NCBI RefSeq assembly: GCF_000177635.2
Contig: NC_014836.1
Span: 1,035,501-1,099,500 of the forward strand
Direction of reading: 5' to 3'
Source of the DNA: Desulfurispirillum indicum S5
Lineage (GTDB): Bacteria; Chrysiogenota; Chrysiogenetes; Chrysiogenales; Chrysiogenaceae
DNA: 64,000 nucleotides
Shown here: positions 1-64,000 of the stretch, piece by piece
How the letters are laid out: each line of letters starts with the position of its first letter
How positions within the stretch are numbered: position 1 is the first letter of the stretch
Program-made: the position numbers and the translations under genes
Notes under the pieces: model-generated
The model's database searches: none
Told to the model about the DNA's origin: nothing
Seen by the model: the letters and a program-made list of their open reading frames with translations, nothing else

Positions 1-198
1 AAACCGGTGATGGAGCAGGTGCGCTTCCGCACTCTGGGCTGCTATCCCCTGACCGGGGCCGTGCCCTCCCATGCCACCACATTGCCGCAGATTATTCAGG
101 AAATGCTGCTCAGCCGCACCAGTGAACGTCAGGGACGATTGATCGACAGCGATCAGAGCGCTTCCATGGAAAAGAAAAAGATTGAGGGGTACTTCTGA
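1..198 (+). CDS. cysD: Sulfate adenylyltransferase subunit 2, 3' end (partial)
   Basis: This is the C-terminal 65 codons of CysD, the ATP-pyrophosphatase-like subunit that makes adenosine 5'-phosphosulfate from ATP and sulfate. The reading frame is open from base 1, so the gene begins outside the window. The tail carries the strongly conserved family segments [12 protein letters not shown] and [10 protein letters not shown] and ends in EKKKIEGYF, the usual CysD C-terminus. Its TGA stop overlaps the ATG of cysN by one base (TGATG), so the two subunits are translationally coupled. Cytoplasmic; partner is CysN. Confidence 0.95.
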
Positions 199-1613
199 TG
201 AGCACCAACAGCCTGCTGGAAAAAGACATTGAAGCCTACCTGAAGGAGCACGAGAACAAGGATCTGCTGCGCTTTATCACCTGCGGCAGCGTGGATGACG
301 GCAAGAGCACCCTGATCGGACGCCTGCTGCACGATTCCAAGACCATCTTTGAGGACCAGCTGCAGGCCGTGGCCCGCGACTCTCTCAAGTCGGGCACCAC
401 CGGCGAGGCCCCGGACCTGGCCCTGCTGGTGGATGGCCTGCAGAGCGAGCGGGAGCAGGGCATCACCATCGATGTCGCCTACCGCTACTTCACCACCGAC
501 AAGCGCAAGTTCATCATCGCCGATACCCCCGGCCACGAGCAGTACACCCGCAACATGGCGACGGGAGCTTCCACGGCTGATCTGGCCATTATCCTCATCG
601 ACGCCCGCCACGGTGTGCAGGTGCAGACCCGCCGCCACAGCTTCATCGTCAGCCTGCTGGGCATCCGCAATGTGGTGGTGGCCATCAACAAGATGGATCT
701 GGTGCGCTTCAGCCGCGAGCGCTTTGAAGAGATCGCCGCCCAGTACCGGGAGTTTGCCGCCCAGCTCAAGCTGGAACAGATCACCTGCATTCCCATCTCG
801 GCGCTCAATGGTGACAATGTGGTTGAAAAGAGCTGCCACACACCCTGGTACAGTGGCAAGACCCTGCTGCAGCACCTGGAAGAAGTGGAAATCGGCGCTA
901 CTGACACTGCGGCGCCCTTTCGCCTGCCGGTGCAGTATGTCAACCGCCCCGATTCCAGCTTTCGCGGATTTGCCGGCACCATAGCCTCGGGCACCATCCG
1001 GGTGGGTGATCCCATTACCGTACTGCCTTCGCGCAAAACCAGCACCGTCGCCTCCATCGTCACCTATGACGGGCAGCTGGAAGAAGCCAGCGCCCCCATG
1101 GCCGTGACCATCACCCTCAGCGATGAGATCGACATCTCACGGGGCAACCTCATCGTCAGCGGCGAGGAACCCTCCGTCGCCGACAGCCTGCGGGTGCAGC
1201 TGGTGTGGATGCACGAATCACCCCTGGAAACTGGCCGCAGCTACCTGATCAAGCGGGGAACCACCGTCACCAGCGGGGTCTTTGGCCCCTTGTACTTCCG
1301 CCAGGATGTCAATACACTGGACAAAGTACCCACCAGCCAGCTGGAACTGAACGAAATCAGCCAGGCGCGCCTGACCACCGCCAGCCCCCTGGCCTTCGAC
1401 CCCTACGAACGCAATCGCGCCACCGGCAGCTTTATCGTCATCGACCGCCTGAGCAATAACACCGTGGGCGCCGGAATGATCATGGCCAGTGCCGAAAGCG
1501 AAGGGCCACGCTACAGCGCCTTTGAGCTGGAGTTCAACGCCCTGGTGCGCCGCTACTACCCGCACTGGGAGGCGAGGGATATCTTGGCCGGAGGCGGGGA
1601 TTACGCAATTTAA
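198..1613 (+). CDS. cysN: Sulfate adenylyltransferase subunit 1 (GTPase)
   Basis: CysN is the GTP-hydrolysing subunit that drives sulfate adenylylation by CysD. The 471-residue product has the elongation-factor-like G domain near the N-terminus: P-loop GSVDDGKST (about residues 31-39), DTPGHEQ (about 110-116) and NKMD (about 164-167), followed by the beta-barrel domains II and III. The length fits a stand-alone CysN, and there is no C-terminal APS-kinase (CysC) fusion. It starts at the ATG overlapping the cysD stop. The next gene in the direction of transcription is a siroheme sulfite reductase, separated by a 0.4 kb repeat that begins three bases after the stop. Confidence 0.96.
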
Positions 1614-1615
1614 TG

Positions 1616-2028
1616 CTCCTTTTTGACCGGCCAAAAAGGAGCCAAAAAGCCGCCCCCCGAACGCCCGTTTATCCGGTTCGTTTGTTTGCCTGGACTGGAG
1701 ATCCGGCAGAAGCTGCATCCCTGCAGCTCTGCCGGACCACCTGCTTCCTGCAGGTGTCCCGTACGGGTCTTGCCAGCCAGGCTTCACACTCACCGGACGG
1801 GCTCAGGGGGGATTGTTTTTTGCCTCTCCCCCGTGTGCTTGCTTCTGCCAGGCAGCGCCGACTGGAACGCTGGCAGCCCGCAGGGTCGCCGCCACGAAGG
1901 CGGCGACCGCAAACTCAGTCAGGGATGACGGTTGTTTGCGGCCCCAGTTCCAGACAAGCTGACGGCAGAAATCTGCAAGCACTGGGGGCCGCTTTTGCGC
2001 CACTTTTTGCGGGGAAAAAGTGGCAAAA
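1616..2028 (+). repeat. Dispersed element A, copy A1 (lacks nested B)
   Basis: This is a non-coding repeat found six more times in the window. It opens with a hairpin (stem CTCCTTTTTG / CAAAAAGGAG, 1616-1641), then runs through a GC-rich body with an internal stem GTCGCCGCC / GGCGGCGAC, and closes with a second hairpin GCCACTTTTT / AAAAAGTGGC (1999-2024). It starts three bases after cysN's stop. Unlike copies A2, A5 and A7 it has no B element; only a short GAAGCTGCATCCCTGCAG stretch lies at that point. All three forward frames are partly open, but no conserved protein is evident. Confidence 0.85.
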
Positions 2029-2051
2029 CTCTCTGGATTATGGAGTACAGA

Positions 2052-3602
2052 ATGGAAAAAGAAACCAAGGCCCAGCGCGTCGAGCGCCTCAAACGCGAAA
2101 AGGATGGTCTGGATATCATGGACGACATCAGACACTACTGCCAGTCCGGGGAGCCGGTGGATGCCGACACCATTGACCGCCTGAAGTGGTACGGCATGTA
2201 CACCCACAACCAGCACAGCTCGCCGGAGGGCAGGCAGTTCTTCATGATGCGGGTCAAGGTGCCCACGGGCAACCTGACCATTGAGCAGGTGGAGACCATT
2301 GCCGGTATCTCCCGCGAGTTTGCCCGCAATACGGCGGATATCACCGTGCGGCAGACCATTCAGCTGCACTGGATTGAGTTTGCCAATGTGTGCACAGTGC
2401 TCGACCGCCTGCAGGCGGCGGGGCTCACCACCCAGAACGCTTCCGGTGACTGCCCCCGCAGCATTGTCACCTGTCCGGTGGCGGGGCACGCCCACGATGA
2501 GCTGCTGGATGTGAGTGGTATAGTGCGGGAGGTGGACCGCTACTTCCAGGGCAACCATGAGTTCAGTAACCTGCCTCGCAAGTTCAAGATGGGTATCAGT
2601 GCCTGTGGCCGTTTCTGTACGGGGCACGAAGTACAGGATCTCAGCTTTGCGGCCCACCAGCTGCAAGGTGGCCGTGTGGCCTTCGGAGTGCATGTGGGTG
2701 GTGGACTGGGCAGCAATCAGCGCTTTGCCACCAACCTGGGCAGTGTGGACGCACAGCAGATTCTGCCCGTGGCCATTGCCTGCGCCGCCCTCTTCCGCGA
2801 GGAGGGCAAACGGGACAATCGGAGTCGCGCGCGCCTGGGGCACCTGCTGGAGGACATGGGAGCCGACGCCTTCCGCCAGGCCCTGCAGGATCGCAGCGGT
2901 GTGGAGTTTCTGCCCGCCACGTCACCCGCTCTTCCCGATCCCCGCCAGCGCCAGCATGTGGGCATTGAAGACGCCAAAGAAACGGGATATCAGCATATTG
3001 GCACGGCCATCGTCAGCGGCCGCATCACCGGCGAAGGCCTGGCCACCGTGGCCCGCATTGCCCGGGAAGCGGGAGCGGCCACCATCGCCTTTACCGGCTG
3101 GCAGAACCTTATCCTGACTCGCGTGCCCAGGCAGCATGTCGCCCGGGCAACGCAGCAGCTGGAAGCCGCCGGCCTGAGCGTCGCCGACCACAGCCTCAGT
3201 GCCCGGGCCATTGCCTGCACCGGTCTTGAATTCTGCAAGTTCGCCATCAGCGAAACCAAAGAGCGCCAGGCCCAGCTGATCAAGGCGCTGCAGGCGCGCT
3301 TTCCCGATTTCAAGGAGCCTTTGAGCATCAGCCTCAGCGGCTGCCCCAACGGCTGCTCCCACCCCAATGTGGTGGATCTGGGCTTCGTGGGCTGGAAGGT
3401 GAAGGTGGATGGGGAGTTGAAAGAGGGTTTTGTGCTGCACTACGGTGGCCGCCTGCAGGGCGATGGCAGCCGCTTCGCCGTACGCACCAATGAGAAGATA
3501 GACGCCGACCAGCTCAGCGAATTTGTGATTGATCTGATCGAAAAGTACCGGGCTTCCGAGAAGCCCTCTTTACCTGACTACCTGCAGGAAGTATATTCAT
3601 AA
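2052..3602 (+). CDS. Ferredoxin-type sulfite/nitrite reductase (siroheme, 4Fe-4S)
   Basis: This 516-residue siroheme reductase probably reduces sulfite to sulfide in assimilation, given its place behind cysDN. The siroheme/4Fe-4S ligands are visible near the C-terminus as CTGLEFC (C-x5-C) and SGCPNGC (C-x3-C). Two ferredoxin-like repeats and the NPR...GIS/KMGISACGRFC region match the NirA/CysI family. No flavoprotein partner (CysJ) is nearby, so ferredoxin is the likely donor (inference). I chose the ATG at 2052 because TGGAG lies six bases upstream. The frame is open to 1932, but that stretch translates repeat A1. Nitrite as substrate cannot be excluded from sequence alone. Confidence 0.88.
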   Translation: MEKETKAQRVERLKREKDGLDIMDDIRHYCQSGEPVDADTIDRLKWYGMYTHNQHSSPEGRQFFMMRVKVPTGNLTIEQVETIAGISREFARNTADITVRQTIQLHWIEFANVCTVLDRLQAAGLTTQNASGDCPRSIVTCPVAGHAHDELLDVSGIVREVDRYFQGNHEFSNLPRKFKMGISACGRFCTGHEVQDLSFAAHQLQGGRVAFGVHVGGGLGSNQRFATNLGSVDAQQILPVAIACAALFREEGKRDNRSRARLGHLLEDMGADAFRQALQDRSGVEFLPATSPALPDPRQRQHVGIEDAKETGYQHIGTAIVSGRITGEGLATVARIAREAGAATIAFTGWQNLILTRVPRQHVARATQQLEAAGLSVADHSLSARAIACTGLEFCKFAISETKERQAQLIKALQARFPDFKEPLSISLSGCPNGCSHPNVVDLGFVGWKVKVDGELKEGFVLHYGGRLQGDGSRFAVRTNEKIDADQLSEFVIDLIEKYRASEKPSLPDYLQEVYS

Positions 3603-3607
3603 AAAAT

Positions 3608-3630
3608 AACGGGGCCTGAACGGCCCCGTT
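3608..3630 (+). terminator. Rho-independent-type hairpin after sulfite reductase
   Basis: A perfect 9-bp stem AACGGGGCC / GGCCCCGTT with a TGAAC loop begins five bases after the reductase stop and is followed by ACTCTTT. It probably ends the cysDN-reductase transcript. Confidence 0.8.
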
Positions 3631-3653
3631 ACTCTTTGATATTACTGCCGTTT

Positions 3654-4424
3654 CGCATCCCCGAAACGGCAGGTTGTCAGCGCTGACCCTGATGTCACGC
3701 TGCAATGGACGAAATGGTTCTACACAGACTGCGTCGCTTGACATTATCCTCACCATATATACGAGTTTCTTTTGCCACTTTTTAACCGCAAAAAGTGGCG
3801 CAAAAGCGGCCCCCAGTGCTGTCCTTTTCAGCCGTCCGCTTGCCTGGAACTGGGGACCGCAAACAACCGCCCTCCGTGGCTTTTGGTTTGCGGTTGCCGC
3901 CCTCGTGGTGGCAACCCTGCGGGTCCATAGCGTTCCAGTCTTCGCGTCCTGGCTGGGCCAGCACACGGGGAAGATGCAGAAGCAGGCCGTTCCCCCCTGA
4001 GCCCGTCCGGTAAGTGCGACGCCTGGCTGGCAAGACCCGAACGGACCACTCACAGGAAGTGAGTGGTCCGGCAGCACTGCAGGGAGGCAGGGGTCAGGCA
4101 ACGCAAAGAGACCCAGGTGCAAGGCGCGGGCAAAGCGAGGAGTGAGGCGTACTCCCTGTACGTCGCAGTGACGAGCGATGACCGGCAACGCAGCAGATGG
4201 GGCTCTTTGGGCAGCCTGCTGCCGGATCTCCAGAACAGGCGAGCAGGCGATCCGGAAAAACGGGCGTTCGGGGGGCGCGTTTTTGTGCCCTTTTTGCGCG
4301 GTCAAAAAGGACAATATCCGGAAACAAAAAGCGGAATACCAGATACGTCAAGCATTCAAAATCAATACGGTTTCCGTGAGATAAACGCCAGTACAATAAC
4401 AGCGTAACTCAAGACAACAAGGTG
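3654..4424 (-). repeat. Dispersed element A, copy A2 (full length, carries B)
   Basis: This is a nearly complete inverted copy. From the left it has a short TTTCG/CGAAA hairpin, the module ending in GACATTATCCTCACC, the GCCACTTTTT-type hairpin (about 3774-3800), the GGTTTGCGGTTGCCGCC body, a nested B element (4095-4218), and the CCTTTTTG / CAAAAAGG hairpin (about 4300-4312). A tail of about 100 bp follows that also occurs beside copies A4 and A7. No gene lies between the reductase terminator and the interrupted lipoprotein gene. Confidence 0.85.
4095..4218 (+). repeat. Element B, copy B6 (nested in A2)
   Basis: A 124-bp element bounded by CAGGCAACG... and ...GGCAGCCTG, with the core GTGCAAGGCGC, the palindrome CGTACTCCCTGTACG and AACGCAGCAGATG. 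It sits at the same site of A as in A5 and A7. Confidence 0.85.
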
Positions 4425-4438
4425 CGAAAGTTGAGATA

Positions 4439-5497
4439 TTAGTCTATTACTCTAAAGATAAATATTCGGCCTATGCCACCACTTTCGTAGAAGATATGAA
4501 TCTTCTCGAGGAGCTTCAGGCCGTCATCCTCTTGCCGGGTCCAGTTGGGTTCATCTGGCGCGATCGTGAACTGCTCAGCCGGATCAAAATCGATTTTCTC
4601 CACTGTATCAGTGTCATGACCCATTTCATAGAGGCCGACTTCCACCTTTTCCAGCACGTGCCTGAGCATACTCAGCTCGGACTCATCTTCTACCAGAACA
4701 TAGCCTGTGCCATCATGGTAGTACCACTGGAACAGCACCGCCGCCAGGATACCATCTTCTGTCCAGTCAAGTTTGATGGAGGGCACAAAACCCGCCGGCT
4801 TGCCTTCGGCGGCAACGGGAGAGGCGATGCCAAGGTCAAAGACTGCTTTGACTACTTCGTCTTCCCTCCACTCCCAGTAGCCCGCATCCAGGTCATCCAC
4901 GGAGTCCGTCTTGAAAACGTAGGAGAGCGTTTTGTCAGTATGTTCGGGATTGCTGCCGGCAAAGAGATACTCACTTATGTAGTTTGTAACGCCATTTTCT
5001 ACTTCACAGGACACGGCATCTGAATTCGTAAGACTGGTGTTTCCATCAGGAGAGAAGAGCCCTACCGGAACCTTGTCTACGTCTTCCCCACAAATGTGCT
5101 GTATGGTGAGGGTTTCGCTGTTGGTATCCATCTGAAACTCGCAGCTTTCGCGTTCCAGGTTTGCCGGATCAGAATACTCACTATCATTATCATTCAGGAG
5201 GGTCGTATCCTGCCAGCTGAAATCCGCGCGAATGGCGTACCAGGTCTCTTCACCTGCATCATCCACATGGAAATTGGCCACGATGTTCTTGGCGTTGCGA
5301 AACACGTTATCGTTTTTGGCCAGCGCCAGAAGCTGACTGGCATTGAGGGCAAAGTGCGTGTCGTCCACCGTTTCTTCGGCCACAGCGTCTTCGTCATCAC
5401 CAAGGGAAACTTCCCCCAGGTCAATGGCCTCGGACTCCACCACGCTGATGGGCAGGCCGATCAGGCCATCTTCACCTTCAGTGAGGGGCACATTGAC
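4439..5497 (-). pseudogene. Interrupted lipoprotein gene, 3' part
   Basis: This is the downstream part of a lipoprotein gene cut by the IS3-family element at 5498-6808. It encodes about 352 acidic residues (rich in D, E and aromatic residues, with repeated beta-strand-like stretches) and no recognised domain. Joining it to the 5' part at 6809-7219 through the duplicated codon GTC restores one continuous reading frame of about 488 codons. The fragment has an in-frame GTG at 5491, but nothing suggests it is expressed alone. The role of the intact protein is unknown; it was probably anchored to a membrane facing the periplasm or the outside. Confidence 0.8.
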
Positions 5498-5589
5498 TAT
5501 AATGGGCCCAGTAAATCGGACAGGGGTTTAAGTTTGGCAAAGTCATCGGAAGTGGCGTAGATTGACCTGATCCAAACATCACCTGGAGA

Positions 5590-5907
5590 GTGACTATAGT
5601 GCAACGTAAGACATTTACCAATGAGTTCAAAGCCAAGGTAGCCCTTGAGGCGCTGCGTGAAGAAAAGACTGTTCAGGAGCTGGCTCAGGAGTATGAGGTT
5701 CATCCCCAGCAGATCAAGGAGTGGAAGAAGCGTGCTCTGGAAGCCATGCCTGATATATTCGATCGTCCCAACAAGAAGAAGGGCAAGGACAAAGAGGATC
5801 GCAATGTTGACGCCCTTTACAAGCAAATTGGCATGCTTCAGGTTGAGAAGGACTTCCTAAAAAAAAAGTATGTGCAACTCTACGGTCACGAGCCAAAAAT
5901 GCCATAG
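5590..5907 (+). CDS. IS3-family transposase OrfA (helix-turn-helix)
   Basis: OrfA is the DNA-binding half of the IS3 transposase, 105 residues. It shows the typical [14 protein letters not shown] start, an HTH (about residues 10-50; [20 protein letters not shown]) and a leucine-zipper-like C-terminal part with VEKDFLKKK. The start is GTG at 5590, with a second GTG at 5599. At CTA-AAA-AAA-AAG (5857-5868) ribosomes can slip back one base into the orfB frame, giving the OrfAB fusion that is the active transposase in this family. The -1 frame is open from the slip site to orfB. Confidence 0.92.
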
Positions 5908-5936
5908 AGCCAGGCCATAAAAACCTGAGCATACGG

Positions 5937-6749
5937 ATGCAGTGCAAGTTGCTTGGCATCAGCCACTCGACCTACTATTACCAGTCACGTTCGTCGGCGC
6001 TGGAGGAATCTGATCTTGAAATACTGAAGGTTGTTCTCAGGGTGCTGCAAGACATTCCCACCTTCGGTTATCGCAAGATAGCCATACAGCTCAATGAGGA
6101 ACATGATATGGCCGTGAGTTCCAAACAGGTGCGGCGCATTATGCACAAGCATGGGCTGCGTGCGATTTACCCCAAACCCAATCTTTCACGGGCCAACAAG
6201 CAGCACAAGAAGTATCCGTACTTGCTGCGAGGATTGAATATCTGGCTTCCCAACCAGGTTTGGGCCACTGATATCACGTACTTGAAGCTTGGCGCCAAGA
6301 CGGTGTACCTGACAGCTATCATAGATCTGTTCAGCCGCAAAGTACTGAGCTGGCGCATCTCCAACACCATGGATACCTGCTTTTGCCTCGAAGCACTGGA
6401 TGAAGCCATCAGACGCTATGGAGTCCCTGGGATATTCAACACCGACCAGGGAAGCCAATATAGCTCAGAGGCATTTACGCAAAGACTCAAGAGTCACGGC
6501 ATCAGAATCAGCATGGACGGCAAAGGCAGAGCCCTTGACAATGTCTACGTAGAGCGCCTTTGGCGCAGTGTGAAATACGAAAACATCTATATCAAATGCT
6601 ATGAGAACATGACCGAACTCAAGGAAGGAGTAAAGCGATACTTCACCTTCTACAATAGCAGAAGGTTTCATCAGTCTCTTGACTACAGAACACCAGACAA
6701 AATGTACATGTCAGTATTTAGAATAAAGGAGGAAAAGCTTGCGGCATAG
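5937..6749 (+). CDS. IS3-family transposase OrfB (DDE integrase)
   Basis: OrfB is the catalytic half of the IS3 transposase. The listed ATG gives 270 residues, but the natural product is probably the OrfAB fusion made by -1 frameshifting at 5859-5867, because the frame is open upstream to there. The DDE residues lie in ATDITYL, FNTDQGSQY and YVERLWRSVKYE. The N-terminal HTH_21 part includes GYRKIAIQLN and the C-terminus has the usual YNSRRFHQSLDYRTP. No frameshift or stop damages it. Confidence 0.93.
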   Translation: MQCKLLGISHSTYYYQSRSSALEESDLEILKVVLRVLQDIPTFGYRKIAIQLNEEHDMAVSSKQVRRIMHKHGLRAIYPKPNLSRANKQHKKYPYLLRGLNIWLPNQVWATDITYLKLGAKTVYLTAIIDLFSRKVLSWRISNTMDTCFCLEALDEAIRRYGVPGIFNTDQGSQYSSEAFTQRLKSHGIRISMDGKGRALDNVYVERLWRSVKYENIYIKCYENMTELKEGVKRYFTFYNSRRFHQSLDYRTPDKMYMSVFRIKEEKLAA

Positions 6750-6808
6750 GCTGCAATAAGAAAACTTAAACTTCCTCGAAATATGTCTGGACAACTGGGC
6801 CCACTTTA

Positions 6809-7219
6809 GACCGTGCCGAGAAATCGCTCCATGCCTTCCCTGCTTGAGTCGATGAGCACCAGCAGCCAGTCGCTCTCGGTGGGAAGCGCCATGGTAAAGC
6901 TTCCGTCTTCACCCACAAGCGCCTCTACCCGCATGCTCATACTGAATGAGCTCAAAGAACCACGCTCCAGCCTGAGAGCGACCACCTTGTCCACCTCCGG
7001 GGCATCCTGCGCACTGACAAGCCCAGCTGTAACGGGTTTCGCCACCAGGCCTGCCAACTGTATTGTTAACGGCCTTTCGCTTGGTCCTCCTGGAACTCCA
7101 GGAACTTCTGGATCTCCTCGATCTGGTTTGTCACTACTGCTACTGCCGCACCCGGCCGCCAGCAGCATCGCGACCGCGACCATCACCAGCCCCTGTGATA
7201 CTTTGAATAATCCCTTCAT
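6809..7219 (-). pseudogene. Interrupted lipoprotein gene, 5' part
   Basis: This is the 5' part of the gene disrupted by the IS3-family element. The predicted start ATG at 7219 has AAGGAGG a few bases upstream; an in-frame ATG at 7234 lies before that ribosome site. The product begins with a lipoprotein signal (hydrophobic VMVAVAMLLAAGC, lipobox LAAGC), then a serine/proline-rich linker and a beta-rich segment. At the IS junction the frame reads GTC-TAA, the stop being supplied by the inserted end. It could still produce a truncated 137-residue lipoprotein. The other half is at 4439-5497. Confidence 0.85.
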
Positions 7220-7423
7220 GTCACCCTCCTTCATTTCGATTACCCCAAAATTTCAAAACGACGTTCTAATTATTAAGGCCAGGGAGGTCAAAGTCAAGGG
7301 ATTGTTTCAAAATGACAGATATTAGACAATGCTACCAATTAAACCAAACGGTTACCCTTTTAACTGGGTCGAGAAGTGCTTCTTGGGATAACAACCGGGA
7401 AGGAAGCGGCAGGAGGAGAAGAA

Positions 7424-10400
7424 TCAGGGAAGGTTGAGGGGCAGGGCGACGGTGAACTCTGCACCTTTGCCTGTCTCGCTTTGCAGGGTAATGGCGCCAC
7501 CCATCATTTCACAAAAGCGCCTGCTGATGGAAAGGCCGAGGCCACTGCCACCGTAGAGGCGGGTGCTTGAAGAGTCCCCCAGGGTGAAGGGCTCGAAGAT
7601 CTGCTCATGGATACTGGGATCAATACCTATGCCGGTGTCCCGAACGCGCAGGAGTACCCACGGTTCGCTGTGGCGCTGCTCCGCACTGACGGTCAGTGCA
7701 ACCTGGCCATTTTCCGTGAAGCGGCCGGCATTATTCAGCAGGTGGATCAGCACCTGGCGGATTTTCTGCCGATCACTGTACATGGTTCCGATGTTCTCAT
7801 CGCAGCGCACGTCAAGGGTATTCCCATTCTTGTGGATAGCCGCCTGGACGCTTTGGGCTACCTGCCGGGCTTCGCTGCAGATATCGAAGGACTCGGCCTG
7901 CAGCTGCGCGGTCTGACTTTCCAGGTCAGCCATATCCAGAATGTCGTTGATGATCTGCAGCAGCTGACGCCCGGCTTTCTGCACACGCTCCATATCCTGG
8001 TAGATCTGCCCCTGGGGATCTGAACGGTACTCTTCCTGAAGCATTTCGCTGTAGCCGATAATGGCGTTGAGGGGGGTGCGCAACTCGTGGCTCATATTGG
8101 CCATGAACTGGCTCTTGACGCGATTGGCCAATTCCGAGCGGTTACGGGATTCCAGCAGCATGATCTCCGTCTCCTTGTGACGGCTGATATCGCGGGTGGC
8201 CCCAAAGATACTGGGCAAAGCCGCACTGCTGTCACGGAATCCGATCACGTGGTCGTGGAGGTGGATCATCTGTTTATCACAGCGCAGTGCCCGGTATTCG
8301 AGCTCACCATGGTAGTCGACCTGGGAGGCCTGCCGGGCTGCGGCTTGCATATGACTGCGATACCGTGACCAGTCATCGGGGTGAATATGCTTGCGAATAT
8401 ATTCATCCAGCTCCAGGGTGAGTGTGTCGCCTTTGGTGACCATGCCAAGAAGCTCCTGGTGCTCGCGGGTAAGGTGCAGCTGCATGGAGGCTGGCTCCAT
8501 CTCCCAGCCACCCACCTGGGCGATGCGCTGAGCCATGGAAAGGCGCATGCGGTTGCGCGAGATGATGCTGCGGGACTTTTCCAGTTCACGGGTTTTCTCC
8601 AGCAGCTGCAGGCGGTGCCGCTCCTTTTCGTTATGAATGGCTTTCAGCTCAGCATGGGTCGATTGCAGCTCTTCATTGGTGGTCTCCAGCTCTTCATTGG
8701 AGGCCTGCAACTCCTCGTTGGAGGACTGCAACTCTTCATTGAGGGACTGCAGTTCCTCGTTAGAAGTTTCCAGTTCCTCAATAACCGTCTGCAGGTGTTC
8801 CCGCACGGAGATGAGTTCATCCTGCATCTCGCGCACCAGCTCAGCGTCCAGCTCGTTGCCATCTCCGGGCAGGTTCGCAACTTCATGGCGACTGACAATG
8901 CCTTCATCCTCGTCAAACCAGAGCAGGTACTGCCAGTGATTCTCCCGCAACACGGGAATGACTTTGATGCGCATGCTGATCGCCTCGGCCTGGGAAAGGG
9001 GCAACAATGTCGTGCGTCCACTGAAAGGATGCTGACTTTTCCTGACCCTGCTCATGGCCAGACGCAGGTCATTACGCAGCTCCTTGCGCAGCATGCCCAG
9101 GATGTTCCCGCTGAAATCCCCGTGGCGAATACTGATATAGTGGCTGACATCTCCCTGCACGTGCACAATATTCAGGTCGTGGTCAAGCAGCAGCCACTTG
9201 TGCATCATGCTGCGCATCACAGCGTCCTTGACGTGGTCCTCAAGGCTCTGGGCGGTTCGTTCCGGTGGTTGCGGCCTTGTCTGCTGCTGCAACAGAGCTC
9301 CTGCCATCAAACGTCCGTAGGGTGCGACTCGGGCACCATGGATCCGCCGATAGATATTATTCTCCCGATCCAGCGGCTCAAAGAGATCGTCAAAGGCGCT
9401 CAGGCTCTCCGATTTGCCGGTAAACAGTACTCCCGACGGGTTCAAGGCGTAGGAAAAGAGCGCAAGGGTCTTTCGCTGCAGGGGCTGATTCAGCGAAACC
9501 AGAAGGTTACGGCAACTGACCAGGTTCATGCGCAGAAAGGGTGGATCCTTGATGATATCGTGCCGGGAAAAGACCACCATCTCGCGGATGGTTTTGCTGA
9601 CTTCAAGTGAAGCTCCGCGACTGATGAAGTATCGATTGACCATATCGCCGTCCATGGCAGCGAGCTGCACATGGGCGTAATGGCCGCGTCTGGCGATGAC
9701 AAGGGCATCCTGATCAATGTCGGTGGCAAATATCTGTACCTGGCTCTTGCGGTGATCGCCGCCCAGAATATTGCAGATCACCATGGCTATGCTGTACGCC
9801 TCTTCACCGGTGGAGCAGCCCGGCACCCATACCCGGATGGGTGCGCCGGGGGCCTGCTTTTTCAGGAGATCCGCCATGACGTCTTCCAGAGCGGCAAAGG
9901 CCTGTGAGTCGCGGAAAAACGACGTGACACTGATCAGCATATCCCGAAATAACTTTTCCTGCTCTCCTTCACATTGGGCCAAGTGCTTCACATAGCTGCC
10001 AAGGCTGCTGATTTTCAAGGCGGCCATGCGCCGTTCAAGGCGCCGGTTGATGGTGGAAAGTTTGTAGTGGGTGAAGTCGACACCGGAATGCTGCAGAAGC
10101 TGCTGGAAAATCTGCTCCATGTCAGAAGGAGCCTTGCGTGAGCGTGGGGGAAGAGCCACTTCGCCACTGATGCGGAAAATCTCAACAAGCTCCTGGCCAA
10201 TTGCTTCCGGTGGCAGGATAATATCAATGTGCCCCGTGGCTATGGCATTCGTGGGCATGCCGTCATACTTGGCCGTATCGGGCTGCTGGGCAATGGTAAT
10301 GCCACCACCTGCTTTTATGGCGCGGACTCCCACAGAGCCATCGGAGCCGGTGCCGGAAAGAATAACGCCAATGGCGTGGTTCCCAAACTCCTGGGCGAGG

Positions 10401-10876
10401 GATTGCAGAAAGAGATCCACCGATGGTCGCGGCCCTACGGAGTGGGCGCCAGGCAGGTGCAGCTGAATGCGATTTTTGCGCAGAGTAATATCGTGATTGG
10501 GAGGGGTGATGTAGATTCTGCCCTGGGAGAGTCGCTCGCCATGGCCAGCTTCGCTGACTTCAATGGTGCTGTCCTTGCCGAGCAGAGACACAAGCATGGT
10601 TCTGTAGGTCGGACTGAGATGCTGGACGATGACATAGGCGATGGGAGCCTGGGGAGGAAGATGGGCGACAAATAACTTCAGCGCTTCAAGGCCACCAGCA
10701 CTGGCTCCAACACCAACGACTATGAGGGTACTCTTCCCGGATTTCCTGGCGCCTGCTGACCGTTCCACACTCACCTCTTGCGGCGTGGACGCGCACTGAG
10801 CCGCGTCGCTGACATTCCCCTGTGAATAACAGGCATCAGTCAGGTTATACGCCACTTTCCGGAATGCTGCAACCAT
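7424..10876 (-). CDS. CheB-CheR-PAS-histidine kinase fusion
   Basis: A sensor protein of about 1150 residues in the cytoplasm. In order it has a CheB methylesterase domain (about residues 50-235, catalytic S in GASAGG, H in VQHLSP, D in GTGSDGS), a CheR methyltransferase domain (about 250-500, SAM site VPGCSTGEEAY), a linker, and a coiled coil of heptads of the type NEELQSS (about 700-790). A PAS domain (about 800-900), HisKA (H near 934 in SHELRTPL) and HATPase with GGSGLGLS close the protein. The frame opens with TTG at 10888; I prefer the ATG at 10876, although no strong ribosome site is seen. No chemotaxis genes flank it. A paralogue is at 37244-41089. Confidence 0.92.
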   Translation of the reverse strand: MVAAFRKVAYNLTDACYSQGNVSDAAQCASTPQEVSVERSAGARKSGKSTLIVVGVGASAGGLEALKLFVAHLPPQAPIAYVIVQHLSPTYRTMLVSLLGKDSTIEVSEAGHGERLSQGRIYITPPNHDITLRKNRIQLHLPGAHSVGPRPSVDLFLQSLAQEFGNHAIGVILSGTGSDGSVGVRAIKAGGGITIAQQPDTAKYDGMPTNAIATGHIDIILPPEAIGQELVEIFRISGEVALPPRSRKAPSDMEQIFQQLLQHSGVDFTHYKLSTINRRLERRMAALKISSLGSYVKHLAQCEGEQEKLFRDMLISVTSFFRDSQAFAALEDVMADLLKKQAPGAPIRVWVPGCSTGEEAYSIAMVICNILGGDHRKSQVQIFATDIDQDALVIARRGHYAHVQLAAMDGDMVNRYFISRGASLEVSKTIREMVVFSRHDIIKDPPFLRMNLVSCRNLLVSLNQPLQRKTLALFSYALNPSGVLFTGKSESLSAFDDLFEPLDRENNIYRRIHGARVAPYGRLMAGALLQQQTRPQPPERTAQSLEDHVKDAVMRSMMHKWLLLDHDLNIVHVQGDVSHYISIRHGDFSGNILGMLRKELRNDLRLAMSRVRKSQHPFSGRTTLLPLSQAEAISMRIKVIPVLRENHWQYLLWFDEDEGIVSRHEVANLPGDGNELDAELVREMQDELISVREHLQTVIEELETSNEELQSLNEELQSSNEELQASNEELETTNEELQSTHAELKAIHNEKERHRLQLLEKTRELEKSRSIISRNRMRLSMAQRIAQVGGWEMEPASMQLHLTREHQELLGMVTKGDTLTLELDEYIRKHIHPDDWSRYRSHMQAAARQASQVDYHGELEYRALRCDKQMIHLHDHVIGFRDSSAALPSIFGATRDISRHKETEIMLLESRNRSELANRVKSQFMANMSHELRTPLNAIIGYSEMLQEEYRSDPQGQIYQDMERVQKAGRQLLQIINDILDMADLESQTAQLQAESFDICSEARQVAQSVQAAIHKNGNTLDVRCDENIGTMYSDRQKIRQVLIHLLNNAGRFTENGQVALTVSAEQRHSEPWVLLRVRDTGIGIDPSIHEQIFEPFTLGDSSSTRLYGGSGLGLSISRRFCEMMGGAITLQSETGKGAEFTVALPLNLP

Positions 10877-10953
10877 CGAAAAATACAAGCTCTGTCGTCA
10901 TGGCAGGGGAAATTCCCGAAAGCGCGTGAGAAAGAACCGGCAAACGTCAATGT

Positions 10954-11343
10954 TTACCTGAGGCAGTAGTTCAGCATGTTCTGCTTACTGGAGGTTTCTT
11001 CGTCCAGAAATACCCGTGCGCACGTGAAAAAATTCATGATACAGGGATGCTTGATGCTGTAGTAAATCTTCTGCCCCTCTTTTTCGTAGCTGACGATGCC
11101 AATGGACGAGAGTATGGAAAGGTGCTTTGATATGGTGGACTGGTCATAGGGGGTCTTGTCCACAATATCCTGAACACAGATCCTCTCGCGGGCAACCAGC
11201 TCAAGAATAAAGAGGCGCGTGGGGTGTGCCAGCGCTTTGGCAACCTGGGCAATAAAATCGTAATCACTGCATTTTTCTGACACGGGCAGCTCCTGAACTT
11301 CCAATTCTTCAGTTGGTAATGTGCTTATGTCCAAAGGGCACAT
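10954..11343 (-). CDS. ArsR-family transcriptional regulator
   Basis: A winged-helix repressor, probably 129 residues. Residues 25-110 hold the ArsR fold: KALAHPTRLFILELV, then the recognition helix QSTISKHLSILSSIGIV and the wing EGQKIYYSI. The usual metal site ELCVCDL is replaced by RICVQDIV, leaving one cysteine there; more cysteines occur near the C-terminus (PCIMNFFTC). Metal or redox sensing is therefore possible but unproven. I chose ATG 11343 (GTGAGG about eight bases upstream); the frame stays open to 11508. It stands alone, so its targets are unknown. Confidence 0.85.
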   Translation of the reverse strand: MCPLDISTLPTEELEVQELPVSEKCSDYDFIAQVAKALAHPTRLFILELVARERICVQDIVDKTPYDQSTISKHLSILSSIGIVSYEKEGQKIYYSIKHPCIMNFFTCARVFLDEETSSKQNMLNYCLR

Positions 11344-11559
11344 GAAAAAATCCTCACATCGCTGAAAACAGATACTGCCGATACGTCGCTTTTCCATTTT
11401 CAGCTTCACCATATTACCAAAGCGCCATGAATTAATAAAGATAAAATTGATAGGAAAAGTAGGAAATCCCCCTGGCGATCTCTCAGCAACTCTTACTTCA
11501 TCATTCACAGGGACTTACAACATCGCTCCCGGCAAGATGGCTTCTGCGCACAAAAACTG

Positions 11560-11588
11560 TTGACATCTCATTTTCACACTGCTATAAC
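11560..11588 (+). promoter_or_regulatory. Sigma-70 promoter for the tRNA pair
   Basis: TTGACA (11560-11565), a 17-bp spacer and TATAAC (11583-11588) form a near-consensus promoter whose start would lie just before the first tRNA at 11602. Confidence 0.85.
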
Positions 11589-11601
11589 CCTCACTCGTTG
11601 T

Positions 11602-11678
<77 letters not shown>

Positions 11679-11686
11679 ACATTTCC

Positions 11687-11763
11687 GGCGGTGTACCTCA
11701 GCTGGTTAGAGGACCCGGCTCATATCCGGGGCGTCCGGTGTTCGACCCACCGCACCGCCACCA
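11687..11763 (+). tRNA. tRNA with CAU anticodon (elongator Met, or Ile2)
   Basis: A 77-nt cloverleaf with acceptor stem GGCGGTG / CACCGCC, anticodon loop CTCATAT, T-arm loop TTCGACC and encoded CCA. It lies 8 bases after tRNA-fMet in the same transcript. A CAU anticodon is used both by elongator Met and by the lysidine-modified Ile tRNA; I favour Met but cannot exclude Ile2. Confidence 0.85.
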
Positions 11764-11785
11764 TTTCTGCCATTTAGTTCCATGC

Positions 11786-11826
11786 AATAAAAAAAGCAGA
11801 CAAGCAAATTGTCTGCTTTTTTATTG
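11786..11826 (+). terminator. Strong terminator after the tRNAs
   Basis: A long stem AAAAAAGCAGACAA / TTGTCTGCTTTTTT ends in a T-run. The A-run on the other side makes it potentially bidirectional. Confidence 0.9.
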
Positions 11827-11908
11827 CTTCTGTGACGACTCTGTAATCAACTGACACACATACCCTCAATTTCCGTGACTGAAATTCGAATCTCCACGAT
11901 AAAACATA

Positions 11909-11936
11909 TTGACACATTTTCTTTTTTTTATATCAT
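11909..11936 (+). promoter_or_regulatory. Promoter for the 38-residue peptide gene
   Basis: TTGACA (11909-11914), 16 bases and TATCAT (11931-11936) lie about 37 bp before the small ORF. Confidence 0.7.
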
Positions 11937-11972
11937 GCCCCTGAGTCAACTACCCTGGAGGAGTCGTTTTTC

Positions 11973-12089
11973 ATGAAGCGAACACGACAAAGCTCAATGT
12001 TGAAAAGAAATGCCATGCGCATCTTTTTCTTTCTCTCCTGCATCGCCTACGCCCTTATTCTGGCCCTGAACTGGAACACTGGCGTATAG
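11973..12089 (+). CDS. Small single-pass membrane peptide (38 residues)
   Basis: A short gene with a near-consensus promoter, a strong ribosome site GGAGGAG about ten bases before the ATG, and its own terminator. The peptide has a basic N-terminus (MKRTRQSSMLKRNAMR), one hydrophobic stretch of about 18 residues (IFFFLSCIAYALILALN) and a short tail WNTGV, so it is probably an inner-membrane peptide with the N-terminus inside. I recognise no family. Having a promoter, ribosome site, ORF and terminator in 230 bp argues that it is real. Confidence 0.65.
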   Translation: MKRTRQSSMLKRNAMRIFFFLSCIAYALILALNWNTGV

Positions 12090-12107
12090 GCCCGACACAA
12101 GAACACG

Positions 12108-12141
12108 AAGCCTGCGGATACACCATCAGCAGGCTTTTTTT
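12108..12141 (+). terminator. Terminator after small peptide gene
   Basis: Stem AAGCCTGC / GCAGGCTT followed by a T-run. It also faces the convergent end of yejB, whose stop is at 12147. Confidence 0.85.
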
Positions 12142-12146
12142 CATGT

Positions 12147-13223
12147 CTACCTGCGCTCAAAATCAATGCGCGGATCAATGAGCATATAGGCAATATCACC
12201 CACGAGTTTCAAGAGCAGGCCTATCAGGGTGAAAATATACAGCGTACCGAAAATCACCGGGTAGTCACGACTCATAACCGCTTCAAATCCCAGCAGCCCC
12301 AACCCATCCAGCGAAAAGATAATCTCGATCAGCAGCGACCCCGTCAAGAAAATACCCAGAAGAGCTGCCGGAACACCGGCAATGATGATGAGCATGGCAT
12401 TACGAAAGACATGTCCATAGAGAACACCTCTTTCCGTCAATCCCTTGGCACGTGCCGTCATCACATATTGCTTGTTGATCTCATCCAGAAATGAATTCTT
12501 GGTAAGCATCGTCATAGTGGCAAAGCTGCTCACGACAGAAGCCAGTACCGGCAGCGTGATATGCCACAGGTAATCGCCCACCTTCCCCGCCAAAGAGAGG
12601 TCATGGAAATGTGGTGATGTCAGCCCCCGCAGGGGAAACCAGGCGAAGTAACTGCCTCCGGCAAAAAGCACTATCAGGATTATGGCAAAGAGAAAATTCG
12701 GGATTGCGTAACCGACGACAACGACTGTACTGCTCCACACATCAAAACGACTGCCGTGTCGCAGCGCTTTGGCGATACCCAGGGGGACGGAAATGGCATA
12801 GGCAAGCAACGTTGTCCACAGACCAAGAGTTATGGAAACCGGCATCTTTTCAATAATCAGCCCCATAACACTCTTTTCGCGATAAAAACTTTCGCCGAAG
12901 TCAAAGACCAGGTAACTGCGGATCATGATCCAAAATCGCTCATGGGCTGGACGGTCAAATCCATATTGCCGCTCTATGCGCCGAAGAAGGTCGGGATCTA
13001 TCCCCTGAGCACCACGGTACGCCGTGGAATCGGCGCGAAAAACCTCCGAGCCACCGGCATCGCCCCGCCCCATGCCAATACCTGTTTCGAAACCGTGCAG
13101 CTGAGCCATGGCCCGCTCAACCGGCCCACCAGGTGCAGACTGAACTATAATGAAATTCAACAGCATTATGCCGAAAAGGGTCGGGATGATCAGCAGCAGA
13201 CGCCGCAGAATATAGTGAACCAT
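12147..13223 (-). CDS. yejB: Microcin C/peptide ABC transporter permease YejB
   Basis: Inner-membrane permease of 358 residues in the oligopeptide (Dpp/Opp) class. It has an N-terminal transmembrane helix ([19 protein letters not shown]), a periplasmic insert (about residues 40-110) typical of YejB, and the five-helix core with the EAA loop (about 240-280, [22 protein letters not shown]). It starts one base after the yejA stop, so translation is coupled. In E. coli YejABEF imports peptides and microcin C. Here no yejE or ATPase yejF follows: a terminator and the small peptide gene come next. Confidence 0.92.
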
Positions 13224-13224
13224 G

Positions 13225-15129
13225 TCAACGTTGACGGCTTCCCCTCTGGCGCGTGATGGTGGCAGACTTCTCCGGATCTACCCACCAGGTATCAAAAGCC
13301 AGGTCGTAGGGAGGATTTTCGGAAGGTTTCGCAAACAGATCCCAGTAGGCAACCCGATAGCTGGTAATATGCCAGTGCGGGACGACATAGTGACCCCACT
13401 GCAGCACGCGATCGAGGGCGCGAGCGCTGACAACAAGTTCTTCGCGATCCGATGCCGCGATAATGTTTTCCACCAGCGCATCGACCACCGGGTCCTTGAT
13501 ACCAATGAGATTACGGCTCCCCTCCTGATCCGCAAAGGCTGAATGCCAGAAATCCCGCTGTTCGTTCCCCGGCGAGGTCGACTGAGGAAAAACCGCGACC
13601 ACCACATCGAAGTCGAAGGAGCGCACCCGATTGACATACTGAGTGACATCGACAACGCGAATACTGCTTTCGATGCCCATTCGTTCAAGATTACGCCGAT
13701 ATGGCTGAATAATCCGCTCCCAGATTGTGTCAAAAATCAGAAACTCGATATCCATGGTGCTACCGCTGGAACGGTGTGTCAGGCGCCCCCCCTGAATCTC
13801 CCAGCCTGCCTGCCGCAACAGCGAGGACGCAATGCGCATATTATCGCGGATGGCTCCAGACCCATCGGTTTCGGGAGCGCGGTAAACCTGGGTAAACACT
13901 TCATCGGGTAACTGCTCGCGCCACGGTTCAAGCAGCCGCAGTTCTGCCGCACCGGGCAAGTCGACAGCAGCCATTTCGGAATTGGAAAAATAGCTGTGGG
14001 AGCGAGCATACGCGTTATAAAAAAGGTTCCGGTTTGTCCATTCGAAATCAAAGAGATAGGCGAGAGCCTGACGCACCCGGGGGTCAGTAAACATTGGTCG
14101 ACGAGTGTTCAAGGCAAATCCCTGCATGCCCGTGGGGTTTCGGTGTGGCAGGTTCTCGCGCTGAATCATCCCCTGCCTTACAGCGGGAATACTGTAGCTG
14201 ACGGCCCAGTCCTTAGCGTTGTTTTCAAGGCGGAAATCATAGGCTCCCGACTTAAATGCTTCCAGGGCCACATTACCATCGCGATAATAATCCACGGTTA
14301 TGGCATCGAAATTATGACGGCCTCGTTTGATGGGATGATTGCGTGCCCAATAGTCTTCCACCCGCTCATAGGTTATGGAACGCCCGGCATCAACGCGGGC
14401 CACGCGATAGGGACCGGAGCCCAGCGGAATTACCGTGGAAGATCGGCTGAAATCCTTGTCTTCCCAGAAGTGTTTCGGCAGAATCGCTGCCTGGCCGACG
14501 ATCAGCGGGAGTTCCATATTGCCGGCAGAAGAGAATTCAAAACGCACCCGTCTGGTTTCCACCGCCGTCACCGAGTCAATATCTCCATAGTAGGCCTGAT
14601 AAAACGGGGAGCCTTGAGTGCGCAGTATTTCAAAGGTAAAGACGACATCATGGGCCGTGACCGGTTTACCATCGTGGAATCGAGCGTCAGGGTGCAGGAT
14701 GAATTCTACCCATGAACGATCGTCGGGCAGAATGATTTTCGTGGCCAGTAACCCATACTCCGTGAAAGGCTCATCGGCTGAGCGCTCCAGGAGCGAGTCA
14801 TAGACCAGCGTTATCCGGGAGTCCGCAACCCCTCTCTCAACAAAGGGATTCAGACTGTCGAAAGTGCCGACACTGTGCAGGGATATCCGGCCACCTTTCG
14901 GGGCGTCGGGATTCACGTAGGAAAAATGCCTGAAGTCTGCACCATAACGTGGCTCACCGTGCATGGCTATGGCATGCACAGGCTGCGGCTCAGATGCCTG
15001 CAGACTCAGAGGAACCAGAGTGGCACAAAAGAAGAGCGCCAGGGCGAGAGAATTTCCGGCAAGGCGCATCGCCCTGCCGGCAACATTGTGCACGTGGCTG
15101 ATGTCGATCAGACACAGGCGGTACTTCAT
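13225..15129 (-). CDS. yejA: Periplasmic peptide-binding protein YejA
   Basis: Family 5 extracellular solute-binding protein of 634 residues, the likely capture protein for the YejB permease. A signal peptide is visible ([19 protein letters not shown]) with cleavage near residue 45. The mature start [12 protein letters not shown] and [11 protein letters not shown] are typical of YejA. The listed ATG overlaps the stop of the upstream receiver gene by four bases; the ATG at 15069 would give a more normal signal-peptide length. No ribosome site clearly decides between them. Confidence 0.9.
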
Positions 15130-15752
15130 CGACCCAGGGCGACTATGGAGCGCAGCTGGGACAGCTTGGATTTCACCTGCTCCAGCGAGTTGACAGAGTT
15201 GCGCAGTGGCGCCCCGATACTCTGGGGAGTCGGCTGCTTCCAGGTGGCAATATCTTTGAGGGAGTTGACCACATCGCCAATAACCTGCATGTTTTTCTCG
15301 ATCTCACCATTGTGCTCGATGAAATTCAACACTTCCCTGACTTCACGATCGCGGCTGATTTTCTTCGCCGCCTTGAAGAGGTTCAGGGTCAGCACCTCGT
15401 TGTTCAGAGGCTTCATCATGTAACTGGTTACCCCAAGGGCAATGAGGTTAAAAAGATAATCAGAGTCGTTGTGGGCAGAGGTGATGAATATTGCCTGATC
15501 GGGGTTGATTTCCAGAATCCGCCGCGTCAGCTCGATACCGTTCATAGCTGGCATATTGATATCCATAATCACAATGTCGTGTTTCTGGGGATTGTACTTA
15601 TCCAACGCCTCCTGGCCATTGCGCGCAACCTCAACCTGATTGAAAAACTTCGCCAGAAAATCCCGGGTCATCTTCAACACGGTAGAGTTGTCTTCGGCGT
15701 AGAGCACGCCAAGCTTATCTGTATATTTTTTCAGCATATTAGGCGTAACCAT
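15126..15752 (-). CDS. Response regulator, receiver plus unknown C-terminal domain
   Basis: A 208-residue regulator. The receiver domain (about residues 12-130) has the acidic pair in YAEDNS, phospho-acceptor D in DIVIMDINMP, T/S in ITSAHND and K in MMKPL, so it should be phosphorylatable. The last 75 residues are helical without a DNA-binding motif I recognise. I chose ATG 15752 because GGGGAGG lies about ten bases upstream; the frame is open to 15836. Its stop overlaps the yejA start (ATGA), which ties a signalling protein to a peptide-uptake operon. Confidence 0.88.
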   Translation of the reverse strand: MVTPNMLKKYTDKLGVLYAEDNSTVLKMTRDFLAKFFNQVEVARNGQEALDKYNPQKHDIVIMDINMPAMNGIELTRRILEINPDQAIFITSAHNDSDYLFNLIALGVTSYMMKPLNNEVLTLNLFKAAKKISRDREVREVLNFIEHNGEIEKNMQVIGDVVNSLKDIATWKQPTPQSIGAPLRNSVNSLEQVKSKLSQLRSIVALGR

Positions 15753-15909
15753 AGTCCGAAAGCCTCCCCTTGTTGCATGTCTATCAACAGATACATTTTG
15801 GAAGATAGTGTATTCACCAGAGGCTGTCAATCCCAATCATCCTCGTTTGTGCGAAATAGATTCACTCCGCTGCCACAACCACGGAGGACTGAAAACAATT
15901 CATATGTGA

Positions 15910-16656
15910 CTATGGGTTCTCTTTCTGCGCCGGCTGCGACAGGGCTGCGCCCTCCTCGCCACAGGCCAGTGAATTGATTTCGCGCTGACGGCCAATGCTC
16001 AGCGCCAGCTCCTCCATGGACTGCTGGCGTATGCGCGCCTGCTCGCCCTCATGCTTCCCTCGAATGCCACGTTCGCGCACAAGACGGTAAAAACCTGTAT
16101 TCAAATGCCGCAAGACGCTCTTCAGCGCAGAAGCAGTGCGGGAGATGGAGATGTCAGCCAGAACCGAGAAGCTTGCCACGAAGAGAAAGGCATGGAGTAT
16201 CACCGTGCCAGCCTGCCCCAGATACAGATGCGAGTAGTACGCGCTCACCTCTGCCAGCATTCCGCCAGCGGGGGTTTCAGCTGGGTACATGGGGTCGATC
16301 ACGAAGATACTGCCAATGAAAGCTCCCTGGGAAACAAAGAGCAGCGGAACAGCCAGAATCTTACGCCCGATTTTGCGCTTTGGCCTCTGGCCTGACTGTT
16401 CGACAGGAGCTCGAGCCAGCAGTCGGTAGAGCACAAGGCCAATAAAAAAAGGAAGAAGCCAGCTGCTCACGCCCAGAAACTGAATCAGCAGATCCGCCAG
16501 ATTCGCCCCAATCAGTCCACCCTTATTCTGAATCTCGGCAGCCACGTAAGGATAAAAGGCCTTGGAGAAGGTCGGGTCGTAACTATGGTAGGAAACGAGG
16601 CTGACAGAGATGTAGATTCCGGTCAGAAAGAGTATGATGCTGATCCAGGCTTTCAT
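15910..16656 (-). CDS. FtsK-like 4TM domain protein without motor
   Basis: A 248-residue membrane protein matching only the N-terminal four-transmembrane domain of FtsK/SpoIIIE. It has helices near residues 4-24, about 60-82, about 100-122 and about 150-172, with the typical NKGGLIGANLADLLIQFLG segment after the first. It then has about 75 charged residues and stops. The gamma and RecA-like motor domains are absent, and the 157 bp to the next gene cannot hold them. It lies 57 bp downstream of rnj, a place where full-length ftsK is found in some relatives (from memory). It could be a shortened gene or a dedicated membrane factor. Confidence 0.8.
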   Translation of the reverse strand: MKAWISIILFLTGIYISVSLVSYHSYDPTFSKAFYPYVAAEIQNKGGLIGANLADLLIQFLGVSSWLLPFFIGLVLYRLLARAPVEQSGQRPKRKIGRKILAVPLLFVSQGAFIGSIFVIDPMYPAETPAGGMLAEVSAYYSHLYLGQAGTVILHAFLFVASFSVLADISISRTASALKSVLRHLNTGFYRLVRERGIRGKHEGEQARIRQQSMEELALSIGRQREINSLACGEEGAALSQPAQKENP

Positions 16657-16713
16657 CGCGCTTGTGTCTCCACTACACCGAGAGTAAGAAAAGTGCTGCC
16701 GGAAACCGGCAGC

Positions 16714-18459
16714 CTATATCTCCGTTATAACCGGCAGAACCAAGGGTTCGCGGTCTGCTTTTTTCTTCATGGATTTACGGATAATGCGTCGCGCGTCAAT
16801 GCGCAGCAGGCGCTGAGTCTTACCTTCCTCGTACGTACTGGAGAATATCTCCTTGATCTCATCTTCGATTTCCTTGCGGGTCTGGGCGGAAAGTTCAAAA
16901 CCACTGGTCACCAGATTTGGACCGGAAACAAGCTCCCCATCCTTCTGGGAGATGGCCATGTGAACCACCGCGATACCCTGGCTGCCGAGGCTGCGACGAT
17001 CCATCAGCACCGGTTCCTCGACTCCCTCCATGCTTGAACCATCGATAAATACCCGCCCGTTGACTTCTTCCGGAAGAACCTTCCCCTCTTTTTCGTTCAG
17101 CAACAGAGGCTGCCCGTTCTTCAGGATGAAGATATTCTGGTCTGGAATATTCATGGACTTGGCCAGCTCGCTGTGGAGATAGAGGTGGCGGTACTCACCG
17201 TGGATAGGAATGAAGTACTTGGGACGCACCAGATTGATCATGGTCTTCTGCTCTTCCTGATAGGCGTGACCGGAAGCGTGCACTCGACGGTTATTGTAGA
17301 CAACCCGCGCTCCCTTCAGGAAGAGCTGATTCACCAGTTTCGAGACACTGCGCTCGTTGCCGGGAATCGTCTTGGAGGAGAAGATAATCGTATCTCCGGG
17401 CTTGATTTTCACATGGGCGTGTCCATCATTGGCCATGCGCGGCAGTGCCGCCAGGCTTTCCCCCTGGGAGCCGGTCGTGATGATCATGAGCTTCTGAGGC
17501 GCTATGCCCTTGGTGTCCTTGATGGGAATGATATCCTCGTCCTCGAAGTGCATATAGCCGGTCTCGCGGGCAATCCTGGTGTTATTGAGGATACTGCGGC
17601 CATCGAAAGCGATCTTACGGCCAAACTTCTTGGCAATATCCATGAGCGTCTGAATACGATGAATGTTGGAGCTGAAAGCAGACACGATCACCTTGCCCTT
17701 GCAGCCTTCTATCTCTTCGTCAAGCGCCTGCCGCACCACCCCTTCCGTGGCCGACATGCCAACGGATTCCGTATTGGTGGAGTCGGACAGCAGGGCCAGC
17801 ACGCCATTCTCCCCATAGCGGGCAAAAGAGGGCAGATCAATCACGCGTCCATCCACTGGCGTGTAGTCAATCTTGAAATCACCAGTATGGATGATGACTC
17901 CATGGGGGGTGTCGATGGCCAGCGCGCAGGCATCAGCGATACTGTGATTCACGGCAATAAACTCCACGCTGAAGTCATTGACATTCACCCGATCCTTGGC
18001 CGCAACCTCGATAATGGTAACGGCGTTTTCCAGATTGCGCTCCTTGAGGCGGTGGCGGATCATCCCCGCCACAAGCCGGGTGGCGAAAATCTTCAGCTTC
18101 GGCACCTGCCGAACCAGGAAGGGGATTGCACCGATGTGATCTTCATGGCCATGGGTGATAAACAGACCCTGAACCTTGCTGGCATTGGCGACAATGTAGG
18201 TGAAGTCTGGGATGACCACATCGACACCCAGCTGGGTCTCCTCCGGAAACATCAGACCACAGTCGACAATGATCATGTGCTTGCTGGTCTCATAACAGGT
18301 AACATTCATCCCTATTTCGCGCAGACCACCAAGGGGAGTGATTTTGATGCCATCGAATTTCGTGGCACCGGGCTGCCCGGAGGAGTTGCCCTGGGGCTGG
18401 CGCTGGGGACGTGATTTTGAGCCTCTTCTTGGGCTTTTCTCGTTTTTTGGCTGTGACAT
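16714..18459 (-). CDS. rnj: Ribonuclease J
   Basis: Cytoplasmic exo/endoribonuclease of RNA maturation and decay, 581 residues. A basic, Q/P/S-rich extension of about 35 residues comes before the metallo-beta-lactamase fold (GLREIGMN at about 45). The metal ligands lie in THGHEDHIGA and downstream in VNHSIADA and HTGDFK; the beta-CASP part holds DSTNTE and SAFSSNIHR, and HASGHA follows. ATG 18459 is preceded by AAAGG. The presence of RNase J rather than a lone RNase E system is a lineage hint. The FtsK-4TM gene follows on the same strand. Confidence 0.95.
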   Translation of the reverse strand: MSQPKNEKSPRRGSKSRPQRQPQGNSSGQPGATKFDGIKITPLGGLREIGMNVTCYETSKHMIIVDCGLMFPEETQLGVDVVIPDFTYIVANASKVQGLFITHGHEDHIGAIPFLVRQVPKLKIFATRLVAGMIRHRLKERNLENAVTIIEVAAKDRVNVNDFSVEFIAVNHSIADACALAIDTPHGVIIHTGDFKIDYTPVDGRVIDLPSFARYGENGVLALLSDSTNTESVGMSATEGVVRQALDEEIEGCKGKVIVSAFSSNIHRIQTLMDIAKKFGRKIAFDGRSILNNTRIARETGYMHFEDEDIIPIKDTKGIAPQKLMIITTGSQGESLAALPRMANDGHAHVKIKPGDTIIFSSKTIPGNERSVSKLVNQLFLKGARVVYNNRRVHASGHAYQEEQKTMINLVRPKYFIPIHGEYRHLYLHSELAKSMNIPDQNIFILKNGQPLLLNEKEGKVLPEEVNGRVFIDGSSMEGVEEPVLMDRRSLGSQGIAVVHMAISQKDGELVSGPNLVTSGFELSAQTRKEIEDEIKEIFSSTYEEGKTQRLLRIDARRIIRKSMKKKADREPLVLPVITEI

Positions 18460-18621
18460 TGCGTACCTTTACCATAAATTTTGCGACGAAAGATCGTCTG
18501 TAACGGGAGCTATCCCGGAGTTTCCCGGTCAAGGGTATGTGAGCGCAGCTCAAGTTCGCGACAATTCAACCGAAAAGCAATTCAAGGATGAACTTAACTG
18601 GAAAGGAGATACGAGAGCTTC

Positions 18622-18945
18622 ATGAAGAATACCCCTCGCCCCTCTCTGGTTCCTGTGTCTGACGACCTGTGGGAACGTGTCCGACCACTGATACCGCCAC
18701 ATACCGGTAAAAAAAAGCCTGGACGACCTCGCATGGATGACCGTCAGGCATTCAATGCCATACTCTATATCTGCTCTACAGGCTGTGCCTGGAAATCTCT
18801 TCCCAAGGAGTTCGGCGCCTCCAGCACCGTTCACGACCGCTTTCAGTACTGGAGACAATGCGGCCTGATCTTCCGCCTGCGTCAGATGGGCATACTGCCG
18901 CGCCAAGGACCAGCTGCAAGCTGTTCACGCCAGTTCGCGTCTTAA
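18622..18945 (+). pseudogene. Truncated IS5-family transposase
   Basis: The first 85 or so residues match the N-terminal part of IS5-type transposases (DDLWERVRPLIPPH, RMDDRQAFNAILYI, TGCAWKSLPKEFG, VHDRFQYWRQCGLI). After RLRQMGI the similarity ends, and 23 unrelated residues lead to a stop 12 bp before element B1. The catalytic DDE part is missing, so it is dead. A ribosome site AAAGGAG precedes the ATG. It is not a copy of the IS5-family element at 23444-24368: the sequences differ clearly. Confidence 0.8.
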
Positions 18946-18972
18946 CAGCTTGCTGAAGTACCTCAAAATACG

Positions 18973-19095
18973 CAGGCAATTGAAAAATGCTCAGGTGCAA
19001 GGCGCTCGCGGAGCGAGGAAGAAGCGTACTCCCCGTACGTTGCAGTGACGCGCGACTGCGAGCAACGCCGCAGATGAGGGTTTTTCAGCAGCCTG
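18973..19095 (+). repeat. Element B, copy B1
   Basis: A 123-bp element running from CAGGCAATTGAAAAATGCTC to the mirrored TTTTTCAGCAGCCTG. The flanking AGTACCTCAAAATACG on the left also occurs near copies B3 and B9. The remaining gap between the IS5 fragment and the gene at 19302 (about 200 bp) shows nothing else clear. Confidence 0.88.
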
Positions 19096-19301
19096 TTAAA
19101 GTCCCACTGACACTTTCCCTGTGAACTATACACGAACCCATAGGCTCTCACAACCTGCAACCACTGCGCCATGGAAAAAATCTGCAAGGGAATCCAGAGA
19201 GAATGTGCTATATTGCCAATAAATCAGAAAATTGATACATTTTCCCCGTAAAATCCCAGGGACAGCACCACCGCCAACGCACCAACACAGGAAGGCTACT
19301 T

Positions 19302-20951
19302 GTGAAATCGGCACCCAACAGCCTCGAATCGCGCATCCAGGAGTTGCACAGCGACTACACTAACCAGCTGCCAGGAAAAATCAGTCGCATCCAGATTGCC
19401 TGGAACAATATCTGCGAACAGGGCTGGTCAGAAGAGCACACCAGCACCATCAGCACCATATGCCACGGACTGGCCGGCTCCGCCAAAACCTTCGGGTTTT
19501 CCGCACTCAGCAAAAGCGCCCGCGTACTGGAAGAGCTCCTCGAAGAAACGCAACGCTCCCAGGGAACCCAGCAAGAAGCCCTTGCCACTCAAATCAGCCA
19601 GATGATGCACACTATCGCCCACCACGCTTCCCGTCCGGATCGGCGCCAAGGTCTCTTCAGTCGTATTACCATGACCCAGCAGACCGAACCGCAGCCAATT
19701 AACCGGACGGTCGCCATCGTCGACAGCGACCGGGAATTCGCCACGAACCTGGCCACCCAGATGGGTTACTTCGACCTGCAGGCACACACCTACACCAGCA
19801 CCACTGCCTTCTTGGCCGACCTGAACGAGACCCTGCCCGGCATCCTGGTCATCAGCGCCCAACTGAGTAAAGGCAATGGAATTGCGGTGGCCAGTGAAGC
19901 TGCCAGTCGCCTTGCCGAGCGCCCACGCATTCTGATCAGCTCTGACCTGGATGACATGAAACTTCGACTGGCATGTGTCCGCGCCGGAGGTGAAGCGTTT
20001 CTGGTGAAACCTTTCGAAGCCACTCAGGTGATCGCCCTGATCAACAAAACCGACACCTGCCCCAGTAAAGAGCCCTACCGGGTCATGGTCGTGGACGACT
20101 CCCTCACCATGTCCCAACTCTTTACACTGACCCTGGAACAGGCCGGCATGGACGTGCGCACAGTAAATGACCCCATGGACATGCTCAACGTCATGCTCGA
20201 CTTCCATCCTGAGCTCATCCTGCTGGACATGTACATGCCCCAGTGCGATGGAGACGACCTCGCGAAAGTCATCCGCCAGCACGAAGCCTTTTTCAGCACC
20301 CCCATCGTCTTCCTGTCAGCGGAAACAGACTTTGAACGCCAACTGAGCGCCCTGAGCACAGGCGGCGACGACTTTCTCACCAAACCCATAGAACCGGCAC
20401 ATCTGGTGCAGGCCGTTTCCAGCCGGGTGCAGCGTTCACGCCAGCTGCACTCCCTCATGGTGCGCGACGGACTCACAGGGCTGCTCAACCACACGGAAAG
20501 CAAACGTCAGCTGGATATCCTGCTGGAGCGGGCCAAACGCGCCAACACACCACTGTGCTTTGCCATGCTGGATATCGATCACTTCAAGCGGGTAAACGAC
20601 GCCCATGGACACCCGGTTGGCGATCGCGTCATCAAGAGCCTTTCCCACTTCCTCCAGCAGCGCCTGCGGAAAACCGATGTGGTAGGCAGATATGGGGGAG
20701 AGGAGTTTGTGATCATTTTTCCGGACACTACGGAATCTGACGGACAGCGCGTCATGGAAGAGCTGCGGGAAAAATTTGCCATGGTAACCCACCACGCCGG
20801 GGATCAGTCCTTTCAGTGCACCTTCAGCTGCGGCATTGCCACCTTCCCCCACTTCAGCAATGCCACGGAAATAGTGGACCGCGCCGACCAGGCCCTGTAC
20901 AGCGCCAAAAACCAGGGGCGCAACAAGGTGATTGCGGCAGCACACCGCTGA
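19302..20951 (+). CDS. Hpt-REC-REC-GGDEF diguanylate cyclase
   Basis: A 549-residue signalling protein that should make cyclic di-GMP. Order: an Hpt-like domain (about 1-110, phospho-histidine motif CHGLAGSAKTFG), a degenerate receiver (about 135-250, where the phospho-aspartate strand reads ILVISAQLS without Asp), a normal receiver (about 255-375, VVDDS, LILLDMYMP, FLTKPI), and GGDEF (about 385-545). The GGDEF has an active GGEEF site and an inhibitory RxxD site (RKTD) five residues before it. The start is GTG with AGGAAGG just upstream. The layout resembles PleD-type cyclases with an added Hpt domain. Confidence 0.93.
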   Translation: MKSAPNSLESRIQELHSDYTNQLPGKISRIQIAWNNICEQGWSEEHTSTISTICHGLAGSAKTFGFSALSKSARVLEELLEETQRSQGTQQEALATQISQMMHTIAHHASRPDRRQGLFSRITMTQQTEPQPINRTVAIVDSDREFATNLATQMGYFDLQAHTYTSTTAFLADLNETLPGILVISAQLSKGNGIAVASEAASRLAERPRILISSDLDDMKLRLACVRAGGEAFLVKPFEATQVIALINKTDTCPSKEPYRVMVVDDSLTMSQLFTLTLEQAGMDVRTVNDPMDMLNVMLDFHPELILLDMYMPQCDGDDLAKVIRQHEAFFSTPIVFLSAETDFERQLSALSTGGDDFLTKPIEPAHLVQAVSSRVQRSRQLHSLMVRDGLTGLLNHTESKRQLDILLERAKRANTPLCFAMLDIDHFKRVNDAHGHPVGDRVIKSLSHFLQQRLRKTDVVGRYGGEEFVIIFPDTTESDGQRVMEELREKFAMVTHHAGDQSFQCTFSCGIATFPHFSNATEIVDRADQALYSAKNQGRNKVIAAAHR

Positions 20952-20980
20952 CACCACCAGCTTATTCCGGTATCCAGCAG

Positions 20981-21346
20981 CTACTGCCCAGGCTGAAGCT
21001 GCTTCAGCAGGCCCAGCAGATCCTTTTTCATGATAGGTTTCGCCAGCACCCCATCGGCACCAGCCACCTCGTCAGCCTCATCCCAGAAGCTGACCACCGC
21101 CAGCGTACGACATGAAACTGAACTCTCCCCGATGACTTTTATCAGACTGCGAATAAGCCCAACGCCAACGTTGAGAACGACAATATCAGGCTGCAGCTGT
21201 CGCACCGCCTGCAGACATCCCTCGGCATCAGCGACCTGGGAGACTTCCTGCACCAGTGAGCCGATTATCTTGGCCATGAAACGGCGGCTGTCTTCCTCGC
21301 AGTCCACAACCAGTACATGACAATTCATCTTCTTCTGCTTCTGCAC
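20981..21346 (-). CDS. Stand-alone pseudo-receiver protein
   Basis: A single receiver-like domain of 121 residues. The N-terminal strand LVVDCEED keeps the acidic residues and the lysine is present (LAKPIMKK), but the phosphorylation aspartate is replaced by asparagine (DIVVLNVGVG). It may act as a phosphorylation-independent adaptor or read another signal. It converges on the diguanylate cyclase at 19302-20951, with 29 bp between their ends. Start may be the listed codon or the ATG six codons in (MNCHVLVV). Confidence 0.75.
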   Translation of the reverse strand: MQKQKKMNCHVLVVDCEEDSRRFMAKIIGSLVQEVSQVADAEGCLQAVRQLQPDIVVLNVGVGLIRSLIKVIGESSVSCRTLAVVSFWDEADEVAGADGVLAKPIMKKDLLGLLKQLQPGQ

Positions 21347-21586
21347 GATATTATTTCTCCGAGTAACCTTCGGTTAAACTTTCCCATATCTCATCAATTA
21401 GCTACGAAATCATCATAAACTGGCACTATAACGCACTAACCCCAGTGCCTTCGCGTGGCAAAAAGCTTGTGATTTTCATTGGCAGAAATGCTAGAATTCA
21501 TACAAGTAAAGCTTAGATTAAACGCAATTTTTCGCACGCCGACTTAATTTATTACTCACTGAATTATGTTTTTAGTTATTAAATGT

Positions 21587-21613
21587 ACAGATAGCACTAA
21601 CGTCCATATCTGT
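21587..21613. promoter_or_regulatory. Inverted repeat upstream of S24 repressor (possible operator)
   Basis: ACAGATA, 13 bases, TATCTGT: a perfect 7-bp inverted repeat in an AT-rich 358-bp intergenic region (21347-21704), about 90 bp before the repressor gene. It could be an autoregulatory operator. No other clear feature was seen in this gap. Confidence 0.4.
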
Positions 21614-21704
21614 CAACCGCAATGTCAATCAGTTTCGCCAACGCAACAGCAGAACATCACAGGCATCAGCTACTACCCCAACCCAATACAGCTCAGGTGC
21701 ACAC

Positions 21705-22361
21705 ATGGATTCATTCAGTAAAGTCTGGGAACGGATACAAAGGGTGACCGGCTGGAAGACACAGGCCGAACTGGCCAGCGCCCTTGACATCAGACAGGCA
21801 TCGGTCTCAGGTGCCAAACAACGTGGCAGCATGCCCCTGGAGTGGATATACACTATTGCCAGGAAGTACAATACCAGCATGGACTGGCTCCTGAACGGCG
21901 AAGACGTATCACCCGGCTTCAGTGGAGAGAACAGTCAGCAACATATCAGCCTGCCGAAATACAGCGTCGTCCACGCCCAGTCTCCCGAAAAGTGTGATGC
22001 CAGCAAGCTGCAGGCGTCACATCTGACCTTCTGTCAGGACTGGCTGCAGACCATGGGTCTTGACAAGGAGGCACTTATCCTGGTGGAAGTCTGCGGCGAC
22101 AGCATGGAACCGACCATCTACGCCGGTGACATTCTCCTGGTTGATCAGCGCTTTCAGAAAGTCGGCAACGATGGGATCTATATCCTGCGTTTGCACGGGG
22201 AGCTGGTGGTAAAACGCGTCCAACGCCTGATCGACGGCTCACTGCGAATCATGAGCGACAACAAGGCGTACATGGATCAGACCATCTCCGCTGAACTCAG
22301 CGAGCAGGTCTGTGTGGTAGGGTTTGTGGTCTGGCGAGCCAGCCAGACCCTGCGTTTATAA
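21705..22361 (+). CDS. CI-like repressor with S24 (LexA-type) peptidase domain
   Basis: A 218-residue transcription factor. The N-terminus is a phage-repressor-type helix-turn-helix (about residues 15-62, QAELASALDIRQASVSGAKQ). The C-terminus is the S24 serine-lysine self-cleavage/dimerisation domain, with the serine in CGDSMEPTI (about 128) and the lysine in ELVVKRVQ (about 166). LexA- and CI-like proteins of this build are inactivated by RecA filaments, or act in response regulation without cleavage. No prophage genes are nearby, so it is probably a host regulator. An inverted repeat lies upstream. Confidence 0.85.
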   Translation: MDSFSKVWERIQRVTGWKTQAELASALDIRQASVSGAKQRGSMPLEWIYTIARKYNTSMDWLLNGEDVSPGFSGENSQQHISLPKYSVVHAQSPEKCDASKLQASHLTFCQDWLQTMGLDKEALILVEVCGDSMEPTIYAGDILLVDQRFQKVGNDGIYILRLHGELVVKRVQRLIDGSLRIMSDNKAYMDQTISAELSEQVCVVGFVVWRASQTLRL

Positions 22362-22363
22362 CG

Positions 22364-22650
22364 TCACTTTCGCACCTCCGAAACGGCAGTTTTTTGGCGC
22401 CGACCCTGATGCCATGCAGTAATGGTGAAAATGGCTCTGCACAGACTGCGTCTCTTGACATTGCCCTCACCTTGTTTATGAGTTTCTTTTGCCACTTTTT
22501 CCCCGCAAAAAGTGGCTGGGAAGCGGCCCCAGTGCTGTCCTTTTCAGCCATCCGCTTGCCTGGAACTGGGGACCGCAAACAACCACCCTCCGTGGCTTTG
22601 GGTTTGCGGTTGCCGCCCTCGTGGCGTCAACCCTGCGGGTCCATAGCGTT
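22364..22650 (-). repeat. Element A, copy A3 (partial)
   Basis: It begins three bases after the repressor stop. It holds the TTTCG/CGAAA end, the conserved 100-bp module ending CATTGCCCTCACC, the GCCACTTTTT / AAAAAGTGGC hairpin and the GGTTTGCGGTTGCCGCC body. It breaks off at CATAGCGTT, where element B2 begins, so the other half of A is missing. Confidence 0.82.
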
Positions 22651-22653
22651 ATG

Positions 22654-22776
22654 CAGGCAATTGAAAAGCTCTCAGGTGCAAGGCGCAGGCAAGGTGAGAA
22701 GTGAGGCGTACTTCCTGTACGTCGCAGCGACGAGCACTGGTGAGCAACGCCGCAGGTGAGGCTTTTCAGCAGCCTG
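22654..22776 (+). repeat. Element B, copy B2
   Basis: A 123-bp B copy from CAGGCAATTGAAAAG to TTTTCAGCAGCCTG. It lies directly at the broken edge of A3, a different junction from the B copies inside A2, A5 and A7. Confidence 0.86.
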
Positions 22777-22784
22777 TCAAGGCA

Positions 22785-23180
22785 GGTTTCTCGCCAAGCC
22801 GCGAAGTCGCCAAGGAAAAGCAGCAACGAGCGACTGCTCAAAAACGAAGAGATTTTCACACAAAGCCCACAAAGGCGCAAAGAAAGGCAAAGGGAAAAGC
22901 AGTTTCCACCGCGAATGAACACGAATATGCACGAATGGGGAAATTTCACGCAAAGACTGTGGGGAGGGGAAACCGGAAGAGCTTAACCACGGAAATCACG
23001 GAAGACGCGGAAGTTACCGCGAATAGACGCGTATAAACGCGAATGGAAAGGCAGGATCTCACGCCCGTTCGCTGCGCTCACTCAAGTCGCGAAGACGCAG
23101 AGAAAAATACAAGGTTAACTGATTTGGCTGCCCATCTTTTTTGCGTTCTCAGCGGCTTTGCGAGAGGAGATTGTCTTTTC
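22785..23180. repeat. Degenerate short-repeat block (CGCGAA / CGCAAAG type)
   Basis: About 400 bp without a gene, made of degenerate short motifs: GCCGCGAAGTCGCCAAGG, CACAAAGGCGCAAAG, CGCGAATGAACACGAAT, CACGGAAATCACGGAAG, CGCGAATAGACGCG and GAAGACGCAGAG. The segment CACGCCCGTTCGCTGCG (about 23062) recurs inverted near 31950-31994. ORFs here look accidental. Confidence 0.6.
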
Positions 23181-23227
23181 TGAAAAGATAATTTTAAAGA
23201 AAGTGTCTTTCAATACCTCAAAACACA

Positions 23228-23351
23228 CAGGCAATTAAAAAGTTCTCAGGTGCAAGGCGCGGGCAAAGCGAGGAGCGAGGCGTACTCCCTGTACGTCGCA
23301 GTGACGAGCGATGCCCGGCAACGCAGCAGATGGGGCTCTTTGAGCAGCCTG
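23228..23351 (+). repeat. Element B, copy B3 (joined to A4)
   Basis: A B copy from CAGGCAATTAAAAAG to TTGAGCAGCCTG. It continues without a gap into the outer part of element A copy A4, like the B-A junction in A2. Confidence 0.86.
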
Positions 23352-23429
23352 CTGTCGGATCTCCAGAACAGGCGAGCAGGCGAGCCGGATAAACGGGCGT
23401 TCGGGGGGCACGTTTTTGGGTCCTTTTTG
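23352..23429 (-). repeat. Element A, copy A4, left part (5' exon side of intron)
   Basis: The outer end of element A (GATCTCCAGAACAGGCGAGC ... CGTTCGGGGGG ... TCCTTTTTG). It is interrupted in the terminal hairpin by a group II intron remnant and resumes at 24681. Confidence 0.8.
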
Positions 23430-23447
23430 GTGCGCCAGGCTAAGAAC

Positions 23448-23852
23448 TTATCCATAAATTACGCCGATTTTCCTGTATGTGATTATGGCTGCCGCAAGAC
23501 ACGTCAACCCGTAGTGAGTGACCTCAAGCTTCTCAAAGCGCACATGAATCTTCCTGAAACGGTTGAACCAGGAAATAGATGCTTCCACTATCCAGCGCCT
23601 CGCCTTCTTTGATGGGTCACGCTTCTTGTCCTCGATCTCTTCTTTTCGCTGCTTTACATGGGGTATGTATCCGCGCTGAAGAATGCTGCTGAGCGCCTGC
23701 TTTCCCTTGTAGCCACAATCTGCGCAAAGATGCTGCTCCTGCTCTGCAGGCTTCTCGAAGACTACGCCATCAAGAACAGCTTCAAGCTGGCTCACATCAT
23801 GCCGGTTCGCTCCGGTTACGACGATGGACAACGGGACGCCACGACCGTCCAC
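23448..23852 (-). CDS. IS5-family transposase, second frame
   Basis: The C-terminal half of the transposase: VDGRGVPLSIVVTGANRHD carries the second catalytic aspartate, and RWIVEASISWFNRFRKI carries the glutamate in the usual WxVExxxSWxNRFR context. The overlap with the first frame is about 55 bp. The listed ATG is probably not used on its own; a frameshifted fusion is expected from the family (inference). Confidence 0.85.
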   Translation of the reverse strand: MDGRGVPLSIVVTGANRHDVSQLEAVLDGVVFEKPAEQEQHLCADCGYKGKQALSSILQRGYIPHVKQRKEEIEDKKRDPSKKARRWIVEASISWFNRFRKIHVRFEKLEVTHYGLTCLAAAIITYRKIGVIYG

Positions 23853-24285
23853 CAGGACATGACGCTTGCTCCCGTTTTTTTCCCCGATCCGTCGGGTTCT
23901 TCCCTACGGTTTCAAGAGCCATTGGTGCTTTGTACATTCCGCCATCTATGCTTTGCCACTCCCAGGCAATTCCCTCCATCTCGTCATACTCAGCCAGCCC
24001 TTGACGCCAAATAGCTTCGAATACACCGGCCTTACTCCACTCAATGAAGTACTTGTGCACGGCACTGGCGCAACCAAACTGCTCCTTGGGTATGGCTTTC
24101 CACTGGCAACCGGTGCGCAGCACATAGACAATGCCGGAAAACGCCATTCTGGGGTCAAGTCGCTTCCGTCCGCCACCAGGCTTGCGTTTGTAGGTCTTGT
24201 CAGGATCTCTTTGCTGGATTGGCAGCAAAGGCTCAACTCTTTGCCAGAAAGCATCTGAGACTTCCCATGATTGCACTTTAGACAT
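23797..24285 (-). CDS. IS5-family transposase, first frame
   Basis: The N-terminal part of an IS5-family transposase: DUF4096-type region (FWQRVEPLLP, GGGRKRLDPRMAFSGI, TGCQWKAIPKEQFG), then WQSIDGG holding the first catalytic aspartate. The matching frame ends near NPTDRGK; the remaining 30 or so residues are out of frame. Many relatives join the two frames by programmed frameshifting around this position, so the element may be active. The second frame is at 23448-23852. Confidence 0.85.
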   Translation of the reverse strand: MSKVQSWEVSDAFWQRVEPLLPIQQRDPDKTYKRKPGGGRKRLDPRMAFSGIVYVLRTGCQWKAIPKEQFGCASAVHKYFIEWSKAGVFEAIWRQGLAEYDEMEGIAWEWQSIDGGMYKAPMALETVGKNPTDRGKKREQASCPGGRSWRPVVHRRNRSEPA

Positions 24286-24603
24286 AAATCACCGCCATGA
24301 ATGATCTCTCACTGAATCATTCTATAGCAAACTATCATAATGGTCAATAATTATTTATGGACAAGCTCTAAGTCTGGCCAATCTTGTAAGCAGAAAGGAG
24401 CTTACCATAGTATTTGTCTGTTTGACTATGTAGCAGCCGGGCGTGCATCGGAGTAATCTTCTGTACGAAGCCCCGTAACTGCGAAGGTGCGAGCCGCAAC
24501 GCAAGTGAACTCGATTCGGCCTCGTTAGACCTAAGTGGTCTGATGAAGCAGCTGTACCTGTAGGCGAAGCAGATGATCTGTGTGTGCTTTCAGGTGAAGA
24601 CAG

Positions 24604-24649
<46 letters not shown>

Positions 24650-24680
24650 AGAGCAGGGTGAAACCTGCTCTCTACTCTAC

Positions 24681-24805
24681 CGTGGTCAAAAAGGACAATA
24701 TCCGTAAACGAAACGAGGAATACTCGATGAGTCAAGCATACAAAATCAATATAGTTTTTCGTGCGGCAAACATCAGGATAATTGTGCCTTAACTCGAGTC
24801 GACAA
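24681..24805 (-). repeat. Element A, copy A4, right part
   Basis: It resumes with the loop and second arm of the hairpin (CGTGGTCAAAAAGGACAATA) and the tail CAAGCATACAAAATCAATA, which aligns with the tail of A2 (4303-4424) and with the start of A7. It ends just before Rhs coding similarity begins. Confidence 0.75.
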
Positions 24806-24884
24806 GCTGACGGCGTGTATTCCTACACGCAAGCAATACGTGTGAATCACCCTGATACGCAATTCATAAGAATCATCATCCTTG

Positions 24885-26053
24885 ACATTACAGACAGGAG
24901 GAATTTTTCGCGATCTGTATCTTATGAATACGACACCCTTCAACGCCTTATTCAGGCCTGGAATTACTATGGTCTTGAAAACTGGAATTATGATGCCAAT
25001 GGTAATCGTACTTACTCTCGTAGTGACAATGGCAGCAGTAACTGTCACGTGGATGCGGCCAGTAATCACCTGAAAAGCATCAGTGGAAATGATACAAGAA
25101 GTTTCACGTACGACGTTCTTGGTGGTGTCATTTCTCAAAGTTGAGCAGGTGGCAACCTAACATATGCTTATGGTCACTTCAACCGCAAGCAGAGTGTCAT
25201 CACTCCACAAGGCACTACCACCTACACCTACAATGCCCTGAACCAGCGCGTGCGCAAAAGTGGAGCCGGTGGCAGTGTCAACTACATTTACTCGCCAAAT
25301 GGCGCATTGCTGGGCGAGACGTCGGCCAACGGCACAGCACTCACCACCCAGTATATCTGGCTGCACGGCCAGCCCATCGGCCTGATCAAGGGCAGTACAC
25401 TCTCCTTCATCCATAACGACCACCTGGGCCGGCCCGAAGTGGTGACCAACAACGGCAAAGCCGTGGTCTGGCAAGCAGACAACCAGGCCTTTGACCGCAC
25501 GGTGCAGATTGACCAGATCGGCGGGCTGAATCTGGGCTTTCCAGGGCAGTACTACGATCAGGAAAGCGGACTATGGTACAACTGGCACCGTTACTACGAT
25601 GCCACCACTGGAAGATATACCCAGAGTGACCCGATTGGGTTGGCGGGTGGGTTGAATACGTATGGGTACGCTCTTCAGAATCCTTTGAACTATGTTGATC
25701 CGATGGGGTTGCAGGTACTTATCTGCAATCGCAAAGTAGACGGATTTCCCTTTTTTGGCAACCATGCCTACATGTGGGACACCACGACAAATACGGCTGA
25801 AGGGATGCGGGGAAGTTTTGGGAGTGGAAAAATTTCTAATGAGAGGGGACGCTCTGGTGGTGATTTCTGCAATGAAGGAGAAGGCAGTGTGGGTAAAGAG
25901 GAAGAGATCATGAGATTTATGCGACAAAACCAGAACAATGGACTTTGGTTTCCCTTTATCAATGACTGTCATAGTGCCGTTCAAGCTGTTGTATTAAACT
26001 TCGAGTTAATATATCCCGGTGCACCAGGTGGCAGATTAGGGGCAATACCTTGA
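24885..26053 (+). pseudogene. Rhs protein, 3' fragment with C-terminal toxin-like domain
   Basis: The 3' end of an rhs gene. YD-repeat-like sequence (SVSYEYDTLQRLI, NYDANGNRTYSR) leads into an in-frame TGA at 25142-25144, then into the core [25 protein letters not shown], the hallmark [17 protein letters not shown] and [14 protein letters not shown] ... DPMGL. The about 115 residues after DPMGL form the variable tip, with GNHAYMWD and NDCHSAV. A His before a Cys suggests a permuted papain-like fold (inference). The 5' part is missing, apparently replaced by repeat A4. A 268-codon ORF starts after the stop, but an isolated product is unlikely to be delivered. Confidence 0.82.
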
Positions 26054-26120
26054 AGAATATAAGAATAAAATTCATCAAGTTAAAATTGCAATTCTTATTG
26101 TAGTATTCAGTTTTTGTATT

Positions 26121-26669
26121 GTGAGTATCGCTATGGTTAGTGATTATAATGAGCTGGAGTATTATGCAAAAATAATAGAAGATAGTATGCCGGATTCTTG
26201 GCGATTAATAAAAAAAATAACTGGTGTTATTCCTTATGGGCACTATGATGGTTTGGAGTATGATGGATCTAAGGGGATATTACTTTTACTGGAAGGAGAT
26301 ATTGATGTCATTTTTCATTGGAAGGATAAAAATGAAGTTTGGCATCGTGAAGCACTTGCTAAAGAGTCTCTAGAGATTTGGATTATGCCACCAGAATACC
26401 GATTGAGCTGGAAACGCTTTTTTGTAATGAAAAGTCTTGTGCCAGCCAAAGAAGTTTACTCTGATGAAAAGATAAGGGTGTATGGCTATACTTCTCACCA
26501 TATCGAATCTCTTAAAGAATTTAATGAAATAGCCTCATCATTTCCCTCAATAACAACAGGTTGGCCAGATTCGCCTTATCATACTGGGGTTTTGTCTTGG
26601 GTAACTTGGAAAGAGGATATAAATCTGATAATGCGAGAGGCATTACCACCTACATCTACAATGCCCTGA
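26121..26669 (+). CDS. Unknown protein, candidate Rhs immunity
   Basis: A 182-residue AT-rich gene directly downstream of the Rhs toxin tip, the usual immunity position. The reading frame continues upstream from the GTG through a hydrophobic stretch (KIAILIVVFSFCIVSIAMV), so the real product may begin earlier with a membrane helix; no ATG, GTG or TTG is in frame there. Acidic, with many W and Y. Its last residues run into a duplicated piece of Rhs core DNA (26640-26703), so the natural C-terminus may be lost. No family recognised. Confidence 0.5.
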   Translation: MSIAMVSDYNELEYYAKIIEDSMPDSWRLIKKITGVIPYGHYDGLEYDGSKGILLLLEGDIDVIFHWKDKNEVWHREALAKESLEIWIMPPEYRLSWKRFFVMKSLVPAKEVYSDEKIRVYGYTSHHIESLKEFNEIASSFPSITTGWPDSPYHTGVLSWVTWKEDINLIMREALPPTSTMP

Positions 26670-26703
26670 ACCAGCGCGTGCGTAAGAGTGGAGCCTGTGG
26701 CAG
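26640..26703 (+). repeat. Displaced copy of Rhs core DNA
   Basis: About 63 bp nearly identical to 25213-25276 in the Rhs gene, encoding [16 protein letters not shown] in another frame than the overlapping 26121-26669 gene. It is a scar of recombination between Rhs tips. Confidence 0.8.
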
Positions 26704-26748
26704 TACTCTTAATGATCCGTTGATAAGTATAGAAATTGGGTGGTAAGC

Positions 26749-27291
26749 ATGCGTTCTTTGTTTCGGATAATTGCGATACTCATGTTTGTATGTATTGTGC
26801 CTGTGTATTCTATGGCAAGCTTTGTATTTCAGGAGGAAGGCCGTTATGCCTCTCCGAGAGAAATATGTGTTGTGCAGTTAAAAATATCTCCGAAAGGGGG
26901 TTTTTCCCAATTATTTATTGAAGACCATGTTGGTGGATTGGTGCATGTTGCAGATGATGTTACAGGGTTTTTATGGTTAGATGGAGGCTCCTTGATTTTT
27001 TCGTCGAGCCCAATTTATGGAAAACCTGGGGTATTTGAGTTGATATGTAGCTATGACGATCTTACTTTGATAACGCTTATGGCATCAGAAAATATATATT
27101 CAGCTTATCCAGATGGTGCAGACTACTTTGAGTTAAAGGAGATCGTTGATGGTAAGTTGTGGTTTTATTATGGGGCAGATGTTGAGACCATTGATTTTAA
27201 TAATTTTCGCATAGAAGCTAATCTAAGGTGGTTAATGCTTAGCGAATCATGTTGGAAAAAGCGTCAAGGCGATAAATGCAATTTCAGATAA
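26749..27291 (+). CDS. Exported unknown protein, possible orphan immunity
   Basis: A 180-residue AT-rich gene. The N-terminus MRSLFRIIAILMFVCIVPVYSMA is a signal peptide, so the product is probably periplasmic. The rest is beta-rich with no known motif. It lies in the Rhs-associated zone after a displaced Rhs fragment, which is typical of orphan toxin/immunity cassettes. The frame also opens one ATG earlier at 26740. Function unknown; the immunity role is inferred from position only. Confidence 0.5.
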   Translation: MRSLFRIIAILMFVCIVPVYSMASFVFQEEGRYASPREICVVQLKISPKGGFSQLFIEDHVGGLVHVADDVTGFLWLDGGSLIFSSSPIYGKPGVFELICSYDDLTLITLMASENIYSAYPDGADYFELKEIVDGKLWFYYGADVETIDFNNFRIEANLRWLMLSESCWKKRQGDKCNFR

Positions 27292-27326
27292 TATGATGAG
27301 TGATGGTGCTGGAGTGATTAACGTAA

Positions 27327-27470
27327 CAATTGGAGGGTGGCGGCAATGATAAAATAATTTTCGATATTTATTTTGATTGTATTTGCCTTACTGCCCATCC
27401 TGACTGTTGCCAGCAAGTGTGGGATATTCTTCAACCTAATGAAGCAGGCAACATTGTGGTGAATCGCTAA
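27327..27470 (+). pseudogene. Orphan toxin-like C-terminal remnant
   Basis: A 47-codon open stretch without its own start, after an in-frame TAA. It reads about LEGGGNDKIIFDIYFD, then CICLTAHPDCCQQVWDIL and QPNEAGNIVVNR before the stop. Its TAA overlaps the ATG of the next lipoprotein gene (TAATG). A protein-like, Cys-rich C-terminus fused by overlap to a small secreted protein gene suggests the tail of an Rhs-type toxin tip with its immunity gene; this is inference. Confidence 0.4.
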
Positions 27471-27943
27471 TGAAAAAGAATTATTTATTATTCTATTTAT
27501 TCGTTGTGATTAGTTTGTATGGCTGCGTGTATGTGGATGGCAAGACGCCGTCTAATCTTCAATATCTGGGGCAAAATTTTGACCAGATATACATGGACGA
27601 TTATAAGTTATTCTGGAGGATCTTGCATGATGCAGCTAGCCGTGCACGCACCTGCCTGGACGTTAGTCAAACAACAGAATTTATCGGGTTGGCAAAGACG
27701 ATGAGAGGAAATGCTGAGTTTAATGAGTTCCTCAGTGAAGAAATAGAAATGCTTGCCATAGATCAAACTGAGTGCTTTCTTTCTGCATGGCACAATGCCG
27801 ATGAGCCAACCCAGGCAGGTGTATTGCGAAAGCTTAAATCACCTCTGTTTATCGAACCCACAGCTCTGTTTAAGGCTTTTAGGCCATTTGCTCATGGTAA
27901 ATATGGTGAGATGGTAAGGTATTACTTGGAAGCGGTACCGTAA
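27470..27943 (+). CDS. Small lipoprotein, candidate immunity protein
   Basis: A 157-residue protein with a lipoprotein signal (MKKNYLLFYLFVVISLYGC; lipobox LYGC). The mature part is helical and moderately acidic with no recognised domain. The start codon overlaps the stop of the remnant at 27327-27470. Lipoprotein immunity proteins are known for some Rhs and contact-dependent systems, so a protective role is plausible, but nothing in the sequence proves it. AT-rich compared with the flanking housekeeping genes. Confidence 0.5.
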   Translation: MKKNYLLFYLFVVISLYGCVYVDGKTPSNLQYLGQNFDQIYMDDYKLFWRILHDAASRARTCLDVSQTTEFIGLAKTMRGNAEFNEFLSEEIEMLAIDQTECFLSAWHNADEPTQAGVLRKLKSPLFIEPTALFKAFRPFAHGKYGEMVRYYLEAVP

Positions 27944-28282
27944 TGTTGCGCCACTTTTGCAGTGAGCCAGAAATATTGGTTCATCCGGTTGGGGGAATTT
28001 CTCTGCATCTGACTGGAAGTCAGTTGGCTCAATCTACACCAGTTCCCCACAAGCTTCAATTGGCAAGGAAATGAACTGCCTGAGCAGCTTGTCTTTCGTT
28101 GAGTCGGAGCTTTTCACGGTGAAGCAGCACTCTTGCCAGCATTCCTCCCGAAGGCACTTGCTGTCATCCATGGCTCGAGTTTTTGCTGCTTGTCATCTGG
28201 GGCCGCTCTCGGAACACTGGCGCTCCTGCAGAACTTCAACTGTAGGACTGTGCATGGTTACGTTGAGTCTTTTGTGCGGCAC

Positions 28283-28298
28283 TGTAGCTTTTCTTACA
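28283..28298 (+). promoter_or_regulatory. NifA-type upstream activator site
   Basis: TGT-N10-ACA (TGTAGCTTTTCTTACA), the NifA-binding pattern, 95 bp before the -24 element of cowN, a normal distance for DNA looping. The rest of the 504-bp gap (27944-28447) holds no convincing gene. Confidence 0.65.
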
Positions 28299-28392
28299 TG
28301 CAGGGTGTCAGTGGTGCCAATATTGACCCATGCGTCCTTGGGTGCCGTGGCGAAAGCAGCGTCTATTCAGGACTTTGCGTAATCGGCGTGTC

Positions 28393-28408
28393 TGGCGTAA
28401 ATCTTGCA
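28393..28408 (+). promoter_or_regulatory. Sigma-54 promoter of cowN
   Basis: TGGCGTAAATCTTGCA has the invariant GG, ten bases and GC of -24/-12 promoters and matches TGGC...TTGCA. It would start transcription about 30 bp before the cowN ATG. Confidence 0.8.
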
Positions 28409-28447
28409 AAATCACCTCTACGCAATCAACCGAACCGGAGGACTCCC

Positions 28448-28744
28448 ATGAATCAAGCTGAAACAGAATCAACGATTGACCGCTACGCGACTTTCAAGGG
28501 TATCGACTGTGATGGCCGTGCCGGAATCCTTATGCAGCGCATCGAAAAACTGGCTGCAGATCCGCTAGCAGCCTCTCCATTCTGGGCCTATTTCCTCGCG
28601 AAACGCACCCCGCGTTCTGGCCCCAAACCGGATGACCTCTTTCTCATACACACCAACATCAACCAGCTCTATGAACTGTTTGAGCAGGCGGAAGATGAGG
28701 AGTCCCTCGCCATGCTGGAGTGGCTGGAAGAGCACTGCTGCTAG
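28448..28744 (+). CDS. cowN: N2-fixation sustaining protein CowN
   Basis: A 98-residue protein matching CowN, which protects nitrogenase from carbon monoxide so that growth on N2 continues. Visible family features: DRYATFKGIDCDGRA near the N-terminus, PFWAYFLAKR, GPKPDDLFLIHTNINQLYELFE in the middle, and the acidic end LEEHCC. GGAGG precedes the ATG by six bases. The same frame is open back to 28133, but that part has no protein character and contains the promoter. A sigma-54 promoter and a NifA-type site lie upstream. No nif structural genes are in the window. Confidence 0.85.
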   Translation: MNQAETESTIDRYATFKGIDCDGRAGILMQRIEKLAADPLAASPFWAYFLAKRTPRSGPKPDDLFLIHTNINQLYELFEQAEDEESLAMLEWLEEHCC

Positions 28745-28867
28745 GAATGGCATAGCCAGAGAGCCTGTTTGATGGCCCCACGGTAAGCCATGGCTCAGGA
28801 AATCAGCGACAGCAGAGAGTATCCGCAGATTTGCAGCTTGTTCGGTAGAGAGTGGTTCCACCTGCAG

Positions 28868-29674
28868 TCAATTGCTTGCCTGGCTATCGTGCCTCTTTTC
28901 GGGGCGAAGGAAAGCGTCTGCAGCACAGGAGGGTTCGCCTGTCCTGGTTGCCACGACCATAATTTCATACTCGTCAAGCTCCAGGGGCCGCCTTCCCCAG
29001 TTTCCCGCTGTTCCGCCCCACATGTGATCCACCGTCAAGCCCGCGAGTTGAAAGAGCAGTCGGAGCTCTGTCCCTACGAAAGCGCGCTCACGCACGACAA
29101 CAGCTGGAAGCCCCTCCCGTGGTGACATTTCCGTGGACTCCACCAGGGATAGAGGATGAAAGCGCCCCGCCGCCACATCCTCGTCGGAATAGGAGCGCAG
29201 CATGCGGGCCGCACTGAGGACCGTCGCCACCATCCGCGCCCCTGGCTTCAGGTTGCGGGAGATGTTGCACAGAATGGACAGCGGCTGCGCAATGGGGTCG
29301 TCCGTCTGGCTCAAAAGCCCCAGGGAACCCTCGCACAGGCAAATGGCAGCGTCAAACTGCTCTGGCAGGGAAAAGCTCGTGGCATCGGCATGCACCCACT
29401 GAACACTCATCCCGGCGTCTTTCGCCATTGTTGCCGCATTCGCCAGCATTTCAGACGACAGATCCAGGCCGGTGACACGGTAACCACGCTTCGCCAGCTC
29501 TCTGGAGTGCCGTCCTGTACCGCACCCAATATCCAGTATGGTGCTGCCTGCCGGAAGGTTCAGCTCATCCAGCAGGAAGTCAATTTCCCGCAGGGTGTCT
29601 TTCGTGAAAATATTCGAGTGATACTGGGGAGCATGGGCATCGAAGAAGGTCTCCCATGAGTTTTTCTGGGTCAT
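28868..29674 (-). CDS. SAM-dependent methyltransferase
   Basis: A class I methyltransferase of 268 residues. Motif I is ILDIGCGTGRHSREL (about residues 46-60), the acidic motif II follows in VTGLDLSSEML, and motif IV is DAAICLCEGSLG. The substrate is unknown. I chose ATG 29674, with AAAGGA seven bases upstream; the open frame extends to 29773, but that part translates element B4. It stands alone. Confidence 0.85.
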   Translation of the reverse strand: MTQKNSWETFFDAHAPQYHSNIFTKDTLREIDFLLDELNLPAGSTILDIGCGTGRHSRELAKRGYRVTGLDLSSEMLANAATMAKDAGMSVQWVHADATSFSLPEQFDAAICLCEGSLGLLSQTDDPIAQPLSILCNISRNLKPGARMVATVLSAARMLRSYSDEDVAAGRFHPLSLVESTEMSPREGLPAVVVRERAFVGTELRLLFQLAGLTVDHMWGGTAGNWGRRPLELDEYEIMVVATRTGEPSCAADAFLRPEKRHDSQASN

Positions 29675-29694
29675 TGTGATGTCCTTTGTGAGAG

Positions 29695-29820
29695 CAGGCT
29701 GCTGAAAAACCCCCATCTGCGGCGTTGCCTGCTGGAAGCTCGTGCGGAGCAACGTACAGGGAGTACGCTTCACTCCGAGCTTTGCGGGCGCCTTGCACCT
29801 GAAGGTTTTTCAATTGCCTG
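29695..29820 (-). repeat. Element B, copy B4
   Basis: A 126-bp B copy in reverse orientation, from CAGGCTGCTGAAAAACC to TTTTTCAATTGCCTG. It lies 21 bp upstream of the methyltransferase start and probably between it and its promoter. Confidence 0.88.
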
Positions 29821-29893
29821 CCTGGTTTGAGGTGTTTCTGTAAGCTGTCAGGGATCAAGTGTGCCGTCAGATGCTCAATCTTCAAGCATCCCA

Positions 29894-30193
29894 TCACGGC
29901 TTGTCCGTTTCCAGCCGAGTATTGGCGCTACCATAAACATGGTTTTTGTCGCGCTTGCCTACCGCGATCACAGATACCACTACGGTGTCGTTGCAGACCT
30001 GATATACCAGGCGATATCCAATGCGTTTGAGTTTGATTTTATAACAGTTGGGCATGCCGCTGAGGGCATCGGCAGGAACATGGGGCTGTTGCAGTCGGCT
30101 GGCAAGTTTTCTTTTGAGGGGTTCGCGAATACTGTTGTCCAGTGCGCGCCATTCGGCAAGGGCTTTTTCGTGAAAGCGCAGCTTATAGGTCAT
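29894..30193 (-). CDS. relE: RelE-family toxin
   Basis: A 99-residue mRNA interferase-like toxin of the RelE/ParE superfamily (MTYKLRFHEKALAEWRALD, then KLKRIGYRLVYQV, and VIAVGKRDKNHVY with the basic/tyrosine active-site region near the C-terminus). In this family the toxin cuts mRNA on the ribosome. Its start overlaps the antitoxin's 3' end by 11 bp, the usual coupling. Confidence 0.9.
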   Translation of the reverse strand: MTYKLRFHEKALAEWRALDNSIREPLKRKLASRLQQPHVPADALSGMPNCYKIKLKRIGYRLVYQVCNDTVVVSVIAVGKRDKNHVYGSANTRLETDKP

Positions 30194-30428
30194 CGAGGCT
30201 TACCTCAATAAACGGCCCCTCTTGTCGCTCTCGTATCAGTAAAGCATCTTCGATATCTTCCAGACGCTCCAAAAGCCGTTCATAATAGGCCGCAGGCAGC
30301 AGGTAGGCTTCCGGGCGATTATGATTCAGGATGGCTACGGGGAAGTCCTCAGCCTTTCGCAGGATTTCAGCATAGCTGCGCTTGAGTTCCGTTACGCTCA
30401 CCGTTGCATCTGCCAGGATGGATTCCAT
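30183..30428 (-). CDS. RelB/Phd-YefM-type antitoxin
   Basis: An 81-residue antitoxin. The N-terminal DNA-binding part (TVSVTELKRSYAEILRKAEDFPVAILNHNRPEAYLLPAAYYE) is typical of the Phd/YefM fold; the C-terminal helix binds the toxin. GAGGTG stands six bases before ATG 30428, preferred over the codon at 30440. The pair is probably autoregulated, as is normal for these modules. Confidence 0.88.
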   Translation of the reverse strand: MESILADATVSVTELKRSYAEILRKAEDFPVAILNHNRPEAYLLPAAYYERLLERLEDIEDALLIRERQEGPFIEVSLDDL

Positions 30429-30607
30429 TTTACACCTCATTCAGTGTTTATTTTGGCTCCGAAATTCATGCCAATATATGGCGAAGCAGCGAAAACTTCA
30501 AGCGCTTGACGGGCATCATTGTGATATTTTACTTGTTATCTGTGGCCATGCGTGGTCCTTGTCTCATTGCTTTGTGCATTATTGAAACATTCGCCTAAGG
30601 ACGTGCA

Positions 30608-31789
30608 ATGCAAAATTTCGATGTGGTGATTCTTGGCGCGGGAGCTTCGGGCCTGATGTGCGCGGCCCAGGCGGGCAAGCGGGGCCGTCGCGTGGTGGTG
30701 CTGGATCATAATACCCAGGCGGGCCGCAAGGTGCTTGTCTCCGGCGGTGGGCGCTGTAATTTCACCAATGCGCAGCTGAGCGCGGGCCACTATCTCAGCC
30801 ACAATCCCCACTTCGTCAAGTCAGCCCTCAGTCGCTTTAACCAGTGGGATTTCCTGTCTCTGATCAGCGAATACGGGATCAAGTGGCACGAGCGGGAGCA
30901 CGGGCAGTACTTCTGCGATGAGAGTGCGGCACAGGTGGTGGATATGCTCCTTGCGGAGTGCCGTCGCTCTTCTGCCACGGTCATGCTGGGAACCACAATT
31001 CATTCAGTGGAGCGCCTTGAGGACGGGGCCTTTTCCCTGCACACTTCCCGTGGTGGCTACAGGTGCCGCTCACTGGTGGTGGCGACGGGGGGGCTGTCCA
31101 TTCCTCCCCTTGGGGCCAGCCCTCTGGGATACCGCATCGCGGAGCAGTTCGGCCTGACCGTCAGGCGGCCTTCGGCGGGGCTGGTTCCCCTGACCCTGCA
31201 GCCCCAGGACAAACAGCGGCTGGCTCCGCTGTCGGGCATTGCGGTGGAGGCGACAGTGCAGGTGGAGGGTATTTCCTTCCGCGAGAATGTCCTTTTTACC
31301 CATCGCGGTCTGAGTGGTCCGGCCATCCTGCAGATTTCCAACTATTGGCAGCCGGGGCAGGCGGTAACGATTGACTGGCTGCCGAGTGCTTCTGTTGATG
31401 AGGTCATCGGCGAGGCGCGCGAGCAGCAGCCGAAACAGCAGGTGAAGACAGTGCTGACGCGCCTGTTGCCTGCGCGGATGGTGGCGGCTCTCTTACCAGT
31501 GGAACTGCTGGATACGCAGCTGGCACAGCTCAGCAGGAAGCAGGTGGAGCTTGTTTTCCGCCAGCTGCATCACTGGCAGGTAACTCCCAATGGCACGGAG
31601 GGGTATCGCACGGCGGAGGTGACCCGTGGTGGTGTTGACTGTGACGGGATTTCATCCAAGACCATGGAATGCAAGACGGTACCGGGGCTGTATTTTGTGG
31701 GCGAGGTGCTGGATGTGACGGGCTGGCTGGGAGGGTATAACCTGCAGTGGGCGTGGTCGTCGGGCTGGTGTGCCGGTCAGTTTGCCTGA
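30608..31789 (+). CDS. HI0933/YhiN-family flavoprotein
   Basis: A 393-residue NAD(P)/FAD-dependent oxidoreductase of the HI0933 (YhiN/BaiN-like) family. The FAD Rossmann motif is GAGASG (about residues 11-16), followed by the family's SGGGRCNFTN (about 45-54), VVATGGLSIPPLG, and the C-terminal GLYFVGEVLDVTGWLGGYNLQWAWSSG split across two family blocks. The reaction of most family members is unknown. It is monocistronic, divergent from relBE. Confidence 0.9.
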   Translation: MQNFDVVILGAGASGLMCAAQAGKRGRRVVVLDHNTQAGRKVLVSGGGRCNFTNAQLSAGHYLSHNPHFVKSALSRFNQWDFLSLISEYGIKWHEREHGQYFCDESAAQVVDMLLAECRRSSATVMLGTTIHSVERLEDGAFSLHTSRGGYRCRSLVVATGGLSIPPLGASPLGYRIAEQFGLTVRRPSAGLVPLTLQPQDKQRLAPLSGIAVEATVQVEGISFRENVLFTHRGLSGPAILQISNYWQPGQAVTIDWLPSASVDEVIGEAREQQPKQQVKTVLTRLLPARMVAALLPVELLDTQLAQLSRKQVELVFRQLHHWQVTPNGTEGYRTAEVTRGGVDCDGISSKTMECKTVPGLYFVGEVLDVTGWLGGYNLQWAWSSGWCAGQFA

Positions 31790-31889
31790 CCGGCTGAGGC
31801 ATTGCCATTCTTTGTGTCTGAGGTGCAGCTATCATTCAAAATCTGTGGAATTATTCAGGATTTCCGAATACACGAAAGGCATTTTTCTC

Positions 31890-31995
31890 TCGCAAAGCCG
31901 CAGAGAACGCAGAGAAGATAGGTGCCCAAATTCATTCATTTGTATTTCCTTGGCGCTCTCAGCGTCTTAAGTGAGCGTAGCGAACGGGCGTGAAA
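31890..31995. repeat. Short-repeat block related to 22785-23180
   Basis: CTCGCAAAGCCGCAGAGAACGCAGAG and the inverted partner CTCAGCGTCTTAAGTGAGC, ending CGAACGGGCGTG, match the block near 23062-23160 in inverted order. It fills part of the 352-bp gap 31790-32141; the rest is a terminator. Confidence 0.55.
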
Positions 31996-32065
31996 ACAGG
32001 GAATGTGATGAGGAGATCGGGAGTTTTTGCGGGCACTGCGTGAGGCCCTTTTCCCCTCTTGCTAA

Positions 32066-32096
32066 AAATGGGTGTCGCCAAAGGCGACACCCATTT
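32066..32096 (-). terminator. Terminator of guaBA
   Basis: A perfect stem AAATGGGTGTCGCC / GGCGACACCCATTT with an AAA loop. On the minus strand it is followed by TTTTTAG, so it ends the guaBA transcript. Confidence 0.88.
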
Positions 32097-32141
32097 GCAT
32101 TCACGTGTATTCCCGCTCACTCGCGGTGAGCGATTGCTTTC

Positions 32142-33698
32142 CTATTCCCACTCAATGGTGCCTGGTGGTTTACTGGAAATATCGTACACCACGCGGTTGA
32201 TGCCCTTGACTTCATTAATGATGCGGTTGGAAATGCGGGCCAGCACTTCGTAGGGGATGTGGGCCCAGTCGGCGGTCATGCCGTCGACGCTGGTGACGGC
32301 GCGCAGGGCGCAGGCGTTTTCATAGGTGCGTTCATCGCCCATGACGCCGACAGTGTTGACGGGCAGCAGGACGACAAAGGCTTGCCAGATGTGGCGATAG
32401 AGGTCGGCCATCTTGATCTCTTCCAGGAAGATGTGGTCGGCTTCCCGCAGTACGTCCAGGCGCTCCTTGCTGATTTCGCCCAGGACACGGATGCCCAGGC
32501 CGGGGCCGGGGAAGGGGTGGCGGTGGACGATTTCATCGGGCATACCCAGTTCCAGCCCCACCAGGCGAACTTCATCTTTAAACAGTTCGCGGAAGGGTTC
32601 CAGCAGTTTGAAGTCGATATTTTCGGGCAGGCCACCCACGTTATGGTGGCTCTTGATGACGGCGGAGGGGCCTTTGACGCTGACGGATTCGATGACGTCG
32701 GGATAGAGGGTTCCCTGGGCCAGGAAGTCAAAGGAGCCAAGGCGCTTTTTCACGTCTTCAAAGACATAGATGAACTCGTTGCCGATGATTTTGCGTTTTT
32801 TCTCGGGATCGCTGACTCCGGCCAGTTTCTGCAGGAAGCGATCCGAGGCGTCTTCATAGTGCAGGTTCATGTGATAGTGGTCGCGGAAGGTCTTGACGAC
32901 CGCTTCGGCTTCATTTTTGCGCAGCAGTCCGTTGTTGACGAAGACGCAGGTGAGGCGGTCGCCGATGGCGCGGTGGATGAGCACGGCAGCGACGGAGGAA
33001 TCGACGCCGCCGGAGAGGGCGCACAGCACGCTGGCGTCACCGACGGTTTCGCGGATTTCGGCTATTTTTGATTCAATGAAGTTGGTCATGTTCCAGGTGG
33101 GTTCGCAGCCGCAGATTTTGTGTACGAAGTTGGCCAGCATGGTGGCGCCTTCGTAGGTGTGCACCACTTCAGGGTGGAACTGGATGGCCCAGATGCGACG
33201 CTCGCCATTGCGCATGGCGGCGATGGGGGCGTTTTCGGTGTGGGCGATGGCTTCAAAACCGGGGGGGAGCTGTTCCACTTTATCGCCGTGGCTCATCCAG
33301 ACGGTGCAGGTGTTATCGACGATATCCAGGTCGGCGAAGAGATCCTGCTGGTTGTCGATGAGAAGTTTGGCGCGTCCGAACTCCCGCTTGGCGGAGGTGG
33401 CGACACGGCCGCCCTGGGTGTGTCCGATGAGCTGCATGCCGTAGCAGATGCCCAGTATGGGCAGGCCCAGGTCGAAGATGGCTTTGTCGGGCAGGGGCGC
33501 TTCCTCGGCGAAGACGGAAGCTGGGCCGCCGGAGAGAATGATGCCACGGGCGCCAAAGTCGCGGATGATTTCGATGCTGGTGTTAAATGGCATGATTTCG
33601 CAATAGACCCGGGCTTCGCGGACGCGCCGCGCGATGAGCTGGGTGTACTGGCTGCCGAAGTCGAGGATGAGGATTTTATTGGAATCAATGGTGCTCAT
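32142..33698 (-). CDS. guaA: GMP synthase (glutamine-hydrolysing)
   Basis: A 518-residue GMP synthase that aminates XMP to GMP in the cytoplasm. The N-terminal class I amidotransferase has its catalytic cysteine in GICYGMQ (about residue 82) and the HPEV histidine. The ATP-pyrophosphatase domain has the P-loop ALSGGVDSS (about 228-236). The C-terminal dimerisation domain ends in the conserved KPPGTIEWE. Its start is one base after the guaB stop, and a terminator follows. Confidence 0.97.
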
Positions 33699-33699
33699 A

Positions 33700-35172
<1,473 letters not shown>

Positions 35173-35402
35173 CTAAAACCTCCGCTTAGGGTAGAGTGTA
35201 TAGGGTTTGTGTTCCCGGTTGTGGCGGACCGTGGGACAGGGTTTGCTGTGCTGGCAGTGAAGTGTATGAATGTACCATGCCCCATGGGGAAGACCAAGGG
35301 TGAAAGTGTGTCACTGGCAGGAGACTCTGCACGAACAGCTCATGGGTACAGTGCACGGGTCCGGATGAGCGGACCTGGCTTCAGCTGATCAGGGCGGAAT
35401 GG

Positions 35403-35442
35403 TAAAAAAAAAGTTTGCGGTGTGATTCCGCAAACTTTTTTA
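35403..35442 (-). terminator. Terminator of tRNA-Pro
   Basis: Stem AGTTTGCGG / CCGCAAACT bounded by long A and T runs on both strands, nine bases after the tRNA 3' end. Confidence 0.88.
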
Positions 35443-35450
35443 TGTCATAA

Positions 35451-35527
35451 TGGTCGGAGCGACCGGATTTGAACCGACGACCCCACCCACCCCAAGGGTG
35501 TACGCTACCAGGCTGCGCCACGCTCCG
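35451..35527 (-). tRNA. tRNA-Pro (GGG)
   Basis: A 77-nt cloverleaf on the minus strand with acceptor stem CGGAGCG / CGCTCCG and encoded CCA. The anticodon loop TTGGGGT is closed by CACCC / GGGTG, giving anticodon GGG, and the T-loop is TTCAAAT. Its body closely resembles bacterial tRNA-Pro. Confidence 0.93.
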
Positions 35528-35537
35528 ACGGTTTGCG

Positions 35538-35567
35538 GTTATACAGGGAATGTTCCGGCTTTGTCAA
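35538..35567 (-). promoter_or_regulatory. Promoter of tRNA-Pro
   Basis: On the minus strand TTGACA (35567-35562), 18 bases and TATAAC (35543-35538), ending about 10 bases before the tRNA. Confidence 0.82.
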
Positions 35568-35723
35568 GAAAGTTTTCCTGCGCTTCGGGAAAGGTTTTTT
35601 GCATGGGAGGCCAACCTCTGAAGGCGTAAAGCGCGCAGGGGGAAAATGGTGGGTGAAAACGGGAAAATGTGGTCTCATTCTGCGAAAAATGGTATGTATT
35701 CCTGACATATTCGGAGGTGAAAT

Positions 35724-36935
35724 ATGAAAAAGCAACTCAGTCCAAGTGTGCAGTGGGTCGGTGTCAAGGACCCTGAGCTGGAAATATTCGATATTGTTGT
35801 ACCCACCGAGCACGGAACCACCTATAACAGCTACCTCGTTCGCGGGGAGAAGGTGAATGTGCTCATTGATGTTTCCAAGGCGAATTTCTCTGAAGAGTAT
35901 TTCGGTAATCTCGAGAAGATTCTCCCCATCACTGATATTGATTATGTGGTGGTGCAGCATACGGAGCCTGACCACTCCGGCTGTCTGCTGGAGCTGCTGA
36001 AGCGCCACCCGGAGATTACGGTTATCCATTCCAAGCCGTGCAAGAAATTTATTGAAAACCTGGTCAATCGCGAATTCAAATCCTGGTCCATCAATTCCGG
36101 TGATGAGCTGGACCTGGGGGGTAAGACCTTGCGTTTCTTTGTCACACCTTTTCTGCACTGGCCGGACACGATGATGAGTTATCTTGTGGAGGAGGAAATC
36201 CTCTTCCCTTGTGATGTCATGGGTGCCCATTTCACCAGCGAGCGCAATGACGCCATCATGAACTCGGAACTGGATGACGAGGACTACAAGACCTCTATCG
36301 AGGCGTTCAAATTCTACTACTCCATGATCATGCGCCCCTACAAGGAGCACTTCCTCAAGGCGTACAAGCTTATCGGCGATCTGCCGAAAAAAATCATTGC
36401 CCCTTCCCACGGACCGGTGCTGGACCGCGATCCGGAGTTCTTCCTGGAGTGGTATCACGAACAGGCTCAGAACTACCTCAAGCGCCTCAACGGTCAGAAG
36501 GTCACCATTATTTACGCCTCGTCCTACGGCAATACGGTTCTGATGATGAACGCCGTGAAAGTCGGCCTGGAAGAAGCGGGTATCGAGGTGGTGACCTTTG
36601 ACGCCGCCACGGCGGACATGAATGAGATGGTGGATTCCATCGAGCTTTCCGCAGGTATTCTCTTCGGCACTTCCACCATCAACGCGAAAGCGCCGGAGCC
36701 AGTGCTTTCGCTGGTTGCCAACCTGGTCGTGCTGAATGTCTCCGGCCGCAAAGCGGGGGTCTTTGGCTCCTATGGCTGGAGTGGCGAGGGCATCAGCATG
36801 ACGGAAGGCCTGTGCGAAGTGATGCATATGAAGATTGTGCAGGACGCCTACAAGGTCCAGATGCGCCCGTCAGCTGAGCAGCTGGAAGAAGGCCGCCAGT
36901 GGGGTTACGGCTTTGGACTGAAGATTATTGAGTAA
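35724..36935 (+). CDS. A-type flavoprotein (FprA/rubredoxin:oxygen oxidoreductase-like)
   Basis: A 403-residue flavodiiron protein that reduces O2 to water, or NO to N2O, in anaerobes. The beta-lactamase-like domain carries the diiron ligands: HTEPDHSG (about residues 79-86), LHWPD, CDVMGAH and APSHGP. The flavodoxin domain starts near 255 (VTIIYASSYGNT, the FMN phosphate loop). GGAGG precedes the ATG. The electron donor is probably rubredoxin, not encoded nearby. Cytoplasmic; its presence supports oxygen-sensitive physiology. Confidence 0.93.
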   Translation: MKKQLSPSVQWVGVKDPELEIFDIVVPTEHGTTYNSYLVRGEKVNVLIDVSKANFSEEYFGNLEKILPITDIDYVVVQHTEPDHSGCLLELLKRHPEITVIHSKPCKKFIENLVNREFKSWSINSGDELDLGGKTLRFFVTPFLHWPDTMMSYLVEEEILFPCDVMGAHFTSERNDAIMNSELDDEDYKTSIEAFKFYYSMIMRPYKEHFLKAYKLIGDLPKKIIAPSHGPVLDRDPEFFLEWYHEQAQNYLKRLNGQKVTIIYASSYGNTVLMMNAVKVGLEEAGIEVVTFDAATADMNEMVDSIELSAGILFGTSTINAKAPEPVLSLVANLVVLNVSGRKAGVFGSYGWSGEGISMTEGLCEVMHMKIVQDAYKVQMRPSAEQLEEGRQWGYGFGLKIIE

Positions 36936-37024
36936 CCCTGCGGTATTTCGCGTATGCTTGTCTGTGCACTCTCTGAACCCTGCCCGGAAGGTTTACTTAT
37001 GGTGAGGCTCCACGGGAGGAAAGC

Positions 37025-37225
37025 ATGCAGAAAACACTTGTGATTGCAGGGATCATACTCCTTGTCGCCGGCTTTCTGTGGCCCCTGCTGCAGAAGGCCG
37101 GTTTCTTTCGGCTGCCGGGGGATATCGTGATAGAACGGGAAAATTTTCGTTTTTACTTCCCCGTGACCTCGATGGTGATTATCAGCGGAGTGGTTTCGGT
37201 GATTTTCTGGATTCTGCGACGATAA
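37025..37225 (+). CDS. DUF2905 family small membrane protein
   Basis: A 66-residue protein with two transmembrane helices (about 4-24 and 44-62) and the family's central motif KAGFFRLPGDIVIERENFRFYFP. GGAGG precedes the ATG. Function unknown in all members. It lies 18 bp before the CheB-CheR-kinase gene, so the two may be co-transcribed. Confidence 0.85.
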   Translation: MQKTLVIAGIILLVAGFLWPLLQKAGFFRLPGDIVIERENFRFYFPVTSMVIISGVVSVIFWILRR

Positions 37226-37243
37226 CAATCGGGAGGTGAGAGA

Positions 37244-40200
37244 GTGGAGCAACCGGCCAAGGGGATCTATATTGTTGGTATTGGGGCCAGTGCCGGTGGT
37301 CTGGAAGCACTGCGTGCCCTGACTTCTCACCTGCCTGCCGATGGCGATATCGCCTATATCATTGCTCAACACCTCAGCCCCAGCCACCGCAGCATGCTGG
37401 TGTCCCTGCTGGCCAAGGAGTGCCTGCTGCCGGTACTGGAAGCTGTTGATGGAGCTGCCGTTGAAGCGGGACATATCTATATCACCCCTCCCAACTATGA
37501 TATCACCCTGACCGCCGATGAGAAAATCCGCCTGCGCCAGCCGGCGCAACCTATGGGCCCCAAGCCTTCGGTGGATACCCTGCTGTGCTCCCTGGCCGAA
37601 GTGAAAAAAGAGAAGGCCATCGCCATTATTCTTTCCGGCACCGGCTCCGATGGCTCGGTGGGCGTGCGTGCCATCAAGGCCGAGGGGGGCATCGTCATTG
37701 CCCAGGAACCTTCGACCGCCAAGTATGACAGCATGCCGAACGCGGCAATTTCCACTACCCATGTTGATCTGGTTTTGCCGCCGGAGCGCATCGGGCAGGA
37801 AGTTCCCGAAATATTCCGCTTTCCGGAAAAATTCCTGGTGGAAAAGCAGATCAAAAAGGCACCAGGGAATATTGACCGTATCTTCCGCATCCTCACCGAG
37901 CGTGGTGAGGTGGACTTTTCCGGCTACAAACTCACCACGTTGAACCGGCGCATTGAACGGCGTATGGCGGCCACACGGGTTACCAACCTCGGGGACTACG
38001 TCAGCCTGCTGGAAGAATCTGCCGACGAGTGGAAGCTGCTCTTCAAGGACATTCTCATCAGTGTGACGGCTTTTTTCCGCGACAGGGAGTCCTTTAACTC
38101 CCTGGAAAAGGCTCTGGAAAGCCTGGTGGCGAACAAACGCAATGGTGACAGTATCCGCGTGTGGGTGCCCGGCTGCGCCACCGGCGAAGAGGCCTACACC
38201 CTGGCCGTTATGCTGTGGGAGATCGTGCACCGCATGGGGAAAAAGTGCCATATGCAGATCTTTGCCACGGATATTGATACCGACGCACTGATGCACGCCC
38301 GCAAGGGGCTCTACTCCCAGGCACTACTGGAGGGCATGGAGCCGGCTTTGCTGGAGAAGTACTTTACCCGCAAAGGCTCCAGCTTTGAAGTTGCCAAATT
38401 CCTGCGGGAGATGATCGTCTTTTCCCGTCACAACCTCATTAAAGATCCCCCCTTCCTGCGTATCGACCTGATCAGTTGCCGCAACCTCCTGATCTACTTT
38501 ACTCAGCCACTGCAGAAGAAGGTGTTCTCGCTGTTCCACTACTCTCTGGCCCCCAAGGGCATCCTGTTTCTGGGGAAATCGGAATCCATCGGGGACAACG
38601 AAACGCTCTTTGCCTCTTTCCACGACAAAGCCAAAATTTACGAACGCAAAGGGGGGGTGAAGTCTCCCATCGTCAGCGGAAACGGCAACTATGCTCTGCT
38701 GCGTCGCAGTGCGACACCGGCACCCAAGCCGGCCAAAGAGTACCGCCTGGAAGATGCTCTGGCGCAGACGTGCCTGAAGCTTTTCTCCAAGTGCAGCATT
38801 GTGGTTGACTGCGAGTACAGCATCATCCATGTGCGAGGCGATGCTTCAAACTTCCTGACCCTGCCCAGTGGTGACTTCAGCGGCAATGCCCTGAAAATGC
38901 TGCCCCGTGAGCTGGGTATTGATCTGCGCGCTGCTGTTGGCAGGCTCTCTTCGGGCGATGTACCTCTTTTTCGGGGGAATCTGCATAAAATCCAGACGGG
39001 CAGCACCTGGAGCTACGTGCGCATTCTCGCGTCGCGGGTGGAGCACGAAGGTGAAGCGGTGGGGTACTTTCTCATTGTGCTGGAGGAAGAGGATAATGCC
39101 TTTGCCCTGCAGCATTGTCCTGTCGAAAGTGTCAGTGAAGACGGACATGTCCAGATACAGGAGCTGCAGCACGAGCTGATTTCCAGCAAGGAGCATCTGC
39201 AGACGGTAATTGAGGAGCTTGAAACCTCCAATGAGGAACTGCAGTCACTGAACGAAGAGCTGCAGTCGGCCAATGAGGAATTGCAGTCTTCCAACGAGGA
39301 GCTTGAGACCACCAACGAAGAGCTGCAGTCCACAAACGAGGAACTCAGTTCCGCCTATGCCGAACTGAAAGTAGTCTACGACGAGAAGGAAAGCCAGCGC
39401 CTCGAGCTGGTGAACAAGACCCATGAGCTCCAGGAATCCCAGCAGGTGCTGGAGGTTCGACAGAACTTCATTACCGGCATTATGCAGACAAGCCCGGTGG
39501 GCATACTGCGCATCGACCGCGATCGCAAAATAGACTTTATCAATGCCTATGCTGAAAAGCTGCTCGGCTTCGCGGAACACTCCCTGCTGGGGAACAGCTA
39601 CCACGTGGTGGAATCGTTGCTCAAAAGCCTTGATGCAAAAAAACTCACCGCTGAGCAAAAACCCCTGGCCTGCGCCCTGAAAAACAAACGAACCCTGCAT
39701 AATCTGGAATACGCGGTCAGCGCGTTGACTGATGTGGCGCGCACGCTGTCCATCAGCATCACGCCGAACTTCTCTCCGGGGGGGATCTTTGAGAGTGCGG
39801 TGCTGGCACTGGTGGATATCACCGAGAAAAAGCGGATTGAAAGAGAGCTCAAACAGAAACAGACCGAGCTGGAATTCATCAACCATAATCTGGAGAAACG
39901 CGTCAACGAGGAAGTGCAGCGACGCATGAATCGGGAAACGCTCATCAACGCCATCTACGACGAAGCCAATGTGGCTATTGGTATTACCGATACCAAAGCC
40001 CGCATTATTCACGCCAACAAAGCTTTCTGTACCACTTTTGGCTACACCTATGACGAGATCATCGGCCAGTCTTTCCTGGTACTGGTGCCGCCAAATCGCC
40101 AGCAGGCCTATCGACAGAAGCACCGCTCCCTGATGGAGAGCCAGGATCAGGATCGCGCTGTGGAGCGGGTCATGCGCCACAGGAACGGCGCCACGCTGGA

Positions 40201-41089
40201 GGTGCTCGTCAGCCGCAAAGCCATTATCACCGAAGACAGCACACCGGCGCTCCTGAGTATCATTACCGATATCACCTCCATGAAGCGCATCCAGCGAGAA
40301 AAGGAGCAGCAGGAGAAAATACTGATCCAGCAGACTAAAATGGCTGCCATGGGCGAAATGGTCAGTGCCATCGCGCACCAGTGGCGGCAGCCGCTGAATG
40401 TGGTGGGCATGCTGGTGCAGGATATCCGCGACTCCTATCGCTACGGAATGCTGGATCAGGGCTCCCTTGACGTGAAAGTGCAGCGCACCATGGAGACCAT
40501 CCGCTTCATGTCCGACACCATTGACGACTTTCGCAACTTCTTCATCCCCGATAAGGAAAAGGAGCGTTTTGACGTCATGGAAAGCCTGCGGCAGGTGGCA
40601 CACATGCTCTCCAGTCAGATGCGCTCCCACAATGTGGTTCTCTATCGTCAGCACGTGCGCAGCGGAAAGTGTGTTCCCCTGCTGGAAGACAAGAGCAGGA
40701 GCAGCGCTCCGTACCTGGTCACCGGATACCCCAATGAATTTAAGCAGGTGCTGTTTAACCTGCTCAATAACTCCCGCGATGCCATTATGCAGCATCGGCT
40801 GGACCACGATGGACAGCCCCAGGATGGCAGCATTCATGTCAGTATCAGTCGTCAGGGTCGAGGCAGGCTGATCATCAGGATCGTCGATAACGGGGGCGGT
40901 ATCGACCCGGAAGTCTTGCCGCGCATTTTTGAACCGTACTTTACCACCAAGGACCAGACGAAAGGCTCAGGCATTACCGGAACCGGAATCGGCCTCTATA
41001 TGGCGAAAATCATTGTCCAGGATAACATGGGTGGAAAGATCAGCGCGCGAAGTATTGATGGTGGGGCAGAATTTACCATTGAACTTTAG
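37244..41089 (+). CDS. CheB-CheR-PAS-PAS-histidine kinase fusion
   Basis: A 1281-residue sensor with GTG start and GGGAGG upstream. Domains: CheB (about 8-195; GASAGG, AQHLSP, GTGSDGS), CheR (about 205-460; VPGCATGEEAY), a linker, and a coiled coil of heptads (about 640-730). Two PAS domains (about 745-865 and 905-1025), a HisKA-type helix pair (H in SAIAHQWRQPL, about 1045) and HATPase (about 1160-1281, GTGIGLYMAK) follow. A single-receiver regulator follows 49 bp later, its likely phosphorylation partner. It is paralogous to 7424-10876, but the kinase halves differ in type. Confidence 0.93.
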   Translation: MEQPAKGIYIVGIGASAGGLEALRALTSHLPADGDIAYIIAQHLSPSHRSMLVSLLAKECLLPVLEAVDGAAVEAGHIYITPPNYDITLTADEKIRLRQPAQPMGPKPSVDTLLCSLAEVKKEKAIAIILSGTGSDGSVGVRAIKAEGGIVIAQEPSTAKYDSMPNAAISTTHVDLVLPPERIGQEVPEIFRFPEKFLVEKQIKKAPGNIDRIFRILTERGEVDFSGYKLTTLNRRIERRMAATRVTNLGDYVSLLEESADEWKLLFKDILISVTAFFRDRESFNSLEKALESLVANKRNGDSIRVWVPGCATGEEAYTLAVMLWEIVHRMGKKCHMQIFATDIDTDALMHARKGLYSQALLEGMEPALLEKYFTRKGSSFEVAKFLREMIVFSRHNLIKDPPFLRIDLISCRNLLIYFTQPLQKKVFSLFHYSLAPKGILFLGKSESIGDNETLFASFHDKAKIYERKGGVKSPIVSGNGNYALLRRSATPAPKPAKEYRLEDALAQTCLKLFSKCSIVVDCEYSIIHVRGDASNFLTLPSGDFSGNALKMLPRELGIDLRAAVGRLSSGDVPLFRGNLHKIQTGSTWSYVRILASRVEHEGEAVGYFLIVLEEEDNAFALQHCPVESVSEDGHVQIQELQHELISSKEHLQTVIEELETSNEELQSLNEELQSANEELQSSNEELETTNEELQSTNEELSSAYAELKVVYDEKESQRLELVNKTHELQESQQVLEVRQNFITGIMQTSPVGILRIDRDRKIDFINAYAEKLLGFAEHSLLGNSYHVVESLLKSLDAKKLTAEQKPLACALKNKRTLHNLEYAVSALTDVARTLSISITPNFSPGGIFESAVLALVDITEKKRIERELKQKQTELEFINHNLEKRVNEEVQRRMNRETLINAIYDEANVAIGITDTKARIIHANKAFCTTFGYTYDEIIGQSFLVLVPPNRQQAYRQKHRSLMESQDQDRAVERVMRHRNGATLEVLVSRKAIITEDSTPALLSIITDITSMKRIQREKEQQEKILIQQTKMAAMGEMVSAIAHQWRQPLNVVGMLVQDIRDSYRYGMLDQGSLDVKVQRTMETIRFMSDTIDDFRNFFIPDKEKERFDVMESLRQVAHMLSSQMRSHNVVLYRQHVRSGKCVPLLEDKSRSSAPYLVTGYPNEFKQVLFNLLNNSRDAIMQHRLDHDGQPQDGSIHVSISRQGRGRLIIRIVDNGGGIDPEVLPRIFEPYFTTKDQTKGSGITGTGIGLYMAKIIVQDNMGGKISARSIDGGAEFTIEL

Positions 41090-41138
41090 TCATTTTCCCA
41101 GTATAGACCCTTATAACCCGTGCAAAGGATGCCAACAC

Positions 41139-41504
41139 ATGAATAATGTCACCATGCTTATCTGTGAAGATGAACCCATAATACGAGAGATTATGCACAG
41201 CTTCTTCTCAAGGCGCGCACGGGAGGCCTTTGTGGCATGCGATGGGAAGGAGGGGCTGGAGATGTTCACCAGCCATCGGCCCGACATCGTGTTGACAGAC
41301 CTGAAAATGCCCGTCATGGATGGCATCCGGCTGGCCCGTCACATCAAGGAAACTTCCACCACCCCCATCATCATGATCTCCGCCCACAACGAGAAGGAAC
41401 TCCTGCAGGAAGCTACCCGTGCAGGAGTAGATCAGTTTCTCTTCAAGCCTATCGATCTTGAAGAAGCCGCACAGTTGATAGAAAAGGTTCTCGCGGAACG
41501 CTGA
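41139..41504 (+). CDS. Single-domain response regulator
   Basis: A 121-residue CheY-like receiver with all key residues: CEDEP (acidic pair), DIVLTDLKMP (phospho-aspartate about residue 52), ISAHNE and FKPID. There is no output domain. AAGGA precedes the ATG; the frame is open upstream only because it overlaps the end of the kinase gene. Probably acts with the adjacent CheB-CheR-kinase. Confidence 0.92.
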   Translation: MNNVTMLICEDEPIIREIMHSFFSRRAREAFVACDGKEGLEMFTSHRPDIVLTDLKMPVMDGIRLARHIKETSTTPIIMISAHNEKELLQEATRAGVDQFLFKPIDLEEAAQLIEKVLAER

Positions 41505-41563
41505 CCGACACCAGATATGCAGCGGGTCACTTCTGTCGCGCGTAGCACCGCGCGTGGCATTCC

Positions 41564-41908
41564 CTATCCCGAGCGGAAGAGAAAGTACACCGCTCCCACC
41601 AGACACAGCCCCGCCCACAGAAAATCCAGTTTGAGTGGCTGACGCATGTAGAAAAGAGCAAAGGGGACGAACACCGAAAGGGTGATGACCTCCTGCAGGA
41701 TTTTCAGCTGCGCCAGGCTGAGCTCCGTATAGCCGATGCGGTTGGCCGGAACCTGCAGCAGGTACTCGAACAACGCAATGCCCCAGCTGATCAGTGCCGC
41801 GATATACCACTTGTGGCCGCTGAGATTTTTCAGATGGGCATACCAGGCAAAAGTCATGAACACATTGGAAAGAATCAGCAGAAAAGACGTCTGCAAAAGA
41901 ACGGGCAT
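41564..41908 (-). CDS. DMT-superfamily protein DUF486
   Basis: A 114-residue inner-membrane protein with four hydrophobic helices; the family signature NVFMTFAWYAHLK and RIGYTELSLAQLKILQEVITL is clear. Related to small drug/metabolite transporters, with unknown substrate. I chose ATG 41908 (GGGGGTG upstream); the longer frame to 41974 adds a non-membrane segment without support. Confidence 0.85.
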   Translation of the reverse strand: MPVLLQTSFLLILSNVFMTFAWYAHLKNLSGHKWYIAALISWGIALFEYLLQVPANRIGYTELSLAQLKILQEVITLSVFVPFALFYMRQPLKLDFLWAGLCLVGAVYFLFRSG

Positions 41909-41984
41909 GGCACACCCCCGCCGGAAGAAATGAATTGCTGATGAGCACATACTCCCGGCCAGGCGATTTGGCAAGCTGAAAGTG

Positions 41985-43274
41985 TCAGCGCAGACCGAAG
42001 GGGAGATTCAGGGGCATGGGAGTGCCATTGATAAAGAGAATCCCCTGCTCCAGCTGGGCATCAATGTGGTAGTTGCTCTCCTCCATCCTGATGATGCCCT
42101 GAGCCATCAGCAGGTGCAGCAGGATTGCTGTTTCCATATCAAGGACAGTCACCAGATCCGCCGGCAGACTCAGGTTGAAATGGGCCTTGATCTCGTCGCT
42201 GAACTGCAGCAGGTCGAAGTAGTCTTCTTCGAAGGGGGGGATGTCCAGCAGGAAGTTTCCTCTGAGGGTGCCAAACTCAGTGGCCAGCGAAAAATCCGGG
42301 CTTTCCAGCTGGGCGCCGTCGCCCATGGCCAGCAGCAGGTAGTGCAGGAAGTCCTGCTCCAGAGTGTGACTTCCCACATTGAGACCATTGTCAATGGCAG
42401 CAAAGAAGTCGTTCAGGTGTGCCGTCTTCAGGTTGCGCAGCTCCAGCTCCACAGCAGCGGGCCCAATCTCCATGCCTTCCAGGCTTCCCTTTTCCACTGC
42501 CAGCATAAAGCTGAAATCCAGGGAATCATTGGCTGTTGATCGGGCATCAAACGTGTAGAGGATCTGTGACATGTTCGCGGGCTCCCCTTCAGCCGCGGAA
42601 AGCTGAATGAACGCGATTTCCGCGGACTGCTGCCCCTCGAACAGGTATGGAGTCATGCGCGACTGGTCGAATATGATCACCAGTTTGCCCATTTCCAGCA
42701 GCTCGTCCCCGGCCATGATATAGAGCTCGTCAAGCTCACTTGTTCCCCTGAAGGAGTTCATGTCGCTGGAGATATCCATGCTCAGAAGGAACTTCCCGCT
42801 CTGCAGCAGAAAAGTTTCCATGCCGTGTTCAGTATAGGACAGCGACAGTTGCGGAATCGTCAGCTGCAGGGCCGTCTGCCCATGGAGGCTGGTGTTCGTC
42901 AGCAGCAAAGCGTTTTCGCCTTCCGGAAAGAAATTCTGGGGGTTTTCACGCCCGCCGGGATAAAAAGTGCTGCGGCTCTTCACCCCGCTCAATCCATGGC
43001 TTACTTTGCTGTGGACCTCGATATAGGGAGAAAAGAAATGGGAAAGTGCATCGCGCAGATCTGGATCAATCACTTCTATGCGGCTGTGGATGGTGCTGCT
43101 GAGCCAGCCCCGCTGGTAACTGACCGTTGAAACCTGATATTCATTGGAGGAAAGGGTGGAATCCACCGCCTGTTGGTAGTACTGGGAGAACACTCCGCCG
43201 CTGTAATAGGGAACTGCCAGGGCGACAGCGACGATGGCGGCTGTCAGTAAGAGTATGACAAAGAATTTCTTCAT
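41985..43274 (-). CDS. YdgA-like DUF945 family protein
   Basis: A 429-residue exported or membrane-anchored protein. The N-terminal helix (MKKFFVILLLTAAIVAVALAV) is followed by PYYSGG and YQRGWLSST, hallmarks of DUF945 (YdgA), and by repeated beta-strand segments (ELYIM, AVELELRNL, FLLDIPPF). Function unknown in the family. ATG 43274 fits the signal; the open frame reaches 43367 without a better start. The 200 bp to mnmH shows no clear feature. Confidence 0.82.
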   Translation of the reverse strand: MKKFFVILLLTAAIVAVALAVPYYSGGVFSQYYQQAVDSTLSSNEYQVSTVSYQRGWLSSTIHSRIEVIDPDLRDALSHFFSPYIEVHSKVSHGLSGVKSRSTFYPGGRENPQNFFPEGENALLLTNTSLHGQTALQLTIPQLSLSYTEHGMETFLLQSGKFLLSMDISSDMNSFRGTSELDELYIMAGDELLEMGKLVIIFDQSRMTPYLFEGQQSAEIAFIQLSAAEGEPANMSQILYTFDARSTANDSLDFSFMLAVEKGSLEGMEIGPAAVELELRNLKTAHLNDFFAAIDNGLNVGSHTLEQDFLHYLLLAMGDGAQLESPDFSLATEFGTLRGNFLLDIPPFEEDYFDLLQFSDEIKAHFNLSLPADLVTVLDMETAILLHLLMAQGIIRMEESNYHIDAQLEQGILFINGTPMPLNLPFGLR

Positions 43275-43478
43275 GATCGGCAACTCCATCTTCGCTGCAG
43301 TGTGCGTTATTAAAAGCCCGGCTGAGCCGTTTTCGCTTTGGTCACCCTTTCCCGGGCAAATTTGCATGAATATGGCGGAAAAGGTTCTTCAGCAGCTTCT
43401 TCGGCACTTATCGCACTGAATTCCCCTCAGGTCAACCCGTGAGTTATGGAGTGACGAAAAAACAGGGGAGACTGGCAT

Positions 43479-44621
43479 TCAGCAAGGAAGCACACGAGTA
43501 TGATGACGCTGCTGCGCGGACATCGCCAGAAACTCCAGCACCTGCTCAGCCGGGCCACGGAAGAGCACACGGGAAGCCGCGCGCTCCATCTGGTAATCGT
43601 ACATGGGGTCGTAGTATTCGCTGAGCATGATACGCACCCACTCGCGGTGGGCAGCCGGTATCCCGATCGCTTCCTGGGAAACCATGGCCCGGTCAAAGGC
43701 TTCAGCCACGCGGCCATAGCGCTCCATGCCCAGGCGTTTGCGGATGCGGTGGAAGTTGGCGTGCATCCAGGTCTTCCAGCGCTGGCAATCCAGATCCCCT
43801 GACTCAGCGTATCGCTGCTGGGATTCGGTCACGTACTCCTGCACCGTACGCTCAATGCGCTCTTCCAGCGAGGATTCCACCACAACCCGTGCAGCGTTTT
43901 TCAAGACCTCGAAAAAAGGCGCCGGAATGTTCACCGCTCCCACCGCCTGGCTTTCATCCTCGAAGATGACCTGGCCAGGTTGACGGTGCAGCAGCTGAAT
44001 CAGCTTCCAGGCCAGGCGGTTTTCAAAATCGATCTGACTTGGCTGGGGAGTGAGATAGCGACCGAAAGCGGAGCCGCGATGGTGGGCGATATCCTCCAGA
44101 TCAATGGCATGCTCCATCTGGCGGATGAGAATGGTCTTGCCCGTGCCCGTGCGCCCCGCCAGCACCAGCGGGAGAGCCCTGGCCGCAAAATGCGCGGGGA
44201 TCTCCTGTTCCAGCTGCTCCAGCAGATAGCGGCGCAGCGCCTTGTAGCCGCCTTCAAGGCGGGGAATCACTATCCCGTGATGGTCAAAGAGCCACTGCTG
44301 GGAAATCTGGGAGCGCATGCCACCGCGAAAGCAGTAGAGCAGCGCGTTTTCATGGGTGCGCGTGAACTGCGCCCAGGCATCAATACGCGGTGCCCGCACC
44401 TGCGCATTGACCAATCGGTGACCCAGCGCCACCGCCGCCTCGTGGCCTTCGTGTGTATAGCAGGTGCCAACCAGACGCCGCTCCTCATCGTTCATGAGAG
44501 GCAGATTCACCGCACCGGGAAAGGCGCCACGCGCGAACTCCACCGGAGCCCGCACGTCAATCAGGGGTATATCCCCCAGAATAATGGAGCGGAAATCCGC
44601 TGTCAGTGGCAAGTAGCTCAT
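43479..44621 (-). CDS. mnmH: tRNA 2-selenouridine synthase
   Basis: MnmH (SelU/YbbB) replaces sulfur by selenium at the wobble uridine of certain tRNAs, using selenophosphate. The 380-residue product has a rhodanese domain (about 1-140) with catalytic cysteine in [13 protein letters not shown], and a P-loop domain with GRTGTGKT (about 170). Its ATG overlaps the selD stop by four bases, so donor and user of selenophosphate are coupled. A Cys rather than Sec sits at the active site. Confidence 0.93.
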
Positions 44622-45658
44622 GAGCCCGTCACTTCAACCAGAAGCGAACGGCGGGGAACCGTGCAGCCGATGGACTGCAGCTGCAGCCCCTCCTGGCGTG
44701 CAACACTCTGGAAAGCCTCCACGCAGGAGCGCTCCGCCGCCACCAGCAGGCCACCCGAAGTCTGAGGATCGCAGAGAATGCCCCGCTGCACATCGCTCAG
44801 GGACGAAACATGGTGACCATAGCTGTTGAAGTTCTTGGTCGTGCCGCCGGGCATGCAGCCAAGGCCCAGGTAGTGGTGAACCTGAGGCAGCACCGGAACA
44901 TCGTCAAAACGGACCTCCGCACTGATGCCGCTGCCCTCGCAGATTTCCACCAAATGCCCCAGCAGGCCAAAGCCCGTCACATCCGTCATGGCTCGAACCC
45001 CCGGCAGACGGGAAAACGCCTCACCCGCGCGGTTGAGAGTACACATGGCATCAATGGCCACCTGCAGATGGGCCGGATCGACCAGCTTCTTCTGCTTCTG
45101 AGCCGTGGAGAGAATACCAATACCCAGCGGCTTGGTCAGGAAGAGCTCACAGTCGGCAATCGCCGTATCGTTACGCTTCAGATGGGCATTCTCCACCAGC
45201 CCCGTCACCGCCAGGCCGAATATGGGCTCCGGCGAATCAATGGAATGACCACCCGCCAGAGGAATACCCGCCGCCGCACAGGCAAAGCGCCCTCCTTCAA
45301 CCACCTGCTGCCCCACCGCCACCGGCACCTTGTTTACCGGCCAACCGAAAATGGCAATGGCCATCAGGGGACGACCCCCCATGGCGTAAATATCGCTGAT
45401 GGCATTGGTGGCCGCAATACGCCCGAAAGTGAACGCATCATCCACAATGGGCATGAAAAAATCCGTCGTACTCAGCACCGACGAACCATTCCCCAAGTCA
45501 AAGGCCGCCGCATCATCCTTGCTGCTGTTGCCCACCAGCAGACCGGGAAACAGTGGCAACTCCTGGGAAGATTGCAGAATCTGATCCAGCAACGCCGGGG
45601 AAATCTTGCAGCCGCAGCCGGCACCGTGGCTGTATTCAGTAAGCTTTACAGAATCCAT
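44618..45658 (-). CDS. selD: Selenide, water dikinase
   Basis: A 346-residue enzyme that makes selenophosphate from selenide and ATP. The flexible N-terminus [13 protein letters not shown] carries the catalytic Cys (no selenocysteine here) and the nearby lysine. The AIRS-like fold includes [22 protein letters not shown] and [14 protein letters not shown]. First gene of the selD-mnmH pair. The 174 bp upstream show no obvious regulatory signal. Confidence 0.96.
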
Positions 45659-45832
45659 GGGAACTCCTGATAGTAAATTGACTGGGAAAATGGAGATTGG
45701 TGTGAGATTAGCGCCTTCCTTAAAATACCAGCGACCGTTATTCTAACCTTGTGGGTTATTGTAAAATAGTGGGAGTCAGGTATGACACGAGAAAATCCTG
45801 GCATTTTGCGACCTGATGCTCTGCATTTCCCG

Positions 45833-46396
45833 TTACTCTACGGCTCCAGTGAGTTTCCTGATACCATCCAACAGTTGATTGAAGCTGTGGGAGCGGTTTC
45901 CCTCAAGCGACAGTGTTTGCCCGATAGCGCATGATCCTGATATCTTCTGATAGGATTGCGCCAACCGCTTGAGTTCCTGGCTCGCATTATTCAGACGATC
46001 AGGATTGCGATACTTGGCGTTATTTTGTTGTCCAGACAATCTTGAAGGGCCAATGGCTTTGGCTACGGCGTTCAGATCGCCGAGATAAAAGCTCTCCAGC
46101 TCATGACACGCAATGCGGACGACAGCATCCGGGCGTCCCGCGCTGTGGCAAATGCTCAGCAGCTTTGCCTTGATCTCTTTGCAGTCACCAGAGTCCTGAT
46201 CTCTCATGACCAGAAATCTGGCCTCAGGATTTTGCCAGGCACGCAACCGAAGCGGCAACCGTTTTTCCAGATCCTGTTTGCCCTCAAATACTATATAGCG
46301 CACTTGTACACGGGGATTATCCAAAAGCCGGGGAATTAATCCTTCGAGCATAGCCTTGGCTGATGGCTCTTCATGAAAAAACACCAGCTCGGTCAT
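45833..46396 (-). CDS. DUF4276 protein (TOPRIM-like)
   Basis: A 187-residue protein of the DUF4276 type. Visible residues fit a TOPRIM-like nuclease fold: E in FFHEEPSAKAML near the N-terminus, DxD in VMRDQDSGDC (about residues 63-72) and acidic HELESFYLGD (about 98-107). Its ATG overlaps the stop of the AAA ATPase gene by four bases, so the two form a functional pair. ATPase plus TOPRIM-like pairs resemble split OLD-type nucleases and RloAB/AbiL-like defence modules (inference). Last gene of a four-gene accessory cluster. Confidence 0.78.
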   Translation of the reverse strand: MTELVFFHEEPSAKAMLEGLIPRLLDNPRVQVRYIVFEGKQDLEKRLPLRLRAWQNPEARFLVMRDQDSGDCKEIKAKLLSICHSAGRPDAVVRIACHELESFYLGDLNAVAKAIGPSRLSGQQNNAKYRNPDRLNNASQELKRLAQSYQKISGSCAIGQTLSLEGNRSHSFNQLLDGIRKLTGAVE

Positions 46397-47583
46397 TGTG
46401 GATCCACCCCTGGGAAGAGTCCTTCTTTCCAGAGATACCCCATCTGGTCACCTTCCTCCATAAATGCCCTGATTTGCGCGTTATCTTGAGCGCGACAAAT
46501 ATTGGTATAACCATCTTTTTTGACCAGCCAGTAAACTTCTTCCAGTCTTACCGCATTGAGGAAATCGGGGGAGTGGCTGGATACCATTACCTGGCCACCT
46601 CGCTCCGTATAGGCGCGAAATTCCTCGGCAAGTTCCCACAGCAATTTTGGATAGAGTTGGTTTTCCGGCTCTTCGATGCAAAGCAGTGGATGAGGTTCTG
46701 GATCGTACAGGAGCACGAGATAGGCAAACATCTTAATGGTTCCATCAGACACATACCGGTCGATGAAGGGATCTTTAAAGGTGCTGTCCTGAAAGTTCAG
46801 AATCAGACGTCCATCCTCAGTTAATACGGGTTTAACCTGGCTTTCGCCGGGAACCCTGTGTTTCATGGCATCAACGATTTTTTCAAAAATGTCGGGGTGA
46901 TTTTCAAAGATATTGCGCGCTACGAGCTGCAGGTTATCACCCGAAACAGACAGATGCTCGTACTCGCCAATAGCGTCCTTACTCCCCCTGGCAAGATTGA
47001 TGTGAAAGTCGGACACATGCCAGTTTTCAATCAGTTGGCGAAAAGCATTGGCCGCCTTGAAACGCTCGAACTGGCCAAGACCCTTTACCGCCAGAGCGTC
47101 CTTGCCAACACTTTGCTCCTCTCGGTCCAGTTCTTCATCCTGCTTGTCAAAGGCTTCCTCGTTGGTGATGGCGTAACCCTTACCCTGATTGAAATGCAAG
47201 AAGTGATAAGGCGAACCATAACGACCGCGTTTATAGCGCAGCAATTCACGGCGCACAACTACCTGCCTATTCTCCAGGCCTATCTCAATCAGGTAGGTCA
47301 CGAGGCGTTCGACATTGGCAATACTCATACGGAACTTGATTTCAAGCTCAATAGACTCCGTATCCGCAACACCTCTGCTCAGCACCTCACGGAATCCACC
47401 ACGCACCTGCAGGGCCTGCTTGACGTTAAAGGTCAGACAGTCTTTCAGAAAACCGAAGACATCAAACAATGTGGACTTGCCGCTTCCATTGGCCCCCACC
47501 ACTACGCAAAATCGAGGCAACTTTTTCATTTCAGCATTGCGAAAGCTTTTAAAGTTTTTTATGCGAATGCTTTCTATCAGCAT
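46393..47583 (-). CDS. AAA_21-type ATPase (OLD/RecF-like)
   Basis: A 396-residue ABC-like ATPase. It begins IESIRIKNFKSF, then Walker A GANGSGKS (about residues 30-37), a long coiled insertion, a signature-like region YVSDGTIKMFAYL, Walker B LLCIEEPENQL and switch histidine SSHSPDFL. This build is shared by RecF/SMC-like and OLD-family ATPases. I chose ATG 47583 (GGAGG eight bases upstream) over 47598. It is translationally coupled to the DUF4276 gene, and both likely act in anti-phage or anti-plasmid defence (inference). Confidence 0.85.
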   Translation of the reverse strand: MLIESIRIKNFKSFRNAEMKKLPRFCVVVGANGSGKSTLFDVFGFLKDCLTFNVKQALQVRGGFREVLSRGVADTESIELEIKFRMSIANVERLVTYLIEIGLENRQVVVRRELLRYKRGRYGSPYHFLHFNQGKGYAITNEEAFDKQDEELDREEQSVGKDALAVKGLGQFERFKAANAFRQLIENWHVSDFHINLARGSKDAIGEYEHLSVSGDNLQLVARNIFENHPDIFEKIVDAMKHRVPGESQVKPVLTEDGRLILNFQDSTFKDPFIDRYVSDGTIKMFAYLVLLYDPEPHPLLCIEEPENQLYPKLLWELAEEFRAYTERGGQVMVSSHSPDFLNAVRLEEVYWLVKKDGYTNICRAQDNAQIRAFMEEGDQMGYLWKEGLFPGVDPQ

Positions 47584-47699
47584 AATGCTTTCCTCCAAAT
47601 CCTCTATCTGCGGTGTTTCAAATCGAGGCGAGTGTCATGTGGCGCCAGTTGCAGCTAAATTCCCAACGGTATGGTAGATTCCTGATATATTCATCAATA

Positions 47700-48275
47700 T
47701 CAATTTATGTGCTGATTCCACGGCAGAGAAAAATCGCCAACATAACCACAAGTGTGTTTTGGTCTTTGGAAGTTATTAGAAGCGTGCTTGAGTACAAGCT
47801 CTAATATTTTCTCCGCATCATGTTGTCTTGCAAAGGTGTAAACATCGACTTCATCTTGTTCAAGTTGTTTTTTTACATTTTGAATATGGACACGATTTCG
47901 CACCTTACGGAGCTCATCAAGCTTTATGTATAGGTCTGTCCCAGTGGCCCCTAGCAAGTCATGTTTTCTTGCGGCAGCAATATAAGTTTCAAGCTGATCA
48001 ATTGTCTTGCTTCGGACATCATTAAGTACCTGCTCTGCAATATTTCTCACCCCTTCCCTTGTATTATTAGTTATTCGAGAAAACAAGTCATAAAGAAGAG
48101 CTTCAATTATTGAAACTATAATGAGAGTTATTGGCTTACAAAATAGACTTGAATCTTCATTGTTCATTCGCATTGAGTCTTGCGACGAATAAAGCACCCT
48201 TAAACAGCTAAAGTTATAGTTGATATTGTCGCCTAATTTAAAATCTCCGATAAAATTGCAATTAATTTTTTGCAT
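47700..48275 (-). CDS. HEPN-like unknown protein
   Basis: A 191-residue AT-rich gene. The middle is helical, and KLDELRKVRNRVHIQN (about residues 125-140) has the R-x4-6-H pattern of HEPN domains, many of which are RNases in toxin and defence systems. A hydrophobic stretch LIIVSIIEALLYDLF precedes it. The N-terminus may be at 48284 or 48275. Its place between a membrane protein gene and an AAA-DUF4276 pair suggests the same accessory cluster, but co-function is not shown. Confidence 0.55.
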   Translation of the reverse strand: MQKINCNFIGDFKLGDNINYNFSCLRVLYSSQDSMRMNNEDSSLFCKPITLIIVSIIEALLYDLFSRITNNTREGVRNIAEQVLNDVRSKTIDQLETYIAAARKHDLLGATGTDLYIKLDELRKVRNRVHIQNVKKQLEQDEVDVYTFARQHDAEKILELVLKHASNNFQRPKHTCGYVGDFSLPWNQHIN

Positions 48276-48405
48276 AGCTACCATCCCATGAAAACGTATT
48301 CAGCAATATATTTCAATGCCAGACTAATTCACATTGCGATAACAGCAGACTGAAGTTCCATTGAGTCTCAAGATGCATTAAAAAGTCATAGGCAACACTT
48401 CAATG

Positions 48406-49053
48406 TTACGCTGTAGGGTCAAATGAGCGCACATATTTTGTTATTTCACATAAAATCTCTTGATTGCGTTGAGTTATTTGCTCAAAACTCAAATTCATTT
48501 TTCCCATTCCATCAATATAGTAGTTTTCAATATCAATAAAGTTATCAATGCTAATTTGATCATAAGACCGATTTTCATTAATACTTTCAATATACTTAAT
48601 AACAGCGTAGTCATGTGCGAACTTTGCAGACTCAGCTCGATATTCCAAATAGCAAATTATTTTATTGCGTAAGCGCTCTGGCAGAAAAATCTCATAGCGA
48701 ACTTCGTCAGCGAGGGAATTAAAAATACACCAGTCTTTTGCTGCAGGCCAAACCACAAGCTCTAGCCCATGCTCCAATATCGAACTTCTATCTCTATCCC
48801 ATTCACGGCAAATTTCATCTAGCACTTCCTTCATAGGTCGCTGCTTGATCCAATGTTCATCACTACCTATTTTCAATTCAGAAAATAGCCGTTCACTGAT
48901 ACTGGTTAAGCTATCAAAAACTCTTTTTTGATACTCAGTATTTACTGGGCTAAGAAGCGTTTTTCTTGCATTTCGATAAGTAAGATAAGCAAGAATAAGA
49001 GCTCCACACCAGAATATGATTTGAGTTAAATTCTTTACTGATTCCAGATCCAT
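48406..49053 (-). CDS. Unknown protein with N-terminal transmembrane helix
   Basis: A 215-residue AT-rich gene. Residues 8-28 (LTQIIFWCGALILAYLTYR) form one membrane helix; the rest is helical and charged, with many W, Y and E, and probably cytoplasmic. I recognise no family. It is the first of the four accessory genes on this strand and ends 130 bp before the HEPN-like gene. Base composition is clearly more AT-rich than selD or metH, suggesting transfer. Confidence 0.6.
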   Translation of the reverse strand: MDLESVKNLTQIIFWCGALILAYLTYRNARKTLLSPVNTEYQKRVFDSLTSISERLFSELKIGSDEHWIKQRPMKEVLDEICREWDRDRSSILEHGLELVVWPAAKDWCIFNSLADEVRYEIFLPERLRNKIICYLEYRAESAKFAHDYAVIKYIESINENRSYDQISIDNFIDIENYYIDGMGKMNLSFEQITQRNQEILCEITKYVRSFDPTA

Positions 49054-49104
49054 CTATGACCTTTTCCGTTGATACTCACTGTGCGTTATTAATTTATCAC
49101 CGTT

Positions 49105-49225
49105 TGATGCAAAGTGCCCAGGTGCGAGGCGCCCGCAACGTGAGGCGTGAGGCGTACTCCCCGTACGTTGCTCCGCACGAGTTTCCAGCGGGCAACGTCG
49201 CAGATGGGTGCTTTTCAGCAAACTG
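49105..49225 (+). repeat. Element B, copy B5
   Basis: A B copy with a diverged left end and the right end CTTTTCAGCAAACTG. The TGTCAAAAG beyond it overlaps the metH stop codon (49226-49228). It separates the accessory island from metH. Confidence 0.8.
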
Positions 49226-52200
49226 TCAAAAGTACCTCGCCTGCGGATGGTGGAACACAAACCCCGATGTGCTGGCTTCCGGGTCCATCATGTGGCTTTC
49301 GGTGAGTTTCACGCCCAGTTCGTCGGGGTGAAGCAGGGCGAAGAGGTCTTCCTGCACGCTCAGGTCGGGCAGGGCGCTGTAGCCGGGGGCGTAGCGTTTG
49401 CCGCGATAGCGGGCGCCAAAGAGGTCCTGCTTGGGCAGGGGACTTTGTTCGCCGATGCCCCACATGTGGCGCAGGCGGATGTGGAGTATTTCCGCGAGGG
49501 ATTCGGCCATTTCCAGGGCGAGGGAGGCCATGATGTGGCTGCGCTGGTAGTTGCCTTTCTCTTTTTCCTGCTGGGCCAGCTGGCCCAGTTTGGGGCCGGT
49601 GCTGACGATGAAGAGGCAGAGGTAGTCGCGTTCGGGGTGGACGTAGTCGGCCAGGCAGAGGTCCAGGCCCGGGTTGCGGGGGAAGCTGATGGTGCGCAGG
49701 GGCTGCTCCAGGGAGTCCAGCAGGGTGATGCTGTTTTCGCTGCTGCGGTGGGCCTGGAAGTAGCGGTAGACGGCACCGGGCTGGATGTCGCCCCGGCGCT
49801 GGATTTCGTCCATGATTTCCTGCACCTGCTTCTGCAGCTGGACGGCTTTGGCTTCGCCGCGTGCGAGGGCTTCGGGGAAGCCTTTGTAGCCCAGGTGCTT
49901 GCCGTAGAGCATGTGGGGGTTGATATGGTCGAAGATGGTCTGCAGGTCGCTTTCCATGTGCACGTGGCGCTTGAGGTCGGGGGGCAGGGGCACGCGCTCC
50001 ACTGGCTGCACTCGCTGGCTGGCGGTGCTGGCTGCTGGCCGGGTGCTGGCGGCTTCCTGGCTGAGTTCTTCCCTTTTCAGTCGTTTGTTCCACAGCTCTT
50101 CCACCACGCTCTGGCGCTGGTCGTCGTCAAGCAGGCGTCCGGCCAGGGCCAGGCATTCCATGGGGTCGCGGCAATAGATGGCCAGGCCTTCGTACTGGGG
50201 CTGGATTTTCTGGCTGGTGAAGTTTTCCGACAGGGCGGCACCGCCCACCATGAGGGGAATGTCGATTCCGGCGGCTTTCATGTCGGCGGCGGTGGTGGTC
50301 ATCTGCTGGGCCGAGCGCACCAGCAGGCCACTGAGGCCCACGAAGTCGGGTTTATGCTTTTCTATGGCCTCGATGATCTGTTCCGAGGGGATTTTAATAC
50401 CCAGGTTGATGACCTTGTAGCCGTTGTTGGTCATGATGATGTCCACCAGGTTTTTGCCGATGTCGTGGACGTCGCCCTTGACGGTTGCCAGCACCATGGT
50501 GCCACGGGTAGTGACCTGGTCGGCTTCCATAAACTGGCTGAGGTAGTCGACGGAGGCTTTCATCACCTCGGCTGACTGCAGCACTTCAGCGACGATGAGC
50601 TTGTTGTCGTTGAAGAGGCGGCCCACTTCGGCCATGCCGGCCATGAGGGGGCCGTTGATGACGTCGAGGGGGGGCATCTGGGCCATGGCTTCGTCCAGGC
50701 GCGGGTGCAGGTTTTCCCGCGAGCCTTCCACAATATTGCTCTGCAGGCGCTGGGCTACGGGCAGGCTTTCATCGCTGGTGGCCTTCTGCTGGGTCTTGCG
50801 CTCGCGGAATTTATCGGCAAAGGGGGTGATGGGGTCTTCACCACGGGCGAAGATGAGGTTTTCGGCCAGCTGCAGATCTTCGGCTTCAATGCTGGCGTAG
50901 CGCACCATCATTTCGGGGTTGATGATGGGCATGGTCAGCCCGGCGTCCACGCAGTGTTTGAGGAAGACGGCATTGAGGATTTCCCGCGCGGCGGGGGGCA
51001 AGCCAAAGGAGACGTTGGAGAGGCCGATGGTGATGGCGCAGTGGGGAAACTCCTCGCGAATGAGGGCGATACCTTCGATGGTTTCGCGGGCTGAGGTGCG
51101 GTACTGCTCGTCGCCGGTAGCCACGGGGAAGACCAGGGGGTCGAAGACGATATTTTCGGGGCGCAGGCCGTACCGGTTCACCAGGATGTCGTAGCTGCGG
51201 CGGGCGATTTCCAGTTTGCGCTGGGCGGTGACGGCCATGCCGTGCTCCGGGTCTTCGTCAATGGTGCCCACCACCACGGCGGCGCCGTAGGTTTTCAGCA
51301 GGGGCACCACTTCATCCAGGCGCTCGGTGCCCTGTTCCAGATTGATGGAGTTGATGATGGCCTTGCCCTGGCTGTACTGCAGCGCCACTTCCACCACGGC
51401 GGCATCGGTGGAGTCGATCATGAAAGGCACCTTGATGCTGCGCATCAGGGCCGCCATAAAGGCCTGCATGTCGGTGTGTTCGTCCCGGTCGGGATTAGCC
51501 AGACAGACGTCAATGATGTGCGCGCCGCCGCGAATCTGTTTGCGGGCCACTTCCACCGCTTCGTCCAGGTTCCCCTCGGCGATCAGGCGCTTGAATTTGC
51601 GGCTGCCGATGACATTGGTGCGCTCGCCCACCAGATAGAGCTCGCCGGGCTCGATGGGCAGGTACTCAATGCCACTGAGGGCAAAGGGCGTTGCCGGCTG
51701 GGGCGTGCGGGCGGGGCGCTTGGCGGCTTCCGCGCTGATCATGCGAATGTGTTCATCGGTGGTGCCGCAGCAGCCCCCCACGAAGTTCAGCCAGCCCTCA
51801 TCCATAAACTGGGCCAGCTTGCCGGCCACGTCGGTGGGGCTTTGCTGGTAGCGGCCATTTTCGTCGGGCAGCCCCGCGTTGGGTACACAGGCTACGCCAC
51901 AGGTGGCCAGCTGGGCCAGGCTACGGATATGGCCGGTCATAAAGTCGGGGCCAGTGGCGCAGTTCAGGCCCACATAGAGCAGGGGGAAGTGTTCAATGGA
52001 GTTATAGAGCGCCTCGATGGCCTGACCAGCCAGCATGGTGCCCATGGGCTCAATGGTGACACTGACTGCCAGGGGCATGTCCACACCCAACTGCTCCATG
52101 GCCTCCGTGGCGCCAATCAGGCCCGCCTTGAGGTTCAGGGTATCCTGCATGGTCTCCAGCAGCAGATAGTCCACCCCGCCCTCAATAAGGGCCAGGGCCT

Positions 52201-52654
52201 GCTGGCGGAAGGCATCCCGCAGCTCGTGAAACGTGACGCCGCCGGTGATGCAGATGGACTTGGAAGTTGGCCCCATGCAGCCCGCCACAAAGCGGGGCTT
52301 ATCAGCGGTGCTGTACCGATCCGCCATGGTGCGGGCAATGCGCGCCGCTTCCAGGTTCAGGCGGTGCACCTGATCCTCCAGGGCGTACTCCCGCAGAACA
52401 ATGGACGTGGAGCCAAAGGAATTGGTTTCAATGATATCGGCCCCTGCCTCCAGATAACGACGGTGAACCCCCTCCACCACATCGGGGCGGGTGATTACCA
52501 AGTACTCGTTGCAACCGTCATAGGCCGCGCCGCCAAAATCAGCGGCGGTGAGCTCAAAGCTGGCCAGGGCCGTGCCCGTGGCACCGTCCAGACAGAGAAT
52601 ATGGGAAGCGGCGCGCTGCCGCAGAAGATCAATACGTTGCTGTTGTGTGGTCAT
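49226..52654 (-). CDS. metH: Cobalamin-dependent methionine synthase
   Basis: A modular enzyme of 1142 residues that transfers the methyl group of methyltetrahydrofolate to homocysteine. Order: homocysteine domain (about 1-320; zinc cysteines in GLNCATG and GGCCGTTDEH), pterin domain (about 325-590; LVGERTNVIGSRKF, MIDSTD), cobalamin domain (about 600-860; DVHDIGKNLV with the B12-binding His), and a reactivation domain (HMWGIGEQ). I chose ATG 52654 with AGGAG nine bases upstream; the frame is open to 52741 through a degraded B copy. The last codon lies at the edge of element B5. Confidence 0.95.
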   Translation of the reverse strand: MTTQQQRIDLLRQRAASHILCLDGATGTALASFELTAADFGGAAYDGCNEYLVITRPDVVEGVHRRYLEAGADIIETNSFGSTSIVLREYALEDQVHRLNLEAARIARTMADRYSTADKPRFVAGCMGPTSKSICITGGVTFHELRDAFRQQALALIEGGVDYLLLETMQDTLNLKAGLIGATEAMEQLGVDMPLAVSVTIEPMGTMLAGQAIEALYNSIEHFPLLYVGLNCATGPDFMTGHIRSLAQLATCGVACVPNAGLPDENGRYQQSPTDVAGKLAQFMDEGWLNFVGGCCGTTDEHIRMISAEAAKRPARTPQPATPFALSGIEYLPIEPGELYLVGERTNVIGSRKFKRLIAEGNLDEAVEVARKQIRGGAHIIDVCLANPDRDEHTDMQAFMAALMRSIKVPFMIDSTDAAVVEVALQYSQGKAIINSINLEQGTERLDEVVPLLKTYGAAVVVGTIDEDPEHGMAVTAQRKLEIARRSYDILVNRYGLRPENIVFDPLVFPVATGDEQYRTSARETIEGIALIREEFPHCAITIGLSNVSFGLPPAAREILNAVFLKHCVDAGLTMPIINPEMMVRYASIEAEDLQLAENLIFARGEDPITPFADKFRERKTQQKATSDESLPVAQRLQSNIVEGSRENLHPRLDEAMAQMPPLDVINGPLMAGMAEVGRLFNDNKLIVAEVLQSAEVMKASVDYLSQFMEADQVTTRGTMVLATVKGDVHDIGKNLVDIIMTNNGYKVINLGIKIPSEQIIEAIEKHKPDFVGLSGLLVRSAQQMTTTAADMKAAGIDIPLMVGGAALSENFTSQKIQPQYEGLAIYCRDPMECLALAGRLLDDDQRQSVVEELWNKRLKREELSQEAASTRPAASTASQRVQPVERVPLPPDLKRHVHMESDLQTIFDHINPHMLYGKHLGYKGFPEALARGEAKAVQLQKQVQEIMDEIQRRGDIQPGAVYRYFQAHRSSENSITLLDSLEQPLRTISFPRNPGLDLCLADYVHPERDYLCLFIVSTGPKLGQLAQQEKEKGNYQRSHIMASLALEMAESLAEILHIRLRHMWGIGEQSPLPKQDLFGARYRGKRYAPGYSALPDLSVQEDLFALLHPDELGVKLTESHMMDPEASTSGFVFHHPQARYF

Positions 52655-52695
52655 GTGGGAAAGCTCCTGGGTGTTACTGCTCGGAAAGCGAAATG

Positions 52696-52860
52696 CGACA
52701 GCACGCTGAAGTGCCTCAATACACGCATGCGACAAATGCATGACGTATGCGCGGCGCTGGTGGAACCAGAGGTGAAGTGTGTCTCCTGCCCACCCGAACT
52801 CGCGACTGCGAGCAGTGCCGCAGATGGAGGATTATCAGCGTCCTGCTGATAATAAAACAA
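52696..52860 (+). repeat. Element B, degraded copy B9
   Basis: GCTGAAGTGCCTCAATACACGC and GAGCAGTGCCGCAGATGGAGG align with B1 and its flank, but the middle is altered. The 464-bp gap between metH and the gene at 53119 holds this and a stretch (52870-53118) in which I see no clear riboswitch or promoter. Confidence 0.55.
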
Positions 52861-53118
52861 CAAGGCCCAAAGTCCAAGGTGAAAGTCACGCCGTGACGGT
52901 GCCATCGGGTAACCTCAGTTCAGCCTGAAGAACACTCCCCAGAAAGAACTTCCGCTGCGGGAAAAGTTTTCCGCAATGATCTGCTAATGAAAGTAGGGGT
53001 AAGTAACATGATTGTGTCACTTAAATACCCTGGTAAATATATTGCATGAGGACAGATTTATGTAGTGCGGTTCTCTGGCAACTCTTGAACGTGACCAGGA
53101 AAATAAAGGAGATGAGAA

Positions 53119-53661
53119 ATGAGAGCAATGGTACTTGCACTGTTGTTGTGCGGATTGATGATGCTTCCCCTGGCGGCGCTGGCAGAAAGTCCATCGATCC
53201 CTGCGGAAAGCAAGCTGATTCCCATGGAAGAGCTGGAATTCCAACTGCTGCAGGAATTTCCTGCCCAGGCATCAGAATCTGGCGGTGATGTGGGCATCAT
53301 GGCCACGGGTTCGTGGGGAGCCCAGACGGTTGGCCCGACTATCTACACTACGGGATATCCGTATTATGGCCCTGTTTTTTCTGCGCCTGCCTCAACACCC
53401 AGCAATGCGGCAACCAGAACTATTTACTGGGATTGGAACGTGTTGAACTACCGCTCGGATCTTAAGGTATGGCTGTGTAACGTTACTTGGGATGCATGTG
53501 ATGAAGTGTCTCATTCGAGTATTGGAGGAACAAATGTGTTCCATGGACTTTCTGCCACCCATAACTACCAGTTTGTTTTTGGCATCCCCGGCAATGGTAG
53601 TGCTATTTACCCCTACGTATATGGCCAGCAGAACTCCATTATCGTGAACTGGGAAAACTGA
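53119..53661 (+). CDS. Secreted protein upstream of the tandem array
   Basis: A 180-residue exported protein. The signal peptide MRAMVLALLLCGLMMLPLAALA is clear, with AAATAAAGGAG upstream of the ATG. The mature part has an acidic start (MEELEFQLLQEFPAQ), then a Tyr/Pro/Gly/Trp-rich beta-type region with two cysteines (WLCNVTWDAC) that may form a disulfide. No family recognised. The stop lies 15 bp before the first array gene, and its last codons (NWEN) are part of the duplicated DNA of the array, so it belongs to the same operon. Confidence 0.7.
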   Translation: MRAMVLALLLCGLMMLPLAALAESPSIPAESKLIPMEELEFQLLQEFPAQASESGGDVGIMATGSWGAQTVGPTIYTTGYPYYGPVFSAPASTPSNAATRTIYWDWNVLNYRSDLKVWLCNVTWDACDEVSHSSIGGTNVFHGLSATHNYQFVFGIPGNGSAIYPYVYGQQNSIIVNWEN

Positions 53662-53678
53662 CGAGGAGGAGAATAGCC

Positions 53679-54422
53679 GTGTTCAGTACATCCATCACCC
53701 AGGGAGTCAACCCCTACTCACAGGTGCAGAAGAATACGACGGTGCGTGCGGATCAATCTCAAGCGTACCATAGAACAGCTCAAACGAGAGTCGCCGCGCA
53801 GACCGACGCTGTAGTCCTCAGCGAGGAAGCCAGGCAGCTGTATGGAGAATTGGTACCAGGCGAGAAGGCGGAGCAAGGCGAGCAGGACGACCCCAGAATT
53901 CCACCCATACATCTCTGGGAAAACCTCGTCAATGATCCTGATTACGCTGAGGAAATGGCCAGGAATGCTGCCTATATTCCCGATGGCTTGATGCTCAGGA
54001 TTAACCCGGATGCAGCGAAGATGGGTGAACGAGTGCTCTTGGATGATCTCTTTCTTTACCTCGATGGCACCCCTGTCACCTTCAGCGATGGCAGTTACGA
54101 GGAATACCGGGATGCCTTTTACCGTGAATCTGCAATCGTGAATCAACAGCGCATTGATCTTTACGAAGAGGCAAAACGCAATGGGGTTTCCGGGGCAGAT
54201 CTGTATCGGGTGATTCACGAGTTCAACTTCAGTCTGCCTGAATCCTATCTGGAAAAATCCGGTCGCGTTTTTCAGCGGGAAATATTGTTCGCGCGGGCTG
54301 AAGGCGCTTCTACGAGTGACGAAATTTACCAGATGATTCACTCCAGTGAGGCAGAATCCTATCTTGAAAAAAATAACGAGGCAAATCAGAGGGAAACGGC
54401 CTTTGCCCGGGCCGGCAACTGA
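53679..54422 (+). CDS. Tandem paralogue 1 (constant-variable-constant protein)
   Basis: A 247-residue protein, the first of four tandem paralogues. Constant N-terminus MFSTSITQGVNPYSQVQK followed by AVVLSEEARQLYGELVPGE. The middle WENLVNDP...YAEEMA leads into a variable stretch (about 90-130). A conserved LDGTPVTFSDGSYEEY and SGADLYRVIHEFNFSLP lead to an internally duplicated tail (ESYLEK...RE..FARA twice). GTG start behind GAGGAGG. No signal peptide or known domain. The DxxxLSEEA motif recalls short N-terminal leaders of some flagellar and secreted proteins, but this is weak. Confidence 0.75.
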   Translation: MFSTSITQGVNPYSQVQKNTTVRADQSQAYHRTAQTRVAAQTDAVVLSEEARQLYGELVPGEKAEQGEQDDPRIPPIHLWENLVNDPDYAEEMARNAAYIPDGLMLRINPDAAKMGERVLLDDLFLYLDGTPVTFSDGSYEEYRDAFYRESAIVNQQRIDLYEEAKRNGVSGADLYRVIHEFNFSLPESYLEKSGRVFQREILFARAEGASTSDEIYQMIHSSEAESYLEKNNEANQRETAFARAGN

Positions 54423-54429
54423 TGTTTCT

Positions 54430-54461
54430 GCCCTCGCACTTCTTTTTCGGGGTGCGAGGGC
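54430..54461 (+). terminator. Intergenic hairpin of array (after paralogue 1)
   Basis: Stem GCCCTCGCAC / GTGCGAGGGC with a T-rich loop and no T-run after it; it may be an attenuator or RNA-stabilising hairpin. The same structure follows paralogues 2 and 3. Confidence 0.7.
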
Positions 54462-54504
54462 GCAGTAATTTGAACTGGGAAAACTGACGAGGAGGAGAAT
54501 AGCC

Positions 54505-55245
54505 GTGTTCAGTACATCCATCACCCAGGGAGTCAACCCCTACTCACAGGTGCAGAAGAATACGACGGTGCGCGCGGATCAATCTCAAGCGTACCACGGA
54601 ACAGCTCAAACGAGAGTCGCCACACAGGCAGATACTGTGGACCTCAGCGAGGAAGCCAAGCAGCTGTATGGAGAATTAGTGCCTGGCGAGCAGGACAGCC
54701 CCAGGATCCCACCTATACTTGGCTGGGAGAACCTCGTCAACGACCCGATATATGCTGAGGAGATGGCACACTTCATTGCTTATGAAGTAGATGCACTAAT
54801 GTGGAAGATTAATTCTGATATTGATTTTGGAGTGGATGGCATTCCCTCAGGTGGTATTCCTGCGTATGGTGTTTTGTTGTATCCTGATGGTACTCCAATT
54901 GACTTTAGTGATGGCAGCTACCAGGAATATGCCGATGCGTTTTACCGCGAGTCTGCCATAGTGCGGCAGCAGCGTATTGAAGCTTACGAAGAGGCCAGGC
55001 GCAATGGAGTTTCCGGCGCAGATCTGTATCGGGTGATTCACGAGTTCAACTTCAGTCTGCCTGAATCCTATCTGGAAAAAACCGGTCGCGTTTTTCAGCG
55101 GGAAATATTGTTCGCGCGGGCTGAAGGCGCTTCTACGAGTGACGAAATTTACCAGATGATTCACTCCAGTGAGGCAGAATCCTATCTTGAAAAAAATAAC
55201 GAGGCAAATCAGAGGGAAACGGCCTTTGCACAGGCTGGCAACTGA
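54505..55245 (+). CDS. Tandem paralogue 2
   Basis: A 246-residue paralogue. The first 115 bp and the ribosome-site region before the GTG are almost identical to paralogue 1, as are the last 230 bp with the doubled ESYLEK tail. Between them it differs: a shorter acidic linker (PGEQDSPRIPPIL) and a unique middle (YEVDALMWKINSDIDFGV, then DGIPSGGIPAYG) before YPDGTPIDFSDGSYQEY. Conserved flanks around a divergent centre suggest gene conversion or selection for variety. Unknown function. Confidence 0.75.
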   Translation: MFSTSITQGVNPYSQVQKNTTVRADQSQAYHGTAQTRVATQADTVDLSEEAKQLYGELVPGEQDSPRIPPILGWENLVNDPIYAEEMAHFIAYEVDALMWKINSDIDFGVDGIPSGGIPAYGVLLYPDGTPIDFSDGSYQEYADAFYRESAIVRQQRIEAYEEARRNGVSGADLYRVIHEFNFSLPESYLEKTGRVFQREILFARAEGASTSDEIYQMIHSSEAESYLEKNNEANQRETAFAQAGN

Positions 55246-55252
55246 TGTTTCT

Positions 55253-55284
55253 GCCCCCGCACCTCTTCTTCGGGGTGCGGGGGC
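55253..55284 (+). terminator. Intergenic hairpin of array (after paralogue 2)
   Basis: Stem GCCCCCGCAC / GTGCGGGGGC. Compared with the hairpin after paralogue 1 it has compensating changes that keep pairing (T to C with A to G), which argues for selection on RNA structure. Confidence 0.72.
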
Positions 55285-55327
55285 ACTGTAATTTGAACTG
55301 GGAGAACTGAAAAGGAGGAATGCCACC

Positions 55328-55957
55328 GTGTTCAGTACATCCATCACCCAGGGAGTCAACCCCTACTCACAGGTGCAGAAGAATACGACGGTGCGCGCGG
55401 ATCAATCTCAAGCGTACCACGGAACAGCTCAAACGAGAGTCGCCGCGCAGACCGACGCTGTAGTCCTCAGCGAGGAAGCCAGACGGATGTATGGAGAGTT
55501 GGTGCCTGGCGAGAAGGCGGAGCAAGTAGAGCAGGACAACCCCAGAATTCCACCCATACATCTCTGGGAAAACCTCGTCAATGATCCTGAGTATGCTGAA
55601 GAAATGGCACGTTTCAGCGCTTATCAAATGGATAGACCACTGCTCAGAATGAACCCGGATGCTGTCCAAGTACCCGGCGGAGTCCTCATGGATGGCTCCA
55701 TGCTCTATCCCGATGGCACCCCTGTCACCTTCAGCGATGGCAGTTGGCAGGAATACGAGGATGCCTTTAATCGTGAAGCTGCACTGGTACGAGAACAGCG
55801 CATTAAGGTCTATGAAGAAGCTGTGCGTAACGGAGTTTCCGGCGCAGATCTGTATCGGGTGATTCACGAGTTCAACTTCAGTCTGCCTGAATCCTATCTG
55901 GAAATAACTGGCCGAGCAAATCGGCGGGAAATGCTCTTTGCCCGGGCCGGCAACTGA
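55328..55957 (+). CDS. Tandem paralogue 3
   Basis: A 209-residue paralogue with the same constant N-terminus and GTG start (AAAAGGAGG upstream). The middle resembles paralogue 1 at WENLVNDPEYAEEMA but then diverges (YQMDRPLLRMNPDAVQVPGG). The tail is single (LPESYLEITGRANRREMLFARAGN in one block), so it lacks the internal duplication seen in paralogues 1 and 2. The same hairpin follows. Confidence 0.75.
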   Translation: MFSTSITQGVNPYSQVQKNTTVRADQSQAYHGTAQTRVAAQTDAVVLSEEARRMYGELVPGEKAEQVEQDNPRIPPIHLWENLVNDPEYAEEMARFSAYQMDRPLLRMNPDAVQVPGGVLMDGSMLYPDGTPVTFSDGSWQEYEDAFNREAALVREQRIKVYEEAVRNGVSGADLYRVIHEFNFSLPESYLEITGRANRREMLFARAGN

Positions 55958-55964
55958 TGTTTCT

Positions 55965-55996
55965 GCCCTCGCACTTCTTTTTCGGGGTGCGAGGGC
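55965..55996 (+). terminator. Intergenic hairpin of array (after paralogue 3)
   Basis: Stem GCCCTCGCAC / GTGCGAGGGC, identical to that after paralogue 1. Confidence 0.7.
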
Positions 55997-56039
55997 GCAG
56001 TAATATTAATTGAAAGAACTGAAAAGGAGGAAGCTTACC

Positions 56040-56447
56040 ATGTTCAGTACATCCATTACCCAGGGAGTCAACCCCTACTCACAGGTGCAGAAAAATGCGG
56101 CGGTGCATACCGAACAGGCCCAGACGAATCATGAGCCAACCCAAACAGGTGGAGCTGTGCGAACCGATGCTGTAACCCTCAGCGAGGAGGCCAAGCGCCT
56201 GTATTATGAGGAGTGGGTGCTCCGTGAAGAACCGGAGGATGAAGAGGAGGAGACTGAGGACTCCCTCGATTTGGAATGGGCTAAAGAGGATGAGGATAAA
56301 ACTATTGTAATGGAAACATTCAGGGCGTATGCGTCAGAGGGGATGTTCGCTGAAATGAACCCGGAAGAGATCTCCGTGGAAAATAACCTCATGATGACGG
56401 AGGGCTCCATAATGGAATCCGAGGATATCTCCCCTGAAGTACTGTAA
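56040..56447 (+). CDS. Tandem paralogue 4 (short, acidic)
   Basis: A 135-residue final member that uses ATG instead of GTG, with AAAAGGAGG upstream. The N-terminal module is kept (MFSTSITQGVNPYSQVQK, VTLSEEAKRLYYE), but after it the protein is very acidic (EEPEDEEEETEDSLDLEW) and the constant middle and tail of the others are absent. It keeps an FRAYASEGMFAEMNPEE segment that matches the Y..xxM.xNPdA part of paralogues 1 and 3. Either a degenerate member or a different type sharing the N-terminal module. Confidence 0.7.
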   Translation: MFSTSITQGVNPYSQVQKNAAVHTEQAQTNHEPTQTGGAVRTDAVTLSEEAKRLYYEEWVLREEPEDEEEETEDSLDLEWAKEDEDKTIVMETFRAYASEGMFAEMNPEEISVENNLMMTEGSIMESEDISPEVL

Positions 56448-56479
56448 TGGCCGTTGTCAAGGGTGAAGTTTCGTTCAGG

Positions 56480-56510
56480 CCCCGCACTCCCTTGGAGTGC
56501 GGGGTTTGCT
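56480..56510 (+). terminator. Terminator at end of array
   Basis: Stem CCCCGCACTCC / GGAGTGCGGGG followed by TTTGCT, a likely end of the array operon. Confidence 0.78.
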
Positions 56511-56636
56511 ATGTGAAGAGTCTGTGGAGTTTTTCCCGGATTCTGCGTGATGATTTCCTGAAAGAGTTGCTGGTAGCCGTCCCGGCGCTGATGCGCTATA
56601 CTGGTCGGTAATATGCGAGTTGACAAAGGATAATTC

Positions 56637-57569
56637 ATGACGACCATTCCCCTGCAAACCAAATCCCTTTCCAAATCCTATGACAAGGCTCCCCCGGCCC
56701 TGCATCCCCTTGACCTGTGTCTGGAACCGGGGGAGATTTTCGGGCTCCTTGGCCCCAATGGCGCGGGCAAGACGACGCTGATTTCCATGTTGACCGGGCT
56801 GATCGACCCCAGCTCCGGCTCGGCTTCCATTATGGGGTACGATATCGCCGAGCAGAGCCTGCTGGCGCGCCTCAATGTGGGGGTTGTGCCCCAGGAGCTG
56901 GTCTCCCACGGGTTTTTCAGCATTGAACGGGTGCTGGAGTTCCACTCGGGCTACTTCGGCCTGACCGATAATCGCGAGCATATCGACTACCTGCTGCGCA
57001 AGCTGGGGCTGCACGAGCATCGCAGAAAACTGGTGCGCCAGCTTTCCGGCGGCATGAAGCGCCGCCTGCTCATTGCCAAGTCCCTGGTGCACCGTCCACC
57101 GCTGCTGCTGCTGGACGAGCCTACGGCGGGGGTGGATGTGGAGCTGCGCAATGACCTGTGGCAGTTTGTGCGGGAGTTGAACCGGGATATGGGCACCACC
57201 GTCCTGCTGACCACCCACTACATCCAGGAGGCGGAAGAGCTTTGCAACCGCATCGGCGTACTCCACCTGGGGCGGCTGATTGCCCTGGATGATACCATCA
57301 GTCTGATTCATCGCCTGACCAGGCGCATTGTCTCCATAAAACTGACGGCGGATACGGATATGTCGCGCTTTGACCCGACTCTTGTGCTGGCAGATCACTG
57401 TCTGCAGATATCCACGGCCTATGGCACCACCGTGGGCAAGCTTATTCAGGAGCTGGATATTCCCCTGGCCAGCATTGAAGATATTTCGGTGGAAGAAGGA
57501 ACCCTGGAGGACGCCTTTGTGGCCTTAATCCAGGAACAGTCATTTCTGAAAAACGAGGAGGAAGCATGA
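56637..57569 (+). CDS. ABC transporter ATP-binding protein (YadG-like)
   Basis: A 310-residue ATPase of an ABC-2 type exporter. Walker A GPNGAGKTT (about residues 39-47), signature LSGGMKRR (about 136-143), Walker B LLLLDEPTAGVD and the H-loop TTHY are all intact. A C-terminal extension of about 90 residues is typical of drug/lipid exporters. The stop overlaps the permease ATG (ATGA). Substrate unknown. Confidence 0.93.
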   Translation: MTTIPLQTKSLSKSYDKAPPALHPLDLCLEPGEIFGLLGPNGAGKTTLISMLTGLIDPSSGSASIMGYDIAEQSLLARLNVGVVPQELVSHGFFSIERVLEFHSGYFGLTDNREHIDYLLRKLGLHEHRRKLVRQLSGGMKRRLLIAKSLVHRPPLLLLDEPTAGVDVELRNDLWQFVRELNRDMGTTVLLTTHYIQEAEELCNRIGVLHLGRLIALDDTISLIHRLTRRIVSIKLTADTDMSRFDPTLVLADHCLQISTAYGTTVGKLIQELDIPLASIEDISVEEGTLEDAFVALIQEQSFLKNEEEA

Positions 57570-58393
57570 ATCCGTCTGCATCACGTAAAGCCATTATCCG
57601 CACGGAACTTCCTTCCGCATTCACCGGATTTCGCACCCTGCTCTCCAAGGAAATCGAACGCTTTTTCCGGGTGGCGGGGCAAACCATCCTCAGCCCCCTG
57701 ATCAGTTCCTCCTTGTATCTGCTGATTTTCGGTGTCAACCTGGCAAAGCGTATCGATATTGCACCGGGGGTCAGCTACCTGCAGTTCATCATTCCCGGCC
57801 TGGTTGCCATGGGCCTTTTGAACAACGCTTTTCAGAATGCGGCCAGCTCAATTATCACGTCCAAATTCCACGGCGACTTTCAGGACCTGCGGGTGGTGCC
57901 ACTGACTCCCCTGCAGATCGTGTGGGCCTACGCCTGCGCCGCGACGCTGCGGGGCGTGGTGATTGGCCTTGGGGTGGCGATGGTGGGGCAGATTTTTCAC
58001 TATACGCAGTACGGCAGCTTGCTGGCCATACACAGTCCGCTGTGGCTGCTCTTTTTTGCCGCCTGCAGTGGCGTCACCTTTGGCTGCCTGGGGCTCTGTG
58101 TGGCCATCTATTCCCGCAGCTTTGATCAGGTCAGCGCGGTCAGCACCTTTGTGCTGCTGCCCCTGATCTACCTGGGAGGCGTCTTTTTCCCCCTCAGCAT
58201 CATGCCCGCCTTCTGGCAGGTTGTGTCTCTGTTCAATCCGCTGCTTTACCTGATTAACGGCATACGTTATGCCTTTTTGGGTATGAGTGATATCAGTATT
58301 CTTCCTGTGGCCCTGCTGGCCTCGGGTTTTGTGCTGCTGGCGTATACGCTGGCGCTGCTGGCGGTGAAGAAGGGGAATTACGGTAGATTCTGA
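57566..58393 (+). CDS. ABC-2 type permease (YadH-like)
   Basis: A 275-residue inner-membrane permease with six hydrophobic segments. The family's FIIPGLVAMGLLNNAFQNAASSI and LIYLGGVFFPLSIMPAFWQ are visible. It forms a transporter with the preceding ATPase. Element A copy A5 begins five bases after its stop. Confidence 0.92.
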   Translation: MNPSASRKAIIRTELPSAFTGFRTLLSKEIERFFRVAGQTILSPLISSSLYLLIFGVNLAKRIDIAPGVSYLQFIIPGLVAMGLLNNAFQNAASSIITSKFHGDFQDLRVVPLTPLQIVWAYACAATLRGVVIGLGVAMVGQIFHYTQYGSLLAIHSPLWLLFFAACSGVTFGCLGLCVAIYSRSFDQVSAVSTFVLLPLIYLGGVFFPLSIMPAFWQVVSLFNPLLYLINGIRYAFLGMSDISILPVALLASGFVLLAYTLALLAVKKGNYGRF

Positions 58394-58397
58394 CTTT

Positions 58398-59068
58398 GTC
58401 CTTTTTGACCGCGCAAAAAGGACGCAAAAACGCGCCCCCCGAACGCCCGTTTATCCGGATCGCCTGCTCGCCTGTTCTGGAGATCCGGCAGCAGGCTGCT
58501 CAAAGAGGCCCATCTGCTGCGTTGCCGGGCATCGCTCGTCGCTGCGACGTACAGGGAGTACGCCTCCCTCCTGCTTTGCCCGCGCCTTGCACCTGGGTCT
58601 CTTTGCGTTGCCTGACCCCTGCCTCTTTGCAGTGCTGCCGGACCACTCACATCCTGTGAGTGTCCCGTTCGGGTCTTGCCAGCCAGGCTTCGCACTCACC
58701 GGACGGGCTCAGGGGGGAACGGCCTGCTTCTGCCTTTCCCCCGTGTGCTGGCCCAGCCAGGACGCGCCGACTGGAACGCTATGGACCCGCAGGGTTGCCG
58801 CCACGAGGGCGGCAACCGCAAACCAAAAGCCATGGAAGGCGGTTGTTTGCGGTCCCCAGTTCCAGGCAAGCGGACGGCTGAAAAGGACAGCACTGGGGGC
58901 CGCTTCCCAGCCACTTTTTGCGGGTAAAAAGTGGCAAAAGAAACTCGTATATATATTGTGAGGATAATGTCAGGTAACGCAGTCTGTGTAGAACCATTTC
59001 GGCCATTGCAGCGTGACATCAGGGTCAGCGCTGACAACCTGTCGTTTCGGGGATGCGAAACTTCAGTT
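58398..59068 (+). repeat. Element A, copy A5 (full length, carries B)
   Basis: Begins with the hairpin GTCCTTTTTG / CAAAAAGGAC (58398-58423), holds a nested B (58492-58614), the GGTTGCCGCC / GGCGGCAACC stem and the GCCACTTTTT hairpin (near 58911-58936), and ends GGGATGCGAAACTTC. A second, truncated copy (A6) follows head to tail with no gap. Confidence 0.88.
58492..58614 (-). repeat. Element B, copy B7 (nested in A5)
   Basis: A 123-bp B copy in the same position of A as in A2 and A7 (after GAGATCCGG), from CAGGCTGCTCAAAGAGG to TTTGCGTTGCCTG. Confidence 0.87.
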
Positions 59069-59300
59069 TGTCCTTTTTGACCGCGCAAAAAGGACGCAAA
59101 AACGCGCCCTTCGACGCCCGTTTATCCGGCTCCTTTGCTCGCCTGCTCTGCCGGACCACTCACTTCCTGTGAGTGTCCCGTTCGGGTCTTGCCAGCCAGG
59201 CTTCGCACTCACCGGACGGGCTCAGGGGGGACTCTCTGCTGTTCCCCCTTGGGCTGGCCCAGCCAGAGCGTGCTTCCTGGCAGTAGCAAGCAAACGGAGA
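59069..59300 (+). repeat. Element A, copy A6 (truncated, no B)
   Basis: Starts with GTCCTTTTTGACCGCGC, lacks B and the second half. It breaks off near CCAGCCAGAGCGTGC before the GST gene. Confidence 0.83.
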
Positions 59301-59353
59301 ATAGGCCACTTTCATAACAAACGCACCGACACACAGTATTTAAGGAGGCGATG

Positions 59354-60019
59354 ATGCAAAAACTCGAACTGATCAGCTTCAAACTCTGTCCCTTTGTCCA
59401 GCGGGCGGTTATTGTCCTGAGGCACAAGAACATCGACTTCGATGTCACCTACATCGACCTGCAGAACAAGCCTGAGTGGTTCCTGAAGCTTTCGCCTACT
59501 GGCAGGACGCCGGTTCTCAAGGTTGGGGACGAGGTGCTGTTTGAATCGGCGGTGATTGTGGAATATCTGGACGAGGTGACACCGCCTTCGCTGCACCCGG
59601 CTGATCCGCTGATCAAGGCGCAGAATCGGGCCTGGATGGAATTTATGGGAGAGATTCAGCGGCGTATTCACGGCCTTTACACGGCGTCGGAAGAGTCGGT
59701 TTTCGAGCAGCACCGCGTTGCCATACTGGGTGATCTGGCCCGTCTGGAGGCTGTTTACCGTGGTGGGACGTTTTTCAACGGGGAGGAGTTCAATCTGATT
59801 GACGCTGTAATGGCGCCCCTGTGTCTGCGTCTGGAACTGCTCCGGGAGTTTACGGGGATGGGTTTGCTGGAAAATTGTCCCCGATTGCAGCAGTGGTCAG
59901 CTGTCCTGTTGGAAATGGAAGCAGTGCGGCTGTCGGTGGTGCCGGAATTCCCTGGGCTGTTCAGGGGCATGATTGAGCGCATGGGTGGGGTTATGGCTGC
60001 GCGCCTGACGGCTGGCTGA
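59354..60019 (+). CDS. Glutathione S-transferase-like protein
   Basis: A 221-residue GST-fold protein. The thioredoxin-like N-terminus has FKLCPFVQRAVIVL (a Cys-Pro in the active-site position, as in omega/beta-type GSTs), cis-proline LSPTGRTPVL and ESAVIVEYLDE for the glutathione gamma-glutamyl contact. A helical C-terminal domain follows. GGAGG stands five bases before ATG 59354 and only two before the upstream ATG at 59351. Role in detoxification or redox is likely; substrate unknown. Confidence 0.9.
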   Translation: MQKLELISFKLCPFVQRAVIVLRHKNIDFDVTYIDLQNKPEWFLKLSPTGRTPVLKVGDEVLFESAVIVEYLDEVTPPSLHPADPLIKAQNRAWMEFMGEIQRRIHGLYTASEESVFEQHRVAILGDLARLEAVYRGGTFFNGEEFNLIDAVMAPLCLRLELLREFTGMGLLENCPRLQQWSAVLLEMEAVRLSVVPEFPGLFRGMIERMGGVMAARLTAG

Positions 60020-60035
60020 AACCCGAGTTTTCCAT

Positions 60036-60788
60036 CGTAAAATGTTACCGCTCAATATTGATTTTGAATGCTTGACTTATCTGGTATTTCACTTTTCGTC
60101 TCCGGATATTGTCCTTTTTGACCGCGCAAAAAGGACACAAAAACGCGCCCCCCGAACGCCCGTTTCTCCGGATCGTTGGCTCGCCTGTTCAGGAGATCCG
60201 GCAGCAGGCTGCTCAAAGAGGCCCATCTGCTGCGTTGCCGGGCATCGCTCGTCACTGCGACGTACAGGGAGTACGCCTCGCTTCTCGCTTTACCCGCGCC
60301 TTGCACCTGGGCCTCTTTGCGTTGCCTGACCCCTGCATCCCTGCAGTGCTGCCGGACCACTCACATCCTGTGAGTGTCCCGTTCGGGTCTTGCCAGCCAG
60401 GCGTCGCACTCACCGGACGGGCTCAGGGGGGAACGGCCTGCTTCTGCCTTTCCCCCGTGTGCTGGCCCAGCCAGGACGCGCCGGCTGGAACGCTATGGAC
60501 CCGCAGGGTTGCCGCCACGACGGCGGCAACCGCAAACCCAAAGCCATGGAGGGCGGTTGTTTGCGGTCCCCAGTTCCAGGCAAGAGGACGGCTGATAAGG
60601 ACAGCACTGGGGGCCGCTTTTGCGCCACTTTTTGCGGGTAAAAAGTGGCAAAAGAAACTCATAAACAGGGTGAGGGCAATGCCAAGCGACACAGTCTGTG
60701 CAGAACTATTTCCGCCATTCCAGCATGGCATCAGGGTCGATCCCGACACCCAGCTGTTTCGGGGGTGCGAAACTTCTGTTACCAGCTA
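60036..60788 (+). repeat. Element A, copy A7 (full length, carries B)
   Basis: The most complete copy: tail TCAATATTGATTTTGAATGC, hairpin GTCCTTTTTG / CAAAAAGGAC (near 60107-60132), nested B, body stems, hairpin GCCACTTTTT (near 60624-60650), the end module TGAGGGCAATGCC and the TTTCGGGGGTGCGAAA hairpin. It begins about 17 bp after the GST stop. The long ORFs through it are repeat-derived. Confidence 0.88.
60205..60328 (-). repeat. Element B, copy B8 (nested in A7)
   Basis: A 124-bp B copy, CAGGCTGCTCAAAGAGG to CTTTGCGTTGCCTG, at the same site in A as B6 and B7. Confidence 0.87.
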
Positions 60789-60894
60789 TACCTGAAAGAG
60801 AGAATTTACAGTTTTTTTTCTCCTGAGACTTTCGTGAGATTTTCATTTGATACCATTTCCTGCAGTAGAAATTTCTGCGGAGTTATGTGTCTGA

Positions 60895-61794
60895 ATGAAA
60901 CGCAACACGACTGGGGTCTATACCGCCCTTGCCTGCACACTGAGTCCGAACCGTAAGATGCCAACGGGCGTTACGGGAAATACGGTTCCCATGGTGGATA
61001 TTCCATCCATGGCGCCCGATGTGCGCCGTATGGTGCGCAAGGGGCAGGCGCGGGTGGTGCGGGGTGTGGTGCGTCAGGCGCAGTCCGGTGACCCGATCCA
61101 GCGTCTGCAGGAGATGTACATCAGCACATCCGGGGCCTGGGATCTGCTGGAGTGGTACGAAGGGCGATGGCAGCAGAGCCATCGTCACCGGTTTGGAATC
61201 AACATGTTCCTGGTGGCCTTGCTGGGGGCGATTGTCATCCATGATGATTACATTGTCGACGAGACCATGATTCTGAGTGAATATACCGACATGCTGCTCA
61301 CCCAGGGAAACTGTGAGGCACTGCGTGCCCTTTCGTCGCTGGTCAATGACTATTCGTCTACTGTACAGACCATTAAACAGACGATTGCTGTTGACAGCAG
61401 CAGCTCAAAATATCTTGCATCTCATCTTATCCGCGCCGAGGCCCAAAGGGAGAGTATCTTTCTGCACCTGCCAGCCCTGGTGTATCACCTGAATTTCTTT
61501 TTTGACAGAAAACTCCAGCTGTTGCTCAGCTACTTTACGACGCTTATGGATATTCTCCCGAAGAGCGCCTTTATTGAAGCTCAGGGTTGTTATCATGCCG
61601 GATCCCTTGCCATGGGTGACAAGGTTTCGCGGGATGCGTACGGACAGTATTTCCGGGTTATGGAGGGGTTGAAGCTGTGGTGTTCCGACGCGGGCGCCGA
61701 GCACCCGGAGTGCGCGCTGATTCTGCAGGATCATCAACTTACACGTTTAGCGCGATCACAGATCAACCGGCTTATGCTGACGGTTTCGGTGTAG
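60895..61794 (+). CDS. Unknown 299-residue cytoplasmic protein
   Basis: A largely helical protein with no recognised family. Features: basic N-terminal part (PDVRRMVRKGQARVVRGVVRQ), one hydrophobic stretch (FGINMFLVALLGAIVIHDD, about residues 100-118) that may be a membrane helix, and many H, Y and Q residues. It ends nine bases before the GTG of an HD-GYP phosphodiesterase gene, so the two are probably one operon; a link to c-di-GMP signalling is inferred from that only. The start is uncertain, with GGAG about 13 bases upstream. Confidence 0.65.
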   Translation: MKRNTTGVYTALACTLSPNRKMPTGVTGNTVPMVDIPSMAPDVRRMVRKGQARVVRGVVRQAQSGDPIQRLQEMYISTSGAWDLLEWYEGRWQQSHRHRFGINMFLVALLGAIVIHDDYIVDETMILSEYTDMLLTQGNCEALRALSSLVNDYSSTVQTIKQTIAVDSSSSKYLASHLIRAEAQRESIFLHLPALVYHLNFFFDRKLQLLLSYFTTLMDILPKSAFIEAQGCYHAGSLAMGDKVSRDAYGQYFRVMEGLKLWCSDAGAEHPECALILQDHQLTRLARSQINRLMLTVSV

Positions 61795-61803
61795 CGGGAG
61801 GTA

Positions 61804-63096
61804 GTGGTGAAGAAGAAGATTTCCCTGGATGATCTTATTCCCGGCATGTTTATAGCCGATCTGAACTGTGGATGGCTTGATCATCCTTTTGCTTCCACGC
61901 GCTTTCTGGTTCGCAATACCATGACCATCTCCAAAATCCGCGCACTGGGCATTGAGGAACTCTGGATTGATACCAGCAAGGGGCGGGATGTTCCGCGCAA
62001 GAAGGTTGAGGTGGTCATTGATGAAGCGGACAAGCAGGCTCCACCGCCTGCGGAAGCAGAGGCCGATGTCGCATCGCAGCAGGAGGTAGAGAAGAATGAG
62101 GGCCAGAAGAGTGACCTGAAGGTGGTCTTGCCACCCCAGCCGGTGCCTTTGGGCGAAGAGATTCGCATGGCGCGGCGTACCCACCACGAGGCTTCCCAGA
62201 CGATCACCAACATGATGAATGATATCCGCATGGGGCGGAGCATTAAAACCGAGACTTCCGCTCCCATAGTCGAGCGCATGACCGACTCCATCTTCCGCAA
62301 CCAGAACGCCCTGCTCAGCCTGGGGCGTATTCGCAATCAGGATCAGTACACCTTTCAGCATTCGGTCAGCGTCAGTGTGCTGATGATGATTTTTGCCAAA
62401 AGCCAGGGCTATGATATCGATACCATTCACCACATTGGTCAGGGGGCGCTGCTCCATGATATCGGCAAGGTGAAGGTGCCCAATGAGATTCTCAATAAAC
62501 CCGGCAAGCTTACCGACGAAGAGTTTGCCATCATGAAGCAGCATGCCACCTACAGCGGCGAGATCCTCAGCGGTACGCCGGAAATTTCTCCCATCTGTGT
62601 TGAAGTGGCCGCCCAGCACCATGAGCGCTGGGATGGCTCTGGGTATCCCAAGGGGCTCAAGGGCGATCAGATCAGTCCCTACGCCCAGATGGCGGCAGTG
62701 GCCGATGTGTACGATGCCATTACCTCGGATCGCTGCTACCACAAGGGACAGCATCCCACGGTGGTGCTGCGGCGCCTGCTGGAGTGGAGTGAGCAACACT
62801 TCTGCCCCAGCATGGTGCAGCGCTTTATCCAATGTGTGGGCATCTATCCGCCGGGAACCCTGGTTCGCCTGAAAAGCGGCAAGCTTGCGGTGGTGATGGA
62901 GTCGGCCAGTGAGAAAGATGGCCGGCGTGACCTGCTGCATCCGGTGGTGCGTGCGATATTCTGCACCAAGGAACGCCGGTATATGCGCCCGGAGATCCTC
63001 GACCTCTCCTGCGAGGATGTGTGCGAGATGGTGGTTGGCTCGGAAGACCCTAAAAAATGGGGAATCAACATAGACACCTATATCGGCACGAAATAG
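61804..63096 (+). CDS. HD-GYP domain cyclic-di-GMP phosphodiesterase
   Basis: A 430-residue protein with an N-terminal DUF3391 domain (about 1-130, KKISLDDLIPGMFIADLNCGW), then HD-GYP (about 170-370): HSVSVS, metal site HHIGQGALLHDIGKVKVP, HHERWDGSGYPKGLKG (the GYP part) and DVYDAITSDRCYHKG. All catalytic residues are present, so it should hydrolyse c-di-GMP. GTG start behind GGGAGGT. It opposes the cyclase at 19302-20951 in principle, though far apart. Confidence 0.93.
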   Translation: MVKKKISLDDLIPGMFIADLNCGWLDHPFASTRFLVRNTMTISKIRALGIEELWIDTSKGRDVPRKKVEVVIDEADKQAPPPAEAEADVASQQEVEKNEGQKSDLKVVLPPQPVPLGEEIRMARRTHHEASQTITNMMNDIRMGRSIKTETSAPIVERMTDSIFRNQNALLSLGRIRNQDQYTFQHSVSVSVLMMIFAKSQGYDIDTIHHIGQGALLHDIGKVKVPNEILNKPGKLTDEEFAIMKQHATYSGEILSGTPEISPICVEVAAQHHERWDGSGYPKGLKGDQISPYAQMAAVADVYDAITSDRCYHKGQHPTVVLRRLLEWSEQHFCPSMVQRFIQCVGIYPPGTLVRLKSGKLAVVMESASEKDGRRDLLHPVVRAIFCTKERRYMRPEILDLSCEDVCEMVVGSEDPKKWGINIDTYIGTK

Positions 63097-63120
63097 GCGA
63101 GGCGTGAAGCTGCGGAAGAC

Positions 63121-64000
63121 CTATTCGACATGTTTGCTGTCGTTCAATGGCGCACTTCCGCGCAGGGGCAGTGTCACCGTGAAAAGCGCTCCGCGGCCAG
63201 TGTTGCCTGCCTGAATAGTTCCTCCCATACGCTCTTCCACCAGCATCCTGGCAATGCTCAGCCCCATCCCCATTCCCTTGTGAACCTTACTGCTGATGAA
63301 CGATGAAAAGATTTTTTCCACAGGATGGATGCAGATGCCCCCGCCATTATCCTCCACCTGGAGAATCAGCGTGTTTTCGCGCTGCTGCCAGGAAATATGG
63401 AGACTTGGATCGGCGGTGTTGCGTTCGCTGAAGGTGTCCAGTGCGTTTTCCAGCAGGATCATCAGCACGTGGGCAAAGGCACCGGGATATCCGAGCATGC
63501 AGAGCGCTTCGTCCGGGGCGTGGCAGTGTACGCTTGTGCGTTGAAACAGGGGGATCTCTTTAAGCATGAGCAGAACCTGTTTGATGGTGCGATCTGGAAA
63601 AAACTCCTCCCTGGTGCTGCCGGAGCTGTAGAAGTTCCTGAAATCATCAACCGTACTGCCCATAAAGGCAACGCTTTCACGCATGCGGGGTATAATGACT
63701 TCCCTGATGCGCTGCGTGTGATCATCTGCCGTTCGGGCAGGTTCAAGGTAGGTCTGCAGCTCGCTGAGCAAAGCACCAAGACGGGCGAGGGGGGTGCGCC
63801 ACTGGTGGGCGATCATGCCCAGGGAGCGACCGATGACCGCAAAGCGGGACTGATTCAGCATGCTCTGCTTCTGGGATTCCAGCTCGTAGCGTCCGTCGCG
63901 ACCGTCTTTTCCGATGGCCAGCGAGATGGAAGTGATGTGGAGGAAAATGTTCAGGGGAATGGCGAGGGTGACATAGTTCAGGTGTTCGATGATGCCGGAT
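63121..64000 (-). CDS. Sensor histidine kinase, C-terminal part (partial at window end)
   Basis: The frame is open on the minus strand to base 64000, so the gene starts outside. The visible 290 or so residues contain a transmembrane end (NYVTLAIPLNIFLHITSISLA), a short linker, HisKA with IAHQWRTPLARLG, and HATPase with N-box LLENALDTF, DNGGGI and GMGMGLSIAR. The H-Q-W-R-x-P-L phosphorylation box is like that of the kinase at 37244-41089. It converges on the HD-GYP gene, 24 bp apart. Input domain and partner are not visible. Confidence 0.9.
   Translation of the reverse strand, partial: SGIIEHLNYVTLAIPLNIFLHITSISLAIGKDGRDGRYELESQKQSMLNQSRFAVIGRSLGMIAHQWRTPLARLGALLSELQTYLEPARTADDHTQRIREVIIPRMRESVAFMGSTVDDFRNFYSSGSTREEFFPDRTIKQVLLMLKEIPLFQRTSVHCHAPDEALCMLGYPGAFAHVLMILLENALDTFSERNTADPSLHISWQQRENTLILQVEDNGGGICIHPVEKIFSSFISSKVHKGMGMGLSIARMLVEERMGGTIQAGNTGRGALFTVTLPLRGSAPLNDSKHVE

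Follow-up and report, generated by a model that had tools for sequence, protein, structure and literature searches.

What four adjacent genes with constant ends and variable middles do for a bacterium is the question raised by a locus of Desulfurispirillum indicum S5T, a motile, spiral member of the Chrysiogenota that respires arsenate and selenate (PMC3368425). The genome is a single contig of 2,928,377 bp, of which positions 1035501–1099500 form the window analysed here (64,000 nucleotides). An initial sequence-only reading interpreted the build as a possible shared export or binding signal with diversified function, such as an antigen-like, effector or immunity set. As set out below, the array represents a small family of unexplained purpose, not a set of weapons undergoing diversification, and it forms a lineage-specific operon of D. 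indicum in which an FlhE-domain periplasmic protein is followed by four tandem orphan copies.

The four units (u1–u4) are intact open reading frames with good ribosome-binding sites (RBSs), arranged in tandem on the + strand between positions 53679 and 56447 (Table 1). All share a 57-residue N-module, in which MFSTSITQGVNPYSQVQKN and LSEEA do not differ between the units, as originally noticed, and the long C-terminal block attributed to three of them is indeed common to u1–u3 and absent from u4. In protein identity to u1, u2 stands at 82%, u3 at 80% and u4 at 39%, the range among u1–u3 being 76–82%. The C-terminal block is built of a repeat of about 37 residues, Y..IH...ESYLE...RE..FARA, of which u1 and u2 each carry two copies, u3 a single copy and u4 none; the two repeats align with each other with a score of 72, and none of 5000 shuffles scored above 46. 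Tandem Repeats Finder reported no array, owing to its period limit of 500. The centre was first described as differing in each gene, which holds as far as divergence goes, but the middles of u1–u3 can be aligned with one another and that of u4 weakly so, the u4/u3 score being reached by 1 of 3000 shuffles and the u4/u1 score by 52 of 3000. Judged from these alignments, the middles are homologous, not unrelated.

Table 1. Features of the array and its upstream gene (positions in the window)
Feature	Position	Strand	Description
sigma-54-like -24/-12 site	53031-53046	+	TGGTAAATATATTGCA; 88 bp upstream of the flhE-like start; candidate operon promoter
FlhE-domain protein	53119-53661	+	Sec-type signal peptide (MRAMVLALLLCGLMMLPLAALA-E), by inspection
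unit 1 (u1)	53679-54422	+	247 aa: N-module 1-57, linker, middle, two C-terminal repeats
hairpin after u1	54429-54462	+	14-bp stem, no U-tract; -26.3 kcal/mol, z -5.0
unit 2 (u2)	54505-55245	+	246 aa, built like u1
hairpin after u2	55252-55285	+	one two-sided compensatory change (U-A to C-G) when compared with the hairpins after u1 and u3
unit 3 (u3)	55328-55957	+	209 aa, single C-terminal repeat
hairpin after u3	55964-55997	+	stem-loop sequence equal to that after u1
unit 4 (u4)	56040-56447	+	135 aa: diverged N-module, acidic linker, distant middle copy, no C-terminal repeat
terminal hairpin after u4	56480-56504	+	CCCCGCACTCC-CTT-GGAGTGCGGGG followed by TTTGC; end of array

The DNA between the genes records how the array was built. 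Positions 54471–54504 (+), immediately before u2, hold a remnant of the 3' end of the flhE-like gene together with an RBS leader. Because the last 17 bp of that gene and the leader are repeated here, the segment that was duplicated in tandem to give the copies evidently extended from the flhE-like 3' tail to the hairpin. Two long exact identities occur within the array, one of 148 bp and one of 102 bp, the latter matching 53645–53746, spanning the non-coding remnant before u2 and continuing into u2 itself. Between u1 and u2, dS is 0.17 in the N-module and 0.04–0.09 at the C-terminus and is saturated in the middle; where the amino acid is shared, the two genes agree in codon at 92% of positions in the N-module, 95% at the C-terminus and 48–50% in between. 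The longest runs of identical codons reach 68 for u1/u2 and 39 for u2/u3 (p<1e-4 for both in 10,000 permutations), and the run for u1/u3 is not significant by the same permutation. Since the ends match at silent and non-coding sites as well, these patterns demonstrate, at the level of sequence comparison, that the ends have been homogenised by gene conversion rather than kept as a strictly conserved leader.

The middles tell a complementary story. Here dN (about 0.3) lies below dS (1.0 or higher), which indicates that they have drifted apart under purifying selection and are not demonstrably diversifying; for the middle of the u1/u3 pair dN/dS is about 0.3, and in the u1/u2 and u2/u3 comparisons the silent sites of the middle are saturated. 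Thus, the "constant ends, variable middle" pattern is largely one of concerted evolution, and the array resembles known tandem paralog arrays of this kind in its homogenised ends and spacers, divergent middle and purifying selection, differing from them in that its members belong to an orphan family. For an antigen-like, effector or immunity set that diversifies its middle under selection, or for a cassette system reshuffled by recombination, the constant ends, divergent middles and mosaic conversion tracts could be adduced, but dN/dS lies below 1 among u1–u3, the units carry no toxin, effector, immunity, defence or phage domain, and no further cassettes of them are present elsewhere in the D. 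indicum genome. Moreover, an RBS precedes each copy and the set is apparently co-transcribed, so that the array shows no division into silent and expressed cassettes. The silent-site evidence therefore weakens the diversification reading, which finds no support in these data and is considered very improbable. In general terms, constant ends with a variable middle in tandem genes can reflect gene conversion instead of diversifying selection, and it is the silent sites that decide.

The suggestion that no described family has this build has been borne out. No unit matched any entry of Pfam, NCBIfam, PHROG, PADLOC or the PDB, and searches of 51 genomes of the phylum, 385 genomes of a "relatives" set, GTDB contigs, viral contigs, phages and plasmids returned only the array itself. 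One candidate in a genome of the same family, at E=0.58, was rejected, as it is interrupted by stop codons and runs antisense to a gene for a sensor kinase. The units are thus an orphan gene family, confined to a single genome among the collections searched, with an informative neighbour. The locus is flanked by metH on one side and an ABC transporter on the other. The transporter's ATPase gene, 3' of the array, is present in both same-family genomes examined, and the permease gene in one of the two. Next to the ATPase gene in these two genomes the array, the FlhE-like gene and metH are all absent, and hence the exact empty site is not readable.

Other parts of the window have features of their own. 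An intergenic repeat of about 700 bp is dispersed in both orientations, with full copies at 3644–4367, 58396–59068 and 60056–60780 (91–94% identity among them) and fragments at 1713–2028, 22368–22650, 23247–23429 and 59148–59266; peptides of open reading frames similar to those of the repeat also occur at genome positions 2120377–2120811, and the repeat is possibly a non-autonomous mobile element. At 25250–27943, a C-terminal RHS-type fragment is followed by small unrelated open reading frames in a layout resembling polymorphic toxin/immunity tails, with a transposase-like open reading frame nearby (23797–24285). Two large CheB-CheR-PAS-kinase hybrids (7424–10888 and 37244–41089) lie in opposite orientation and share about 64% DNA identity over 1.2 kb.

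Each unit is followed by a similar hairpin, as had been pointed out, and the stem CCYCGCAC...GTGCGRGG has exactly four occurrences across the 2.93-Mb genome, one behind each unit. The predicted structures have energies of -26 to -32 kcal/mol with z of -5 to -6, the region of the terminal hairpin (56470–56515) being assigned -29.4 kcal/mol. In the hairpin after u2, pairing is kept through the two-sided change and two further one-sided changes. The three internal hairpins lack a U-tract, and a role as ordinary intrinsic terminators was rejected for them; rather than terminating strongly, they more likely define mRNA ends or affect stability. Rfam gave sub-threshold snoRNA matches only, which were taken as chance. 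A recent tandem expansion of orphan duplicates, kept alike by gene conversion and having a mild or redundant function in which copy number would matter little or not at all in any specific way, would fit a family found in one genome only among the collections searched, a lower G+C at the locus (50–54%, compared with 62% in metH), the shortened u4 and the ends homogenised at silent sites. Such an expansion is nonetheless doubtful in view of the four intact frames with good RBSs, dN/dS well under 1 across u1–u3 where measurable, and hairpin pairing maintained through compensatory change.

The gene preceding the array had been recognised as encoding a secreted protein, and this proves to be an FlhE-domain protein with a signal peptide by inspection. 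It matches Pfam PF06366 with E=6e-12 (46 bits against a cut-off of 25) and FlhE in PDB 4qxl with E=0.003 over the domain, stays below the NCBIfam equivalog cut-off (40 against 150 bits) and carries an N-terminal extension of about 60 residues. It is the only FlhE found in the 51 phylum genomes and 385 "relatives" genomes, which accordingly offered no other FlhE-like gene with a neighbourhood to compare. In Salmonella, FlhE is a periplasmic chaperone of rod assembly; beyond three gammaproteobacterial orders it occurs sporadically in a dozen phyla, mostly outside flagellar operons and in some cases in genomes without flagellar genes, and outside the gammaproteobacterial flagellar operons it has no clear role (PMC11247099). 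The D. indicum protein is like the FlhE of the flhBAE operon of Salmonella and E. coli in having the PF06366 domain after an apparent Sec-type signal peptide; it differs in its extension, its sub-equivalog score and its location outside an flhBA operon, and also in leading an orphan family, none of which is reported in known flhE operons. The sigma-54-like site upstream of the gene, a consensus match only, agrees at 10 of 12 consensus positions including the GG and GC, and we estimate that about 2–4% would be expected by chance in that intergenic stretch. RpoN is encoded in the genome. A scan that does detect a sigma-28 site at flgM found none at the operon.

Both the array and the FlhE-like gene lie outside any flagellar cluster, far from the flgM-flgK-flgL cluster, and this invites an explanation apart from the flagellum. 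In a non-flagellar envelope operon, the FlhE-domain protein would act in the periplasm in a role unrelated to the flagellum, and the units would be cytoplasmic partners or regulators, with the N-module binding a common partner. The metH and ABC transporter neighbours, the occurrence of FlhE in genomes devoid of flagellar genes and the lack of any Sec signal seen on the units by inspection are all consistent with such an operon. It leaves unexplained, however, the composition of the N-module, rich in S, T, N and Q, poor in acidic residues and similar to that of FlgL and FlgK, and we regard it as possible, if rather unlikely.

This composition, together with predicted disorder and the FlhE-domain neighbour, makes a shared export or binding signal plausible. 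Residues 1–81 are predicted to be disordered (pLDDT about 30) and the C-terminal half to be helical in AlphaFold2 (AF2) models of low overall confidence (mean pLDDT 50–52 for both), and a fold search with one model found no match. Over residues 2–41, the units contain 45–50% S/T/N/Q, the median being 20%, and 2.5–5% acidic residues. Ranked by S/T/N/Q among 143 open reading frames, a set that includes antisense frames, u2 and u3 come first and second, FlgL fourth (0.42) and FlgK eighth (0.35 as called, 0.40 from its likely start). The organism's own FlgM, at 0.275, is not S/T/N/Q-rich, and composition is thus not a clean marker of export; with antisense frames in the ranked set as well, it serves as a lead, not a test. 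The FlgL-like flagellin-N protein beside flgK (genome 2155721–2160250) has 1509 aa, several times the usual FlgL length.

The N-module ends in D-x-V-x-L-S-E-E-A, which resembles the D-x-(V/I)-x-(L/F)-S motif of the FlgM N-terminal export region, and u2 and u4 show weak matches to the N-terminal half of FlgM in TIGR03824 (E 0.014–0.05; 14–16 bits against a cut-off of 40.75). These are sub-threshold, profile–profile comparison of the N-module with FlgM fails (hhalign probability 0.7%), and in a control 1 of 10 shuffled N-modules obtained a lower E-value, to an unrelated family; homology to FlgM is hence not supported. The same weak matches would be the starting point for anti-sigma FlgM-like paralogs that hold back a sigma factor until they are exported, but the sigma-28-binding C-terminal region PF04316 has no match in the units and a normal flgM exists elsewhere in the genome, making such paralogs extremely improbable. 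A precedent for such export comes from Campylobacter, in which non-flagellar proteins such as the Cia proteins and FspA leave through the flagellar pathway by virtue of N-terminal signals (PMC2764114). The analogy would lie in a short N-terminal export tag on otherwise unrelated bodies; D. indicum, by contrast, is a free-living sediment bacterium, and the likeness would be one of working only.

Given these observations, the explanation we tentatively favour, at somewhat below even chances, is that the units are auxiliary substrates of flagellar type III export, with the N-module as signal and the FlhE-like protein as periplasmic partner. The disordered, S/T/N/Q-rich, acid-poor N-module would direct the units into the flagellar pathway, and their helical C-terminal half would do the actual work, either at the flagellum, within it or upon it, or outside the cell. 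From its place in the periplasm, the FlhE-like protein would act on that same structure. A single sigma-54-type promoter before the flhE-like gene would probably drive expression, and the hairpins would probably set mRNA stability between cistrons. What suggests flagellar export is the FlhE domain in front of the array in a motile host with flgM, flgK and flgL, the high S/T/N/Q ranking shared with FlgL and FlgK, the weak FlgM-like matches of two units, the sigma-54-like site with RpoN, and the Campylobacter precedent. It is opposed by the failed FlgM comparison and its shuffle control, the ordinary composition of FlgM itself, the distance from the flagellar cluster in line with FlhE homologs elsewhere, the lack of a sigma-28 site at the operon, and AF2 models that are not confident and yield no fold match. 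Accordingly, of the shared export or binding signal first proposed, the signal remains plausible, while the strictly conserved leader has given way to gene conversion.

A fuller version of flagellar export, predicted as an unlikely case, would be a set with one constant export leader and four bodies differing in C-terminal repeat number, expressed together with an FlhE-type periplasmic protein of its own; the set would be an accessory of the flagellum in a spiral Chrysiogenota bacterium and would give FlhE a non-enterobacterial role. An operon that consists of an FlhE-domain protein followed only by an orphan family resembling export-tagged proteins would give a direct handle on what FlhE does outside the gammaproteobacterial flagellar operons.
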